A DNA stretch of 48,000 bases, from the NCBI RefSeq assembly GCF_000220565.1, contig NZ_AFPM01000323.1, forward strand, positions 1-48,000, written 5' to 3'. Source of the DNA: Oceanicola sp. S124. Lineage in GTDB: Bacteria > Pseudomonadota > Alphaproteobacteria > Rhodobacterales > Rhodobacteraceae. Below are positions 1-48,000 of the stretch, piece by piece (position 1 is the stretch's first letter; every line of letters starts with the position of its first letter). The translations under genes were made by a program, and so were the position numbers. Below the pieces are notes generated by a model. That model ran no database searches and had not been told where the DNA came from. It was given only the letters and a program-made list of their open reading frames with translations.

Positions 1-2
1 GG

Positions 3-28
3 TGTAATTGGACACACCTTTCTTCAGT
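3..28 (+). repeat. Prophage left terminus with transposase site L1
   Basis: The sequence starts TGTA at 3-6. A 22-bp element follows at 7-28 with GACAC at 11-15 and CAGT at 25-28. It matches the element at the right terminus at 14 of 22 positions in inverted orientation. In Mu, MuA binds about 22-bp sites directly inside each end, so this is the expected L1 site. Confidence 0.75.
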
Positions 29-176
29 GATACCGGAAGACCACGAACCAAGCCGGAAGAAGCAGGATCACATTGAAAGATAAGGACTATAGAGAACGGA
101 GCCCCCTACCAGGAGAGGCGCGGTGATGTCCTGCAGTGACGCTGAAACGGGCGCCGGAAAGCCTGATGGCAGGAAG

Positions 177-198
177 ATGAGACACCGGGATCTGCAGT
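177..198 (+). repeat. Internal transposase-binding-like site L2
   Basis: This 22-bp element has GACAC at positions 5-9 and TCTGCAGT at its end, in the same orientation as L1 and about 170 bp inside it. It matches the right-end R1 element in the GACAC core and in TGCAGT. A weaker half-match (CTGCAGT, ending at 137) lies between. The spacing resembles the L1/L2/L3 layout of Mu, but binding is inferred only. Confidence 0.55.
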
Positions 199-282
199 GC
201 GCTGGAAGAGCCTTAAATACCTAATTTACATGGGCGATTTGCACGCGATGAAGCGCATTTGAGGCCGAGGCAGCAGGCGCGG

Positions 283-395
283 AACATGCAAATCATTGCG
301 CAAGTTCCTGGTCGCTCTTGCATGTTGGAAATAATCTCACAAAGGCAGTAGCTTAGGCGAACGGCGCTGAAGAACGCCTAGCCGCGAACATGCAA
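283..395. repeat. Triple AACATGCAA motif
   Basis: AACATGCAA occurs at 283-291, as its reverse complement TTGCATGTT at 318-326, and again at 387-395. The first and third copies are preceded by GCGG or GCG. Three exact 9-mers within 113 bp are unlikely by chance. The role is unknown: a regulator or transposase accessory site, or a hairpin. Confidence 0.5.
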
Positions 396-422
396 CTGAT
401 TTCGCCCCATCAGAGCACCAAG

Positions 423-1364
423 TCAAACCTCTAGCTCACCTTGATCGCTCAAGTGGGACGGCTGTGATGCTAGCTGTCCGATCACGCTGCGGAAGGCTTC
501 ATCCATCAATCTCGGAGCCTCAGGGTGATCACTCGCATGGACCAGGTGGAAGGCCGTGCGCTCTCCATCGACAAGCAGAGGAACTGGGTAGACCAAGGCG
601 GTCCGATAGCCAAGTTCCTCGGTGAACCTCCGCGCGATCAGTTTGACCGCAGCCTCCTGCTGGTTGATCTCCATCAGGCGTTGCCACCCGGGGCCGCCCC
701 ACCATTGCTCCATGTCTCGGAGCGACTCTGCCGTGGATCTGGTCTTCACAGCGCGGAGCAGCCAGGCGGTGCCAACAAAGTACATCATCTCGATTTTGTA
801 CTTCGCACCTTTCCTTGCAGCTATCGCCTGCACTGTCCTCCATTTGCATTCCATGTTTCGCTGATCCAGAAGCGCGAACACTGGCGCATTTCGGCTAATG
901 CGGCCGCCTTTCAAGATCTCATCAACACGCTGATTAAAGTCGCCCTCCAAGACCCAGACACGCCGAAACTTCGGATGACGGTCATGCAGGCGCTTAAGTT
1001 CGCGTAGTTGCTCGCAGCCCTTTGGGTCCAGGTCACAGAGCCAGAACTTGCTCAATCTCGGCGGCGCGACTTCCAGGACCCGTCGGGCTGTCCAAGCTTC
1101 CTCATGCAAGCGACTTTGCGGCGCGGCAAATCCGTCGATGTAGAGACCGCCTTTCGTGATCAATTGGAACCGCTTGATGTACTCCGCGATCAGCATGCTC
1201 TTGAGATTGGATTGGGCAGGAACATGATCGATAGGCCGTTGTCGGGACTTCACATCATGCACGATGAAGGGAGACGATGGGGCGGTCGAAAACACCTCCG
1301 TCTCTCCAAACAGGCTACCCTGATCTGCCCCTAGATCGCGCGCGCCTTTGGCAGTTGATCCCAC
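423..1364 (-). CDS. tcmP: Three-Cys-motif partner protein TcmP
   Basis: This 313-residue protein matches the TcmP family, which is normally found next to a Gp37/Gp68-type three-Cys protein, as here. Visible family landmarks are the GGLYIDGFAAP segment near residue 72, an acidic strand end WLCDLDPKG, VLEGDF, and ALLDQRNMECKW. Together these look like a Rossmann-type methyltransferase-like fold; that fold reading is inferred. The start is a GTG at 1364 that overlaps the end of the upstream partner by 34 bp, so the two are translationally coupled. It has no clear Shine-Dalgarno of its own. The biochemical function of the family is not established. The pair sits at the left end of the prophage between the terminus and the repressor, a typical cargo position. 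Confidence 0.8.
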   Translation of the reverse strand: MGSTAKGARDLGADQGSLFGETEVFSTAPSSPFIVHDVKSRQRPIDHVPAQSNLKSMLIAEYIKRFQLITKGGLYIDGFAAPQSRLHEEAWTARRVLEVAPPRLSKFWLCDLDPKGCEQLRELKRLHDRHPKFRRVWVLEGDFNQRVDEILKGGRISRNAPVFALLDQRNMECKWRTVQAIAARKGAKYKIEMMYFVGTAWLLRAVKTRSTAESLRDMEQWWGGPGWQRLMEINQQEAAVKLIARRFTEELGYRTALVYPVPLLVDGERTAFHLVHASDHPEAPRLMDEAFRSVIGQLASQPSHLSDQGELEV

Positions 1365-2164
1365 TCTGCACCGTCCAGATCTCTGCCTGCCACCTTCTTG
1401 CCGACACGGACCATCCGGGTTCCGTCCGCGGCAACCTGTTCACGCAGCACTTTGCGCTGTGGCAGGTTGATTCCATTTCCAGGAGCCCAATCGCCCCATT
1501 GTTTAAAATGGAATGCTACGTCATTTTCCATGCATTGGGTAAGCAAAGACCTAAACCAGGTCGGAGATGCTGGACGGGCTTTAGGTCCGCTTTCTCCTCC
1601 AGTAATCAGCCAATCGATCGACGATCCAAGATACGGCTCAAGGTCAAGAGGCCCCAATAGCGGTTCTGCAGAAATGAACCTCACCTTGGCAGGGATCGCG
1701 GCCAGATATGGCAACAGCTCATCTGCACGCTTCTGAAGTTCAACAGTGGTGCCCAGCCAGACATTTCCTGGCCAGTCGCGAGACCATCCAGCAAGTCGAG
1801 GTACATTCGACGGCCGCTTTGTCAGAAGAAGCCAGTCGAGGTGCGGTGTCTCCTCGATCAGAGCCCACAGTTTTCGGCGCCAAGGCTCGAGCTCATCGCG
1901 GTCTTCGAAGACATCTGCCATTGAAGCGCAGAACACGCGCGGCCGCTCCGAGGCCGATGCAGCCTTCCTGTTCCAGCCGAGGGGCGCGCTCCAATGCTGC
2001 TCTCCGAAGAATCGCCGGTCGCTCTTCGGTCCCCATACGGGCTGACCGACACGCTTGGCCCATGCTTCAGCATAGCAGTGCTTGCATGCCTCCGAGACTT
2101 TCACGCAGCCCCACCAGGGATTGAAGGTGTGGGTGGCCCACTCGATCTTCGTGTTCTCGCCCAT
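1331..2164 (-). CDS. Phage Gp37/Gp68 family (DUF5131) three-Cys radical-SAM-like protein
   Basis: This 277-residue protein begins MGENTKIEW and has a CX6CX2C motif (C20, C27, C30, followed by YAE). The rest is typical of the DUF5131 family: FCASMADVFED, DWLLLTKRP, WLGTTVE, RFISAEPLLGP, WLITGGESGP and FHFKQWG. The cysteine cluster and the TIM-barrel-like strand pattern suggest a radical SAM enzyme binding a 4Fe-4S cluster; this is inferred. The start at 2164 was chosen over upstream in-frame codons because family members begin with the N-terminal TKIEW segment. It is the first gene of a two-gene minus-strand unit with tcmP. Its substrate is unknown. A role in nucleic-acid modification or phage-phage conflict is possible but not shown. 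Confidence 0.8.
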   Translation of the reverse strand: MGENTKIEWATHTFNPWWGCVKVSEACKHCYAEAWAKRVGQPVWGPKSDRRFFGEQHWSAPLGWNRKAASASERPRVFCASMADVFEDRDELEPWRRKLWALIEETPHLDWLLLTKRPSNVPRLAGWSRDWPGNVWLGTTVELQKRADELLPYLAAIPAKVRFISAEPLLGPLDLEPYLGSSIDWLITGGESGPKARPASPTWFRSLLTQCMENDVAFHFKQWGDWAPGNGINLPQRKVLREQVAADGTRMVRVGKKVAGRDLDGAEWDQLPKARAI

Positions 2165-2388
2165 AGGATTTCTCTGCTCGCATTCACTGACAGCTGGGAT
2201 TCTGGTCACTCTATGGCAGCTTGGCAACCGCCTGATCGAGAGGCGGACATGATATGTTCTCCATTTCCTATCGCATGTGGCAGCTTAGGGGCTGACGCTT
2301 GAGAAGTTTGGGATTCTGCAGCACCAAGATGTGATGTACGGTTTTCACATCGACCACCACTCGCCCCAGATGCCGAGGACAGCAAATC

Positions 2389-2895
2389 GTGAAACTGATC
2401 CCCTTCTCCCTGGCACTTCTCCTGCTCTCCTCCCCTGTCCTGGCCGAGGAGAGCCAGCCGGACTACCGGATCCAGCGGCTTGCCCAGGAGGCCGTCGCGA
2501 ATGGCTGGGAAGTCGCGAGCGAGGATGACCTTTGGCGGGCCTATGCCGAGGCGAATGGCATCAGCGCGGACCACGCGGTCGTTGAAGAGCATCTGATCGA
2601 GACTGCGAAGGAACTCCGGAAGATTCCCTCGCCTGAACAGCTTAACGTGGCTCAGGAAGTTCTGCGCGTGGCAAATGGACTGAAGACCTTTCGCTACCAA
2701 GAACAGTATGCCTACCTGGTTGGGAGAGGAACGCTGGTTATCTGCGGGCAAGCCATCGAGGTGCGCGATGGAGGGACGGTCGGAGATTGGGCAACCTACA
2801 AGACCTCTTTTGCTCTGTTCGGGCAGCGAATGCTAACGACGCAGGTAGAACTTGATGGTGATGCGGGTGCCCAGTGCAATTTGGGTGTCCGATAG
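2389..2895 (+). CDS. Hypothetical secreted protein (prophage cargo)
   Basis: The predicted product has 168 residues and starts at a GTG. The N-terminus is a classical signal peptide: Lys2, a hydrophobic run rich in Leu, then PVLAEE, with cleavage likely after VLA near residue 19. The mature part is acidic and probably helical in its first half. It has two cysteines (in LVICGQ and GAQCNL) that could form a periplasmic disulfide. I do not recognise a family. The gene stands alone on the plus strand between minus-strand cargo and the minus-strand repressor, so it is probably expressed from the lysogen. A lysogenic-conversion role such as envelope exclusion is conceivable but unproven. Confidence 0.65.
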   Translation: MKLIPFSLALLLLSSPVLAEESQPDYRIQRLAQEAVANGWEVASEDDLWRAYAEANGISADHAVVEEHLIETAKELRKIPSPEQLNVAQEVLRVANGLKTFRYQEQYAYLVGRGTLVICGQAIEVRDGGTVGDWATYKTSFALFGQRMLTTQVELDGDAGAQCNLGVR

Positions 2896-2909
2896 CCTAG
2901 GCGGATACT

Positions 2910-3620
2910 TCACTCCTCGGCCGTGTGCCCCCACCAGACCACCTTCCCGATCACGTTCACCTCTGACCAGCGATCGCGCTTGATAAACTCAGGCTGGACA
3001 TCGGGATTATCCGAGACCAGGATGATCGCGTCTTCAAGCTGAGCGATGCGCTTCACGCGCGCACCATCGTCCGTTGTGAAGGCGTAAATCGGGCTCTTCT
3101 TGGACCGATAGTTCGGTGACCGCTGTGGGATCTCCCGCTTCGCAGTGTCGATGAGAACCATATCGCCCGGATAGATCGTCGGCATCATGCTCTCGCCAAG
3201 CTCGCCCTGAGCAACGCGGGCCAAGACGGCATTCGACGGTGAAATCCCGATCCGGCTCAGCCAGGCGCGCTTAAATGCGAGATGGTCGACGACCGGTTCA
3301 TCGCCATTGATTGCCCCGCCACCTGCAGACAGCGTAGCTGAGTGAACTGGGATGTGGGCATAGTCCCCGCCATCTAGCACGATCTGCTTGACCGGTCCGG
3401 TATCTCTGGGTGGGCCGATGTAGAACTCAAGCCCCAGTAGGTCGCAGATCTCTTTGGCTCTGGTGATCCTGGGTACTGCTCTCTTCTCGTCATCACGCAC
3501 GACTGAACGAATCGCGTCGACCGGAAGCCCCCCCTCCTTCTCGACTGCAAAGGCATTCTTGTTCAGCGCCTGAAGCTGCTGAGCGACTGCATCCGCGAAG
3601 GTTTTCCCAAAGTCTTCCAT
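2910..3620 (-). CDS. Prophage repressor, HTH plus S24 (LexA-like) peptidase
   Basis: The product has 236 residues. Residues about 8-65 form an XRE-like HTH region. Residues about 135-232 form an S24 signal-peptidase-like domain with nucleophile Ser144 in GESMMPT and general base Lys190 in ARVKRIA. This is the lambda CI/LexA architecture, which cleaves itself on RecA activation, so the prophage may be SOS-inducible, unlike classical Mu whose c repressor lacks S24. It is divergent from the early operon, with three related operator-like repeats in the 89-bp gap. No strong ribosome-binding site precedes ATG 3620. It is the expected master regulator of lysogeny. Confidence 0.9.
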   Translation of the reverse strand: MEDFGKTFADAVAQQLQALNKNAFAVEKEGGLPVDAIRSVVRDDEKRAVPRITRAKEICDLLGLEFYIGPPRDTGPVKQIVLDGGDYAHIPVHSATLSAGGGAINGDEPVVDHLAFKRAWLSRIGISPSNAVLARVAQGELGESMMPTIYPGDMVLIDTAKREIPQRSPNYRSKKSPIYAFTTDDGARVKRIAQLEDAIILVSDNPDVQPEFIKRDRWSEVNVIGKVVWWGHTAEE

Positions 3621-3622
3621 CG

Positions 3623-3640
3623 TTCGGGACGGTGCCCGAA
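3623..3640. promoter_or_regulatory. Operator-like palindrome O1
   Basis: TTCGGG and CCCGAA form a perfect 6-bp inverted repeat around six bases, immediately upstream of the repressor start. The half-site TTCGGG recurs in the two downstream repeats. It is probably bound by the S24 repressor for autoregulation; this is inferred. Confidence 0.5.
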
Positions 3641-3650
3641 AAACGAACCT

Positions 3651-3681
3651 TTGACAATCGGGAAAAACCCAGTCATAAGAT
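3651..3681 (+). promoter_or_regulatory. Candidate early promoter (Pe)
   Basis: A perfect -35 hexamer TTGACA lies at 3651-3656. The best -10 is TAAGAT at 3676-3681 (19-bp spacer) or an overlapping CATAAG (17-bp spacer). The operator-like repeat at 3658-3673 fills the spacer, so repressor binding would block polymerase. It faces the early operon, whose first good start is at 3710. Confidence 0.5.
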
Positions 3682-3697
3682 TCGGGAGAAACCCAGT
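3658..3697 (+). repeat. Tandem operator-like repeats O2 and O3
   Basis: TCGGGAAAAACCCAGT at 3658-3673 is repeated as TCGGGAGAAACCCAGT at 3682-3697, 15 of 16 identical with a 24-bp period. Each contains an internal GGG-n5-CCC dyad related to the O1 palindrome. One copy lies in the promoter spacer. The other lies just downstream of the candidate -10, overlapping the leader of the first early gene. Confidence 0.55.
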
Positions 3698-3709
3698 TGG
3701 AGGGTCGGG

Positions 3710-3955
3710 ATGAACACAGGCACCATCATCATGCAGGCGGAAGCATACTGCGCTCACACGGGTCGGACCCTTTCGACGGTAGGGTCGTATGCTGTTCGCG
3801 ATGGAAAATTCTTCGATCGCTTGAAGAATGGCGGTGGATGCACGCTTCGCACCGCAGATCGCGTAATCGCGTGGTTCTCCGACAACTGGCCCTCGGATCT
3901 GGCCTGGCCATCGGAAGTTGCACGCCCCACCCCTCGCAAGCGGGTGGCGGCATGA
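3710..3955 (+). CDS. Small early HTH protein (Ner/Cro-like position)
   Basis: This 81-residue protein is the first gene of the early operon, opposite the repressor, which is the place of Ner in Mu. Residues about 9-55 (AEAYCAHTGRTLSTVGSYAV to TADRVIAWF) look like a short helix-turn-helix. The start is ATG 3710, six bases after GGAGGG; upstream in-frame codons lack a ribosome site. The last 25 residues (WPSDLAWPS, then a basic tail RPTPRKR) recur in the next gene. Its stop overlaps the next start (ATGA). It probably regulates the early promoter; this is inferred from position and fold. Confidence 0.65.
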   Translation: MNTGTIIMQAEAYCAHTGRTLSTVGSYAVRDGKFFDRLKNGGGCTLRTADRVIAWFSDNWPSDLAWPSEVARPTPRKRVAA

Positions 3956-4368
3956 TGGACCTTCGTCGGAAAATTGCGCTGTTCATCTGCCCGGAGTTGG
4001 CAGAGCTGCCCTATGATCCAGCCCTCGAAATCAGCGACAAGCACACCAGCTTGGACCCGCGTGCAGAAGCAAACGCGCTGATCGTCCGCCGTCTGGATCG
4101 CATCTACGCAGCCCACACCGGCATCATCCTGGATGGCCAGAATGCGCCTGACTACATCGGCCCGCTCGATGGCTGGAATGACAATGCTAATCGTGTGCGC
4201 TGGACCGTGATGGGCGCCCTGGAGCGTCTCCGGAAAGGTCAACAGACCGGTGTTCGTCCGACGACAGCGTGGCGTGCCCAGAACTACTTCAGCTCGATCT
4301 GGCCGGCCGATCTCGCCTGGCCGTCCGACATCCCGCGCCCCGCGCCCAACCGGAAGGAGGTGGCGTGA
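3952..4368 (+). CDS. Hypothetical early protein with repeated WPxDLAWPS tail
   Basis: The product has 138 residues, starting at ATG 3952 (ATGA overlap) or at the adjacent ATG 3955. I recognise no named family. Residues about 42-112 (LIVRRLDRIYAAHTGIIL to TAWRAQNYF) again hold an AHTG segment, as in the preceding small HTH protein. The C-terminus WPADLAWPSDIPRPAPNRK is a clear copy of that protein's end. The two therefore look like diverged tandem duplicates, the second with an added N-terminal part. It may be a second DNA-binding early regulator. Confidence 0.55.
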   Translation: MMDLRRKIALFICPELAELPYDPALEISDKHTSLDPRAEANALIVRRLDRIYAAHTGIILDGQNAPDYIGPLDGWNDNANRVRWTVMGALERLRKGQQTGVRPTTAWRAQNYFSSIWPADLAWPSDIPRPAPNRKEVA

Positions 4369-4700
4369 TGGCTGTCTTCGAGTTTGACCTGGTCAACCGA
4401 ATTGCCACAGCGAGCTCTGGGGCGTCACACCCTATCGAGATTGCGCAGGATGGGACGATCCACTGGGTCGCTCCCAAACCGGTGGAAGGCGATCTTCAAG
4501 CAATATGTGAAGCATTCGCTGCCGCTGGTCGTGAGGTGCCAGCCGCCATTCGCGGCCTGCTTCCTCCGGCAGATCGTCGATCGCATCGCAAAGGAAACTC
4601 GCCCGCATCCCAAGCGCACCCCGGTGCCGCCTCGAATGCCGTCGAAGCCAGTCCTGGTTCCCGAGTGTCAAAAGCTCATCTGGAAGGAGGTTTTCAATGA
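4368..4700 (+). CDS. Hypothetical early protein
   Basis: This is a 110-residue protein of unknown family. ATG 4368 overlaps the previous stop by one base and follows a strong GGAAGGAGG eight bases upstream. The first 65 residues look structured (FEFDLVNRIATA, DGTIHWVAP, ICEAFAAAGREVPAAIRG). The rest is polar and low-complexity (PADRRSHRKGNSPASQA). It is part of a tightly coupled chain of small early genes. The function cannot be inferred. Confidence 0.5.
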   Translation: MAVFEFDLVNRIATASSGASHPIEIAQDGTIHWVAPKPVEGDLQAICEAFAAAGREVPAAIRGLLPPADRRSHRKGNSPASQAHPGAASNAVEASPGSRVSKAHLEGGFQ

Positions 4701-5194
4701 TCTCCCGCCACTCCGCCTCGTCCGGTGCGGGGACAGGCCATTCTGTCGACCCGCAGGATATCGCAAGCAGGAATAGCTCCGCGCGCAGATCGGATGTCCG
4801 GATCAATGTAAGGGCTGTCCCTCCGAACAGTGGTGAGGCCTCTCGCACCGAATTCATCGAATCCCTCCATCCCGCGTCCCACCCGTTGGATGGTAGGGGC
4901 GGCTCTGGCAGCGAGAAAGCGGAAATGCACCGCTGCCAGAGCTTGCCGATCGGGGGCCATCATCACCGCTCCCTCGAAACCCTCCGCTTCGATCCTCCCT
5001 CGCCCGTGTCCCAGGGCGTTGCGAAGCGGGAGCCCGCCGGGCCGCGCGTGCTGCCACCACTGCGCGCGGCCTGGCGCCGGATTTGCATCGCTTCTCGCTG
5101 GATCGACGACAGCTGGGTCGGGGACCTGATCGGCGCGATCTGCCTGTTCATCATCCTCTTCATGGGGCTGTTTATGGGGGTCCTCTTCTCATGA
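4697..5194 (+). CDS. Hypothetical C-terminally membrane-anchored early protein
   Basis: The product has 165 residues. The start at 4697 (ATGA overlap) follows AAGGAGG with good spacing. The first 130 residues are polar, disordered-looking and rich in Arg, Ser and Pro. Residues about 140-163 (GDLIGAICLFIILFMGLFMG) form one strong transmembrane helix at the C-terminus, so the protein would be tail-anchored with its bulk in the cytoplasm. No family is recognised. The unusual composition of the N-terminal part leaves some doubt that the whole frame is translated; the ribosome site and both overlaps support it. Confidence 0.5.
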   Translation: MISRHSASSGAGTGHSVDPQDIASRNSSARRSDVRINVRAVPPNSGEASRTEFIESLHPASHPLDGRGGSGSEKAEMHRCQSLPIGGHHHRSLETLRFDPPSPVSQGVAKREPAGPRVLPPLRAAWRRICIASRWIDDSWVGDLIGAICLFIILFMGLFMGVLFS

Positions 5195-5412
5195 CCAAGC
5201 GTTTCAACCCGGCATCTGAAGCAGTTGCTTTCCGCCTCTGGCAGCACTGCCAGGGCAACGGCTGGGACTGCACGATCGCTGAAGCAGCGGTCGCCATCGA
5301 CGAACCTGTCAGGCGGGTCTGCCGCATCGCCGGCCACAAGGGATGGGGGCACCGTTTCCGCGCCACTCGCAGGGACGCCTCGGCTGCCTTCGAAGCTGAG
5401 GCCGCGCACTGA
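5191..5412 (+). CDS. Small hypothetical early protein, possible HTH
   Basis: This is a 73-residue protein starting at ATG 5191, which overlaps the previous stop. The pattern SEAVAFRLWQHCQGNGWDCT, then AEAAVAIDEPVRRVCRIAGHKGW, suggests a short helix-turn-helix resembling a winged-helix or MarR-like fragment. No named family is recognised. It lies two bases before the next small gene in the early chain. Confidence 0.5.
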   Translation: MTKRFNPASEAVAFRLWQHCQGNGWDCTIAEAAVAIDEPVRRVCRIAGHKGWGHRFRATRRDASAAFEAEAAH

Positions 5413-5413
5413 C

Positions 5414-5647
5414 ATGCACGCGGCCTCGCTCTCCTCTCCTCGTCTGGTGCGCGTTCGTCAGCTCCTGGCTGACGGCAAGCCGCACTCGACGCGGGAGATC
5501 GTGAGAAAGGCAAAGGTCATGGCGGTGAACGCCTGCATCTCCGAGCTGCGCAGCCACGGCGCGCAGATCCATTGCGACCGGCGGCGCGTCAATGGCGCTG
5601 TCCGCTTCTACTACACGATGACGAAAGGCCCTGCCGAGAATGGCTGA
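5414..5647 (+). CDS. Small winged-helix-like early protein
   Basis: The product has 77 residues. LVRVRQLLADGKPHSTREIV followed by NACISELRSHGAQIHCDRRR and GAVRFYYTM is the usual helix-turn-helix plus beta-wing layout of small phage winged-helix proteins. It starts at ATG 5414 just after the upstream stop and overlaps the ParB-like gene by eight bases. It is probably a DNA-binding early regulator or recombination accessory. Confidence 0.6.
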   Translation: MHAASLSSPRLVRVRQLLADGKPHSTREIVRKAKVMAVNACISELRSHGAQIHCDRRRVNGAVRFYYTMTKGPAENG

Positions 5648-6494
5648 CATCCTGACTACCATCACCGAACTTCCCATCGACGAAATCGAAGTCGTGGACC
5701 GCTTGCGCCCTGTCAGCGAGGCAGGCGTGCAGGCGATCATCGCCTCGATCGGCGAGTTGGGCGTGATGAAGGATCCGATCCACGTCCGTCGGATGAAGAA
5801 CGGCAAGACGCGCCTCCTGGCGGGTCTGCATCGCCTGACCTCCGCGCGGGAACTCGGCTGGCAAACGATCAAGGTGACCTGCTGGCGGTGCAACGACGAC
5901 TTCGCCCGGCTAATGGAGATCGACGACAATCTGGCCGGTGCCGAGCTGACCGCTCTGGACACGGCCGTCTTCCTGGCCGCGCGCAAGCGCGTCTACGAGA
6001 AACTGCACCCGGAGGCAAAACATGCGACCGGTGCCGTCCTTGCAGACAAACGCTGGAATGCGGCGGACATCGTGTCCGTCGCATCTTTCGCCAAGGCCAC
6101 CGCCGACAAGTTCGGGATCACCGAGCGCCATGTGCGCCGCATGGTGGCTGCCGGAGAGCGCCTAGCGGGCGACGAGGTGTCTCGCCTGCGCCGCGCGCCC
6201 AGGCCCGTCGCTCTCACAGATCTGCAGGTGATCGGCACCCTCGGTCCGACCGACCGTTACGCCGTTGTCGATGCCCTGGCTGAAGGCCGCGCCAAGTCCG
6301 CAGGCAAGGCCATGGCGGAGATCAAGGCCAGCACCGGCGCCGTCCCGGCCCCGGTCGATCCGACCGAGAAGGCCTTCCTGGATCTCATGGATGCCTGGAA
6401 GCGCGCGCCCGCCACGGCCCGGCGGCGCTTCCTCGACGAATGCGGCGGCGACGTCTCCGCCCTGATGCCGAAGCCGGAGGCGGTCCAGGCATGA
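5640..6494 (+). CDS. ParB-like N-terminal domain protein
   Basis: The product has 284 residues. Residues about 8-85 match the ParB/Spo0J N-terminal domain: PIDEIEVVDRLRPVS, a core IGELGVMKDPIHV and the box GLHRLTSARELGW, equivalent to the nucleotide-binding motif of ParB. Residues about 140-195 (KFGITERHVRRMVAAGERL) form an HTH as in ParB partition proteins. The gene is coupled to MuA by an ATGA overlap and lies directly upstream of it, a layout seen in some alphaproteobacterial Mu-like phages. Its role in transposition, target choice or DNA compaction is unknown. A prophage has no need for plasmid-style partition, so the domain has probably been repurposed. Confidence 0.8.
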   Translation: MADILTTITELPIDEIEVVDRLRPVSEAGVQAIIASIGELGVMKDPIHVRRMKNGKTRLLAGLHRLTSARELGWQTIKVTCWRCNDDFARLMEIDDNLAGAELTALDTAVFLAARKRVYEKLHPEAKHATGAVLADKRWNAADIVSVASFAKATADKFGITERHVRRMVAAGERLAGDEVSRLRRAPRPVALTDLQVIGTLGPTDRYAVVDALAEGRAKSAGKAMAEIKASTGAVPAPVDPTEKAFLDLMDAWKRAPATARRRFLDECGGDVSALMPKPEAVQA

Positions 6495-8638
6495 AGGATT
6501 TCGTGGTCGCAAAGGAATGGTGGACAGCCAACGAGATCGGCGAGGCCGCGCTTCCGGATATGCCCGCGACAAGGCAGGGCGTGGAAGCCCTGGCAAAGTC
6601 GATGGGGTGGCGCGAGCAGCCGGACTTTGCCCGGCGTCGGTCCGGTCGCGGTGGCGGCTGGGAATACCACTGGCGCCTGTTCCCGTCGCGGGCGCAGCGT
6701 CATCTGCTCGCCGAAAGCGGCACGGCCGCAGCTGACGACAGTCAGGATATGGAACGGGGTGAGGCCTGGGCCTGGTTCGACGGGCTGCCAGAAGCCACCA
6801 AGAAGGTCGCCCAGGATCGTCTGCGGGTCCTCAAGGAGGTCGAGAGCCTTACCGTCGCCACGACCAAGTACCTGGCCGTTTCCATGGTCTCCAACCGCAT
6901 CGACAAGAGCGAACGCACCATCTGGAACTGGTTCGGCATGGTCGAAGGCGTCGATGTGGCCGACTGGCTTCCCTACCTCGCGCCGCGTCACCGGACAGGA
7001 AAAACCACGGGGCAGAAGGCTGAGGCGGACCAGAGGTTCTATGACTGGCTGAAAGCCGACTATCTTCGGCTGGAAGGCCCCAGTTTCAGCAGCAGCTATC
7101 GCCTGGCGGAGAAGCTCTGCAAGGCGCATGGCGCCGCGATGTTGACCGAGCGCACCGCGAAGCGCTGGCTTGACCGCACCGTGCCGCTCGTGAGCCAAGT
7201 CTATATGCGCCAAGGCGAGCGCGGACTGATGAAGTGCTTCCCACCGCAGATCCGCGACCGTTCCAGCCTGTCCGCGCTTGAAGGGGTCAACGCCGACTGC
7301 CACAAGATCGACGTCTTCGTCACCTGGCCCGGCTACGAGAAGCCGATCCGCCCGCAGATCGTGGCGTTCCAGGACCTCTATTCTGGCAAGATCCTCGCCT
7401 GGCGCGTCGATGTCGACCCGAACAAGGTCGCGGTGATGTCGGCCTTCAAGGAATTGCTTGAGACCTGGGGCATTCCCAAGCATTGCCTCTTCGACAACGG
7501 CCGCGAGTTCGCAAACAAGTGGCTGACCGGCGGCGCTCCCACGCGCTTCCGGTTCAAGGTCCGCGAAGATGAACCGCTGGGTGTCCTGGCGATGCTGGGC
7601 GTGGAAATCCACTGGGCCACGCCGGGGCATGGTCAGGCCAAACCCATCGAACGGGCCTTCCGTGACCTTGCCAGTGACGTCGCCAAGGACCCGCGGTTCG
7701 CCGGGGCCTATGTTGGCCATCGGCCGGACGCCAAGCCCGAAAACTATATGAGCCGTGCGATCGAGCTGGAGGCCTTCCTGGCAGTCGTCGCGGAGGGCAT
7801 CGCCGAGCACAACGCTCGCCTTGGCCGTCTCAGCGACACCGCGCAGGGCCGGAGTTTCGACCAGACCTTTGCCGAGAGCTATGCACGGGCACCGATCCGC
7901 AAAGCGACCGAGGAACAGCTCCGCCTGTGCCTGATGGCCCAGAAGGTCTGCAAGCTGCATGGCACCCATGGTCGCCTGACGCTGCACAAGAATGCCTATT
8001 GGTCAGACTGGATGAACGAAATGGCGGGCCAGGAGGTTGTCGCGCGTTTCAACCCGGAAGACCTACATGCCGGTGCGCATATCTACAGCCTGGCAGGCGA
8101 GTTCCTTGGCTTTGCGGAGTGCCAGGAGAAATCCGAGTTCTTCGACCTAGCCTCGGCCGAGGCCGCCGCACGGGAACGCCGCAGGAACATCAAGGCGCAG
8201 CGGCAGGCCGCCAAGGACCTGCGCCCTGTGTCCGTCGGCGGTCTCGCCGCCGCGCTCGACAGCCTGCCGAAGCTCGCCACGGCCCCCGTCGAGGCAAAGG
8301 TCGTCAAGCTGGCGAACCGCGAGGAAATCCGGCGGCTGGAGGATCGCAAGCGGGGCGCCCTGATCGCGAAGCCCGTGCCAGCGCCGGAGACATCACCCGA
8401 GCTGGATGCCCAGCTGCTGGAGTTCAATGCCAACTTCGGCACCAGGAAACCCACTGCAGAGCCGCAGGAGACCGCGCGAGATCGCTTCTTCCGGGCCAGG
8501 GCAATCGAGGAGCGCTCGGCGGCTGGCGAGCTGATCGGCCGTGAAGAAGCCGCCTGGTACCGCCGCTACGCCGAGACGGCCGAGTACCGGTCCAACCTAA
8601 CGATGTTCGAGAAATTCGGAGCGGAAAGCATCCGCTGA
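6491..8638 (+). CDS. Mu-type DDE transposase, MuA-like
   Basis: This 715-residue protein begins with a MuA-type DNA-binding domain at about 3-75 (FVVAKEWWTANEIGEAALP, with RGGGWEYHW). The catalytic RNase-H-fold core lies at about 255-450, with DDE residues Asp269 (NADCHK), Asp335 (LFDNGREF) and Glu387 (KPIERAF). These align with the Mu residues D269, D336 and E392. KWLTGGAPTRFRFKV is near-identical to Mu. The C-terminal helical part, rich in Arg and Glu, should contact MuB and ClpX. The start at 6491 gives an ATGA overlap with the ParB-like gene. It cuts and joins the prophage ends during integration and replicative transposition. Confidence 0.95.
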   Translation: MKDFVVAKEWWTANEIGEAALPDMPATRQGVEALAKSMGWREQPDFARRRSGRGGGWEYHWRLFPSRAQRHLLAESGTAAADDSQDMERGEAWAWFDGLPEATKKVAQDRLRVLKEVESLTVATTKYLAVSMVSNRIDKSERTIWNWFGMVEGVDVADWLPYLAPRHRTGKTTGQKAEADQRFYDWLKADYLRLEGPSFSSSYRLAEKLCKAHGAAMLTERTAKRWLDRTVPLVSQVYMRQGERGLMKCFPPQIRDRSSLSALEGVNADCHKIDVFVTWPGYEKPIRPQIVAFQDLYSGKILAWRVDVDPNKVAVMSAFKELLETWGIPKHCLFDNGREFANKWLTGGAPTRFRFKVREDEPLGVLAMLGVEIHWATPGHGQAKPIERAFRDLASDVAKDPRFAGAYVGHRPDAKPENYMSRAIELEAFLAVVAEGIAEHNARLGRLSDTAQGRSFDQTFAESYARAPIRKATEEQLRLCLMAQKVCKLHGTHGRLTLHKNAYWSDWMNEMAGQEVVARFNPEDLHAGAHIYSLAGEFLGFAECQEKSEFFDLASAEAAARERRRNIKAQRQAAKDLRPVSVGGLAAALDSLPKLATAPVEAKVVKLANREEIRRLEDRKRGALIAKPVPAPETSPELDAQLLEFNANFGTRKPTAEPQETARDRFFRARAIEERSAAGELIGREEAAWYRRYAETAEYRSNLTMFEKFGAESIR

Positions 8639-8677
8639 ACCGGCCGATCAACAGGCCTTTAACGAGGAGAGATGACG

Positions 8678-9424
8678 ATGAAAATCGATCGAGCAGGAAG
8701 CTTCAGCCATGGCGTCGCGCCGCTGCGCAACGTCATGCTGCTCAACCAGCTGATCCAGCGCGTGAACGACCGCGACCCGGATCTGCCGGGCATGGCGTGC
8801 TTCTATGGCCCGTCCGGCTACGGCAAGACCACCGCCGCCACCTGGAACGCTAATGAGACCAATGCCTACTGGGTCGAGATGCGCGAGAGCTGGACGCGCA
8901 AGACGCTGTTCCGGGCGATCCTGACCAACATGGGGATCGAGCCGCGCCGCACCATCCCCGAGATGTCCGAGCAGATCTCCCGCCAGTTGGCCGTCAGCGG
9001 CCGTCCCCTGCTGATCGACGAGGCCGACTACCTGATGAAGGCCAAGATGATCGAGCTCATCCGTGAGCTCTACGAGGACAGCAAGGGCACGATCATCCTG
9101 ATCGGAGAGGAGCGTCTGCCGCAGAACCTGGCAAAGCTGGAGCGGACCCACAACCGCATGCTCGACTGGGTCGCGGCCCAGCCCGCCGACCTGCGTGAAG
9201 TCCAGATGCTGGCCCGGATGAAGTGCCCCGGTATCGATATCGAGGAAGAGGTGCTGGCGGAGATCCTGCGTGCAGCTGGCGGCCGGGCCCGGCGGATCGT
9301 CGTGATCCTCGGCCAGATCCGCGAGCATGCGGCCCTGAAGGACAAGGATGCCATCGCGATGGCAGATGTTGCGCAAATCGGCTTCTACACCGGCGATGCA
9401 CCAGCCCCTCGGGGGAACCGCTGA
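8678..9424 (+). CDS. AAA ATPase, MuB-like transposition target protein
   Basis: Counted from ATG 8678 the product has 248 residues. Walker A is GPSGYGKTT at 44-52 and Walker B is LLIDEAD at 111-117. It is a AAA+ ATPase like MuB, which coats target DNA and delivers it to MuA. The in-frame ATG at 8672 is only two bases from AGGAG, whereas 8678 has eight-base spacing, so 8678 is preferred. Compared with Mu MuB (312 residues) it lacks the N-terminal HTH region. It follows MuA after a 33-bp gap and overlaps the next gene by one base. Confidence 0.9.
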   Translation: MKIDRAGSFSHGVAPLRNVMLLNQLIQRVNDRDPDLPGMACFYGPSGYGKTTAATWNANETNAYWVEMRESWTRKTLFRAILTNMGIEPRRTIPEMSEQISRQLAVSGRPLLIDEADYLMKAKMIELIRELYEDSKGTIILIGEERLPQNLAKLERTHNRMLDWVAAQPADLREVQMLARMKCPGIDIEEEVLAEILRAAGGRARRIVVILGQIREHAALKDKDAIAMADVAQIGFYTGDAPAPRGNR

Positions 9425-10011
9425 TGTCGATTTCGCCCACCGGCCGACCGCAGGTCCATGAGCGCAAGCCGTCCCGTCAGGATATCTGGGAGGCAATCCA
9501 GGCTAACGCGGAAGGGTTCACCATCGCCTTGCTGCATGCTCGTTCCCTGGCCAATCGCAAGACGATCTCCGACTACCTGGCGGGGCTCATCGCCGCCGGC
9601 TACGTCGTGAAGCACGATCACCCGGAACAACCGACCTATGACCTGGTCAAGGATGGCGGGCATCATGCCCCGCGCGTCCGCAAGGATGGCACACCTGTCA
9701 CCCAGGGCGCCGGAGCTGAGAACATGTGGCGCAGCATTTACATGCTGCGTGAGTTCACCCACGAGGACATCGCCGCCCACGCCACCACCCTGTCGGTGCA
9801 GGTGACGAAAGAGACCGCGAAGACCTATGTCTCGATGCTGCTCAAGTGCGGATACCTGAAGGTGCTACGGAAGGCCGAGCCCGTGAAGGGGCGGCTCGCC
9901 AAGTACCAGCTGGTCCGCAATACCGGGCCGCTGCCGCCGAAAATCCAGCGGGTCAAGCGCATCTACGATCCCAACACCCACGAGGTTTTTGAGCCGCGGG
10001 GCGCCGCATGA
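9424..10011 (+). CDS. Early protein with two winged-helix-like repeats
   Basis: The product has 195 residues. Two similar helix-turn-helix segments are visible. The first is at about 19-62 (DIWEAIQANAEGFTIALLHA, ending GLIAAGYVVKH). The second is at about 100-152 (MWRSIYMLREFTHEDIAAHA, ending LLKCGYLKVL). Each is followed by a possible beta-wing. It starts at ATG 9424, overlapping the MuB-like stop by one base. It might replace the HTH part missing from the MuB-like protein or act as an early regulator; both are inferences. Confidence 0.6.
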   Translation: MSISPTGRPQVHERKPSRQDIWEAIQANAEGFTIALLHARSLANRKTISDYLAGLIAAGYVVKHDHPEQPTYDLVKDGGHHAPRVRKDGTPVTQGAGAENMWRSIYMLREFTHEDIAAHATTLSVQVTKETAKTYVSMLLKCGYLKVLRKAEPVKGRLAKYQLVRNTGPLPPKIQRVKRIYDPNTHEVFEPRGAA

Positions 10012-10385
10012 CTACCCAACTAAATACCGCCCAGGACGCCTGGGGCGACGACCTGCCGGACTGGGTCATGACGCTGGCCCGCGAGTGCGCCAACACCAGC
10101 CAGAACAAGGTCGCCCGCCAGCTTGGCTATTCCGCGACCGTGGTCAGCCTGGTCCTGCGCCGCAAGTACCCCGGCGACCTGAAGGCGGTCGAGACTGCCG
10201 TGCGCGGCGCCTACGAGGATCTCTCGATCACCTGTCCGGCGCTCGGGGAGGTGTCCCCGCAGGTCTGCCAGGAGTGGCGCACCAAGGCCCGCAAGTTCTC
10301 GACCGAGAACAGCCAGCGCGTGCGCATGTTCCGGGCCTGCAATGGCTGCCAGATCCATAAGGGAGGCAAGGATGACGACGTATGA
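10008..10385 (+). CDS. Phage HTH regulator with C-terminal Cys cluster
   Basis: The product has 125 residues. Residues about 18-60 (MTLARECANTSQNKVARQLG, then YSATVVSLVLRRKYPG) form an XRE-like HTH. The C-terminal part has the pattern ITCPALGEV, QVCQEW and FRACNGCQIH, a four-Cys arrangement common in small phage regulators and possibly zinc-binding. It overlaps both neighbours (ATGA at the start). It belongs to the early operon between the MuB-like gene and DUF3164. Confidence 0.7.
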   Translation: MTTQLNTAQDAWGDDLPDWVMTLARECANTSQNKVARQLGYSATVVSLVLRRKYPGDLKAVETAVRGAYEDLSITCPALGEVSPQVCQEWRTKARKFSTENSQRVRMFRACNGCQIHKGGKDDDV

Positions 10386-10701
10386 GAGCATCATCTCTCT
10401 GGCACAGGCTCGTCATCAGCCTGCCAGGATCGCCGACAGGCTCGGGCTGTCGCGGGAGACCGTCTACAACTACATCTCCCGCGCCCGTCGGGAAGGACAC
10501 CACATCCCCCATTTCGGCCAACGGCAGACGGAGCCACGAGTCGGTCGTGTCGTCGTATCGACCAAGGTCCTTCGGCGGTTGCAATCTGAGGCCGGCACCC
10601 GCGGCATTACTGCAGGTGAGCTGGCGACACGCCTGCTGGAGCATGTCATCCAGGATGACCTCGTCGATGCGATCCTGGACGACGAGGTGTCCAATGGCTG
10701 A
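10372..10701 (+). CDS. Small HTH protein
   Basis: The product has 109 residues, starting at ATG 10372 five bases after GGGAGG. Residues about 8-40 (LAQARHQPARIADRLGLSRE followed by TVYNYISRARREG) are a clear helix-turn-helix of the resolvase/sigma-region-4 type. The C-terminal half (STKVLRRLQSEAGTRGITAG) resembles a ribbon-helix-helix-like segment. It overlaps the upstream gene by 14 bp and the downstream gene by eight. It is probably an early DNA-binding regulator; the target is unknown. Confidence 0.6.
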   Translation: MTTYESIISLAQARHQPARIADRLGLSRETVYNYISRARREGHHIPHFGQRQTEPRVGRVVVSTKVLRRLQSEAGTRGITAGELATRLLEHVIQDDLVDAILDDEVSNG

Positions 10702-10957
10702 GCGTATCTCGACATCTCTCATGTTGACGCAGGCGGGCCATGCCCTGGGCAAGCTCGACCGGCACGGCCCCCGCGGCGCCAGCTATGTGACCTATGCCGA
10801 GATCGAGGCCATGGCACTGACCCTGGCTGCGCTCGGCTTTCCGACAGTGCCGACGGACCGGACGATCGACGATCCCGAGTTCGCCAACCTCCGCTTCACC
10901 CCCTCGAATTTCATCGCGCTCACGCAGCGCACCAGAAAGGAGCAAGACAATGGCTGA
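10694..10957 (+). CDS. Hypothetical early protein
   Basis: This is an 87-residue protein of unknown family. The start ATG 10694 overlaps the previous gene. It is compact and mixed alpha/beta (YVTYAEIEAMALTLAALGFP), with no membrane segment and no cysteine. It overlaps the DUF3164 gene by eight bases, so it is translated as part of the chain. Confidence 0.55.
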   Translation: MAERISTSLMLTQAGHALGKLDRHGPRGASYVTYAEIEAMALTLAALGFPTVPTDRTIDDPEFANLRFTPSNFIALTQRTRKEQDNG

Positions 10958-11591
10958 GAAGCAGATCCCCGACGGGCGCCAGCAGATCAACGGCGTCCCC
11001 TACATGGCGGACGCCAAGGGCTCGCTCGTGCCCGTGTCGATGATCCGCCCCGAAGACCTCCTGGAGGATGAGACGGTGCGCAAGATCGCCGGCCACGCGC
11101 TGGAGCTCTCTGCCCAGGTCTCCCGCTTCAAGGAGCACACCTTCGACGATCTCGGCGACTTCGAGGCCATCCTGGCCCAGGAGTACGAGGCGACCAAAGG
11201 TGGCAAGAAGGGCAACAAGACCTTCATGAGCCACGACGGCCTCTACAAGGTGCAGGTGGCCGTTGCCGATCGCATCGACTTCGGGCCGCAGCTGCAGGTC
11301 GCAAAGGAGCTGATCGACGAGTGCCTGAACGAGTGGGCGGCCGACGCGCGAGACGAAATCCGCACGATCGTGACGCGGGCCTTCAACACCGACAAGGAGG
11401 GCCAGATCAACCGCACCGAGATCTTCATGCTGCTGCGCCTCGACATCTCGGATTCGCGCTGGCAGCGCGCCATGCAGGCAATCCGGGATGCCATGCGCGT
11501 CGTCGGCTCGAAGACCTACGTGCGCTGCTACCACCGCAGTGCCCCCGATGCGGCCTGGGAGGCCATCACCATCGACCTGGCGAAGGCCTGA
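10950..11591 (+). CDS. DUF3164 family protein
   Basis: This 213-residue protein matches DUF3164, a family found almost only in Mu-like phages between the transposition genes and GemA. Landmarks are YMADAKGSLVPVSMIRPEDL at the start, the central KTFMSHDGLYKVQVAVADRI, and the C-terminal KTYVRCYHR. The function is unknown; neighbours suggest a DNA replication or host-takeover accessory. AAGGAG lies ten bases upstream of ATG 10950. Confidence 0.85.
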   Translation: MAEKQIPDGRQQINGVPYMADAKGSLVPVSMIRPEDLLEDETVRKIAGHALELSAQVSRFKEHTFDDLGDFEAILAQEYEATKGGKKGNKTFMSHDGLYKVQVAVADRIDFGPQLQVAKELIDECLNEWAADARDEIRTIVTRAFNTDKEGQINRTEIFMLLRLDISDSRWQRAMQAIRDAMRVVGSKTYVRCYHRSAPDAAWEAITIDLAKA

Positions 11592-11595
11592 TCCG

Positions 11596-11964
11596 ATGGA
11601 TGCCCGGCTGATCACGCATTTCGTGGATGTCGACCTGGTCGAGGTGCAGAGCACCGACTATCAGGTCCTGGAATATCTCGAAGAGGTCTCGGCCCCGGGC
11701 GAACCCCGGATCGAGGTTTCCATGACGATCAACCGCTCGGCGATGGAGTTCATCGTCGAGGCCCACCCGCCGCGCCGGTACAGGGTCAACCTGCGCCAGC
11801 TTCAGGACCGCTCGATCGAGGCGATCCGGGCGGACATGCGGGGCGACACCGATCGGGCCGAACAGGGCAGCCTGCCGCGCGCCTGGCCCGCTGGCTGGTG
11901 GATCTTGCCCGGTGTCCTTGGCGGGTTCCTGATCTGGGCCTGGCTGTTGAGCGGGCTGTTCTGA
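11596..11964 (+). CDS. Small membrane-anchored hypothetical protein
   Basis: The product has 122 residues. Residues 1-95 are soluble and beta-rich (ITHFVDVDLVEVQSTDYQVL, PRIEVSMTINRSAMEFIVEA). Residues about 99-121 (GWWILPGVLGGFLIWAWLLS) form a C-terminal transmembrane helix. No family is recognised. It starts four bases after the DUF3164 stop and overlaps GemA by one base. Together with the gene at 4697 it is the second tail-anchored early protein. Confidence 0.55.
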   Translation: MDARLITHFVDVDLVEVQSTDYQVLEYLEEVSAPGEPRIEVSMTINRSAMEFIVEAHPPRRYRVNLRQLQDRSIEAIRADMRGDTDRAEQGSLPRAWPAGWWILPGVLGGFLIWAWLLSGLF

Positions 11965-12419
11965 TGTCCCGCACCCTGCAACGCACCATCTTTGCCGGCT
12001 GTCGCGAGCTCGGCCTCGATGACGACACCCGCCGCGATCTTCAGCTGGGGGCAACGGGTAAGGCTTCCCTTTCGGAGATGACCGAGGACGAACTGAAACA
12101 GGTCATCAAGGCTCTCGAAACACGGGGTTTTAAGCGGGTCGTGAAATCCGATGCAAAGCGCCGTCCAAAGGCCAAGCGGGCCGACGTCCGGTTCGCCCAC
12201 GTCCTCTGGCGGCTCCTTCATGAGAATGGCTCGGTCCGTGTCGCTGGCCCGGCCGGGCTCAATGCCTTCACCCGCTCGCAGTTTGAGGGCAAATGGGGCG
12301 CGGTCCCGATGGACATCGACATGATGACCGACTGGGCGCAGATCGCCGACGTGATTGACGCGCTTAAAGCCTGGTGCCGACGCGATGGGATCCAGCTGAA
12401 GGGGGAGCACAATGCATGA
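11964..12419 (+). CDS. gemA: GemA-like regulatory protein (Mu gp16 family, DUF1018)
   Basis: The 151-residue product fits the GemA/DUF1018 family. Landmarks are RTIFAGCRELGLDDDTRRDL, the ATGKASLSEMTEDEL segment, and the C-terminal WAQIADVIDALKAW. In Mu, GemA alters host gene expression and DNA supercoiling late in the early phase. The start ATG 11964 overlaps the upstream stop by one base. Confidence 0.8.
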   Translation: MSRTLQRTIFAGCRELGLDDDTRRDLQLGATGKASLSEMTEDELKQVIKALETRGFKRVVKSDAKRRPKAKRADVRFAHVLWRLLHENGSVRVAGPAGLNAFTRSQFEGKWGAVPMDIDMMTDWAQIADVIDALKAWCRRDGIQLKGEHNA

Positions 12420-12660
12420 AAAGCCCATGCTCCCACATGTCACCGACCATGCCATTGTTCGCCACCTGGAACGTGTCGAGGGCTTGGACATCGACGCCGT
12501 CCGGACCGAGATCGCTCGCAGGACCGAACGTGGGGTCCGGTTCGGGGCTTCCTCGGTCCTCTTCAATGGCTTCCGCTATGTGCTGCGCGGTGGAAATGTC
12601 GTGACGGTACTGCATCGTTCCTACGCACCGCGACCGGCGGAGGGCGCGGTTGATGGATAG
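12412..12660 (+). CDS. Hypothetical small protein
   Basis: This is an 82-residue protein between GemA and the Mor-like activator. HVTDHAIVRHLERVEGLDID and FNGFRYVLRGGNVVTVLH suggest a small alpha/beta fold whose last strand ends VVTVL, vaguely like DUF4258 or RelE-type small proteins. I would not assign a function. It overlaps GemA by eight bases and the next start by eight. Confidence 0.5.
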   Translation: MHEKPMLPHVTDHAIVRHLERVEGLDIDAVRTEIARRTERGVRFGASSVLFNGFRYVLRGGNVVTVLHRSYAPRPAEGAVDG

Positions 12661-13030
12661 CTATCCAAAGGCGCCTGCCCACATCGAACCTTTCGTCCGC
12701 GTCCTCGGTCCGGTCGTTGCGACCGAGTTCCTGATGACCTTTGGCGGCGCTGACCTCTACCTGACCCCCACTCCGAAAAGCCGCTCGCGCCTTGTCGGCC
12801 TCGTGGGCCATGAGAAAGCGGCTGAACTGGCCGAGGCGGCGGCGCATCTTCCGCGCCGCATTCCGACCGCCAAACCGTGGGTTGCGGCGGTCTATCGCGC
12901 TCAAGGCTTGCCAGTAGCTGAAATTGCCCGCAAGTTGCACGTCAGTGACGTCACGGTGCGCGCCTACCTGAAGCGCTATCGCGCAGCCGGTGAAACCTCC
13001 TCCAGCCAGCCCAGACTGCCCGGCTTCTGA
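12653..13030 (+). CDS. Mor-type (middle/late operon) transcription activator
   Basis: The product has 125 residues and fits the Mor/C activator family. The N-terminal dimerisation part contains VVATEFLMTFGGADLYLTP. A central repeat is VGHEKAAELAEAAAHLPRRI. The C-terminal HTH at about 82-113 (WVAAVYRAQGLPVAEIARKL, then HVSDVTVRAYLKRY) is typical. In Mu, Mor and C activate middle and late promoters. Only one such gene is seen, and it directly precedes the lysis and head genes, so it should switch on late transcription. ATG 12653 is preferred over TTG 12650 for its spacing from GGAGGG. A terminator follows immediately. Confidence 0.75.
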   Translation: MDSYPKAPAHIEPFVRVLGPVVATEFLMTFGGADLYLTPTPKSRSRLVGLVGHEKAAELAEAAAHLPRRIPTAKPWVAAVYRAQGLPVAEIARKLHVSDVTVRAYLKRYRAAGETSSSQPRLPGF

Positions 13031-13032
13031 CG

Positions 13033-13055
13033 CCCGCAAGCCCTTGCGGGTGTTT
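13033..13055 (+). terminator. Rho-independent terminator of the early operon
   Basis: CCCGCAAG (13033-13040) pairs with CTTGCGGG (13043-13050), followed by TGTTT. It lies three bases after the Mor-like stop and separates early from late genes. Near-identical hairpin arms recur after the gpG-like gene. Confidence 0.75.
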
Positions 13056-13071
13056 CGGATTGGCGTCAGCC

Positions 13072-13100
13072 GTCACCTTGATCCCGAAAGGGACGGTGAC
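13072..13100. promoter_or_regulatory. Dyad at the start of the late lysis operon
   Basis: GTCACC (13072-13077) and GGTGAC (13095-13100) form an inverted repeat with a 17-base spacer, just upstream of ATG 13105. The position fits an activator site for the Mor-like protein, but the motif has not been compared with known Mor sites. Confidence 0.3.
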
Positions 13101-13104
13101 ACTG

Positions 13105-13974
13105 ATGCAAATCACGAACCACAAACTTGATGGTCTCCGCTTCAAGCAGGCGAAGTGGATGGGGGGTGTCATCACCCCGGAAATCGTCGTGTTGCACGAC
13201 ACCGCCAGCCGCCTCGACCCCCTCAATGCCGCCAACTACCTGGCCGACAACGACGCCAAGGTGTCGGTGCATTTCGTGCTGGAGCGGGACGGGACAATCA
13301 CCCAGCAGGTGCAAACCAACCGGGCCGCCTGGCACGCCGGGAAATCCACCTTCCAGGGGCGCGATGGCTGCAACAACTTTTCCGTCGGCATCGAGATAGT
13401 GAACCCGGGCCGCATGACGCGGACGAAAGACGGCTTCGCACGGACGTGGTGGGGCGGACTTTTCGACGCCGAGGGGGGCACCGTCGGCGAGATCGAAGAA
13501 GTCACGACGCCCGAGCATGGGGCCGGCCTCTGGATGGCCTACACCGAAGAGCAGATCGAGGCGCTGCTGGAGCTGCTGCCGGCTCTCTTCGCCGGGATCC
13601 CGACATTGCGGGACATCACCACCCACTGGTATATCTCGCCCGGCCGCAAGGTCGACACCAACCCGCTGTTCCCGCTGGAGCACATCCGCGCCAAGGTCCT
13701 CGGCCGTGACGATCCCGCCGACATCGCCGCAGAAGACGCCTCCGAGCCCGAGGCGCCCTACAGCTACGTCGAAGTCGAGACCCGCGGCGACAACCTCAAC
13801 ATGCGCCGCTGGCCCTCCTTCAATCCCAACGTGCTCGCCGCGATCCCGGACGGCACGCCCGTCCCGGTTCTGCGCCGGGGCATGTTCGGCGGTCGCGAAT
13901 GGCTGCTCGTCCAGTACGGCGGCCGCGAGGGCTGGATCGTTGCACGCTATGCGGCCCCCGTGACCGTCAGCTGA
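13105..13974 (+). CDS. Endolysin: N-acetylmuramoyl-L-alanine amidase with SH3 domain
   Basis: The product has 289 residues from ATG 13105; an upstream in-frame TTG lies inside the terminator and is rejected. Residues about 15-190 form an Amidase_2 domain, with zinc ligands His31 (VLHDTAS), His174 (THWYISPGRK) and Asp184 (VDTNP) and a catalytic Lys182. Residues about 220-285 form an SH3-like cell-wall-binding domain (DNLNMRRWPS to GREGWIVARYA). It cleaves the peptide from peptidoglycan at lysis. No signal peptide is visible, so it needs the holin encoded next. Confidence 0.9.
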   Translation: MQITNHKLDGLRFKQAKWMGGVITPEIVVLHDTASRLDPLNAANYLADNDAKVSVHFVLERDGTITQQVQTNRAAWHAGKSTFQGRDGCNNFSVGIEIVNPGRMTRTKDGFARTWWGGLFDAEGGTVGEIEEVTTPEHGAGLWMAYTEEQIEALLELLPALFAGIPTLRDITTHWYISPGRKVDTNPLFPLEHIRAKVLGRDDPADIAAEDASEPEAPYSYVEVETRGDNLNMRRWPSFNPNVLAAIPDGTPVPVLRRGMFGGREWLLVQYGGREGWIVARYAAPVTVS

Positions 13975-13985
13975 AGGAGCATCTC

Positions 13986-14336
13986 ATGGCCAAGAATATG
14001 ACCCTCCCGGCGCTACCCGCCTGGCACGCCCGCAGCTTCTACGCCTCGCTGCTCCTGGCGGCGACGGTGCTCTGCAATCTCTTCGGCATCGATATCTGGC
14101 AGCCCCTGCAGCGCCTCGGGCTTGGCAGTTCGGAAGGCGAGGTCGTCGACAAGATCATGGTGCTGGCGCCCCTGGCCTTCGGGCTCTGGGCCTGGTGGGA
14201 ACGCCGTGCGCCGAACTATCGCCTGGCCCTGTTCTCGTCCGATCCGGGCCTTCCCAGGGCCCGCTCGTTCCTCCGGCGCCTCTGGCAGCGGCTGGTGGGA
14301 CCGGCAGCACCGACGCCTGCAAAGGAGGCCTCCTGA
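13986..14336 (+). CDS. Putative holin
   Basis: This is a 116-residue protein with two hydrophobic helices, at about 17-40 (SFYASLLLAATVLCNLFGID) and 58-72 (VLAPLAFGLWAWW), and a basic C-terminus. Size, topology and position between endolysin and spanins fit a holin. The family is not recognised directly. AAGGAG precedes ATG 13986. It is coupled to the i-spanin gene by a one-base overlap. Confidence 0.6.
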   Translation: MAKNMTLPALPAWHARSFYASLLLAATVLCNLFGIDIWQPLQRLGLGSSEGEVVDKIMVLAPLAFGLWAWWERRAPNYRLALFSSDPGLPRARSFLRRLWQRLVGPAAPTPAKEAS

Positions 14337-14581
14337 TGCGGCTTCTCTGGAAATGGTTCGGCGGCGCCGCCTCGCTGCTCGTCGCCCTGCTGACAGCAGT
14401 CGGCTGGCTGAAGCGCTCGACCCGAGAGGAGATCGAAACCGAGACCGCCAGACAGGCCGATGCCGACAACCTCGCAACCCGTGAAAGGATCGACGATGCG
14501 ACTCGTGATGAGCCTGAGCCTGATGCTGCTCGTGAGCGCCTGCAGCAGTTCGGCACCGGCGCCCGTCCGCCCGAGCGGTGA
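14336..14581 (+). CDS. Putative inner-membrane spanin (Rz-like)
   Basis: The product has 81 residues. Residues about 5-25 (WKWFGGAASLLVALLTAVGW) form an N-terminal transmembrane anchor. They are followed by a charged, coiled-coil-like periplasmic segment (RSTREEIETETARQADADNL). The gene overlaps a lipoprotein gene in another frame by 86 bp, the nested layout typical of Rz/Rz1 spanins. AAGGAGG precedes ATG 14336. Confidence 0.65.
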   Translation: MRLLWKWFGGAASLLVALLTAVGWLKRSTREEIETETARQADADNLATRERIDDATRDEPEPDAARERLQQFGTGARPPER

Positions 14582-14729
14582 CGGCCTCTGCGCAGGTCTG
14601 CTGGCCCCTGCGAAACGCCATGCGGCCGCGCTTGCCGAGAGCCCGCATGACCCCTCCGTCATTACCGGCGATCAGCTGATCGCCGGTCTGATTGCGGGCT
14701 GTGGCTATGACACCGGGGCCGGTGCATGA
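14496..14729 (+). CDS. Putative outer-membrane spanin lipoprotein (Rz1-like)
   Basis: The product has 77 residues, starting at ATG 14496 with AAAGGA upstream. The signal sequence MRLVMSLSLMLLVSAC ends in a lipobox with lipidated Cys16. It is followed by a Ser/Pro-rich stretch (SSSAPAPVRPS) as in Rz1 proteins. Two further cysteines lie in GDGLCAG and AGCGYD. The start is embedded in the Rz-like gene in the +1 frame. Together the two should fuse inner and outer membranes at the last lysis step. Confidence 0.65.
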   Translation: MRLVMSLSLMLLVSACSSSAPAPVRPSGDGLCAGLLAPAKRHAAALAESPHDPSVITGDQLIAGLIAGCGYDTGAGA

Positions 14730-15079
14730 CGGTGGATCTGGACACGCTGTACCGCGGCCTTGCGATACTCAGCACGCTTGCCTCGCTCGGAGCCGTGATC
14801 TTTGCCTGGTTCGCCGGCCGGCGGAAGGATGTCGATCGCCGGCTTCAGGAGGGCTCGAAACGCATGGATCGCCACGATCTGCGCCTTCAGGCCCTGGAGC
14901 AGGACGTGAAGGCGATGCCCGGCAAGGACGACATGCACCGACTTGAGCTGCATCTCAGCGAGATGGCCGGCGACATGAAGGCCATGTCGTCGACGCTCGT
15001 CGCAATGGCCGAGAGCCAGGCGCGTACCGAACGCATTGTCAGCCGGCACGAGGACCACCTGAGAGGAACCGCCCAGTGA
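14726..15079 (+). CDS. DUF2730 family protein
   Basis: The product has 117 residues. An N-terminal membrane helix at about 12-31 (LAILSTLASLGAVIFAWFAG) is followed by a long coiled coil containing DRHDLRLQALEQDVKAMPGK. This is the DUF2730 pattern of Mu-like phages (Mu gp25 position). It starts with an ATGA overlap after the lipoprotein. The function is unknown, and the neighbours do not settle whether it acts in lysis or head assembly. Confidence 0.75.
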   Translation: MTVDLDTLYRGLAILSTLASLGAVIFAWFAGRRKDVDRRLQEGSKRMDRHDLRLQALEQDVKAMPGKDDMHRLELHLSEMAGDMKAMSSTLVAMAESQARTERIVSRHEDHLRGTAQ

Positions 15080-15375
15080 CCACCTACCTCGCCACCCTCC
15101 GCAAGCATCGCCGTCTGGCCATCCTGCGGCACCTCGAAGCCTGCATGGACTATACCTCCAATGCCTCGATCCTGACCGATGTCCTGGACGGTGTCGGCGT
15201 CACGTCCAGCCGAGACCAGGTCGTGACCGAGCTGGCCTGGCTGCGTGAGAACGGTTTCGTCAGCTTCGATGATGCCGGCGATTTCCTCGTCGTCGAAGCG
15301 ACCGCGCGAGGCGTCGAGATCGCCCGTGGCCGCGCAGTCCATCCCGATATCCAGCGCCCGAGCGCCCGGAGGTAA
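15076..15375 (+). CDS. Mu gp26-like protein (VpaChn25_0724 family)
   Basis: The product has 99 residues and starts at a GTG overlapping the previous stop. The pattern RLAILRHLEACMDYTSNASI, then SRDQVVTELAWLRENGFVSF and ATARGVEIARG, is the winged-helix family usually called VpaChn25_0724 in Mu-like phages. It sits just before the small terminase, as gp26 does in Mu. The molecular role is not established; DNA binding in packaging is plausible. Confidence 0.75.
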   Translation: MTTYLATLRKHRRLAILRHLEACMDYTSNASILTDVLDGVGVTSSRDQVVTELAWLRENGFVSFDDAGDFLVVEATARGVEIARGRAVHPDIQRPSARR

Positions 15376-15377
15376 CC

Positions 15378-15947
15378 ATGCCACCTCCTCGCAAAGTTGA
15401 TCTTCTGCCGGCCGAGTTGAAGGCCTGGCTTCAGGAGGAGCTGCGGTCTCGCGGCTTCGGCGACTATGTCGCGCTGACCGATGCACTGAACGAACGCCTG
15501 GAGGCTGAGGGCCAGGAGCTTCGCATTGGCAAGAGTGCCGTGCATGCCTTCGGCCAGGAGTACGAACACTTCGTGAAGGCGCAAGAGCAGGCCAGCTCCT
15601 GGGCCGCGGGCTGGATGAATGACAACGGGCTGGAAGAGGAGGCCAAGCGTCACAACGTACTCTTCCAGATGGTCACCACGCTCGCCTTCAAAGTCATGCA
15701 GGCGCAGATGGTCAAGGAGGGCGACGAGATCGATCCGCGCGAGCTGCACTTCCTGGGCAAGATGCTGAAGGATGTCATGAGCTCGTCCGGCATCCGCCAG
15801 AAGCTGATGGAGGAAGAGCGGACCCGCGTGGAACGTCAGGCCAGGGAACAGGCCGCGGCTACGGTCGAGAAACACGCTCGAAGCGCAGGTATGACAGCGG
15901 CGACGGCCGAGGCGATCAAGGCGGAGATTCTTGGGGTTTCGGCATGA
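15378..15947 (+). CDS. Small terminase subunit-like protein (DUF3486, Mu gp27)
   Basis: The product has 189 residues and fits DUF3486. The N-terminus KVDLLPAELKAWLQEELRSR, then GFGDYVALTDALNERL, forms a HTH. LRIGKSAVHAFGQEYEHF continues it, and the C-terminus is a charged helix. In Mu, gp27 is the likely small terminase that recognises DNA for headful packaging. It overlaps the large subunit gene by four bases. Confidence 0.8.
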   Translation: MPPPRKVDLLPAELKAWLQEELRSRGFGDYVALTDALNERLEAEGQELRIGKSAVHAFGQEYEHFVKAQEQASSWAAGWMNDNGLEEEAKRHNVLFQMVTTLAFKVMQAQMVKEGDEIDPRELHFLGKMLKDVMSSSGIRQKLMEEERTRVERQAREQAAATVEKHARSAGMTAATAEAIKAEILGVSA

Positions 15948-17626
15948 CCGCGCCGATCACCCGCGATGAGTGGGAACGCCAGCGGCGTGAGGCGACGGAA
16001 GCCCTGCCGGATGTCATCGAACAGGTCGGTCTGCCGAAGGTGCTGCTGCCCTACCAGGCACGCGCCGTCTCGCTGCTCGACAGCGTCTCGACCCATGTTC
16101 TCTTCATCGAGAAGAGCCGTCGCATCGGCCTAACCTGGGGCCTGGCGGCCTATGCGGTGCTGCGGGCCGGGCGCGAGAAGGCGGCTGGCGGAATGGACGT
16201 GATGTACATCTCCTACAGCCAGGAGATGACCCGCGAGTTCATCGACGCATGTGCCATGTGGGCACGCGCCTTCTCGACGGCAGCGCAGGCGCAAGAGGAG
16301 TTCCTCTTCCCCGACAGTGACAAGGACGGCGATCGGTCGATCAAGGCCTTCCGCATCGCCTTTGCCTCCGGCTTCGAGATCATCGCCCTCAGCTCGGCGC
16401 CGCGCGGTCTGCGCGGGAAGCAGGGTGTCGTGATCATCGACGAAGCCGCCTTCGTCGACAGCCTGGCGGAGCTCCTGAAGGCTGCCCTGGCGTTTCTGAT
16501 GTGGGGCGGTCAGGTCGTGGTCTGCTCGACCCACGACGGCACCGAGAACGTCTTCAACCAGCAGATCCAGGACATTCTGGCCGAGCGCGTGCCCTACAAG
16601 CACATGCGGATCGACTTCGACGAAGCGCTGCGAGACGGCCTATATCAGCGGATCTGTCTGGTCGGCAGCAAGGACTGGACGCCAGAGGGCGAAGCCACCT
16701 GGCGGCAGGACATCATCGACTTCTACGGTGACGGCGCCGACGAGGAACTCTTCTGCATCCCGTCCATGGGCTCTGGCGCCTGGCTTTCGGCTCCCCTGGT
16801 CGAAGCGCGGATGACGGAAACCGATCTGGAGGTCCTGCGCCTCGAACTGCCGGGCAACTACCTGCAGCTCGCCGAGCTCGACCGCCTCGCCCTCTTCAGC
16901 CCGTTCATGGAGAAGCTGGAACGCACCCTGGAGGCGATCGACCTCGATCCCCTCTTTGCCTTCGGCTTCGACTTCGCGCGGGTCTCCGACCTTTCTGTCG
17001 CGTCGCTGCTGGCCATTGAACAGCGCCTGAAGCGGCGCGAGACCCTGTCGGTCGAAATGCGCAACGTGCCGGGCGACGAGCAGAAGACCGTCGTGCGCAC
17101 GATCCTGCGCCACGTCCGGCCGCGCCTGGTTGGCGCTGCCTTCGACGCAACGGGCATGGGCTGGACGGTTGCAGAGGACATGGGCCGCGAATTCGGGCTC
17201 CGGGAGAACGAGGAGGACGGCGGCCTGGTCTGGGCGATCAAGTTCAGCGAGGACTGGTACCGCCTGCACATGCCGCCGCTGAAGGCCGCCTTCGAGGATG
17301 ACCAGATCGCCCTTGCGCCGGATGCGGAACACCTCTCTGACCTGCGCGTGATCAAGCTGGTTCGTGGAACGCCCCGCGTGCCGGCGACCCGCGAAGGCGA
17401 GAAAGGCAAGAAGCGACACGGCGACTACGCGATCGCCCTGGCTCTGGCGCATTTCGCGAGCCGGATGCGGTGGGTCGAGTACGGCTATCGCGGCGCCGGC
17501 GGCAGCCATGCAGGCCAGCGATCGGAACGCAGCTTTGCGGAAACGGCCGATGAAGCCGATCAGCACGATGGTCAGCGCGCCTGGTGGTCTGGCCCGCTTG
17601 GTGCCACCATGAAAGGAATGGTCTGA
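15944..17626 (+). CDS. Terminase large subunit (Mu gp28-like)
   Basis: The 560-residue packaging motor has an ATPase half and a nuclease half. The Walker-A-like motif is EKSRRIGLTWG at 56-66, which lacks the usual GKT as in other Mu terminases. Walker B is VVIIDEAAF at 162-170, and a coupling motif is CSTHDGTEN at 194-202. The nuclease half has aspartates at 343 (FGFDFAR), 401 (AAFDATG) and 494 (HGDYAIA). These suit the RNase-H-like metal triad. It cuts and pumps DNA into the prohead. The start is an ATGA overlap. Confidence 0.92.
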   Translation: MTAPITRDEWERQRREATEALPDVIEQVGLPKVLLPYQARAVSLLDSVSTHVLFIEKSRRIGLTWGLAAYAVLRAGREKAAGGMDVMYISYSQEMTREFIDACAMWARAFSTAAQAQEEFLFPDSDKDGDRSIKAFRIAFASGFEIIALSSAPRGLRGKQGVVIIDEAAFVDSLAELLKAALAFLMWGGQVVVCSTHDGTENVFNQQIQDILAERVPYKHMRIDFDEALRDGLYQRICLVGSKDWTPEGEATWRQDIIDFYGDGADEELFCIPSMGSGAWLSAPLVEARMTETDLEVLRLELPGNYLQLAELDRLALFSPFMEKLERTLEAIDLDPLFAFGFDFARVSDLSVASLLAIEQRLKRRETLSVEMRNVPGDEQKTVVRTILRHVRPRLVGAAFDATGMGWTVAEDMGREFGLRENEEDGGLVWAIKFSEDWYRLHMPPLKAAFEDDQIALAPDAEHLSDLRVIKLVRGTPRVPATREGEKGKKRHGDYAIALALAHFASRMRWVEYGYRGAGGSHAGQRSERSFAETADEADQHDGQRAWWSGPLGATMKGMV

Positions 17627-19263
17627 TGGAACAGCAATCCCGCGTGCTTGATCGGTGGGGGCGCCCTGTGCGGCGACAACAGCTGACGGAAGAGGTCGCG
17701 GCGCCGTCACTTGGCGGTGTCCGCTCGCCGATCACCGGATACCCGGCCGACGGGCTGAACCCGCTTCGCCTCGCGGCCATCCTGCGCGAAGCTGACCAGG
17801 GCGATCCCGTGCGCTACCTGGAACTCGCGGAAACGATCGAAGAGCGCGACCCTCACTATCTCGGGGTCTTGGGAACCCGGCGCCGGTCGGTGAGCCAGAT
17901 CGACATCACTGTCGAAGCGGCGAGCGACGATCCGCGCGACCAGGACATCGCCCAGATGATCCGGGACTGGCTGAAGCGCGACGAGCTGACCGAAGAGGTC
18001 TTCGACATCCTGGACACGATCGGAAAGGGCTACTCCTTCACCGAAATCATCTGGGAAACCTCCGAAGGGCAATGGCGTCCGGCACGGCTGGAATGGCGGG
18101 ATCCTCGCTGGTTCCGGTTTGCCCGCCACGACCTGGCAACGCCGCTGATGCTCGATGATCACGGGCAAGAGGTTGCGTTGCCGGCCTTCAAGTTCATCTT
18201 CGCGCAGATCAAGGCGAAGAGCGGCCTGTCGCTGCGTTCCGGTCTTGCCAGGGTCGCGACCTGGGGCTGGATGTTCAAGGCTTACACCCAGCGGGACTGG
18301 GCGATCTTCACCCAGACCTACGGCCAGCCACTGCGGATCGGCAAGTACGGCGCCGGCGCGTCGGATCGCGACAAGGAGACGATCTTCCGGGCCGTTGCCA
18401 ATATCGCGGGTGATTGCGCGGCGATCATTCCCGACAGCATGTCGATCGACTTCATCGAGGCCAAGTCGCTCGGCTCTTCGACTGAGCATTACGAGAAGCG
18501 CGCCGACTGGCTCGATAAGCAGATCTCCAAGGCCGTCCTCGGCCAGACTGCGACCACGGATGCCGTGACCGGCGGTCTCGGCTCCGGCAAGGAACACCGG
18601 GAGGTCCAGGAAGATATCGAGCGGGCCGATGCGCGGGCGCTGGCGGCGATCCTCAACCGCGACCTGATCCGTCCCTGGGTCGATCTCGAATACGGCCCCC
18701 AGTCGGCCTATCCGCGCCTTGTGATTGCGCGGGCAGAACAGGAAGATTTGGCCGCATTCTCGACTGCGCTCGCCCCGCTGGTGCAGGTCGGGCTGAAGGT
18801 CCGGCAGGCGGAGGTGCGCAGCAAGTTCGGCCTTTCCGATCCCGAGGCAGGAGACGACATTCTGGCGCCCACGGCGTCGTCAGCGCCGCAGGCCGACCCG
18901 CTCACGGACGAGGATGCATCAGGGAGCGCCGTTAAATACCCATTAAAGGGCCTTCCCGCTTCGGAACGGGGAACGGCCACCCTACAGGCCGAACCGCGCT
19001 CAGCGGCGCTCTCTGGAAGTCCCAATCCCGTAGACCCGATGACCGACCGACTCGCTCGCGAAGCTGGGGATGGCATGGAAGCCATGCTGGCGCAGATCGA
19101 AGCCATGCTGCAGGCCGCAAATTCGCTCCCGGAGTTCCAGGCGATGTTGCAGGCCGGGTTCCCCGAGTTGGATGAAAGCGCCCTGGCCCAGGTGATGGCC
19201 AAGGCGCTTGCCGCTGCCCATGGCGCCGGCCGGGCAGCTGTCGAGGAGGAAAGCATTGGCTGA
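17626..19263 (+). CDS. Portal protein (DUF935, Mu gp29-like)
   Basis: The 545-residue product fits DUF935: PLRLAAILREADQGDPVRYL, RDPHYLGVLGTRRRSV, GKGYSFTEIIWE, RDWAIFTQTYGQPLRIGKYG and KAVLGQTATTD. It forms the dodecameric portal at the head vertex. Residues about 430-475 hold a variable linker (SGSAVKYPLKGLPASERGTA) that looks less conserved than the rest. The start at 17626 follows AAAGGA and overlaps the terminase stop by one base. The end overlaps the next gene. Confidence 0.9.
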   Translation: MEQQSRVLDRWGRPVRRQQLTEEVAAPSLGGVRSPITGYPADGLNPLRLAAILREADQGDPVRYLELAETIEERDPHYLGVLGTRRRSVSQIDITVEAASDDPRDQDIAQMIRDWLKRDELTEEVFDILDTIGKGYSFTEIIWETSEGQWRPARLEWRDPRWFRFARHDLATPLMLDDHGQEVALPAFKFIFAQIKAKSGLSLRSGLARVATWGWMFKAYTQRDWAIFTQTYGQPLRIGKYGAGASDRDKETIFRAVANIAGDCAAIIPDSMSIDFIEAKSLGSSTEHYEKRADWLDKQISKAVLGQTATTDAVTGGLGSGKEHREVQEDIERADARALAAILNRDLIRPWVDLEYGPQSAYPRLVIARAEQEDLAAFSTALAPLVQVGLKVRQAEVRSKFGLSDPEAGDDILAPTASSAPQADPLTDEDASGSAVKYPLKGLPASERGTATLQAEPRSAALSGSPNPVDPMTDRLAREAGDGMEAMLAQIEAMLQAANSLPEFQAMLQAGFPELDESALAQVMAKALAAAHGAGRAAVEEESIG

Positions 19264-20656
19264 CCCTCTTGGCGCTTCCTTCCGAAAACCGTTCGACGAA
19301 CAGGTCGCGGCCTACAAGCTGCGCATGGGCAACCTCGTCCCGACCGCGTCTTGGGATGATGTCTGGCAGGATGCGCACAACACCTCGTTCATGGTGGCTG
19401 GCGCCATGAAGGCTGACCTGCTGGATGACCTCTCCAAAGCGGTCGAGAAGGCTGTTGCCCAGGGCACCACGCTGGAGGAGTTCCGACAGGACTTTCGGTC
19501 GATCGTCGAGACGCACGGCTGGCATGGCTGGACTGGTGAGGGCACTGCCAAAGGCGAGGCCTGGCGAACGCGCGTCATCTACCAGACCAACCTGCGCACC
19601 AGCTACATGGCCGGCCGGCATGCGCAGCTCGTCGAGGGAGGTTATGCCTTCTGGGTCTATCGGCATGGCGGGTCGATGGAGCCTCGCCCTCAGCACCTGG
19701 CATGGGATGGGCTCGTCCTGGCGCCGGATCATGAATTCTGGCTCACCCACTATCCCCCGAACGGTTGGGGCTGCAGCTGCCGTGTCTTCGGTGCGCGGTC
19801 GGAACAGGGAGCGCGGCGAGTTGGGGGCAAGCCGGGCAAACAGTTGCCGGATGGATGGCAGGCACGGGATCCCAGAACGGGCGCCCCAAGCGGCATCGAC
19901 AAGGGCTGGGGCTACGCGCCGGGACGAACAGTCGCGGCCAGAATCACCGATGTCGCAAAGGCAAAGGCGGATCTTCTTCCGCAGCCGCTTCAGGCCCATG
20001 CGCGCCAGTTCGCGGATGACCAGGGCCGATCTGGAGATGCCATGGCCGAGATCCTGAACCGGATCATGGCACATCTGGACGGGGCTTTCGGCACCGAGAT
20101 CCTTACCACTGCGAAGGCCTGGCAAGCACCGAGCTTGAGCGAGGCACAGAAGAGCGTCGTCGCCTCCTACAAGCGGAGTGGTGAGTTTCGCGAGCAGCTT
20201 GACGACTACCTCCGCCAGCGCACCGCCGGCGCGGAAGCCTTGGACAGCGAGCTGGACACGGTTGCCAGGACGCTGGACCAGGCCTTGTCCCGACTGCCCA
20301 GGTACAAGGGGACCGCCTATCGCGATCTCAACCTGGTCGAGCTCGGGCATCAGATCGACCTCCGGCAACTGGCTGCCGGCGACATCCTGAACCTGAGTGG
20401 ATACCTCAGCGCTGAATTGCAGCGACACCGCGTTCCCTTGGGACCGGTGCGCCTGATCATCGAAGGCCTCAGCGGGCGGCGTGTCTCCGGGCCGGGCGAA
20501 GGGGCATGGATCATGCTGCGCCGGGGTTTGCGATATGAGGTCCTGGAAAGCCGTCTTGTCCGCGAAGCCGAGGGCGACCTTCTGCTGCTTCGTGTGCGAG
20601 AACTGGCGCCCAGCGGGCCGCATCCTGACATGAGAGGCGCGCTCGATGCTTTCTGA
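19256..20656 (+). CDS. MuF-like minor head protein with C-terminal ADP-ribosyltransferase-like domain
   Basis: The product has 466 residues. TTG 19256 is chosen because AGGAGG lies six bases upstream, while the in-frame ATG 19208 has no ribosome site and would lie 56 bp inside the portal gene. Residues about 40-190 are the phage Mu F-like (gp30) head morphogenesis domain, with TRVIYQTNLRTSYMAGRHAQ, MEPRPQHLAWDG and the Cys pair in YPPNGWGCSCRVFG. Residues about 330-450 look like an R-S-E class ADP-ribosyltransferase: Arg356 in KGTAYRDLNL, serines in LSGYLSAEL (380-388), and Glu415 in GPGEGAW. The position of the usual second Glu of the ExE motif is Ala417, so activity is doubtful. This is a MuF-toxin type fusion; the domain call is by motif only. 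Confidence 0.72.
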   Translation: MADPLGASFRKPFDEQVAAYKLRMGNLVPTASWDDVWQDAHNTSFMVAGAMKADLLDDLSKAVEKAVAQGTTLEEFRQDFRSIVETHGWHGWTGEGTAKGEAWRTRVIYQTNLRTSYMAGRHAQLVEGGYAFWVYRHGGSMEPRPQHLAWDGLVLAPDHEFWLTHYPPNGWGCSCRVFGARSEQGARRVGGKPGKQLPDGWQARDPRTGAPSGIDKGWGYAPGRTVAARITDVAKAKADLLPQPLQAHARQFADDQGRSGDAMAEILNRIMAHLDGAFGTEILTTAKAWQAPSLSEAQKSVVASYKRSGEFREQLDDYLRQRTAGAEALDSELDTVARTLDQALSRLPRYKGTAYRDLNLVELGHQIDLRQLAAGDILNLSGYLSAELQRHRVPLGPVRLIIEGLSGRRVSGPGEGAWIMLRRGLRYEVLESRLVREAEGDLLLLRVRELAPSGPHPDMRGALDAF

Positions 20657-20732
20657 TCGCTCTTCACTGCAGCGCCATGACGGCCGTCGCCTCGACGCTG
20701 GCCCCCGCCGCCAGAGCTCGATCTGCCCATGA
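20646..20732 (+). CDS. 28-codon mini-cistron linking the MuF-like and gpG-like genes
   Basis: ATG 20646 opens a 28-codon frame overlapping the end of the MuF-like gene; its TGA (20730-20732) overlaps the gpG-like ATG in the ATGA manner. GAGAGG lies ten bases upstream. It fills the only gap in this coupled chain, and the gpG-like gene has no ribosome site of its own. The peptide has no recognisable features, so a role as a translational relay is more likely than a functional product. Confidence 0.3.
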   Translation: MLSDRSSLQRHDGRRLDAGPRRQSSICP

Positions 20733-21244
20733 TCCAGGTTGAACTCCAGGATGCCGAAGTTCGAGCTCTCCTGGATGGGCTCGCGGCCGCCTTGACCGAC
20801 ATGTCCCTGGTCATGGGAGAGATCGGTGAGGCATGGCTCGCATCGACGCAGGATCGCGTGCAAGCCGGGCTGCAGCCGGACGGGACGCCGTTTGCTCCGC
20901 GCTCGCAAACGACGATCGACCGCTACGCCAAAACAGAACAGTCCTACGGCAACCCGCTGAACACCAGCGGTGTGATGCGAAGCCAGATCCATACCTCGCA
21001 CGGCGCCGACTATGTCGAGATCGCCTCGAATGCGATCCAGGCCGCAGTCATGCAGTTCGGTGCCGAGGCCGGTGCCTTCGGTGCCAGGATGGGCAAGAAC
21101 ACCAAGGGCCGAAGCTATTTCTTCTCGATCCCCTGGGGCGACATCCCGGCCCGGCCCTTCCTGGGCATCTCGGATGATGACCGCGAGATGATCTCAGAAA
21201 CCGTCGAAGAATGGCTCAGGCGGGTCGCAGACAAGGGCCAGTAA
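20729..21244 (+). CDS. Phage virion morphogenesis protein (gpG, Mu gp31-like)
   Basis: The 171-residue product fits the virion morphogenesis (gpG) family: GEIGEAWLASTQDRVQAGLQ, PDGTPFAPRSQTTIDRY, LNTSGVMRSQIHTSHG, VMQFGAEAG and PWGDIPARPFLGIS. In Mu gpG is a head/tail completion factor. The start ATG 20729 has no ribosome site, suggesting coupling to upstream translation. Confidence 0.85.
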   Translation: MIQVELQDAEVRALLDGLAAALTDMSLVMGEIGEAWLASTQDRVQAGLQPDGTPFAPRSQTTIDRYAKTEQSYGNPLNTSGVMRSQIHTSHGADYVEIASNAIQAAVMQFGAEAGAFGARMGKNTKGRSYFFSIPWGDIPARPFLGISDDDREMISETVEEWLRRVADKGQ

Positions 21245-21387
21245 CGGCCCCTTTAACACGGGGTCTCGATGATGCTGGAACGCTCGCCCGGATTGCTCTA
21301 CTCATGAGGGCATAGCCAACATGATCCTGTCGCACCCGCAATCCCTTGCGGGTGTTTTCGTATCTGGCGCATCGCGATGATGCTGGC
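21245..21387. other. G-I intergenic region near the prophage centre
   Basis: These 143 non-coding bases separate the gpG-like and protease genes. They contain a terminator (21333-21358) and two exact copies of CGATGATGCTGG (21267-21278 and 21375-21386) on either side of it. In Mu the same gene junction carries the strong gyrase site that organises the prophage for transposition. The position fits here, but the site cannot be recognised from sequence alone. Confidence 0.4.
21333..21358 (+). terminator. Rho-independent terminator after the gpG-like gene
   Basis: CACCCGCAA (21333-21341) pairs perfectly with TTGCGGGTG (21346-21354) around TCCC, followed by TTTT. The arms are almost the same as in the terminator after the early operon. 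Confidence 0.8.
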
Positions 21388-22431
21388 ATGGAAAACGCCA
21401 CCGCCACCCTTGCCGCCATCGAACTGCCGCGTCCTGCCGAAGGGGCGACGGTTCCGGAGTGGATCCAGCTCCTCCCGAAGGGGGAGGTGCAGGCTCGTGA
21501 CGGTCGCGGCCCCTGGCACTACCAGGACGCCAAGGCGGTGATCGAGACCAGCTTCTCGACCCGCCGCAAGATCCACATCGACGAAAACCACTCGACGGAC
21601 ACTGCCGCGAAGCTTGGCATGTCCGCCCCGGCGCGCGGCTTCATCACCGAGATGGAGGAGCGCGACGATGGGATCTGGGGGCGTGTCGACTGGACGGAGA
21701 GTGGCAAGACGCTCCTGGCAGATCGCGCTTACTGGGGCATCTCCCCCGTCCTCTCCTACGACAAGAAGACCGGCAAGGTGTCCGCGATCGCGCGTGCCGC
21801 CCTGACCAATGACCCCGCCCTGCGCGAGCTTCTCGCGCTCAACAGCACGGAGACCAACCACATGTTCGCAGCGAAGGTCGCGAAACTGCTCGGCCTCTCG
21901 GAAGACGCTTCCGAGGACGAGATCATGAAAGCCCTCGGCGCCCGCCTGGAGAAAGTCGGTGAAGGCGAAGAGATGCTGTCCAGCATCGGCACGGCCATGG
22001 GCCTCAGCGGCGAGCTGACCGTCGCCACGCTGGTCGCGACGGCCAAGGGGCTGAAGTCGGCCGGCGGCGAACAGACCGAAGCGCTGGCAACGCTGCAGGC
22101 CGAGGTGAAGGCCCTGCGCGAAGGCAACGCCCGCAAGGCGGCCGAGGATTTCGTTGACGGGGCAATCCGTGACCTGCGTGCCGGCGTCAAGGCCAGCCGC
22201 GAGGACTACGTGACCCTGCATATGGAAAGCCCCGATCGCTGCCAGAAGCTGATCAACGGCCTTCCGAAACTCGACCGCAGCACCACCACCGTGACGCCGC
22301 CCGTGCCCCGCGCCGATGGTGAGGTCGCGCTGAGCAACGACCAGGCCGCCGCCGCGCGCCTGATCGGCGTCGATCCCAAGCTCTACGCTGAAACCCTGAA
22401 GGCCGAAGCGGCCGCCAAGGAGACCGTCTGA
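21388..22431 (+). CDS. Prohead protease with scaffold part (Mu gpI/Z-like)
   Basis: The product has 347 residues. The first about 155 match the Mu gpI protease: PEWIQLLPKGEVQARDGRGP, KIHIDENHSTDT (conserved His), PARGFITEMEERDDGIWGRV, YWGISPVL, and a serine-type core. Residues 159-347 are charged, Ala/Glu-rich and helical, like a scaffold. An internal in-frame ATG at 21862 with GGAGA eight bases upstream could give a separate 189-residue scaffold, as Z is made from I in Mu. The ATG 21388 ribosome site is weak. Confidence 0.85.
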   Translation: MENATATLAAIELPRPAEGATVPEWIQLLPKGEVQARDGRGPWHYQDAKAVIETSFSTRRKIHIDENHSTDTAAKLGMSAPARGFITEMEERDDGIWGRVDWTESGKTLLADRAYWGISPVLSYDKKTGKVSAIARAALTNDPALRELLALNSTETNHMFAAKVAKLLGLSEDASEDEIMKALGARLEKVGEGEEMLSSIGTAMGLSGELTVATLVATAKGLKSAGGEQTEALATLQAEVKALREGNARKAAEDFVDGAIRDLRAGVKASREDYVTLHMESPDRCQKLINGLPKLDRSTTTVTPPVPRADGEVALSNDQAAAARLIGVDPKLYAETLKAEAAAKETV

Positions 22432-22889
22432 TGGCCCCCCTTACCGCAGATCGCAACACGCCTCGCTACGAGGGTGACACCCGCCACGGCCCGCTGGCGG
22501 CCTCGGTCAAGGCCTACGCCGGAGCCCTGCTGATGCGGAACGCCGCCGGTTACCTGGTTGCCGGGCAGACCGCGACCGGCCTGGTCGGCGTCGGCCGCTC
22601 GGAGGCCCAGGTCGACAATGGCGTTGGCTCGGCCGGCGACCTGTCCGTGGCCTACCGCCCCGGCTGCTTCCGCTTTGCCAACTCTGCCGCAGCGGACGAG
22701 GTCACCATCGCCGACATCGGCGAGCTGGCCTACGCGGTCGATGACCAGACCGTGGCCAAGACCGACGGCACCGCTTCCCGCTCGCCCGCCGGCATCATCG
22801 AGGACGTCGACGCCCAGGGCGTCTGGATCCGCCTGGATGAAGCCCTGACCAAGGCCGCAGCCACCGCCGCTGCCGCAGCCGCAGCCTGA
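22431..22889 (+). CDS. Head protein, putative capsid decoration (DUF2190-like)
   Basis: The product has 152 residues and lies between scaffold and major head protein. GPLAASVKAYAGALLMRNAA, GYLVAGQTATGLVGVGRSEA, a central FRFANS and SRSPAGIIEDVDAQGVWIRL form the short beta-rich pattern seen in DUF2190-type capsid stabilisation proteins. The C-terminus is an Ala run. It starts at ATG 22431, overlapping the protease stop by one base. Confidence 0.6.
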   Translation: MAPLTADRNTPRYEGDTRHGPLAASVKAYAGALLMRNAAGYLVAGQTATGLVGVGRSEAQVDNGVGSAGDLSVAYRPGCFRFANSAAADEVTIADIGELAYAVDDQTVAKTDGTASRSPAGIIEDVDAQGVWIRLDEALTKAAATAAAAAAA

Positions 22890-22902
22890 CGAGGACCCCA
22901 CC

Positions 22903-23796
22903 ATGCTTATCAACGCCGCAAATCTCGACAGCCTGCGCGTCGGCTTCAAGACCTCCTTCCAGGGCGGCCTGTCCCAGGCCTCCACCATGTGGGACCGGGT
23001 CGCCACCGAGGTGACCTCGACCCAGAAGGAGCAGAAGTACGGCTGGCTCGGCAAGATGCCGAATGTCCGCGAATGGATCGGCCCGCGCGCCGTTCAGAAC
23101 CTCGCGCAGCACGACTACGCCATCAAGGAAAAGCCCTGGGAACTGACCATCGGCGTCGACCGCGACGACATCGAGACCGACAACCTCGGCATCTACGGCC
23201 CGCTGTTCACCGAAATGGGCCAGTCGACCGGCTCGAAGAAGGACAGCCTGGTCTACGAGCTGCTGAAGGCCGGTTTCACGACCGAATGCTATGACGGCAA
23301 CTACTTCTTCGACACCGACCACACGGTGCTCGACGAGGCAGGCGAAGAAACCTCGGTCAGCAACACCGGCGGTGGCGCTGGCACGCCCTGGTTCCTGCTC
23401 TGCACCAACCGGGCACTGAAGCCGGTGATCCTGCAGAAGCGCAAGGACTTCGAGTTCGTCGCCAAGGACAAGGTCACCGACGACAACGTCTTCAACAACA
23501 AGGAATTCGTCTACGGCGCCGACGCGCGTTTCAACGCGGGCTTCGGCTTCTGGCAGATGGCCTACGGCTCCAAGCAGACCCTGAATGCCGCTGCCTATGG
23601 CACGGCACGGGCGGCGCTCAGTGGCATGAAGGGGGACTATGGCCGTCCCCTGGGCCTGATGCCGAACCTGCTGGTCGTGCCCCCGTCGCTGGAAAGCGCC
23701 GGCCGGAAGATCCTGAATTCCGAGCTGGGGACCGGTGGCGAGACCAACGAGTGGAAGGGCACCGCCGAACTGCTCGTCGTGCCCTGGCTGGCCTGA
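22903..23796 (+). CDS. Major head subunit (Mu gpT-like)
   Basis: The 297-residue product fits the Mu-like major head subunit family: the N-terminal NAANLDSLRVGFKTSFQGGL, TSTQKEQKYGWLGKMP, REWIGPRAVQNL, ELTIGVDRDDIETDNLGIYG, FFDTDHTVLDE, FGFWQMAYGSKQTLNAAAYG and LLVVPPSLE. It forms the capsid shell with the HK97 fold. A strong terminator lies 29 bp downstream, fitting high expression. Confidence 0.93.
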   Translation: MLINAANLDSLRVGFKTSFQGGLSQASTMWDRVATEVTSTQKEQKYGWLGKMPNVREWIGPRAVQNLAQHDYAIKEKPWELTIGVDRDDIETDNLGIYGPLFTEMGQSTGSKKDSLVYELLKAGFTTECYDGNYFFDTDHTVLDEAGEETSVSNTGGGAGTPWFLLCTNRALKPVILQKRKDFEFVAKDKVTDDNVFNNKEFVYGADARFNAGFGFWQMAYGSKQTLNAAAYGTARAALSGMKGDYGRPLGLMPNLLVVPPSLESAGRKILNSELGTGGETNEWKGTAELLVVPWLA

Positions 23797-23825
23797 CGCC
23801 GCAGACGAAGCGGTCAGTTTACCGA

Positions 23826-23850
23826 GGGGCCGGTCCGGCCGGCCCCTTTT
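23826..23850 (+). terminator. Rho-independent terminator after the major head gene
   Basis: GGGGCCGG (23826-23833) pairs with CCGGCCCC (23839-23846) around five bases, followed by TTTT. It probably ends or attenuates the head operon before the tail genes. Confidence 0.8.
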
Positions 23851-23871
23851 GTAAGCTGACAGGAGAGCAAA

Positions 23872-24285
23872 GTGACCGACAAGAGCGCAGAACGCATCGA
23901 TCTCGAAGAGCGTGCCAAGGCTGCCGGCGTGAAGTTCGCCGGCAACATCGGCGATGAGAGCCTGAAGGAACGGGTCGAGGCGGCCGAGGCCGCCGCCAAT
24001 ACCGCACCGGGGACGTCCGACCAGGAAAACCCCGTGGGGTCCACGGAGCAAGTGGTTTCGGATGAGGGCCCGGTACTGGCGGAGGTCCAGACGGCCCCCG
24101 CCACCGAAATCCCGCATGTTCTGGTCATCTCCGGCCCGGCGCGCGGCTTCCGTCGTGCAGGCCGCCGCTTCGGCCCCCAACAGGTCACCATCCCGGTCAA
24201 GGACCTCAGCGACGACGCCTACACCGCGCTGCTCTCCGAACCGGCCCTGACGGTCGTCGAGCTGGGCAAGCCCCAGGGCGACTGA
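23872..24285 (+). CDS. HI1506-like protein (Mu gp35-like)
   Basis: The product has 137 residues, starting at GTG 23872 after AGGAGAG. The N-terminal KAAGVKFAGNIGDESLKERV is a small LEM/SAP-like helical motif. The C-terminal half (GFRRAGRRFGPQQVTIPVKD, then LALTVVEL-like end strands) matches the HI1506/FluMu gp35 domain next to major head genes. The middle is an Asn/Ser/Glu linker. It is probably a head-associated structural protein. Confidence 0.7.
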   Translation: MTDKSAERIDLEERAKAAGVKFAGNIGDESLKERVEAAEAAANTAPGTSDQENPVGSTEQVVSDEGPVLAEVQTAPATEIPHVLVISGPARGFRRAGRRFGPQQVTIPVKDLSDDAYTALLSEPALTVVELGKPQGD

Positions 24286-24420
24286 TCCCCGGCGGGAGGC
24301 CGGCGGGCAGCGGCCGGGATGGGCTCCGAGCCGTGAGAGACGACAGCCCAGCTCCTTCGGGGGCCTGCCCGGCGGCGGGCGATCGCCGCCGGGACCCTCG
24401 CAGCCAGGACCCGCACGACC

Positions 24421-24849
24421 ATGACCTACGCCACCCTCGACCAGCTCACCGACCGTTTCGGCAGCGAGATGCTCGTCAGCCTTACCGATCGCGCCACCGT
24501 GCCGACCGGGGAAGTTGACGTGGATGTGGTCGATCGGGCCCTGGCCGATACCGATGCGGAGATCGATGGCTTCCTGCGTCCCCGCTACGTGCTGCCCCTG
24601 GCCGAGGTGCCGCCGCTGATCGCGGACCTGGCGCTGACCATCGCGATCTACAAGCTGCACCGCTATGCGCCGGATCCGAAGATCGCCGAGGACTACAAGA
24701 TGGCCCGACGCTCCCTGGAAGGGATTTCCAAGGGCGCAATCCGGATTCCGGCTGAAGGCGTCGAGCCCGAGGCCTCCGACACCACCGGCGCACGTATCAC
24801 CGATCGCGAACGGCCCTTCACCGAGGCAAACATGAAGGGCTTCATCTGA
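24421..24849 (+). CDS. DUF1320 family protein (Mu gp36-like head-tail connector)
   Basis: The 142-residue product fits DUF1320: YATLDQLTDRFGSEMLVSLT, VDRALADTDAEIDGFLRPRY, LADLALTIAIYKLHRY and EDYKMARRSLEGISKGAI. It corresponds to Mu gp36, a head-tail connector. The preceding 135 bases are non-coding and GC-rich; only a weak AGGA precedes the ATG. Confidence 0.85.
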   Translation: MTYATLDQLTDRFGSEMLVSLTDRATVPTGEVDVDVVDRALADTDAEIDGFLRPRYVLPLAEVPPLIADLALTIAIYKLHRYAPDPKIAEDYKMARRSLEGISKGAIRIPAEGVEPEASDTTGARITDRERPFTEANMKGFI

Positions 24850-25280
24850 TGCTCGACCTTGTGATCGACCGGCTGAAGGCAGAGGTCTCGACGCTCGAAG
24901 GGCGGGTCGAGGGCGCTGCCAGCTTCACCAGCCTCATGGAGCGCAACGCGCTGCCCCAGGTGACGCCCGCCGCCCATGTCCTTCCCCTGGGACTGACAGG
25001 CGGACAGGCCCAGGCGGCGACCGGGATGTTTACCCAGCTGTTCACCGAGGCCGTGGCCGTGGTCCTCACGATCCGCGGCCATGACCAGACCGGCGCCCGC
25101 GCGCTGTCCAGAGTCGATCCCCTGATCCGGTCGGTCATTTCGGCAATCGCCGGATGGGAACCCGATGACGAGATCGGAACCTTTCAGCTCCGGCGCGGTG
25201 CCCTCGTCAGCATCCGGGCCGGCGCGCTCGTCTACCAGCTCGATTTCACGATCACCGACCAGTTGAGGATCCCGACATGA
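24849..25280 (+). CDS. Mu gp37-like tail terminator protein
   Basis: The product has 143 residues with the gp37/DUF1834 pattern: DLVIDRLKAEVSTLEGRVEG, LPQVTPAAHVLPLG, FTEAVAVVLTIRGHDQTG, and a C-terminal beta strand ALVYQLDFTITDQL. It lies just before tail genes and is likely a tail completion protein. It overlaps its neighbours by one and four bases. Confidence 0.75.
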   Translation: MLDLVIDRLKAEVSTLEGRVEGAASFTSLMERNALPQVTPAAHVLPLGLTGGQAQAATGMFTQLFTEAVAVVLTIRGHDQTGARALSRVDPLIRSVISAIAGWEPDDEIGTFQLRRGALVSIRAGALVYQLDFTITDQLRIPT

Positions 25281-25420
25281 CCAAGAAGCCGCTCCCCCAG
25301 TCCGGTGGCAGCTACAGCCGCGATGAGGCCGGCAGCCTCAAGCAGGAGGTGGCCCCGACCAAGGAAGGGACCACGAAGAAGACCACCTCGCGCAAGACCG
25401 CGACGAAGAAGGAGGGCTGA
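25277..25420 (+). CDS. Small Lys/Thr-rich tail-region protein
   Basis: This is a 47-residue frame starting with an ATGA overlap at 25277 and ending three bases before the tail-tube ATG. The N-terminus TKKPLPQSGGSYSRDEAGSL is followed by a basic tail of Lys, Thr and Arg (KEGTTKKTTSRKTATKKEG). Position corresponds to the very small gp38-like protein of Mu-type tails, but the sequence does not match that family. Its stop-to-start packing supports translation, and its GGAGG provides the ribosome site of the tail-tube gene. Confidence 0.6.
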   Translation: MTKKPLPQSGGSYSRDEAGSLKQEVAPTKEGTTKKTTSRKTATKKEG

Positions 25421-25423
25421 TAG

Positions 25424-26356
25424 ATGCCCATCAAGTGGAAGTCGAAGATCCTGCTCGCGAAGATTGAGGACACCTACGGGACCGACCCGGCGCCGACCGG
25501 CGCGCTAAACGCGGTCCTGGCGAATGACGTTCGCCTGACGCCGATGGAAGGTTCGGACGTCGACCGCGACCTCGAAACGCCCTGGCTGGGCGCCTCCGGC
25601 ACGATGCCGGCCGAGCTTCACGCCACGCTGAACTTCAACGTCGAGATGGCCCCCTCCGGTGCCGCCGGCACAGCACCGGCCTGGGGTCCGCTCCTGCGCG
25701 CCTGTGCAGTGGCCGAGACGATCGAGGCCGGGGTATCCGTCACCTACAACCCGGTGAGCGATGACCACGAAAGTATTACGATCCACCTCCTGATCGGCTC
25801 GACCCGCTACGTCCTTCTCGGCACGCGTGGCAACTGCACGATCCAGCTCGATGCCCAGGGCATTCCCTATCTCGCTTTCGAGTTCACCGGGCTCTTCACC
25901 CAGCCCTCCGAACAGACCCGGCCGACGGTTGCGCTGGACGCCTACAAGAAGCCCCTGCTGGCGACCTCGACGAACACGCCGACCTTCCAGATGAACGGTA
26001 CGGACTTCGTGGCGCGCAGTTTCCGGATGAACCTGGGCAACAGCGTCGAGACCCGTTTCCTGATCGGATCCGAAGGCGTGCTGATCACCGACCGGTCGGA
26101 GACGATCGAGACGGTGGTCGAGGCGCTGGCCCTGACGAGCTTCAACCCCTTCGCCCTGGCCGCCGCCCAGACCGCCGTGGAAGTCGACCTGGTGCATGGT
26201 GTGACCGCCGGCAGCATCGCCGCGCTGAACGTGCCCGGTGCCCAGATGCAACGCCCGCAGGGGCTGGAGAACAGCCAGAACATCAAGGAATGGCCGCTGC
26301 GCCTCGTCCCGCTGCCTGTCACCGGCAACGACCAGTGGACCCTGACCCTCACCTGA
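25424..26356 (+). CDS. Tail tube protein (siphovirus type)
   Basis: The 310-residue product fits the phage tail tube 2 family: ILLAKIEDTYGTDPAPTGAL, VRLTPMEGSDVDRDLETPWL, LNFNVEMAPSGAAGTAPAWG, PLLRACAVAETIEAGVSVTY and VLLGTRGNCTIQLDAQG. It polymerises into the tail tube. No sheath gene of the Mu gpL type is found before it. This is the main evidence for a long non-contractile tail. Confidence 0.82.
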   Translation: MPIKWKSKILLAKIEDTYGTDPAPTGALNAVLANDVRLTPMEGSDVDRDLETPWLGASGTMPAELHATLNFNVEMAPSGAAGTAPAWGPLLRACAVAETIEAGVSVTYNPVSDDHESITIHLLIGSTRYVLLGTRGNCTIQLDAQGIPYLAFEFTGLFTQPSEQTRPTVALDAYKKPLLATSTNTPTFQMNGTDFVARSFRMNLGNSVETRFLIGSEGVLITDRSETIETVVEALALTSFNPFALAAAQTAVEVDLVHGVTAGSIAALNVPGAQMQRPQGLENSQNIKEWPLRLVPLPVTGNDQWTLTLT

Positions 26357-26371
26357 TCCCACGGAGCCCTC

Positions 26372-26701
26372 ATGTTCAAGATCAATGCCGCCCCCGAGTT
26401 CACCCACCCTGTCGTCGTGATGGTCCCCCAGGATGACGGCCACCGTGAGGAGACCTTCAAGGCCCGCTTCAAGGTGCTGCCGGACGACGATGTCGATGGC
26501 TATGACGTGTCGACGAAGGACGGGCTGAAGGAATTCCTGCGCCAGGTCTGGCTCGGGGCCAGCGACATCCAAGACGATGACGGCCAGGCTGTCGCCTGGT
26601 CGATAGACCTGCGCGACCAGCTGCTGGGCCTCCCCTACGTGCGGCTCGCTCTGCTGCGTACCTACATGTCGGCGCTGACCAAGGCCAAGGCGGGAAACTA
26701 A
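26372..26701 (+). CDS. Tail assembly chaperone (G-like)
   Basis: The product has 109 residues. It is acidic and mixed alpha/beta (HPVVVMVPQDDGHREETFKA, EFLRQVWLGASDIQDDDGQA, VRLALLRTYMSALTKAKAGN). Position between tail tube and tape measure fits the lambda gpG role. Its last codons are GCG GGA AAC TAA, placing the slippery heptamer GGGAAAC (26692-26698) right before the stop. A -1 slip would extend it by 116 residues. Confidence 0.75.
   Translation: MFKINAAPEFTHPVVVMVPQDDGHREETFKARFKVLPDDDVDGYDVSTKDGLKEFLRQVWLGASDIQDDDGQAVAWSIDLRDQLLGLPYVRLALLRTYMSALTKAKAGN
26692..26698 (+). promoter_or_regulatory. -1 programmed frameshift site GGGAAAC
   Basis: G GGA AAC is an exact X XXY YYZ slippery heptamer in the zero frame, directly followed by the chaperone stop TAA. 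The -1 frame is open from 26581 to 27045 and has no ATG, GTG or TTG before 26899. GC-rich self-complementary sequence begins about 15 bases downstream. This matches the conserved G/GT frameshift of tailed-phage chaperone genes; lambda uses GGGAAAG. Confidence 0.75.
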
Positions 26702-27048
26702 GGGCGGTCGGGCGGGCCTGGGCGGAGGGCCGGCTCGGCCAGGAAAGCGCTGAGGACGCAGAGGAAGACGCGGATCTCTGGGGCATCGATCTGGAGGTCC
26801 TGAAGCCTGCCAAAGATATCTTCGAGATTTGGTCCGCGCATCTGCCAGCCCTCCAGACCTTCCTGGCGATCTGCACGCAATGGCGGGTCGCGATCGGGAT
26901 GTCCGGCATGGTGACCGTCGGGCTCGACTACGCCTCGGCCGAGGCTGGTCTTCGTCTCTCGGGCGACGTGCCACCGCCTTCGGTCTGGTCGGACCTGAGG
27001 CTGATTGAAAGCGGAGCGCTGGAAGCGCTGAACGAGGACCGGAAATGA
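26698..27048 (+). CDS. DUF1799-like T extension, made by -1 frameshift
   Basis: This 116-residue frame has no start codon of its own at its head. Read after the slip (CTA AGG GCG GTC) it continues the chaperone to a 225-residue fusion. Landmarks are AEDAEEDADLWGIDLEVLKP, FEIWSAHLPALQTFLAICTQ, the segment WRVAIGMSGMVTVGLDYASA, and SVWSDLRLIESGALEALNED. This resembles the DUF1799 family found just before tape-measure genes. Its stop overlaps the tape-measure start (ATGA). The T part should bind the tape measure during tail assembly. A first internal ATG at 26899 would leave only about 49 residues. Confidence 0.75.
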   Translation, partial: LRAVGRAWAEGRLGQESAEDAEEDADLWGIDLEVLKPAKDIFEIWSAHLPALQTFLAICTQWRVAIGMSGMVTVGLDYASAEAGLRLSGDVPPPSVWSDLRLIESGALEALNEDRK

Positions 27049-29507
27049 CAACGGCACTCTCCATCCTGATCCGGGCCGATGGAAAGGCGGCCCAGGCGGA
27101 GCTGCAGAAGCTCTCGGCAAGTGCCGACAAGGCCGGCCTCTCAGTGCAGTCGCTCGGGAAGAAGGGCACCGCCACGGATGCCGAGATCGCAGCGCTGAAT
27201 GCGGAGCTCGCAAAGGCCTCGGCCCAGGTCGAGGTGCTGACCAGCTCCGAGGCCAAGGCCGTCGCCCAGATGGCGCAGATGCAGGCGCAGGTCGACCAGA
27301 TAAACGCCAGGTTCATGGGCATGAACCGCAGCGCCCCCATGGCCGCTGGCAGCATCAGCAACCTCACGGCACAGTTCAACGACCTTGGCGTCATGCTCGC
27401 GGCTGGCCAGAACCCGTTTCAGCTTGCGATCCAGCAGGGTACGCAGATCACCCAGGTCATCGGTCCGATGGGGGCGCGTGGTGCTGTCCGTGCTCTGGGC
27501 ACGGCCTTCCTGTCCCTGCTGAGCCCCGTAAACCTCGTCACACTCGGCGTCATCGCCGGCGGCGCTGCGCTGGTGCAATGGGCGTTCAAGGTCGAAGACG
27601 CGGAAGAGAAAACCCTGACTTTCGCCGAGAAGGTGGACGAGGCGGCCGCTGCAATCGGTCGGGCAGAGCAGGCAGCGGCCTTTGCCAGCATGGGCGGCCT
27701 GGAAGACATGCGGGCCAAGTACGGCGAGATCTCCGACCAGGTGCTGGCCCTGTCGGAACGCCTCTTCGACATCGAACGCCGCGCGGCCGTCGCCAAGGTT
27801 TCGATCGTCCTGGATGATGCGACGGGCGAAAAGTTCGACACGGAGATCGAGCGGATTGCCGGGGCCGTGGGCGCGGCCCTGGCCGGCGCCGGCAGCCAAG
27901 CCAATGCTGAGCAGCTGGAGCTGGCACGGAAAAACCTGCGCGACATCGAGGCCGAGATCGCCACGATGAGTTTCGCAAACCAGTTCACAGGCGACCTTGA
28001 GAAACAGGCTGGGATCTATCGAAATGAGATTGCTGCTCTAGAGGGTGACTTGGGCAACATTGGCGCTCTCGCCCAAGACCTCTCGATTTCCCCGGACTTT
28101 GCGCGTGAGATCGCGGAGATTCGCGCGTCGATCAGCGAAGCGCTCTCCGCTGGCGACCTTGGGGCAGTTGCCGACCAGATTGCCCGGATGCAGGCCGCCC
28201 TGAAGGAAAGCGGTGCGACGATCGATCAGGACGTGGCTGACGGCCTCACCCGCGCCGAAGACCTGGCACGTCAGGCGGCCGCGCAGTTGGCCGAAGGCAA
28301 GGCAAATGCCGAGGGTCTGGCGAACGCCGGCATGGCCTCGGCGATCTCGGCCGCCCGGTCCGAAGCGTCCCGGCTTGCCGACGAGCTGGTCCGCGCCTTC
28401 GAGGCCTCCGCCTCGCTCTCGGCCCAGGGAGTTCGCTCCGTCGAGGAGGCGCAGCTCCGTCTCGACCTGGCCAATGAACCCGTTGAGCTTGCCCGGCAGC
28501 TCGGTGTCCGGCAGATGCAGCAAACGCAGGGCGTGCGTCGCGAAGGTGCCACCGGAGCCGAACTGGCCGCGCTCGATGCTGAAGCCGTCGCCTACGGCAA
28601 CCTCATGGCCCAGGAGGCCGAGCTCAATCAACAGCGCTCGGAGCGCCTGAAGAAGACCAGGAGCAGCGGCGCTGAAACCGATGCGGTTCGCAAGCTCATC
28701 GAGCAGGAGCAGCTGCAGCTCGACCTTCTGCGCGAGACTGACCCCGTCCAGAAGGAGATGATCCGCAACCGAGAAACCCTGGCGTCGGCCACCGAAACTG
28801 AGCGCGCAGAGGTGGAAGCCCTGATCCGCACCAGGATCGAAGAGAACGACGCCCTGACCTCGCTGACACAGCAGCAAGAGTTTTATGCGCAGACGGCATA
28901 TGACGCGATCGATGGCTTGGTCTTCCGCGGGCAGTCGCTCGCCGACACCTTTGCGAGTGTAGCCGACATGATCGGCCAGGCTGTGCTCAAGGCCGCCCTC
29001 CTGGGCGAGGGTCCGCTGGCTGGGATGTTCGGGACCAGCTCGGGTGGTGGCTTGCTGGGCACGCTCTTCTCTGGCCTGACAGGCGGGCTTCAGGCCCGCG
29101 CAGAAGGCGGATATGTCCATGGTCCCGGCGGGGCCAAGTCCGATGATGTGCTCATGTGGGCATCGGCAGGCGAATACGTCATGAACGCCCGCGCCACGCG
29201 CCAGAACCGCCACCTGCTTGAATCGCTGAACGCCGGAGGCCTTCCGGCCTTTGCGCAAGGTGGGTTGGTCGGAGGTGCAGGCGCCGCGAGCGGGTCTCCC
29301 CGCCTCGTCATGCCCGCACCGATCATCAACAATTTCGGCACCGACGACGTCGACGTCGATGTCCAGCCCGACAGCAAAGGTCAGCCGCAGCTGGTCATGA
29401 CCGTCGGCCGGCAGGCCGCAGCTGCAGTCGCTCAGCGTGGCAACCCGCTGCGCCGGACCATGCAGAATGAGTTCGGCCTGCGACCGACGACGAGGAACCG
29501 GGGATGA
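27045..29507 (+). CDS. Tail length tape measure protein
   Basis: The product has 820 residues. The N-terminal region (SILIRADGKAAQAELQKLSA, LTAQFNDLGVMLAAGQNPFQ, LAIQQGTQITQVIGPMG) is the TMP_2 prophage tape-measure pattern. A hydrophobic segment lies at about 166-188 (PVNLVTLGVIAGGAALVQWA). Long Ala/Glu/Leu helical stretches follow. The C-terminus contains ARAEGGYVHGPGGAKSDDVL, typical of tape-measure ends. By the usual 0.15 nm per residue the tail would be around 120 nm, an estimate only. It overlaps the frameshifted T frame by four bases. Confidence 0.9.
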   Translation: MTTALSILIRADGKAAQAELQKLSASADKAGLSVQSLGKKGTATDAEIAALNAELAKASAQVEVLTSSEAKAVAQMAQMQAQVDQINARFMGMNRSAPMAAGSISNLTAQFNDLGVMLAAGQNPFQLAIQQGTQITQVIGPMGARGAVRALGTAFLSLLSPVNLVTLGVIAGGAALVQWAFKVEDAEEKTLTFAEKVDEAAAAIGRAEQAAAFASMGGLEDMRAKYGEISDQVLALSERLFDIERRAAVAKVSIVLDDATGEKFDTEIERIAGAVGAALAGAGSQANAEQLELARKNLRDIEAEIATMSFANQFTGDLEKQAGIYRNEIAALEGDLGNIGALAQDLSISPDFAREIAEIRASISEALSAGDLGAVADQIARMQAALKESGATIDQDVADGLTRAEDLARQAAAQLAEGKANAEGLANAGMASAISAARSEASRLADELVRAFEASASLSAQGVRSVEEAQLRLDLANEPVELARQLGVRQMQQTQGVRREGATGAELAALDAEAVAYGNLMAQEAELNQQRSERLKKTRSSGAETDAVRKLIEQEQLQLDLLRETDPVQKEMIRNRETLASATETERAEVEALIRTRIEENDALTSLTQQQEFYAQTAYDAIDGLVFRGQSLADTFASVADMIGQAVLKAALLGEGPLAGMFGTSSGGGLLGTLFSGLTGGLQARAEGGYVHGPGGAKSDDVLMWASAGEYVMNARATRQNRHLLESLNAGGLPAFAQGGLVGGAGAASGSPRLVMPAPIINNFGTDDVDVDVQPDSKGQPQLVMTVGRQAAAAVAQRGNPLRRTMQNEFGLRPTTRNRG

Positions 29508-29923
29508 TCATGACCTGGCCCACCTCTCTGCCGCGCCCGGAGCGCACATCGTTCCAGAGGCAGCGTCAGGACGCCCGCCGTCGCCGCCAGAGCGAAGCCG
29601 GCCCGCCCGCCTATGGGCGCCGTTTCTCCAGCGCGGCGACCATGGTGACGCTCTCGGTGCTGCTCACCAGGAGCCAACGCGAGGTCTTCGATACCTTCTA
29701 TGTCGAGGACTGCCTCGACGGTTCCCGCCTGTTCAGGATGCCCGATCCGACGACTGAAGGCTGGCCGCTGAAAGACCCCTCTGGCGCCCAGCTCTATGAC
29801 GAGAGCGGCGCCCCTCTGCTCATGTCAGGCAGCTGGCTCTGCGCCTGGGGAGATCAGCCCCCACGCGAGACTGTCCTGGGCATCGAGTTCCGGAAATCCT
29901 TCAACATCGTGGTGATGCCATGA
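29504..29923 (+). CDS. Minor tail protein, unrecognised
   Basis: The product has 139 residues (or 137 from the ATG at 29510). The N-terminal part is basic (RTSFQRQRQDARRRRQSEAG). The second half has FDTFYVEDCLDGSRLFRMPD, GSWLCAWGDQPP and a final beta strand. Position between tape measure and the DUF1833-like gene suggests a distal tail protein. It overlaps its neighbours by four bases. I cannot name a family with confidence. Confidence 0.6.
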   Translation: MIMTWPTSLPRPERTSFQRQRQDARRRRQSEAGPPAYGRRFSSAATMVTLSVLLTRSQREVFDTFYVEDCLDGSRLFRMPDPTTEGWPLKDPSGAQLYDESGAPLLMSGSWLCAWGDQPPRETVLGIEFRKSFNIVVMP

Positions 29924-30444
29924 GACGTGTCAGCCTCAACGCCCGCCAGGCGCAGGACAGCGTGACCTCGCAGGAGATCGAGGTCGTGTTGTTCGAGATC
30001 ACGCATCCAGATCTGGATGAGGTGATCCGGCTTTCCACGGATCCGACCGAGAAGCTGAGCGAAGACCCCTATCTCATGGGTACGCGCTCGACCTGGCGCG
30101 GCGCCGATCCTGCGACCGAGCCCTGGCTCTGGATCGTCGCCTCGACCCTGCTGCCGTCCGATCTGGAGGATGCGCCGGCGAGCTCGACCCTGGTCCTGGA
30201 GAACCTCGACAGTGACATGGTGAGCCTCGTGCGCAGCATCTCGACCCCGCCATCGGTCAACATGGCCGTTGTCCTCGCCGACAGCCCAGACGTCATCGAG
30301 GCCGAGTACCTGGACCTGCAGATCGTCTCGGCCGACATCGATGCCGGCGAGATCGTCTTGTCGATCAGCCGCGACGAGATCGAAGCCGAGCCTTTCCCGT
30401 CCGGCCGCATGACGCGCGAAAGCTTCCCGGGGTTGTTCCTATGA
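29920..30444 (+). CDS. DUF1833-like tail protein
   Basis: The product has 174 residues. RRVSLNARQAQDSVTSQEIE, VVLFEITHPDLDEVIRLSTD, LPSDLEDAPASSTLVLENLD and PDVIEAEYLDLQIVSADIDA are the pattern of DUF1833, found between tape-measure and NlpC/P60 genes in siphovirus-type tails. It is probably part of the tail tip, like lambda gpL or gpM. It overlaps the next gene by four bases. Confidence 0.65.
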   Translation: MRRVSLNARQAQDSVTSQEIEVVLFEITHPDLDEVIRLSTDPTEKLSEDPYLMGTRSTWRGADPATEPWLWIVASTLLPSDLEDAPASSTLVLENLDSDMVSLVRSISTPPSVNMAVVLADSPDVIEAEYLDLQIVSADIDAGEIVLSISRDEIEAEPFPSGRMTRESFPGLFL

Positions 30445-30872
30445 GCTGGTCGAACCGCTTCATCGGTCTGCCCTGGCAGGAGTTCGGGCGTGGCCGCTCT
30501 GGTGCCGATTGCTGGGGGCTGGCCTGCGTCATCTACCAGGAAGAGCTCGGCATCAGCCTGCCGGACTACCTCGGCTATGGCTCGGCCGAGGAGCTTGGCG
30601 AGATCTCTGCCCTGGTCGACGGGGCATTGAACTCGCCGCTCTGGCTTCCGACGGAAGGGCCGGCCATCGCCTTTGACATCGCTGTGTTCCGCCGCGGGCG
30701 CCTCAGCTCGCATATCGGCATCGTCGTTCGCCACGGCCTGATGATCCACATGGAGGGCGAGGATGCCGCCAAGCTCGCCGACTACACCAGCGGTGCCTGG
30801 AAGCACCGTTTGACGGGGCATTACAGGCACTTTGAACGGCCTGTTCAAATCGTCTCGGAGGCCGCCCGATGA
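30441..30872 (+). CDS. NlpC/P60 family tail peptidase
   Basis: The product has 143 residues. The catalytic Cys24 lies in GADCWGL, His91 in SSHIGIVV and a third polar residue His103 in MIHMEG: the NlpC/P60 triad. It corresponds to the lambda gpK position, between minor tail proteins and the J-like gene. It probably cleaves cell-wall peptides at the tail tip during DNA entry. It has no signal peptide, as expected for a virion protein. Confidence 0.85.
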   Translation: MSWSNRFIGLPWQEFGRGRSGADCWGLACVIYQEELGISLPDYLGYGSAEELGEISALVDGALNSPLWLPTEGPAIAFDIAVFRRGRLSSHIGIVVRHGLMIHMEGEDAAKLADYTSGAWKHRLTGHYRHFERPVQIVSEAAR

Positions 30873-33800
30873 AGGATCTCCAGACCCCGGTGCTGGCACT
30901 CCCGCACTTCGACCCTCAGGCCCGACGCATCGCGCGTGAGCTTCCCGCCGGCATGAGCCTCGCAGAGATCGTGAGGGTGACGCTACCGATGCTGCCCGAG
31001 GAAGACCTCCGGCAGTGCCGGGTTGCTCTCGTGACCCCACAGGCCTCCGAGGTCATCCTGCCGGAGCACTGGGCGCGTGTCCGCCCACGTCCGGGCGTCC
31101 ACGTCGTCATTCGGGTGATCTCGGACAAGAGCGCCTTGCGCTCGATCCTCAGCGTTGTGGTCGCGATCGCGGCCGTCGCGGCGGGGCAGTACTGGGCCAT
31201 CGGGGCGATCGGGTCGAGCACCTTCGCAATCTCTTCGGCCCTTATCACCGCCGGGATCACGGTAGTCGGCAACCTCCTGATCAACGCTCTCATTCCGCCC
31301 GTGAAACCCGACGATCGGGACGCGGAAAACCGCTACGCGATCAGCGGCTTCAGAAACACCCTCGATCCAGACGGCGCGGTGCCCATGGTGCTGGGCCAGA
31401 TCCGCTATGCTCCGCCCTTCGCCGCGCTCAGCTACTCCGAGATCGTGGGCGACTGGCAGTACATCCGGACCGCCTTCAACTTCGGCGAAGGTCAGGTCGG
31501 GATTTCGGACATCAGGATCGGTGAGACCTCCATCAGCGAGTTCACCAACGTCGAGACCGAGACCCGGGCCGGTCTCGCTGGCGACCTGCCGCTGAGCCTG
31601 TACCCCCAGCAGGTCGCCGAAGAGGCAATCTCGGTCGAGCTGACCCGGCCGCTTCCCCGCGATGAGCTGGGCGAGATCATCGAGGATGATCCCTCGATCG
31701 AAACGCCCGTGGTGCGCACCACGGGTGCAGATGCCGCCGGCGCGTCGGTGATCCTGTCTTTCCCCTCCGGCCTGGTGCGCTTCAACGATGAGGGGAAGAA
31801 GCGGACTGAGGAGGTCGCCGTTCGGATCGAACATCGCCTGGCGGAAGCCGAGGAATGGCAGGAAGTGGAGACCCTCGAAATCCGCGGCCAGAAGCTGGAG
31901 AGTTTCTATCGGCAGCACACCTGGACCTTCCCGAGCCGGGGGCGCTGGCAAGTGCGCCTCATCATGCTGACCGATGAGACGACCGACAGCCAGCGCCAGC
32001 GCCGCTGCACATGGGCAGCGCTCCATACCCTTCGCCCGGAGTATCCGCTGAACTACCCCCGGCCCCTGGCGCTCATCTCGGCGCGCATCAAGGCCACTCA
32101 CCAGCTTTCCGGGGCGCTCGACAACTGCTCGGCCTTCGTCCAGCGGATTTGCCTCGACTATGACAGCGCGACCGGCACCTGGATCGAGCGGGCGACCTCG
32201 AACCCGGCGTCCCTCTATCGCTACGCCTTGCAGAGCCCGGCGCAGCAGAGGGCCGTTGCAGACGCCGGGATCGACCTGCAGCAGTTGGAGGAATGGCACA
32301 ACTTCTGCAGGCTCAAGAACCTGAAATATGACCGCGTGCAAGACAAGGTGCAGACGCCCCTGCGCGAGGTGCTGACCGAGATCGCGGCAGCCGGGCGGGC
32401 GACGCCGCGCCACGACGGGGTCAAATGGGGGGTGACGATCGACCGCGCTCAGGATCTGGTCGTGGATCACATCAGCCCGCGCAACAGCTGGGACTTCCGC
32501 TGCACCCGGACGTATTTCACGCCGCCCCACGCTTTCAAGGTCAAGTTCCTGGATGCGACCAATGACTTCAAGCCGGCCGAGCGCATCATCCGCTGGCCGG
32601 GCTACGAGGGAGAGATCCTCACCACCGAGGGCCTGGAGCTGCCGGGCAAGACCGACCCCGACGAGATCTGGATCGAAGCCCGCCGGCGCATGTACGAGGC
32701 GATCTACCGCCCCGACGTCTACCAGGCGACCCAGACCGGTCACCTTCGAACCGCGACCCGTGGCGACAAGGTCATGGTCAGCCACGACGTCCTGGACAAG
32801 TTCCAACGGGCCGCCCGGGTGAAGAGCATCGTCGGGCGCCTGGTCGAACTGGATGAGCGGATCTCGATGCAAGCCGGGGAAAGCTATGCCATCCGATTCC
32901 GCGTCTTTGCCGACGAGGAAGACACCATCGGGCAATCCGTGGTGCGGACTGTCCGCACCGACGAGAACGCCCGGTCGGTCATCTATGTCCAGGGCGAGGA
33001 CAGCATGCCGACCGCAGGGGACCTGGTTCATTTCGGTATCGCCGGCGTCGAGAGCTTCCCGGCCATCGTGAACCGGGTCGAAGCCACCGAGGACGGGCAC
33101 TCGATCCTCTACATGCTGGACGAGGCCACGATCATCGACGAACTCCTCGATGCCGATACCGTGCCGGCATGGTCCGGGCGCGTCGGGGCCGAGATCGATG
33201 AGAACCTCCTGCAGCCGTCGGCGCCCCGTTTCGTCTCCGTGGCGACGGGAATCTCGGGGACCGGCAGCGCCAACCTGGTCGAATACCTCCTGGAGCCCGG
33301 CAGCGGCGCCGTCGCCACGGCCGAGTACGAGATCTGGCACCGGCTGACGTCCTCGGGTGAATGGACCGAGGTGACCGTGGCTGTGGCCACCGGCGGCGGA
33401 ACCCTCACGAGCTATTCTGCGGGCAACACGATCGAGCTGCAGGCACGAGGGATCTCCTCCACCGGTCAGATCGGCCCCTGGACCGGGACCGTCGTAGTCG
33501 TGGTCGGAGAAGCTGATGCGGATATCCCCGCTGCACTTGACGACGACGCGATCGACATCACCACCCTCCTGGGCGGGGCCCTGATCCAGGTGGCCACCGG
33601 CACCGACACGGCCACGACGGGCTTGCAGGTCTACCGGTCGCAAAGCGCCACGCTCGATCGGGAGACCGATGCGGCTGGCGCACGGATCGCGGTCACGCCG
33701 CTACAGAGCTACTCCATCACCCTTGGCGACACTACGCGGGAGGAACTGGTCACCGGCGGCAATATGGATACCGCCGCGAGTTGGACGGCCGACGCCAACT

Positions 33801-34198
33801 GGGCGATCTCCGGAGGCGTTGCGCAGCACACGGCCGGTGCAGCAGACACCGTCTCGCAGGCCTTCGAAACCACCGCCGGCAAGTGGTATCGGATCAGCCA
33901 TGACGTCTCGGGTCGCACCGCCGGCACCGTCACGCCACGCCTGACCGGCGGCTCTGTCCGGGCAGGCAGTCCCGCTGGCGCCGACGGCCAGTTCGCTGAC
34001 CGGATCCAGGCAACGACCGGCAACGACACGCTGTCCTTCCTGGCATCTGCCGACTTCAACGGGGCATTGGACAACCTTTCCGCCTACCTCGAAACCGACG
34101 CCTGCCTTGCACAGGGGGCGCATTTCATCTGGATCGAGCCACAGAACGAGGACGGTCTGCCCGGCCCCGTCAGTGGCCCGTTCCTGATCACCATCTAG
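30869..34198 (+). CDS. TipJ/J-like tail tip host-specificity protein
   Basis: The product has 1109 residues. The N-terminal 85 residues are followed by a hydrophobic region at about 92-147 (ILSVVVAIAAVAAGQYWAIG, ITAGITVVGNLLINALIPPV). Next come NRYAISGFRNTLDPDGAVPM, VLGQIRYAPPFAA and FNFGEGQVGISDIRIGETSI, the TipJ family core. Fibronectin-like repeats lie near 795-885. A beta-sandwich, carbohydrate-binding-like module lies at about 964-1075 (NMDTAASWTADANWAISGGV). It forms the tail tip and central fibre that contacts the host. It overlaps the peptidase gene by four bases. Confidence 0.87.
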   Translation: MKDLQTPVLALPHFDPQARRIARELPAGMSLAEIVRVTLPMLPEEDLRQCRVALVTPQASEVILPEHWARVRPRPGVHVVIRVISDKSALRSILSVVVAIAAVAAGQYWAIGAIGSSTFAISSALITAGITVVGNLLINALIPPVKPDDRDAENRYAISGFRNTLDPDGAVPMVLGQIRYAPPFAALSYSEIVGDWQYIRTAFNFGEGQVGISDIRIGETSISEFTNVETETRAGLAGDLPLSLYPQQVAEEAISVELTRPLPRDELGEIIEDDPSIETPVVRTTGADAAGASVILSFPSGLVRFNDEGKKRTEEVAVRIEHRLAEAEEWQEVETLEIRGQKLESFYRQHTWTFPSRGRWQVRLIMLTDETTDSQRQRRCTWAALHTLRPEYPLNYPRPLALISARIKATHQLSGALDNCSAFVQRICLDYDSATGTWIERATSNPASLYRYALQSPAQQRAVADAGIDLQQLEEWHNFCRLKNLKYDRVQDKVQTPLREVLTEIAAAGRATPRHDGVKWGVTIDRAQDLVVDHISPRNSWDFRCTRTYFTPPHAFKVKFLDATNDFKPAERIIRWPGYEGEILTTEGLELPGKTDPDEIWIEARRRMYEAIYRPDVYQATQTGHLRTATRGDKVMVSHDVLDKFQRAARVKSIVGRLVELDERISMQAGESYAIRFRVFADEEDTIGQSVVRTVRTDENARSVIYVQGEDSMPTAGDLVHFGIAGVESFPAIVNRVEATEDGHSILYMLDEATIIDELLDADTVPAWSGRVGAEIDENLLQPSAPRFVSVATGISGTGSANLVEYLLEPGSGAVATAEYEIWHRLTSSGEWTEVTVAVATGGGTLTSYSAGNTIELQARGISSTGQIGPWTGTVVVVVGEADADIPAALDDDAIDITTLLGGALIQVATGTDTATTGLQVYRSQSATLDRETDAAGARIAVTPLQSYSITLGDTTREELVTGGNMDTAASWTADANWAISGGVAQHTAGAADTVSQAFETTAGKWYRISHDVSGRTAGTVTPRLTGGSVRAGSPAGADGQFADRIQATTGNDTLSFLASADFNGALDNLSAYLETDACLAQGAHFIWIEPQNEDGLPGPVSGPFLITI

Positions 34199-34208
34199 GA
34201 GCGCATTG

Positions 34209-37100
34209 ATGGCTGATGACGGACTGACCACCGGTCAAATCCCCACGACAGAACTGATCGACGATCTCGTTGGGAACCGTGAGGGAGGCGTCAGGAGGAT
34301 CTTGACGGAGCACCTTGCCGCGCAACTCGCAGAAACCGGCGCCATGGCGGCGAAGTTCTCCGAGCACGAAGACCAGGTCGATCAGGCGGTCACTGACGCT
34401 GAAGAGGCAGTTTCGGACGCGCAGCTCATCAAGGATTATATCGGCGGGGCAGTGTTCCCGATCGGCGCCGTGGCGATCTTTCCCGTCGACAGCATGCCTT
34501 CGACCTTCTTGGCGATGGAAGGCCAGGCTGTCACCTCAGACTATCCGGATCTGCGCCAGCTCCTCATTGATGGCGGGTCGCTCTGGGGCACCGACGGCAG
34601 TGGCGATCCCTTGCTGCCTGACACGCGCGGCGAGTTCATCCGAGGCTGGGACAATGCACGCGGTGTCGATGTCGATCGCGATCTCGGGTCGTCGCAGCTG
34701 GATCAGATGCAGCGCATCACCGGGTCCTTCGTCAACCGCACGAACAACACGGGGATTTCCGGAGGCGCTTTCACCACCTCGTCGACGAGTGAAACCTCAC
34801 GGCATGAAGGTTCCGGCGCCGGCGTTCAGACGGTCTCCTTCGACAGTGGAGACAGCCCCGAAGCCCGTGTTGGCGACGAGACACGCCCGCGCAACATCGC
34901 GATGATCTACGCGATCAAGGCCTTCCACGCCTATGCCGATCTGACCGGAAAGCTGATCGACCCGGCCACGGTCGAGGAGACGACCCAGCTGAAGTTGGAA
35001 GCGATCTCAGTGTTGGAAAGCGCAGAAGAGGCGAGAACAATCGCTGAAGCTTCGGCAGATCAGGCCGCGATCAGCGCGAACATCACGTATTTCCCTGCCG
35101 ACGAAACCGCGCGCTTGGCGCTGTCTCCGTCGTCCGGAGAGCGCGCTTTCCAGCAGGATGCTCAGCAGATCTACGAATGGAACGGGTCGAGCTGGGATGG
35201 GCCGTACGACACGGGGCTGAGCTCGAAGACTAGTCTCGATTTTTTCACGCAAATCACTGGCGACTTCCAAGACTTCGGCGGCTCCATGTTCACGGGTAGC
35301 ACGGTGGTTGGCGGGAACTACTATGTTCTGGCGGATGAACTGGACATCGGCACACCGGCTGAATTGGTAATCGGTGCCTCCGGCGCAGGGACCATCATCT
35401 TGGCCTTTGTCGCAGCACCGGACGGGACAGACAGCGGAGATGCCTACACGCTTGTCGACAGCACAATCACCCTGGACGTCGTGGATGGAGTGAACACCAT
35501 TTCTCTTCTGGATGTTGAGGGCGTACCGGACATTGAAAGCGCGGGGCACTATTTCGCCGTCAAGAGCGGCACGGCAGATGTCAAGCTTGAGCAATCGTAC
35601 AGTCCTGGGACGCCGTACAAGAGCATAGGTTCCATAGCGTCGGGCACGTTCGGGGCGGGGACCGGCGTCGCCGGAGACCACATCAACGCGCGGCTTTCCG
35701 TCATGCCGCCGGCTTCAATCCGCAGCAGCCTCGCAGTCGCTCTCGGCAAGAAAATGGACAGTGCAGAGTACGAGCAGCGCGCTGGTGCATGGGACTGGGG
35801 CACACTTGACGACTTGAGCGATACAGGCAGCGATGACGACATGCCGGACCGGACGTTTGTCTTCCCCGCGGCGTTCGAACAGGCCGTTCGTGTGCAGTAT
35901 TTCACGCTCTACGCGCGCGCAGCTGGAACCGTTAGCCTGCGCAGCTTCTCTTTGAGCGGCAGCACCTACACCCAGACGAACGAGGTCACGGTGACCGTGC
36001 CGGGCTCGGGGGTTCAGACTATCTATCTAGATGAGCCCCTGGACATCGCCGCAGGTGAGCATTTCGGTTTCTATGGCTCTGTCGGGACCATGGTTTACGA
36101 CGGCGACGGGCGGACCAGCGACTTCGGTGGATACCACTACGCAACAGGCGATAAAGCGACATTCACAGACGCCAACGTCCGGCCCTCTTATCGTTTCCTT
36201 GTTCGCCTTGGCCTGATCACAGGCGGCCCTGATGGATATCTTCTCGACCTTGATCGTCGCATTGGCGTGATCGAGGCACTGGATGTCCCATCTATCGAGG
36301 AGCGCGTTGAAACGCTGGAAGCTTCGGGCGGAGCTGACTGGGACGATACGACCGGCTTCATCATCGTTTGGGGTGTCGGGCAGTCCAACATGGCGGGCCG
36401 AGCCGAGGACGCCACTGCCTACACCGTCCCCTCTGGTCGCGGGTATATGTTCAAGGCCGGCACCGGCCTTGTCGATGTAGAGGAGCCGACAGGGAATGAT
36501 GGCACGACCGAAGGGTCGCTTGGGTCCGCGCTTTGCTATGCGGTCCTGTCGGCCACGAATGGGCGTATAGGCGTGATCTTCATCAACACTGCCGTCGGCG
36601 GCACCGGCATTGTCAGCAATTGGGGCGACGGGCAGACGGTTTGGAACAACGCAAAGTCGCGGTTCACCAACACGCTGACTGAGATTGAAATGCTAGAACT
36701 GAATGTCGTCGGATGCATTGGTGCAATCGTCCAAGGCGAGACAGATGGCGACAATAGCATGAGCGCTACCGACTATGAGAACGGATTTCTCGACCTTCTT
36801 TCCCGGATGCAGGCACACACGGGCATGGGGGAACGGTTCAAACTGGTAATGACCCAGACGGGCACAAAAAGCACCGGGGACACAACCGGATATGCGACGA
36901 TAAGGCAGGCGCAGGCGAACCTTGCGATTGCTGGAGATGTACTCATGGCGCACAGCGGCGCGAAGTACTTTGCTGGCAGGGGATTGATGAGCGACACGTT
37001 CCACTACACCGCTGCCGGGTATGACGAAATCGGTTTGGCCATGGGTGAGGCTATCGCTTGCTACGGTATCGGGTCGCGTCCGACAGGGTTGAGCGAGTGA
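34209..37100 (+). CDS. Tail fibre: collar domain plus C-terminal SGNH/SASA esterase
   Basis: The product has 963 residues from ATG 34209, chosen over TTG 34206 for its spacing from AGGAGCG. Residues about 80-240 are a phage tail collar domain (PIGAVAIFPVDSMPSTFLAM, LLPDTRGEFIRGWDN, RPRNIAMIYAIKAF). The middle is beta-rich fibre shaft (TYFPADETARLALSPSSGER). Residues about 715-955 are a sialate-O-acetylesterase-like SGNH hydrolase: Ser726 in GVGQSNMAG, an Asn/Gly block, QGETDGD, and Asp929-x-x-His932 in DTFHYTAAGY. It probably removes acetyl or similar ester groups from a surface polysaccharide. The esterase part is lower in GC than the neighbouring genes, suggesting module exchange. Confidence 0.83.
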   Translation: MADDGLTTGQIPTTELIDDLVGNREGGVRRILTEHLAAQLAETGAMAAKFSEHEDQVDQAVTDAEEAVSDAQLIKDYIGGAVFPIGAVAIFPVDSMPSTFLAMEGQAVTSDYPDLRQLLIDGGSLWGTDGSGDPLLPDTRGEFIRGWDNARGVDVDRDLGSSQLDQMQRITGSFVNRTNNTGISGGAFTTSSTSETSRHEGSGAGVQTVSFDSGDSPEARVGDETRPRNIAMIYAIKAFHAYADLTGKLIDPATVEETTQLKLEAISVLESAEEARTIAEASADQAAISANITYFPADETARLALSPSSGERAFQQDAQQIYEWNGSSWDGPYDTGLSSKTSLDFFTQITGDFQDFGGSMFTGSTVVGGNYYVLADELDIGTPAELVIGASGAGTIILAFVAAPDGTDSGDAYTLVDSTITLDVVDGVNTISLLDVEGVPDIESAGHYFAVKSGTADVKLEQSYSPGTPYKSIGSIASGTFGAGTGVAGDHINARLSVMPPASIRSSLAVALGKKMDSAEYEQRAGAWDWGTLDDLSDTGSDDDMPDRTFVFPAAFEQAVRVQYFTLYARAAGTVSLRSFSLSGSTYTQTNEVTVTVPGSGVQTIYLDEPLDIAAGEHFGFYGSVGTMVYDGDGRTSDFGGYHYATGDKATFTDANVRPSYRFLVRLGLITGGPDGYLLDLDRRIGVIEALDVPSIEERVETLEASGGADWDDTTGFIIVWGVGQSNMAGRAEDATAYTVPSGRGYMFKAGTGLVDVEEPTGNDGTTEGSLGSALCYAVLSATNGRIGVIFINTAVGGTGIVSNWGDGQTVWNNAKSRFTNTLTEIEMLELNVVGCIGAIVQGETDGDNSMSATDYENGFLDLLSRMQAHTGMGERFKLVMTQTGTKSTGDTTGYATIRQAQANLAIAGDVLMAHSGAKYFAGRGLMSDTFHYTAAGYDEIGLAMGEAIACYGIGSRPTGLSE

Positions 37101-37235
37101 ACATCGGCCAACAGCACTAAGCTGCGGTTCCCTCTGGTACTGCCGGACGGGGGCACCTCCTTCACGGTCCGGCTGGACGGAGAGGACGCCACAGGCATCG
37201 AGGTCGCGCGGGTGAGTGTCCACGAAGCCTTTTGA
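37101..37235 (+). pseudogene. Start-less coding-like remnant after the tail fibre
   Basis: The tail-fibre frame stays open for 44 codons after its TGA. It reads like protein (TKLRFPLVLPDGGTSFTVRL, then DGEDATGIEVARVSVHEAF) and then stops. No usable start codon or ribosome site is present. It may be the end of an older fibre or of a small distal gene left behind by exchange of the esterase module. Stop readthrough is a less likely option. Confidence 0.4.
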
Positions 37236-37305
37236 ACCGATTGTCTAGGAGTGAAGGCGCCCATAACGCGCGACCTTGAAACCGCCATTGAAACGAAAGT
37301 CATCT

Positions 37306-37353
37306 GCTGCAACTTTCAGTGTCGCGCACTGCAAAATTGCGTGTCGCGCTACA
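37306..37353 (-). repeat. Prophage right terminus with transposase sites R1 and R2
   Basis: Read inward from 37353 the end is TGTA, then R1 (37328-37349) and R2 (37306-37327), two adjacent 22-bp elements. Both begin GCGCGACAC; R1 ends TTTTGCAGT and R2 ends GTTGCAGC. R1 matches L1 at 14 of 22 positions. Two abutting 22-bp sites at the right end is the same layout as R1/R2 of Mu. Confidence 0.75.
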
Positions 37354-37358
37354 TTAGG
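37354..37358. repeat. Probable 5-bp target-site duplication (right copy)
   Basis: TTAGG follows the prophage right end. Only GG, the last two bases of a matching left copy, is inside the window (positions 1-2). It is consistent with Mu-type 5-bp duplication but not proven. Confidence 0.5.
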
Positions 37359-37365
37359 GCAGCCG

Positions 37366-37391
37366 AAAGGGGGCCGGATGGTGCGGCCCCC
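37366..37391 (-). terminator. Terminator of the TRAP transporter operon
   Basis: Reading the minus strand, GGGGGCCG (37391-37384) pairs with CGGCCCCC (37376-37369) around seven bases, followed by TTT. It lies just after the dctM-like gene and 13 bp from the prophage end. Confidence 0.75.
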
Positions 37392-37400
37392 TTGGACGGC

Positions 37401-38705
37401 TCAGAGCATGCCGGCGGCGCGTGGCAGCCACAGGACGATATCCGGCACGAAGGTCAGCAACAGCAGGATTGAGATCAGGATGGCGAGGAAGATCCAGACC
37501 TCGCGGATCATCTCTGCGACCGGGATGCCCGTCAGCGCCTTGATGATGAACAGCAGGATGCCGTAGGGCGGTGTGATCAGCCCGATCATCATGTTGAAGA
37601 CCAGCACCACGCCGAGGTGCGTCAGGTCGACCCCGAGTGCTGCGGCGGTCGGGATGAACAGCGGTGTCACCACCAGCATGATGGTCGAGACATCCAGGAA
37701 GCAGCCCATCAGCAGGTAGAGCAGGTTCAACAGCAGCAGGAAGTGCAGCATGTTGAGGTCCATGCCGTCGAAGACGGCGAAGACCGCCGCGGGCACGCGC
37801 TCGACCGTGATGACGTAGTTGAAGATGAAGGCGCCGCAGAGCACGATGGTGACGACGGCGGTGGTCTTCATGGTCGAGACCACCACGTCGAAGAAGCTGC
37901 GCCATCCCATGACGCGATAGGCGAAGACCGCCAGCAGCAGGGCGTAGAAGGCCGAGACGGCCGCGGCCTCGGTCGGCGTGAAGACACCCGAGTAGATGCC
38001 GCCCAGCAAGATCACCGGCATCAGCAGGGCGGGCAGGGCGCGCAGGAAGATCAGGGGGAAGGCGCGCCACGGGATGGCCTCTTCAACCGGGAAGCCGCGC
38101 AGCCTGGCCATGACCATCACGGCCACGCCCAGCACCACGACCAGGATCAGTGCCGGGACCACGCCGCCGAGGAACAGCGCGCCGACGGAGGTCGAGGAGA
38201 TCAGCGCGTAGAAGACCATGGGGATCGAGGGCGGGAAGATCGGCCCGACCACGGCAGAGGTCGCGGTGATGGCGCCGGCGAAGCCGCGCGGATAGCGGCC
38301 GTCCTTGGTCATCATGTCGGTGATCACCTTACCCACGCCCGCCGCATCCGAGATGGCCGAGCCGGACATGCCCGAGAAGATCAGCGAGGTCAGGATATTG
38401 ACCTGCGCAAGACCGCCCGGCACCCGGCCCACGAGGGCCAGCGCGAAGCTCAGCAGCCGGTCCGAGACCTTGCCTGCGTTCATGATGTTGGCGGCGAAGA
38501 TGAACAGAGGTACGGCCAGGGCGACGAAATTGCCGAAGACCCCGTTCAGCACGTTCTCGGCGGCCAGGCCGATGTCGCGCCCGGCCATCAGCAGGTAGAA
38601 GATGCTCGAGACGATCATCGCGATGCCCATGGGCAGCCCCGCGACGGTGATGCCGATGAGCAGGAAGATCATCAGCAGAAGCGCATTATCCGCGAAAAAT
38701 TCCAT
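37401..38705 (-). CDS. dctM: TRAP transporter large permease (DctM-like)
   Basis: The 434-residue membrane protein has about twelve hydrophobic helices. Family signatures include IMNAGKVSDRLLSFALALVG, SLIFSGMSGSAISDAAGVG, ATSAVVGPIFPPSIPMVFYA and GGIYSGVFTPTEAAAVSAFY. It is the ion-coupled transport subunit of a tripartite ATP-independent periplasmic system. It is last in a minus-strand operon after dctP and dctQ and is followed by a terminator. The substrate is not defined by this subunit. Confidence 0.93.
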   Translation of the reverse strand: MEFFADNALLLMIFLLIGITVAGLPMGIAMIVSSIFYLLMAGRDIGLAAENVLNGVFGNFVALAVPLFIFAANIMNAGKVSDRLLSFALALVGRVPGGLAQVNILTSLIFSGMSGSAISDAAGVGKVITDMMTKDGRYPRGFAGAITATSAVVGPIFPPSIPMVFYALISSTSVGALFLGGVVPALILVVVLGVAVMVMARLRGFPVEEAIPWRAFPLIFLRALPALLMPVILLGGIYSGVFTPTEAAAVSAFYALLLAVFAYRVMGWRSFFDVVVSTMKTTAVVTIVLCGAFIFNYVITVERVPAAVFAVFDGMDLNMLHFLLLLNLLYLLMGCFLDVSTIMLVVTPLFIPTAAALGVDLTHLGVVLVFNMMIGLITPPYGILLFIIKALTGIPVAEMIREVWIFLAILISILLLLTFVPDIVLWLPRAAGML

Positions 38706-38720
38706 GGAAGTTCTTTCAGG

Positions 38721-39230
38721 TCAGAGAGCGCCGCGCCAGTTCGGACCCAGAAGGCGCAGCAGGCGGGCCAGAAGCTTCACCGAGAAACCGACCACGAAGA
38801 GGATGTAGCAGCCGTAGATCCAGTGCATCGGCAGGCGCAGCACCGGGCTTTTCTTGCGGGTGAGGAAGTCGAGGTAGTCCAGCGTCGGCAGGATCAGCAG
38901 CCCGAAGGCGATTAGCGCGATGACGGTGACCCCGAGCGCCATGATGCGGCGGGTCCTGGGCGAGACCACGTCGTAGACCACGTCGAAGGTCACATGTTCG
39001 CGGATCGGCACGCAAAAGGCGACGGCCCAGAACACGGTCCAGATGAAGGCGATCATCACCACCTCTTCCGTCCAGATCAGCGGCGTGCCGACCACGTAGC
39101 GGAAGAAGACCTGGACGATGAAGCCCGAGAAGGCGATCAGGAACATTACCACGCCGACGGCATCGGCCACCCGCGAAAGCAGGTGGCCGATCTGTTCGAC
39201 ACGGCTGTCGGGGACAGACTGGTCAGTCAC
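38721..39230 (-). CDS. dctQ: TRAP transporter small permease (DctQ-like)
   Basis: The 169-residue protein has four membrane helices and the DctQ signature FFRYVVGTPLIWTEEVVMIA, then FIWTVFWAVAFCVPIREHVT. It starts at GTG 39230, six bases after the dctP stop, with no clear ribosome site, so it is probably coupled. It joins DctM in the inner membrane. Confidence 0.9.
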   Translation of the reverse strand: MTDQSVPDSRVEQIGHLLSRVADAVGVVMFLIAFSGFIVQVFFRYVVGTPLIWTEEVVMIAFIWTVFWAVAFCVPIREHVTFDVVYDVVSPRTRRIMALGVTVIALIAFGLLILPTLDYLDFLTRKKSPVLRLPMHWIYGCYILFVVGFSVKLLARLLRLLGPNWRGAL

Positions 39231-39236
39231 GGCCGA

Positions 39237-40226
39237 TCACTTGGCCATTGCGTTGATCTGCTCGACCCAGCCTTCGGGCCAGGCTTCGGCGCGCTCGGAG
39301 TTGAAGTAGGCGCCCTGCACGTGCTCGCGGAAGGCGGCCAGGTCGGGCTCGGTCACCTGCAGGCCCTCGGACTTGAAGAAGTCGACCAGGCGGTCCTCGT
39401 TGGCCACGCGCTCGGCGTTGTTCCAGTCGCAGGAGGCCACGGCGGCCTCGGTCACGGCGGACTTCTCGTCATCCGAGAGCTGATCCCAGGTCTCGTTGCT
39501 GATGGCGATGTTGATGCCGTCGACCAGGTGGTTGGTCAGCACGATCTGCTCGGTCACCTCGTAGAACTTGGCGGCCTCGACGGTGGGCAGGGGGTTGTCC
39601 TGGGCGTCGATAGTGCCGGTCTGCAGTGCCAGGTAGACCTCGCCGAAAGGCAGGGGCGTCGGTGCGGCGCCAAGGGCCGAGCCGAGGAACAGCCAGGCGT
39701 CAGAGCCGGGCATGCGAAGCTTCACGCCGTCCAGGTCCGCCGGGGTCTGCACGTCGCGTGCCTTGCGCAGGTTCAGCTGTCGGGTGCCAAGATAGCAGGT
39801 GTCCAGCAGCTGGACGTCCATTTCGTCGCTGACCTTCGCCTTGAACTCGGCGCCGATGTCCGAGGCGAGGAAGGCGCGGTAGTGATCGGGGTTCTGGAAC
39901 AGGTAACCGGCGGTCAGCAGGCTGAATTCCGGGATCGCATCGGCGATCAGCTGGAACGACAGGTAGGTCATTTCCGCGTTGCCGCGCTGCAGGGCGTCGA
40001 GGTCCGCGCCCTGGCCGAACAGCGAGCCCGAGTCATAGAGCTGCACGTCGAAACGGCCCGGGACCTTTGCTTCCAGCTCATCCTTGAACACCTGCATGGC
40101 GCGGGTGTGCAGGTCGCTGGGCACCGAAGCCGTGGTGTACTTGATCTCGATCGCGTCCTGGGCCAGCGCCGGGGCCGCGAGCGCGGTGGTCAGCGCCAGA
40201 GCGCCAAGAGTGCATGTCAATTTCAT
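39237..40226 (-). CDS. dctP: TRAP transporter periplasmic substrate-binding protein (DctP-like)
   Basis: The product has 329 residues. A signal peptide (LTCTLGALALTTALAAPALA, cleavage before QDAIEIKY) is followed by a DctP fold: LHTRAMQVFKDELEAKVPGR, GNAEMTYLSFQLIADAIPEF, and the ligand-contacting LDGVKLRMPGSDAW with its conserved Arg. LPFGEVYLALQTGTIDAQDN and NPLPTVEAAKFYEV complete the pattern. It captures an acid or sugar acid in the periplasm and hands it to DctQM. GGGAGG lies upstream of ATG 40226. The neighbours suggest a sugar-derived ligand. Confidence 0.92.
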   Translation of the reverse strand: MKLTCTLGALALTTALAAPALAQDAIEIKYTTASVPSDLHTRAMQVFKDELEAKVPGRFDVQLYDSGSLFGQGADLDALQRGNAEMTYLSFQLIADAIPEFSLLTAGYLFQNPDHYRAFLASDIGAEFKAKVSDEMDVQLLDTCYLGTRQLNLRKARDVQTPADLDGVKLRMPGSDAWLFLGSALGAAPTPLPFGEVYLALQTGTIDAQDNPLPTVEAAKFYEVTEQIVLTNHLVDGINIAISNETWDQLSDDEKSAVTEAAVASCDWNNAERVANEDRLVDFFKSEGLQVTEPDLAAFREHVQGAYFNSERAEAWPEGWVEQINAMAK

Positions 40227-40331
40227 TAAGTGTCCTCCCTGGATGGAATTTCCCCGCCATTCCGACCGCAGTCAAGCTCCTCTACGGCGGCGGATCAGCG
40301 GGACTTTACAAAGGTCGGGCCCGCAAGTAAA

Positions 40332-40370
40332 CACTGATTGTATCAGTTGTTATATCAGTGACGCAATCAG
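40332..40370. promoter_or_regulatory. Nested inverted repeats between divergent operons
   Basis: CACTGAT (40332-40338) pairs with ATCAGTG (40354-40360), and CTGATTG (40334-40340) pairs with CAATCAG (40364-40370). TATCAG also occurs directly at 40341 and 40353. The block is AT-rich within GC-rich DNA and lies in the 187-bp gap between the TRAP operon and the sugar operon. It probably binds the GntR/FCD regulator encoded downstream and controls both directions; this is inferred. Confidence 0.5.
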
Positions 40371-40413
40371 GCCTGTTTCAGGCGATTCGTCCGATTGGAT
40401 CAGGGAAAGCAGG

Positions 40414-41316
40414 ATGCGCAGCGGCACGGACTTCAAAGGAGTGGTGGGGGCGACCGTCACCCCGGTAACGCAGGCGTTGGAGGTCGATTCGGTGAAGCTG
40501 TCGGGCCATTGCGCCGCGCTGCTGGACGCCGGTTGTGCCTTCGTGTCGTGCTTCGGCACGACCGGAGAGGGGGCCTCGTTCTCGGCAGCCCAGAAGATCG
40601 CGGCGCTGCAGCAGATGAAGGCGGCGGGCGCCGACATGTCGCGCCATGTGCCGGGCGTCGTCGCGGCCTCGGTCGATGATGCGGCGACCCTCTATCGTGC
40701 CTATGCCGCGCTGGGTTGCCGCGCCGCGCTGATCATCCCGCCCTTCTACTATGCGCCTTCGTCCGAGGCGGCCGTGGCCGCTTTCTTCGCGGCTGTGATC
40801 GAGAAGGCCGGCGCGCCGGACCTAGATATCGTGCTCTACAACTTTCCGTTCTTCTCGGGCGTTACCTTCACGCCTTCGCTGGTGCGCGCGGTCTGCGATG
40901 TCGCGGGCGGACGGGTCATCGGCATCAAGGATTCGACCGGCAACCTCGAAGGCGGCAAGGCGCTGATCGAGGCCTTCCCCGAGCTGTCGATCTTCACCGG
41001 CGATGACCGCATCCTGAGCCGCATGGTCGCCGCAGGCGGCGCGGGCATGATCGGTGGGCTGGTGAACCTCTTCCCTGCCGACAGCGTGACGCTCTGCGCC
41101 GGTGGCGTGGACGCAGCCTTCGAGGCCCGCGCCGCGCATCGCATCGAGGCGGTGGACGGCAACGGCGGGCTGGCGGCGCTGAAGGCTCTGCTGGCGATCC
41201 GCTATGATGATGAAACATTCCTGCGTACGATGCCCCCGCTGGCACCGCTGGACGCGGCTCTTCAGGGCAGGCTTGCCCTTGAGTTGGGCTTTGCAGGTGC
41301 CGAAAAGACCGCCTGA
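40414..41316 (+). CDS. Dihydrodipicolinate synthase/N-acetylneuraminate lyase family aldolase
   Basis: The product has 300 residues from ATG 40414; the upstream open frame lies in the promoter region and is rejected. It is a class I aldolase of the DapA superfamily: GTTGEG at 48-53, Tyr142 in LYNFPFFSGVTF, and the Schiff-base Lys172 in IGIKDSTGN. Typical members split 2-keto acids or 2-keto-3-deoxy sugar acids. With rhamnosidase, kinase and isomerase genes downstream, a sugar-acid lyase is more likely than lysine synthesis; this is inferred. It is the first gene of the plus-strand operon. Confidence 0.85.
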   Translation: MRSGTDFKGVVGATVTPVTQALEVDSVKLSGHCAALLDAGCAFVSCFGTTGEGASFSAAQKIAALQQMKAAGADMSRHVPGVVAASVDDAATLYRAYAALGCRAALIIPPFYYAPSSEAAVAAFFAAVIEKAGAPDLDIVLYNFPFFSGVTFTPSLVRAVCDVAGGRVIGIKDSTGNLEGGKALIEAFPELSIFTGDDRILSRMVAAGGAGMIGGLVNLFPADSVTLCAGGVDAAFEARAAHRIEAVDGNGGLAALKALLAIRYDDETFLRTMPPLAPLDAALQGRLALELGFAGAEKTA

Positions 41317-41348
41317 GTCAGGCGGAAAGACCCGGGAGGAGAGGCATC

Positions 41349-42026
41349 ATGGCAGCAGGTCGCGGCGGCGCATCGAAACGGCACGACGGAACGGTCCGGC
41401 AATCGGCCTATCACCAGTTCCAGGACGCGCTGCTGGACGGGCGCCTGCGCCCCGGCCAGCTGGTCAGCCAGCGCGAGCTGGTCGAGCTGATGCACCTCTC
41501 CATCGGCGCCCTGCGCGAGCTGCTGCCGCGGCTGGAATCCGAGGGGCTGATCCATGTCCTGCCGCAGCGGGGCATCCAGATCCCGGCCATCGACCTTCCG
41601 ATGATCCGCGACGCCTTCCAGATGCGTGCCGCACTGGAGCGCGAAGCGGTGCTGAACGCGCTGCGCACCATGCCCGACGAGGTGCTGCGCACTCAGCTGG
41701 ACCTGCATCGCGAGATCATCGAGGCGGTGCGCGAGAACCCCTCGGAAGAGATCCTGCAGCGCGGGCAGGAGGTCGACACCGGCTTTCACATGCTGCTGAT
41801 CCGCGAGACCGGCAACGAGCTGATCAAGGCGGCCTATGACATCAACTCGATCCGCATCCGGCTGATCAAGCTGGACCGCATCAAGCTCAGCTCGATCACC
41901 CTGCCGGCGGCCTTTGCCGACCATATCGCGGTGATCGAGGCGCTGCTGGCCCGCGATCCCGTGGCCGCGCCCGCCGCCATGGACCGCCATATCGCCAACG
42001 CCCGCGAACGCGCCCTGGAACTTTGA
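41349..42026 (+). CDS. GntR family (FCD) transcription regulator
   Basis: The product has 225 residues. An N-terminal winged helix at about 17-80 (YHQFQDALLDGRLRPGQLVS, LHLSIGALRELLPRLESEGL-like, IHVLPQRGIQI) is followed by an FCD ligand-binding domain at about 85-215 (AFQMRAALEREAV, Asp/His metal residues in EVDTGFHMLLIRETGNELI, FADHIAVIEALLARDPVAA). It is likely a ligand-released repressor of this cluster and of the divergent TRAP operon. GGAGGAG precedes ATG 41349. Confidence 0.9.
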   Translation: MAAGRGGASKRHDGTVRQSAYHQFQDALLDGRLRPGQLVSQRELVELMHLSIGALRELLPRLESEGLIHVLPQRGIQIPAIDLPMIRDAFQMRAALEREAVLNALRTMPDEVLRTQLDLHREIIEAVRENPSEEILQRGQEVDTGFHMLLIRETGNELIKAAYDINSIRIRLIKLDRIKLSSITLPAAFADHIAVIEALLARDPVAAPAAMDRHIANARERALEL

Positions 42027-42027
42027 A

Positions 42028-44700
42028 ATGACCGGACCGTCTGGCCTCGCCCCGGATCAGCCCCCCGCCAACACGGGCGCGCCGCACGCCGTGTCCCTGC
42101 GCTGCAACCTGCTGGCCGCGCCCGCGGGCCTGAACGGCACGCCCCGTTTCGCATGGGGCGCCGAAGGGGTGGGGGAGGTCATCTCTCAGCGTCTGTTGCT
42201 GGGCACCGACGCGAAGGCGCTGGCCAATGGCTCGGCGGAGGTCTGGGATAGCGGCGCGCTTGCGCCCGACGCCCGCAGCCTTGCCTATACCGGCCCCGAC
42301 CTGCCGCGCGATGCCCGCCTCTGGTGGAGCGTCGAGATGACCTCGGTCGATGGCGCGATCACCCGCGCGGCCCCGGCGCCGATCCTGACGGGCCTCGCGC
42401 CGGACGATTGGCAAGCCGACTGGATCGCCCGCTATTTCGTCCTGCCCGCCGGGCGCGAGGTTCCCCAGGATTCCAATTACGACAACCGTTTCCAGGCCCG
42501 CCCCGCCGACTACCTGCGCCGACCGCTGTCGCTGCCCGAAGCGCCGGTGCGCGCCTTTGCCTATGTCGCGGCCCTCGGCCTTTATGAGCTTGAGGTCAAC
42601 GGCACACGCATCGGTGATGCGGTCATGGCACCTGGCTGGACCGACTACCACCAGCGCGCCGAATACGACGTTCTGGACGTGACCGGGGCGCTCGTTCCGG
42701 GCGAGAACGTGCTGGGCGTGATCCTGGGCGAGGGCTGGTACTCGGGCCGGATCGGGCACAACCAGCGCCGTGCGGGCAATCACTACGGCGGACGGCCTGC
42801 GCTGAAGCTGCAACTGCACCTCGAGTATGCCGACGGGCGGCTCGAGAAGGTCACTTCGGACGACAGCTGGACCACCCGGCAGGGCCCAATCTGCTATTCG
42901 GACTTCCTCGCAGGCGAGATGTACGACGCCCGCCTGGAAATGCCCGGCTGGTCGGCACCCGGGTTCACCGAGGTCAACTGGCAGCCGGTCGAGGTCTTCA
43001 CGCCCGATCCGCGCGCCCCGCAGCTTGATGCCGCCCGCGCCCCGCAGGCTCGAGAGGTCGCGTGGCTGGACGCCGTCGCCGAAAGCGCCGCCCCGGATGG
43101 CGAGCGGATCTTCGACTTTGGTCAGAACCTTGCCGGCTACATCCGCCTGACCGTCGAGGCCCCCGAGGGCACCGAGATCCGCCTGCGCCACGGAGAGCGG
43201 CTGGACGAGACCGGCGCGCTCTATACCGCCAACCTGCGTTTCGCGGTCAGCGAGGATATCTACATCTGTCGTGGCGGCGGGGAGGAGGTCTTTGCCCCCC
43301 GCTTCACCTTCCACGGCTACCAGTACCTCGGGTTGCGCAGCAGCGACCCCGGCGCGAAGATCCGCGTGCAATCGGTGGCGATCCAGACCGACCTGCCGCG
43401 CACGGGCCGGATCGAGACCGGCCACGCAATGGTCAACCAGCTGCTCTCGAACATCTTCTGGAGCCAGCGCGGCAACTTCCTGGCCGTGCCCACCGATTGC
43501 CCGCAGCGGGATGAGCGCTACGGCTGGTCCGCCGATGCCCAGGTCTTCTGGAAGACCGCCGGGTATTTCATGGATGTCTCGGCCTTCACCGCCAAGTGGC
43601 TGGAGGACATGGTCGACGGCCAGTCGCCGGAGGGGGTCTTCCCCGACGTGGCGCCGACCAAGCCGCTCAACCCCTACCGCCTGACCCCGCAACCCGGCGC
43701 GCCCGCATGGGGCGATGCGCCGGTGATCCTGTGCTGGGACCACCTGATGCGCTACGGCGACCGGGCGCTTATGCAGCGCATGTGGGCCCCGCTGGTCGCC
43801 TGGATGGATTATATCGAGCGCGAGAACCCGGACGGCATCCGCGAGCACTCGGTCCACAACAATTACGGCGACTGGCTGTCGATCGGTCCCGCGACCGACC
43901 GGCCGCTGCTGAACACCGCCTACTGGATCCGTCTTGCCGATCTGATGGCCCGCATGGCAGCCGAGATCGGCGAGAATGCCACTCGATGGCAGGCCCTTGC
44001 GACGCGCTTGCGCGCAGGTTTCCTCGCGCGCTTCTGGGATGGTCAGCGTCTGACCGGCGACACCCAGACGGCCTACCTACTGGCGCTGGATTTCGACCTG
44101 CTGCCCGAGGATCAGCGCCCGCAGGCCGCTGCGCGGCTGGATGCTCTGCTGCAGGAGGCAGGCGGCCACCTGCAGACCGGCTTCCTGGGCGTGCGCCACC
44201 TGGCGCCGGTGATCTGCGACTGGCTGGGGCCGGAACGTGCTGTCGATCTGCTGCTGAAGGAAAGCTACCCCTCGTGGGGGTTCTCGATCCGGCAGGGGGC
44301 GACCTCGATCTGGGAACGCTGGGACGGCTGGACGCCGGAACGGGGTTTCCAGTCGACCGCGATGAACTCGTTCAACCACTACACCTACGGCGCCATCGGG
44401 GAATGGATCTGGGCGCGGCTGGCCGGGATCGATTGGGACGAGGCGGCGCCAGGCTACCTGCGCCTGCGCATGCGCCCGGTCTTCGACCGGCGGATCGGCC
44501 ATGTCAGCGCGCGCTATGACGCGGCCACCGGGCCCGTCGAAAGCGCCTGGCGGTTCGAGGGCGATACGCTCGGCTGGCAGGTCAGCCTGCCACCGGGCGT
44601 GACGGCGAAGGTCACCTTGCCGCCAGGATGGCGGTGCGACGGGAAGGAACACCTTGCCCTGGCGCCGGGTCGGCATGACCTGCGCCTTTCGGCAGGCTGA
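42028..44700 (+). CDS. Alpha-L-rhamnosidase, glycoside hydrolase family 78
   Basis: The 890-residue product has the GH78 layout: a beta-rich N-terminal part (WQADWIARYFVLP, FAYVAALGLYELEVNGTRIG, APGWTDYHQRAEYDVLDVTG, GVILGEGWYSGRIGHN) and then an (alpha/alpha)6 barrel. Asp490, Glu496 and Asp503 in DCPQRDERYGWSADAQ fit the acid-side catalytic residues of the family. Glu763 in SIWERWDGWTPE fits the base. No signal peptide is visible, so it should act in the cytoplasm on an imported rhamnoside. It follows the GntR gene by one base. Confidence 0.92.
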   Translation: MTGPSGLAPDQPPANTGAPHAVSLRCNLLAAPAGLNGTPRFAWGAEGVGEVISQRLLLGTDAKALANGSAEVWDSGALAPDARSLAYTGPDLPRDARLWWSVEMTSVDGAITRAAPAPILTGLAPDDWQADWIARYFVLPAGREVPQDSNYDNRFQARPADYLRRPLSLPEAPVRAFAYVAALGLYELEVNGTRIGDAVMAPGWTDYHQRAEYDVLDVTGALVPGENVLGVILGEGWYSGRIGHNQRRAGNHYGGRPALKLQLHLEYADGRLEKVTSDDSWTTRQGPICYSDFLAGEMYDARLEMPGWSAPGFTEVNWQPVEVFTPDPRAPQLDAARAPQAREVAWLDAVAESAAPDGERIFDFGQNLAGYIRLTVEAPEGTEIRLRHGERLDETGALYTANLRFAVSEDIYICRGGGEEVFAPRFTFHGYQYLGLRSSDPGAKIRVQSVAIQTDLPRTGRIETGHAMVNQLLSNIFWSQRGNFLAVPTDCPQRDERYGWSADAQVFWKTAGYFMDVSAFTAKWLEDMVDGQSPEGVFPDVAPTKPLNPYRLTPQPGAPAWGDAPVILCWDHLMRYGDRALMQRMWAPLVAWMDYIERENPDGIREHSVHNNYGDWLSIGPATDRPLLNTAYWIRLADLMARMAAEIGENATRWQALATRLRAGFLARFWDGQRLTGDTQTAYLLALDFDLLPEDQRPQAAARLDALLQEAGGHLQTGFLGVRHLAPVICDWLGPERAVDLLLKESYPSWGFSIRQGATSIWERWDGWTPERGFQSTAMNSFNHYTYGAIGEWIWARLAGIDWDEAAPGYLRLRMRPVFDRRIGHVSARYDAATGPVESAWRFEGDTLGWQVSLPPGVTAKVTLPPGWRCDGKEHLALAPGRHDLRLSAG

Positions 44701-44711
44701 GGGAGAGAAAC

Positions 44712-46331
44712 ATGAGCTATATCGGCATCGACGTCGGCACGGGCAGCGCCCGCGCCGGTGTCTTCAACGCATCCGGAGACCTGCTTGGCGCCGGCAGCTG
44801 CGCCATCCGGACCTACCGCCCGCGCGCCCATCACGCGCAACAGGCCTCGGCCGAAATCTGGGCCGCCGTCTGCGCCTCGGTTCGTGCGGCGCTCAAGGCC
44901 TCGGGGCTTGAGGCCAGCGCGATCCGCGGACTGGGCTTCGATGCGACCTGTTCGCTGGTGGTGTCGGATGCGCGCCTTGGACCGGTCAGCGTCGACCCCG
45001 AGGGCGCCCCGGGGCAGGACGTGATGCTGTGGATGGATCACCGCGCCCTCGGCGACGCGGAAGAGATCAACGCTATCGGTGGCGCGCCGCTGGCCCATGT
45101 GGGCGGGCGGATCTCGCCCGAGATGGAGCTGCCCAAGCTGCGCTGGATGAAGCGGGAACTGCCGGGCCAATGGGCCGAGGCGGCGCATTTCTGGGATCTG
45201 CCCGACTGGCTGGTGCATCGCGCCACCGGGGATCTGACCCGCTCGCTCTGCTCGACCGTCTGCAAGTGGACCTACCTTGGGCACAAGGGCACCGCGGGCG
45301 AGGGCTGGGACGATGCCTTCCTCGCCAACATCGGGCTTGAGGAACTGTCCCGCGACGATCACGCTGCCATCGGCGCCAGCCTCGCCTCGCCCGGCGCTCC
45401 CTGCGGCGGGCTGAGCGAGAGGGCCGCCGAAGAGCTGGGCCTTGCCCCCGGCACCCCCGTCGCGGCCAGTGTCATCGACGCCTATGCCGGTGCGCTCGGC
45501 ACCCTCGGGCTGGGGCTTGAGGGCGATGCGGGCATCGACCGCCGCCTTGCCGTGATCGCCGGCACTTCGACCTGCCATATCGCGCTGTCGCGCGAGGCGA
45601 TCTTCGTGCCCGGCGTCTGGGGGCCCTACTTCGGCGCCGCCCTGCCGGAGTTCTGGGCGCTGGAAGGCGGCCAGTCCGCCGCCGGGGCGCTGATGGATGC
45701 GGTGATTGCGCGCCACGCGGCCTCGGTGCCGCTGGCGGAAAAGGCCGCGCGGCGCGGCACCCGGGTCGCCACGCTGATCGAGGAACACCTGGCGGGCATG
45801 GGTGAGGAAACCGCCCTGCTGACCCGCGACCGCCATATCCAGCCGGATTTTCATGGCAACCGCTCTCCTCTGGCCGAACCATGGCGGCAGGGCGGTGTCT
45901 CGGGGCTGACGCTGGAAGGCGGGCTGGACGACCTGGCGCTGGACTACCTCGCGACGGTGCAGGCGCTGGCCTATGGCTCGCGTCACATCATCGAGGCGAT
46001 GCGGGCCAAGGGCGCGCAGATCGACACGCTGGTGATGAGCGGCGGGCTGGCGGCCAATGCGCTTTACCTGCGCGAACACGCCGATGCCACGGGCTGCCGC
46101 GTGCTGGTGCCCGAGGGGCGCGAGCCGGTCCTGCTGGGCTCGGCCATGCTGGGCGCCGTGGCGGCGGGCGATGGCGCGGACCTGCCCGCGATGATGGCCG
46201 CCATGTCCGGCGGCTACAGCGAAATCCACCCGCGCGGCGGCCGGATCGCAGCCTTCCATGACCGCAAGTACCGGGTCATGCGGCGGATGCAGGACGACCA
46301 CGCGGCCTACCGAACGATCATGGAGGAGTGA
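44712..46331 (+). CDS. FGGY family carbohydrate kinase (pentulose/ribulokinase type)
   Basis: The product has 539 residues. It has the first phosphate motif [20 protein letters not shown], the substrate region [12 protein letters not shown] with [19 protein letters not shown], the second phosphate motif [28 protein letters not shown], and the C-terminal adenosine motif [20 protein letters not shown]. This is the FGGY-pentulose kinase subfamily. It phosphorylates a ketopentose or related ketose with ATP. GGGAGAG precedes ATG 44712. It overlaps the GTG codon preceding the next gene. Confidence 0.88.
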
Positions 46332-46336
46332 GAGCG

Positions 46337-47917
46337 ATGACCAGGATACAACTCGTCGCCAGCGGCGACCTGCGCGAAAGCGCCAACCTGCAATGCTGGC
46401 CGACCCAGAAGGCCTTGGAAGAAGACCTGGCCCGCGTGCTGGCCGGGCTGGGCCATGAGCTTGTCCGGGGCCATCCCGAAAAGCCCGAGGGCCATGGCTT
46501 CATCGCCAGCCAGCGCGAGGGTATGGATATCTTCGCCGGTCTCGACCCCGACGCCCCGCTGATCGTCGCCGAGGCGGTCTGGCAATATTCGCACCATGTC
46601 CTGCCGGGGTTGACCACCCACCGTGGCCCGATCCTGACTCTGGCCAACTGGTCGGGCCAGTGGCCGGGGCTGGTGGGTCTGCTGAACCTCAACGGTTCGC
46701 TGACCAAGGCGGGCGTCGAATACGCCTCGCTCTGGAGCGAGGATTTCAGCGATGCCTTCTTCCTCGACGGGCTGAAGGAGTGGCTTGAGACCGGGCGCAT
46801 CACCCATGACACCTCGCATGTGCGCCCCTACGACGGCGGCAGCGCGGATGCGGAGCTGGCCCAGCAGATTGCCCAGGACCTGCGCAGCCGCAAGACGATC
46901 CTCGGGGTCTTCGACGAGGGCTGCATGGGCATGTACAACGCCATCATCCCGGATGAGCTGCTGATGCCGCTGGGCATCTTCAAGGAACGGCTGTCGCAAT
47001 CGGCGCTCTATTTCGAGACCAAGCAGGTTCCCGAGACCGAAGCGCGCGCGGTCTACGACTGGATGCTCGGCAAGGGCATGACCTTCCACCTGGGCGACAA
47101 CCCGGCGACGGATCTGACCGAGGCCCAGGTGCTGGACCAGTGCCGCATGTATGTCGCCGCCGTGCGCCTGATGGACCGCTTCGGCTGCGAGGCGATCGGC
47201 ATCCAGTACCAGCAGGGCCTGAAGGACCTGCTGCCGGCCTCGGACCTGGTCGAAGGCATGCTGAACAACGCCGAGCGTCCGCCTGTGGCCCGCGCCGATG
47301 GCAGCGTCATCCGCGAGGGCGCGGCCATCGTGCATTTCAACGAGGTCGACGAATGCGCGGCGCTCGACGGGGTGATGATCCAGCGGGTGCATACCGCCCT
47401 TGGTCAGCCGGTCGAGAACACGCTGCATGACCTCCGCTGGGGCGGGATGGATGCCTCGGGCGGACAGGACGGTTTCGTCTGGGTCTTCGAGATCTCGGGC
47501 GCGGCACCGCCTGCGCACCACGCGGGGGGCTGGGCCGGCTCGGAAAGCCTGCGCCAGCCGCCGATGTTCTTCCCGGCGGGCGGCGGCACGCTGAAGGGCT
47601 ATGCCAAGCCGGGCGAGATCATCTGGTCGCGCATCTTCCTGCAGGACGGCGCGCTGCACATGGACCTTGGCCGGGGCCGGGCCGTGGCGTTGAGCACTGA
47701 AGAGCAGGAGCGCCGCTCGCAGGGCACCAACCCGGAATGGCCGATCATGAACGCCGTGCTGACCGGCGTCAGCCGTGATCAGATGATGGCGCGGCACAAG
47801 GCCAACCACATCCAGGTGGTCTATGCCAACTCGGCCGAAGAGGCCGACCGCGCCATGCTGGCCCGGGCCGAGCTGGCGCGCGAGATGGGGCTGACGGTCT
47901 CTCTCTGCGGCGTCTGA
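46337..47917 (+). CDS. L-fucose/L-arabinose isomerase-like protein
   Basis: The product has 526 residues from ATG 46337; the in-frame GTG 46328 is only one base from GGAGG and is disfavoured. The N-terminal [17 protein letters not shown] and the middle [20 protein letters not shown] carry a Glu at the metal position. [20 protein letters not shown] and the C-terminal [17 protein letters not shown] match the FucI/AraA-type fold, where an active-site Glu, Asp and His hold a divalent metal. It probably converts an aldose to the ketose used by the upstream kinase. The exact sugar is not deducible. Confidence 0.75.
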
Positions 47918-47934
47918 GGCCGGGCAGGGCGACA

Positions 47935-47955
47935 GGGCGCGGCAGTGTCGCGCCC
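47935..47955 (+). terminator. GC-rich hairpin after the sugar operon
   Basis: GGGCGCG (47935-47941) pairs with CGCGCCC (47949-47955) around seven bases, 17 bp after the last stop. There is no U-run, so it is only a possible terminator. A second perfect GC palindrome runs into the window end. Confidence 0.4.
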
Positions 47956-48000
47956 GTTGCCAGATGAGTGCAGGATAGCGCGCGGCCGCCGGCCGCGCGC

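Follow-up and report, generated by a model that had tools for sequence, protein, structure and literature searches.

In phage lambda, the tail chaperone gene pair carries the slippery heptamer GGGAAAG, and G and the fusion product are made at a ratio of about 30:1. Frameshifting by -1 in this gene pair is reportedly conserved in long-tailed phages, an observation attributed to Xu (2004). The shift occurs at a heptamer of the form X_XXY_YYZ, and gpG is found both free and as the N-terminal part of gpGT (PMC5009743). Heptamers that adjoin a stop have been described in Burkholderia phage KL1, where GGGAAAC lies immediately upstream of TGA in gp18/gp19 (PMC3483164), and in Acinetobacter phage Loki, where AAAAAAC occupies the corresponding position in gp12/gp13 (PMC5313236). 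In an HK97-like tail chaperone cluster, frameshifting was measured at 6 and 7% for two cassettes (PMC3711429). As far as their published descriptions go, the authors found no frameshift signal at the chaperone of the Mu-like phage KS10 (PMC2628397) or at that of RcZahn (PMC8601537), and the mechanism is therefore not universal in tail-chaperone genes.

A link between such sites and the Pfam family DUF1799 is already visible in Rhodobacter phage RcapMu, which is Mu-like and whose tail is flexible and non-contractile (PMC8601537). Its record (NC_016165, gp49/gp50) marks a "potential -1 frameshift" beside a "DUF1799-containing protein", so the connection between DUF1799 and frameshifting is not new; in the same record, T nevertheless remains a CDS of its own, short at the N terminus. 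In Serratia phage Smarc2 (MT980831), the "pre-tape measure frameshift protein" is annotated as a two-piece CDS that joins G and T. Conversely, the accessible text of PMC9658991 lists the chaperone and the DUF1799 protein as two genes, and the word frameshift is absent from that text. A search of one paper collection found no statement of a rule by which DUF1799 is the frameshifted T.

The window, that is, the whole stretch of 48,000 nucleotides of Oceanicola sp. S124 DNA that was analyzed, contains a G/T pair located between the tail tube and tape measure genes (Table 1). A Mu-like head module (Portal_Mu, Phage_Mu_F, and Mu-like_gpT) is followed by a siphophage-type tail module consisting of a tail terminator, the tail tube, G/T, the tape measure, and an ORF that carries a J-like tip domain. 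The prophage, at positions 15944 to 34198, is a mosaic of Mu-type portal and head genes with a siphophage tail module, similar in kind to RcapMu. An ORF of 964 aa at positions 34206 to 37100 combines a tail-collar domain with a C-terminal SASA (sialic acid-specific acetylesterase-like) domain and is possibly a tail fiber with an esterase head.

The prophage pair shares with lambda the order of tail tube, G, T, and tape measure as well as a -1 heptamer of the X_XXY_YYZ type. Unlike in lambda, the stop directly follows the heptamer, the heptamer is GGGAAAC rather than GGGAAAG, and T is a DUF1799 protein, not a Phage_tail_T protein. Judged from its sequence, the pair is a chaperone of the lambda G/GT type and is not new in kind; the chaperone logic proposed in the preliminary description holds on gene order, the -1 frame, the in-phase heptamer, and the relatives. 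RcapMu has the same GGGAAAC-stop with DUF1799 downstream, but its stop is TGA instead of the TAA of the window, and its T is 34.7% identical to the window T over 96% of the length. KL1 and Loki, compared here by their published descriptions, resemble the window in that the heptamer adjoins the zero-frame stop of the chaperone; unlike in the window, a further tail gene separates GT from the tape measure in both. Smarc2 encodes a similar T (tblastn E 3e-3; phrog_680) but has AAAAAAC before TGA.

Table 1. Features of the G/T locus, in window coordinates
Feature	Position	Strand	Basis
Tail tube protein gene, directly upstream of G	25424..26356	+	Pfam Phage_tube_2 E 1.3e-10, 41.8 bits, cut-off 27
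G, tail assembly chaperone, 109 aa, zero-frame product	26372..26701	+	phrog_569 E 2.2e-21; Phage_TAC_4 E 0.031
AAGG, weak Shine-Dalgarno (SD)-like element, 11 to 8 bases before the heptamer	26681..26684	+	Sequence; -3.0 kcal/mol in the window
Slippery heptamer GGGAAAC, zero frame G_GGA_AAC	26692..26698	+	Sequence; GGGAAAC or AAAAAAC kept in nearly all relatives
T extension, -1 frame past the slip, 116 codons and stop	26698..27048	+	Open frame, start-codon scan
Zero-frame stop TAA, adjoining the heptamer	26699..26701	+	Sequence; same adjacency in 49/58 and 82/88 deduplicated loci
Predicted hairpin, spacer of 7 bases, possible frameshift stimulator	26706..26740	+	Fold of 26704-26763
DUF1799 (PF08809) domain in T	26812..27027	+	E 1.1e-11, 45.2 bits, cut-off 26
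Tape measure protein, start overlapping the T stop (ATGA)	27045..29507	+	TMP_2 E 1.3e-14; phrog_25241 1253 bits

Read directly, the end of G is GCG GGA AAC TAA, with the heptamer in the zero-frame phase G_GGA_AAC. The -1 frame is free of stops from 26581 (the previous stop lies at 26578) to the TGA at 27046-27048; past the slip it reads GK followed by 116 residues, continuing with CTA AGG GCG, and its stop overlaps the tape measure ATG at 27045. The heptamer in the zero frame right before the chaperone stop, and a shifted frame that enters a 116-residue T and ends at the tape measure start, had both been described beforehand and agree with these positions. GGGAAAC occurs twice on the plus strand of the 48,000-nucleotide window and not at all on the minus strand, and of its 216 other frames that span 100 codons or more from stop to stop, counted on both strands, none has any X XXY YYZ heptamer directly before its stop. 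As the sequence reads, it is very probable that two products of one gene are made by -1 slippage at G_GGA_AAC, DUF1799 being the C-terminal part of a predicted G-T fusion of 225 residues (109+116). The site, its phase, and its conservation come from sequence comparison; that ribosomes slip here, and at what rate, we infer.

Most ribosomes would stop at TAA and release the G chaperone. A minority would re-pair tRNA-Gly and tRNA-Asn one base back in tandem, from GGA AAC to GGG AAA, and read on in the -1 frame to produce the fusion. Since the A-site tRNA-Asn has already read AAC in tandem slippage, the main junction residue would be Asn (...KAKAG-N-LRAV); the junction AKAG-K-LRAV that had been predicted earlier has to be amended, as Lys is expected from single-tRNA slippage only. 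With an AAC ending of the slip site, the frameshifting rate may be low (PMC5009743). If the lambda model applies here, the tape measure protein would be coated by many copies of G, and the rare GT would use its T part to recruit the tail tube protein, the tube then polymerizing around the tape measure (PMC5009743).

To survey relatives, the DUF1799 Pfam model was searched in 60 nearest-relative genomes, 385 genomes of the class, and 398 genomes of the phylum, each sample including the window's own genome; 4, 18, and 30 genomes, respectively, had a match at E<=0.001. Set 1 (66 loci) comprises the window copy (L003), loci from these genome searches, including 30 of the 39 places listed by the phylum search, and 15 phages; 58 loci were left after removal of near-copies. 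For the phages, 16 of 32 matched records were taken, RcapMu being present twice. Two members of set 1, L041 and L072, fall short of the Pfam cut-off for DUF1799. Set 2 comprises 128 closer loci, namely, 80 of 189 viral matches and 48 genome loci (88 after deduplication), and includes L087, an IMG/VR copy of the window's phage; the window copy is counted once per set. At the junction, the search patterns of set 2 contained KL for viral sequences and GKL for genomes, a choice that favors conserved junctions and leaves the codons free, and the two sets overlap in taxa. The counts leave out a locus that matched in G only (L008) and S-LBS1 (L025), the latter showing AAAAAAC-TGA. When genome contigs were searched with the tape measure, no relative was confirmed.

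All 66 loci of set 1 combine an upstream frame of 75 codons or more with DUF1799 in its -1 frame, and all have an in-frame heptamer (66/66); the same holds for the heptamer in set 2 (128/128). Relatives lacking the heptamer, which the preliminary description had named as grounds for refutation, were thus not encountered. After deduplication, set 1 contains 36 AAAAAAC, 20 GGGAAAC, 1 AAAAAAT, and 1 AAAAAAG (a count that required AAA as the YYY triplet, a restriction not applied in the scan of the 66 loci), and set 2 contains 78 GGGAAAC and 10 AAAAAAC. The single AAAAAAG belongs to L063, on the reverse strand, which has about 5 extra residues before the conserved T helix and a stop six codons on; AAAAAAG is a slip type reported as highly shift-prone in E. 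coli. Loci with DUF1799 and the heptamer are spread over many families of the host's phylum, and the phages infect Pseudomonas, Serratia, Stenotrophomonas, Xanthomonas, Acinetobacter, and Synechococcus. The identification of DUF1799 as a T extension therefore stands, but its earlier restriction to this phage type does not, as it applies to all DUF1799 loci examined.

Among other ORF ends in the 58 deduplicated loci, window included (frames of 100 codons or more between two stops, either strand), any heptamer followed by a stop was found in 2/652, and GGGAAAC or AAAAAAC followed by a stop in 0/652. This result, together with the 0/216 in the window, indicates that the slip site is not a by-product of base composition. 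The GGG and AAA types interchange at least 9 times on the T tree, which is poorly resolved, with 2 of the changes forced by strongly supported branches, and in the zero frame Asn is preceded by Gly in one type and by Lys in the other; hence, it is slipperiness that is conserved, not the peptide. All 48 genome loci of set 2 read GGG AAA at the junction, where the search pattern allowed any Gly and Lys codons; elsewhere in set 2, GGA accounts for 34 of the 495 Gly codons of G, and AAA for 121 of the 419 Lys codons of G and T. The six or more A residues of the AAAAAAC types would suit a change of frame by transcriptional slippage at a run of A. However, transcriptional slippage usually requires a longer single-base run, the window and the GGGAAAC loci (20/58 and 78/88) lack any long run of this kind, and re-pairing of tRNAs is what the conserved X XXY YYZ phase suggests, making a transcriptional origin extremely improbable.

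The conserved part of T begins at the slip. Residue 3 of T is Leu in 56 of the 58 aligned T frames and is followed by a KLxxAARxW-like motif, and in the AlphaFold model of T, residues 2-11 form a helix, with a mean pLDDT of 96 for the first ten residues compared with 91 for the whole model. In six close pairs of loci, 11 bases differ in the stretch from the slip to the first start codon, 9 of them at third codon positions, although the numbers are small. In the window, the first 69 codons of T past the slip contain no ATG, GTG, or TTG; the first such codon in the -1 frame, at 26899, is residue 70 of 118 and lies within the DUF1799 match (residues 41-112). A startless stretch had been claimed for the first two thirds of the downstream frame: the stretch exists, but it covers about 59% of T.

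These observations bear on whether T might instead be a separate gene with a start of its own, coupled to the end of G, the heptamer being incidental. Annotations of 16 distinct phages could be taken that way: T is a CDS of its own beginning past the junction in 12, starts from CTG in 2, is joined to G in 1, and is not recognizable in 1 (S-LBS1). Moreover, most relatives hold an ATG, GTG, or TTG past the slip and before the end of the Pfam match. Yet in 49 of the 58 loci the first of these codons comes only after residue 12, past the KLxxAARxW helix, and in 13 it lies beyond 40% of T, in addition to the absence of any before residue 70 in the window. The CTG used for phages RC1 and RS1 (L012 and L013, position 1507) consists of the last C of the heptamer and two bases of the TGA stop of G that it overlaps; this start cannot be general because the same codon in the window is CTA. 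Coupling needs no heptamer, whereas all loci have one in phase. A separately initiated T is accordingly very unlikely, and the 12 separate CDSs bear out the earlier expectation that gene callers truncate T.

The DUF1799 assignment of the T part, made in the preliminary description, is borne out by a score above the curated Pfam cut-off (Table 1), and DUF1799 is matched by 72/72 members of a T alignment. This alignment (A5, 72/88 loci) and a second one (A6, 67/88), in both of which the window replaces its copy, were used for the structure models and the DUF1799 match count. For G, the alignment (A2) covers 50/58 loci, 8 with unsure starts having been dropped. Pfam Phage_TAC_4 (PF08748) scores 14.9 bits against the window G, below its cut-off of 21.1, and matches 24/50 of the aligned G relatives at E<=0.01; phrog_569 matches the window G and 48/50 G in all. 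A third profile, phrog_17368 (213 positions), matches 15/50 G and 31/58 T, and in three loci G aligns to positions ~1-107 and T to ~107-211 of this one profile; neither G nor T of the window itself matches it at E<=0.01. A single profile that spans G and T implies that PHROG contains fused proteins, either as joined entries or as natural fusions. PHROGs 569, 680, and 17368, which match G, T, and both, respectively, are all labeled "tail length tape measure protein"; for these families, the label is probably wrong, a carried-over error.

Two frames under one profile would also be left by a disrupted gene or by a sequencing error that cut one ORF in two. The survey contradicts such damage, since the same split recurs with a slippery heptamer in all loci examined, and the chance that a broken gene is involved is practically negligible. 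On the heptamer survey, the phase, and the start-codon evidence, an independently initiated T, transcriptional slippage, and a broken gene were all rejected.

A relationship to the T of lambda was sought as well. An hhalign comparison of 58 DUF1799 T sequences with 13 Phage_tail_T (PF06223) sequences (13 of 14 loci, the one without a heptamer being left out) gave a probability of 0.7%, that is, no detectable similarity; a distant common origin is conceivable. Homology of DUF1799 to lambda T was dropped on this result. The T parts of different phage groups may therefore be unrelated in sequence. PF06223 itself had no match at E<=0.001 in the window's genome. Foldseek searches of the PDB with the G and T models returned nothing at E<=0.001. 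Compared with the sequences of solved structures, the T profile gave weak matches to ribosomal protein L20 only (best E 0.0048), and the G profile gave chance-level matches only (best E 0.084). Among predicted viral structures, the G model had 4 matches at E<=0.001, none with a chaperone name; its matches to predicted structures named "tape measure chaperone" had E values of 0.0085 (phage Solomon) and of 0.092 and 0.17 (phage Scapp).

The slip site could be assisted by signals on both sides. In E. coli dnaX, an SD sequence lies 5' and a stem-loop 3' of the slip site (PMC5009743), and the DUF1799 loci resemble this layout, with an SD-like element upstream and structure downstream. Pairing with the anti-SD sequence peaks, as a family average, in 9-base windows starting at -15 and -12 from the heptamer; the 9-base stretch that starts at -3 and includes the G run of the heptamer itself pairs equally strongly in set 2. 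Pairing exceeds that of control windows in the same gene in 44/58 loci (p 6e-5) and 74/88 loci (p 1.6e-11), p values that are optimistic owing to shared ancestry. Downstream, the mean fold z in set 1 is -1.53 for the 60 bases starting 12 past the first base of the heptamer, compared with -0.01 and -0.11 at upstream positions and with -0.5 to -0.6 at positions farther downstream. The corresponding mean in set 2 is -1.23, versus -0.30 to 0.09 at five other positions, and paired tests against two other positions give p values of 1.6e-8 and 2e-6, again optimistic because the loci share ancestry. In the window, the pairing of the AAGG element is unremarkable, and the fold of 26704-26763 (-29 kcal/mol, z -1.35) was equaled by 22/200 shuffles and so is not significant in the window alone. 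Thus, both signals are clear as family averages but not in the window by itself.

The heptamer adjoins the zero-frame stop in 49/58 loci of set 1 and 82/88 loci of set 2 (both deduplicated); the zero-frame stop is TGA in 40/58 and 82/88 loci and TAA in the window. In the other 9 loci of set 1, the heptamer precedes the stop by 1 to 35 codons, a layout that, taken alone, is less strong as evidence; 7 of these 9 have the KL of the T motif behind the heptamer in register, and the Leu is missing from L063 and L072. As a positive control, the lambda-T family (PF06223) has an in-frame heptamer in the overlap in 13/14 loci, 0 to 20 codons from the stop, and the stop adjoins the heptamer in 1/14 only. 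A stop adjacent to the slip site allows a release factor to compete with slippage: when a stop was placed after the HIV slip sequence in a bacterial system, frameshifting fell, and additional RF2 abolished it (PMC4373837). It is conceivable, if rather doubtful, that DUF1799-type sites form a distinct class, RRRAAAC-stop, in which a release factor competes with E/P-site slippage and the GT:G ratio depends on its activity, unlike at lambda-T sites, where the stop is usually several codons farther downstream. The adjacency may instead simply reflect the need of T for a Leu (CTN) at this point, or economy.

For the family, these findings give a "domain of unknown function" a likely role: in all loci of the survey, DUF1799 lies in the -1 frame behind a slip site at the end of a chaperone gene. 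Automatic annotation can use the rule that DUF1799 is preceded by RRRAAAC, in most cases with a stop behind the heptamer, and separate DUF1799 gene calls that start past the junction, as in the 12 of 16 phages, are probably truncated. Finally, the stop-adjacent geometry offers a natural test of the competition between termination and -1 slippage in bacteria.
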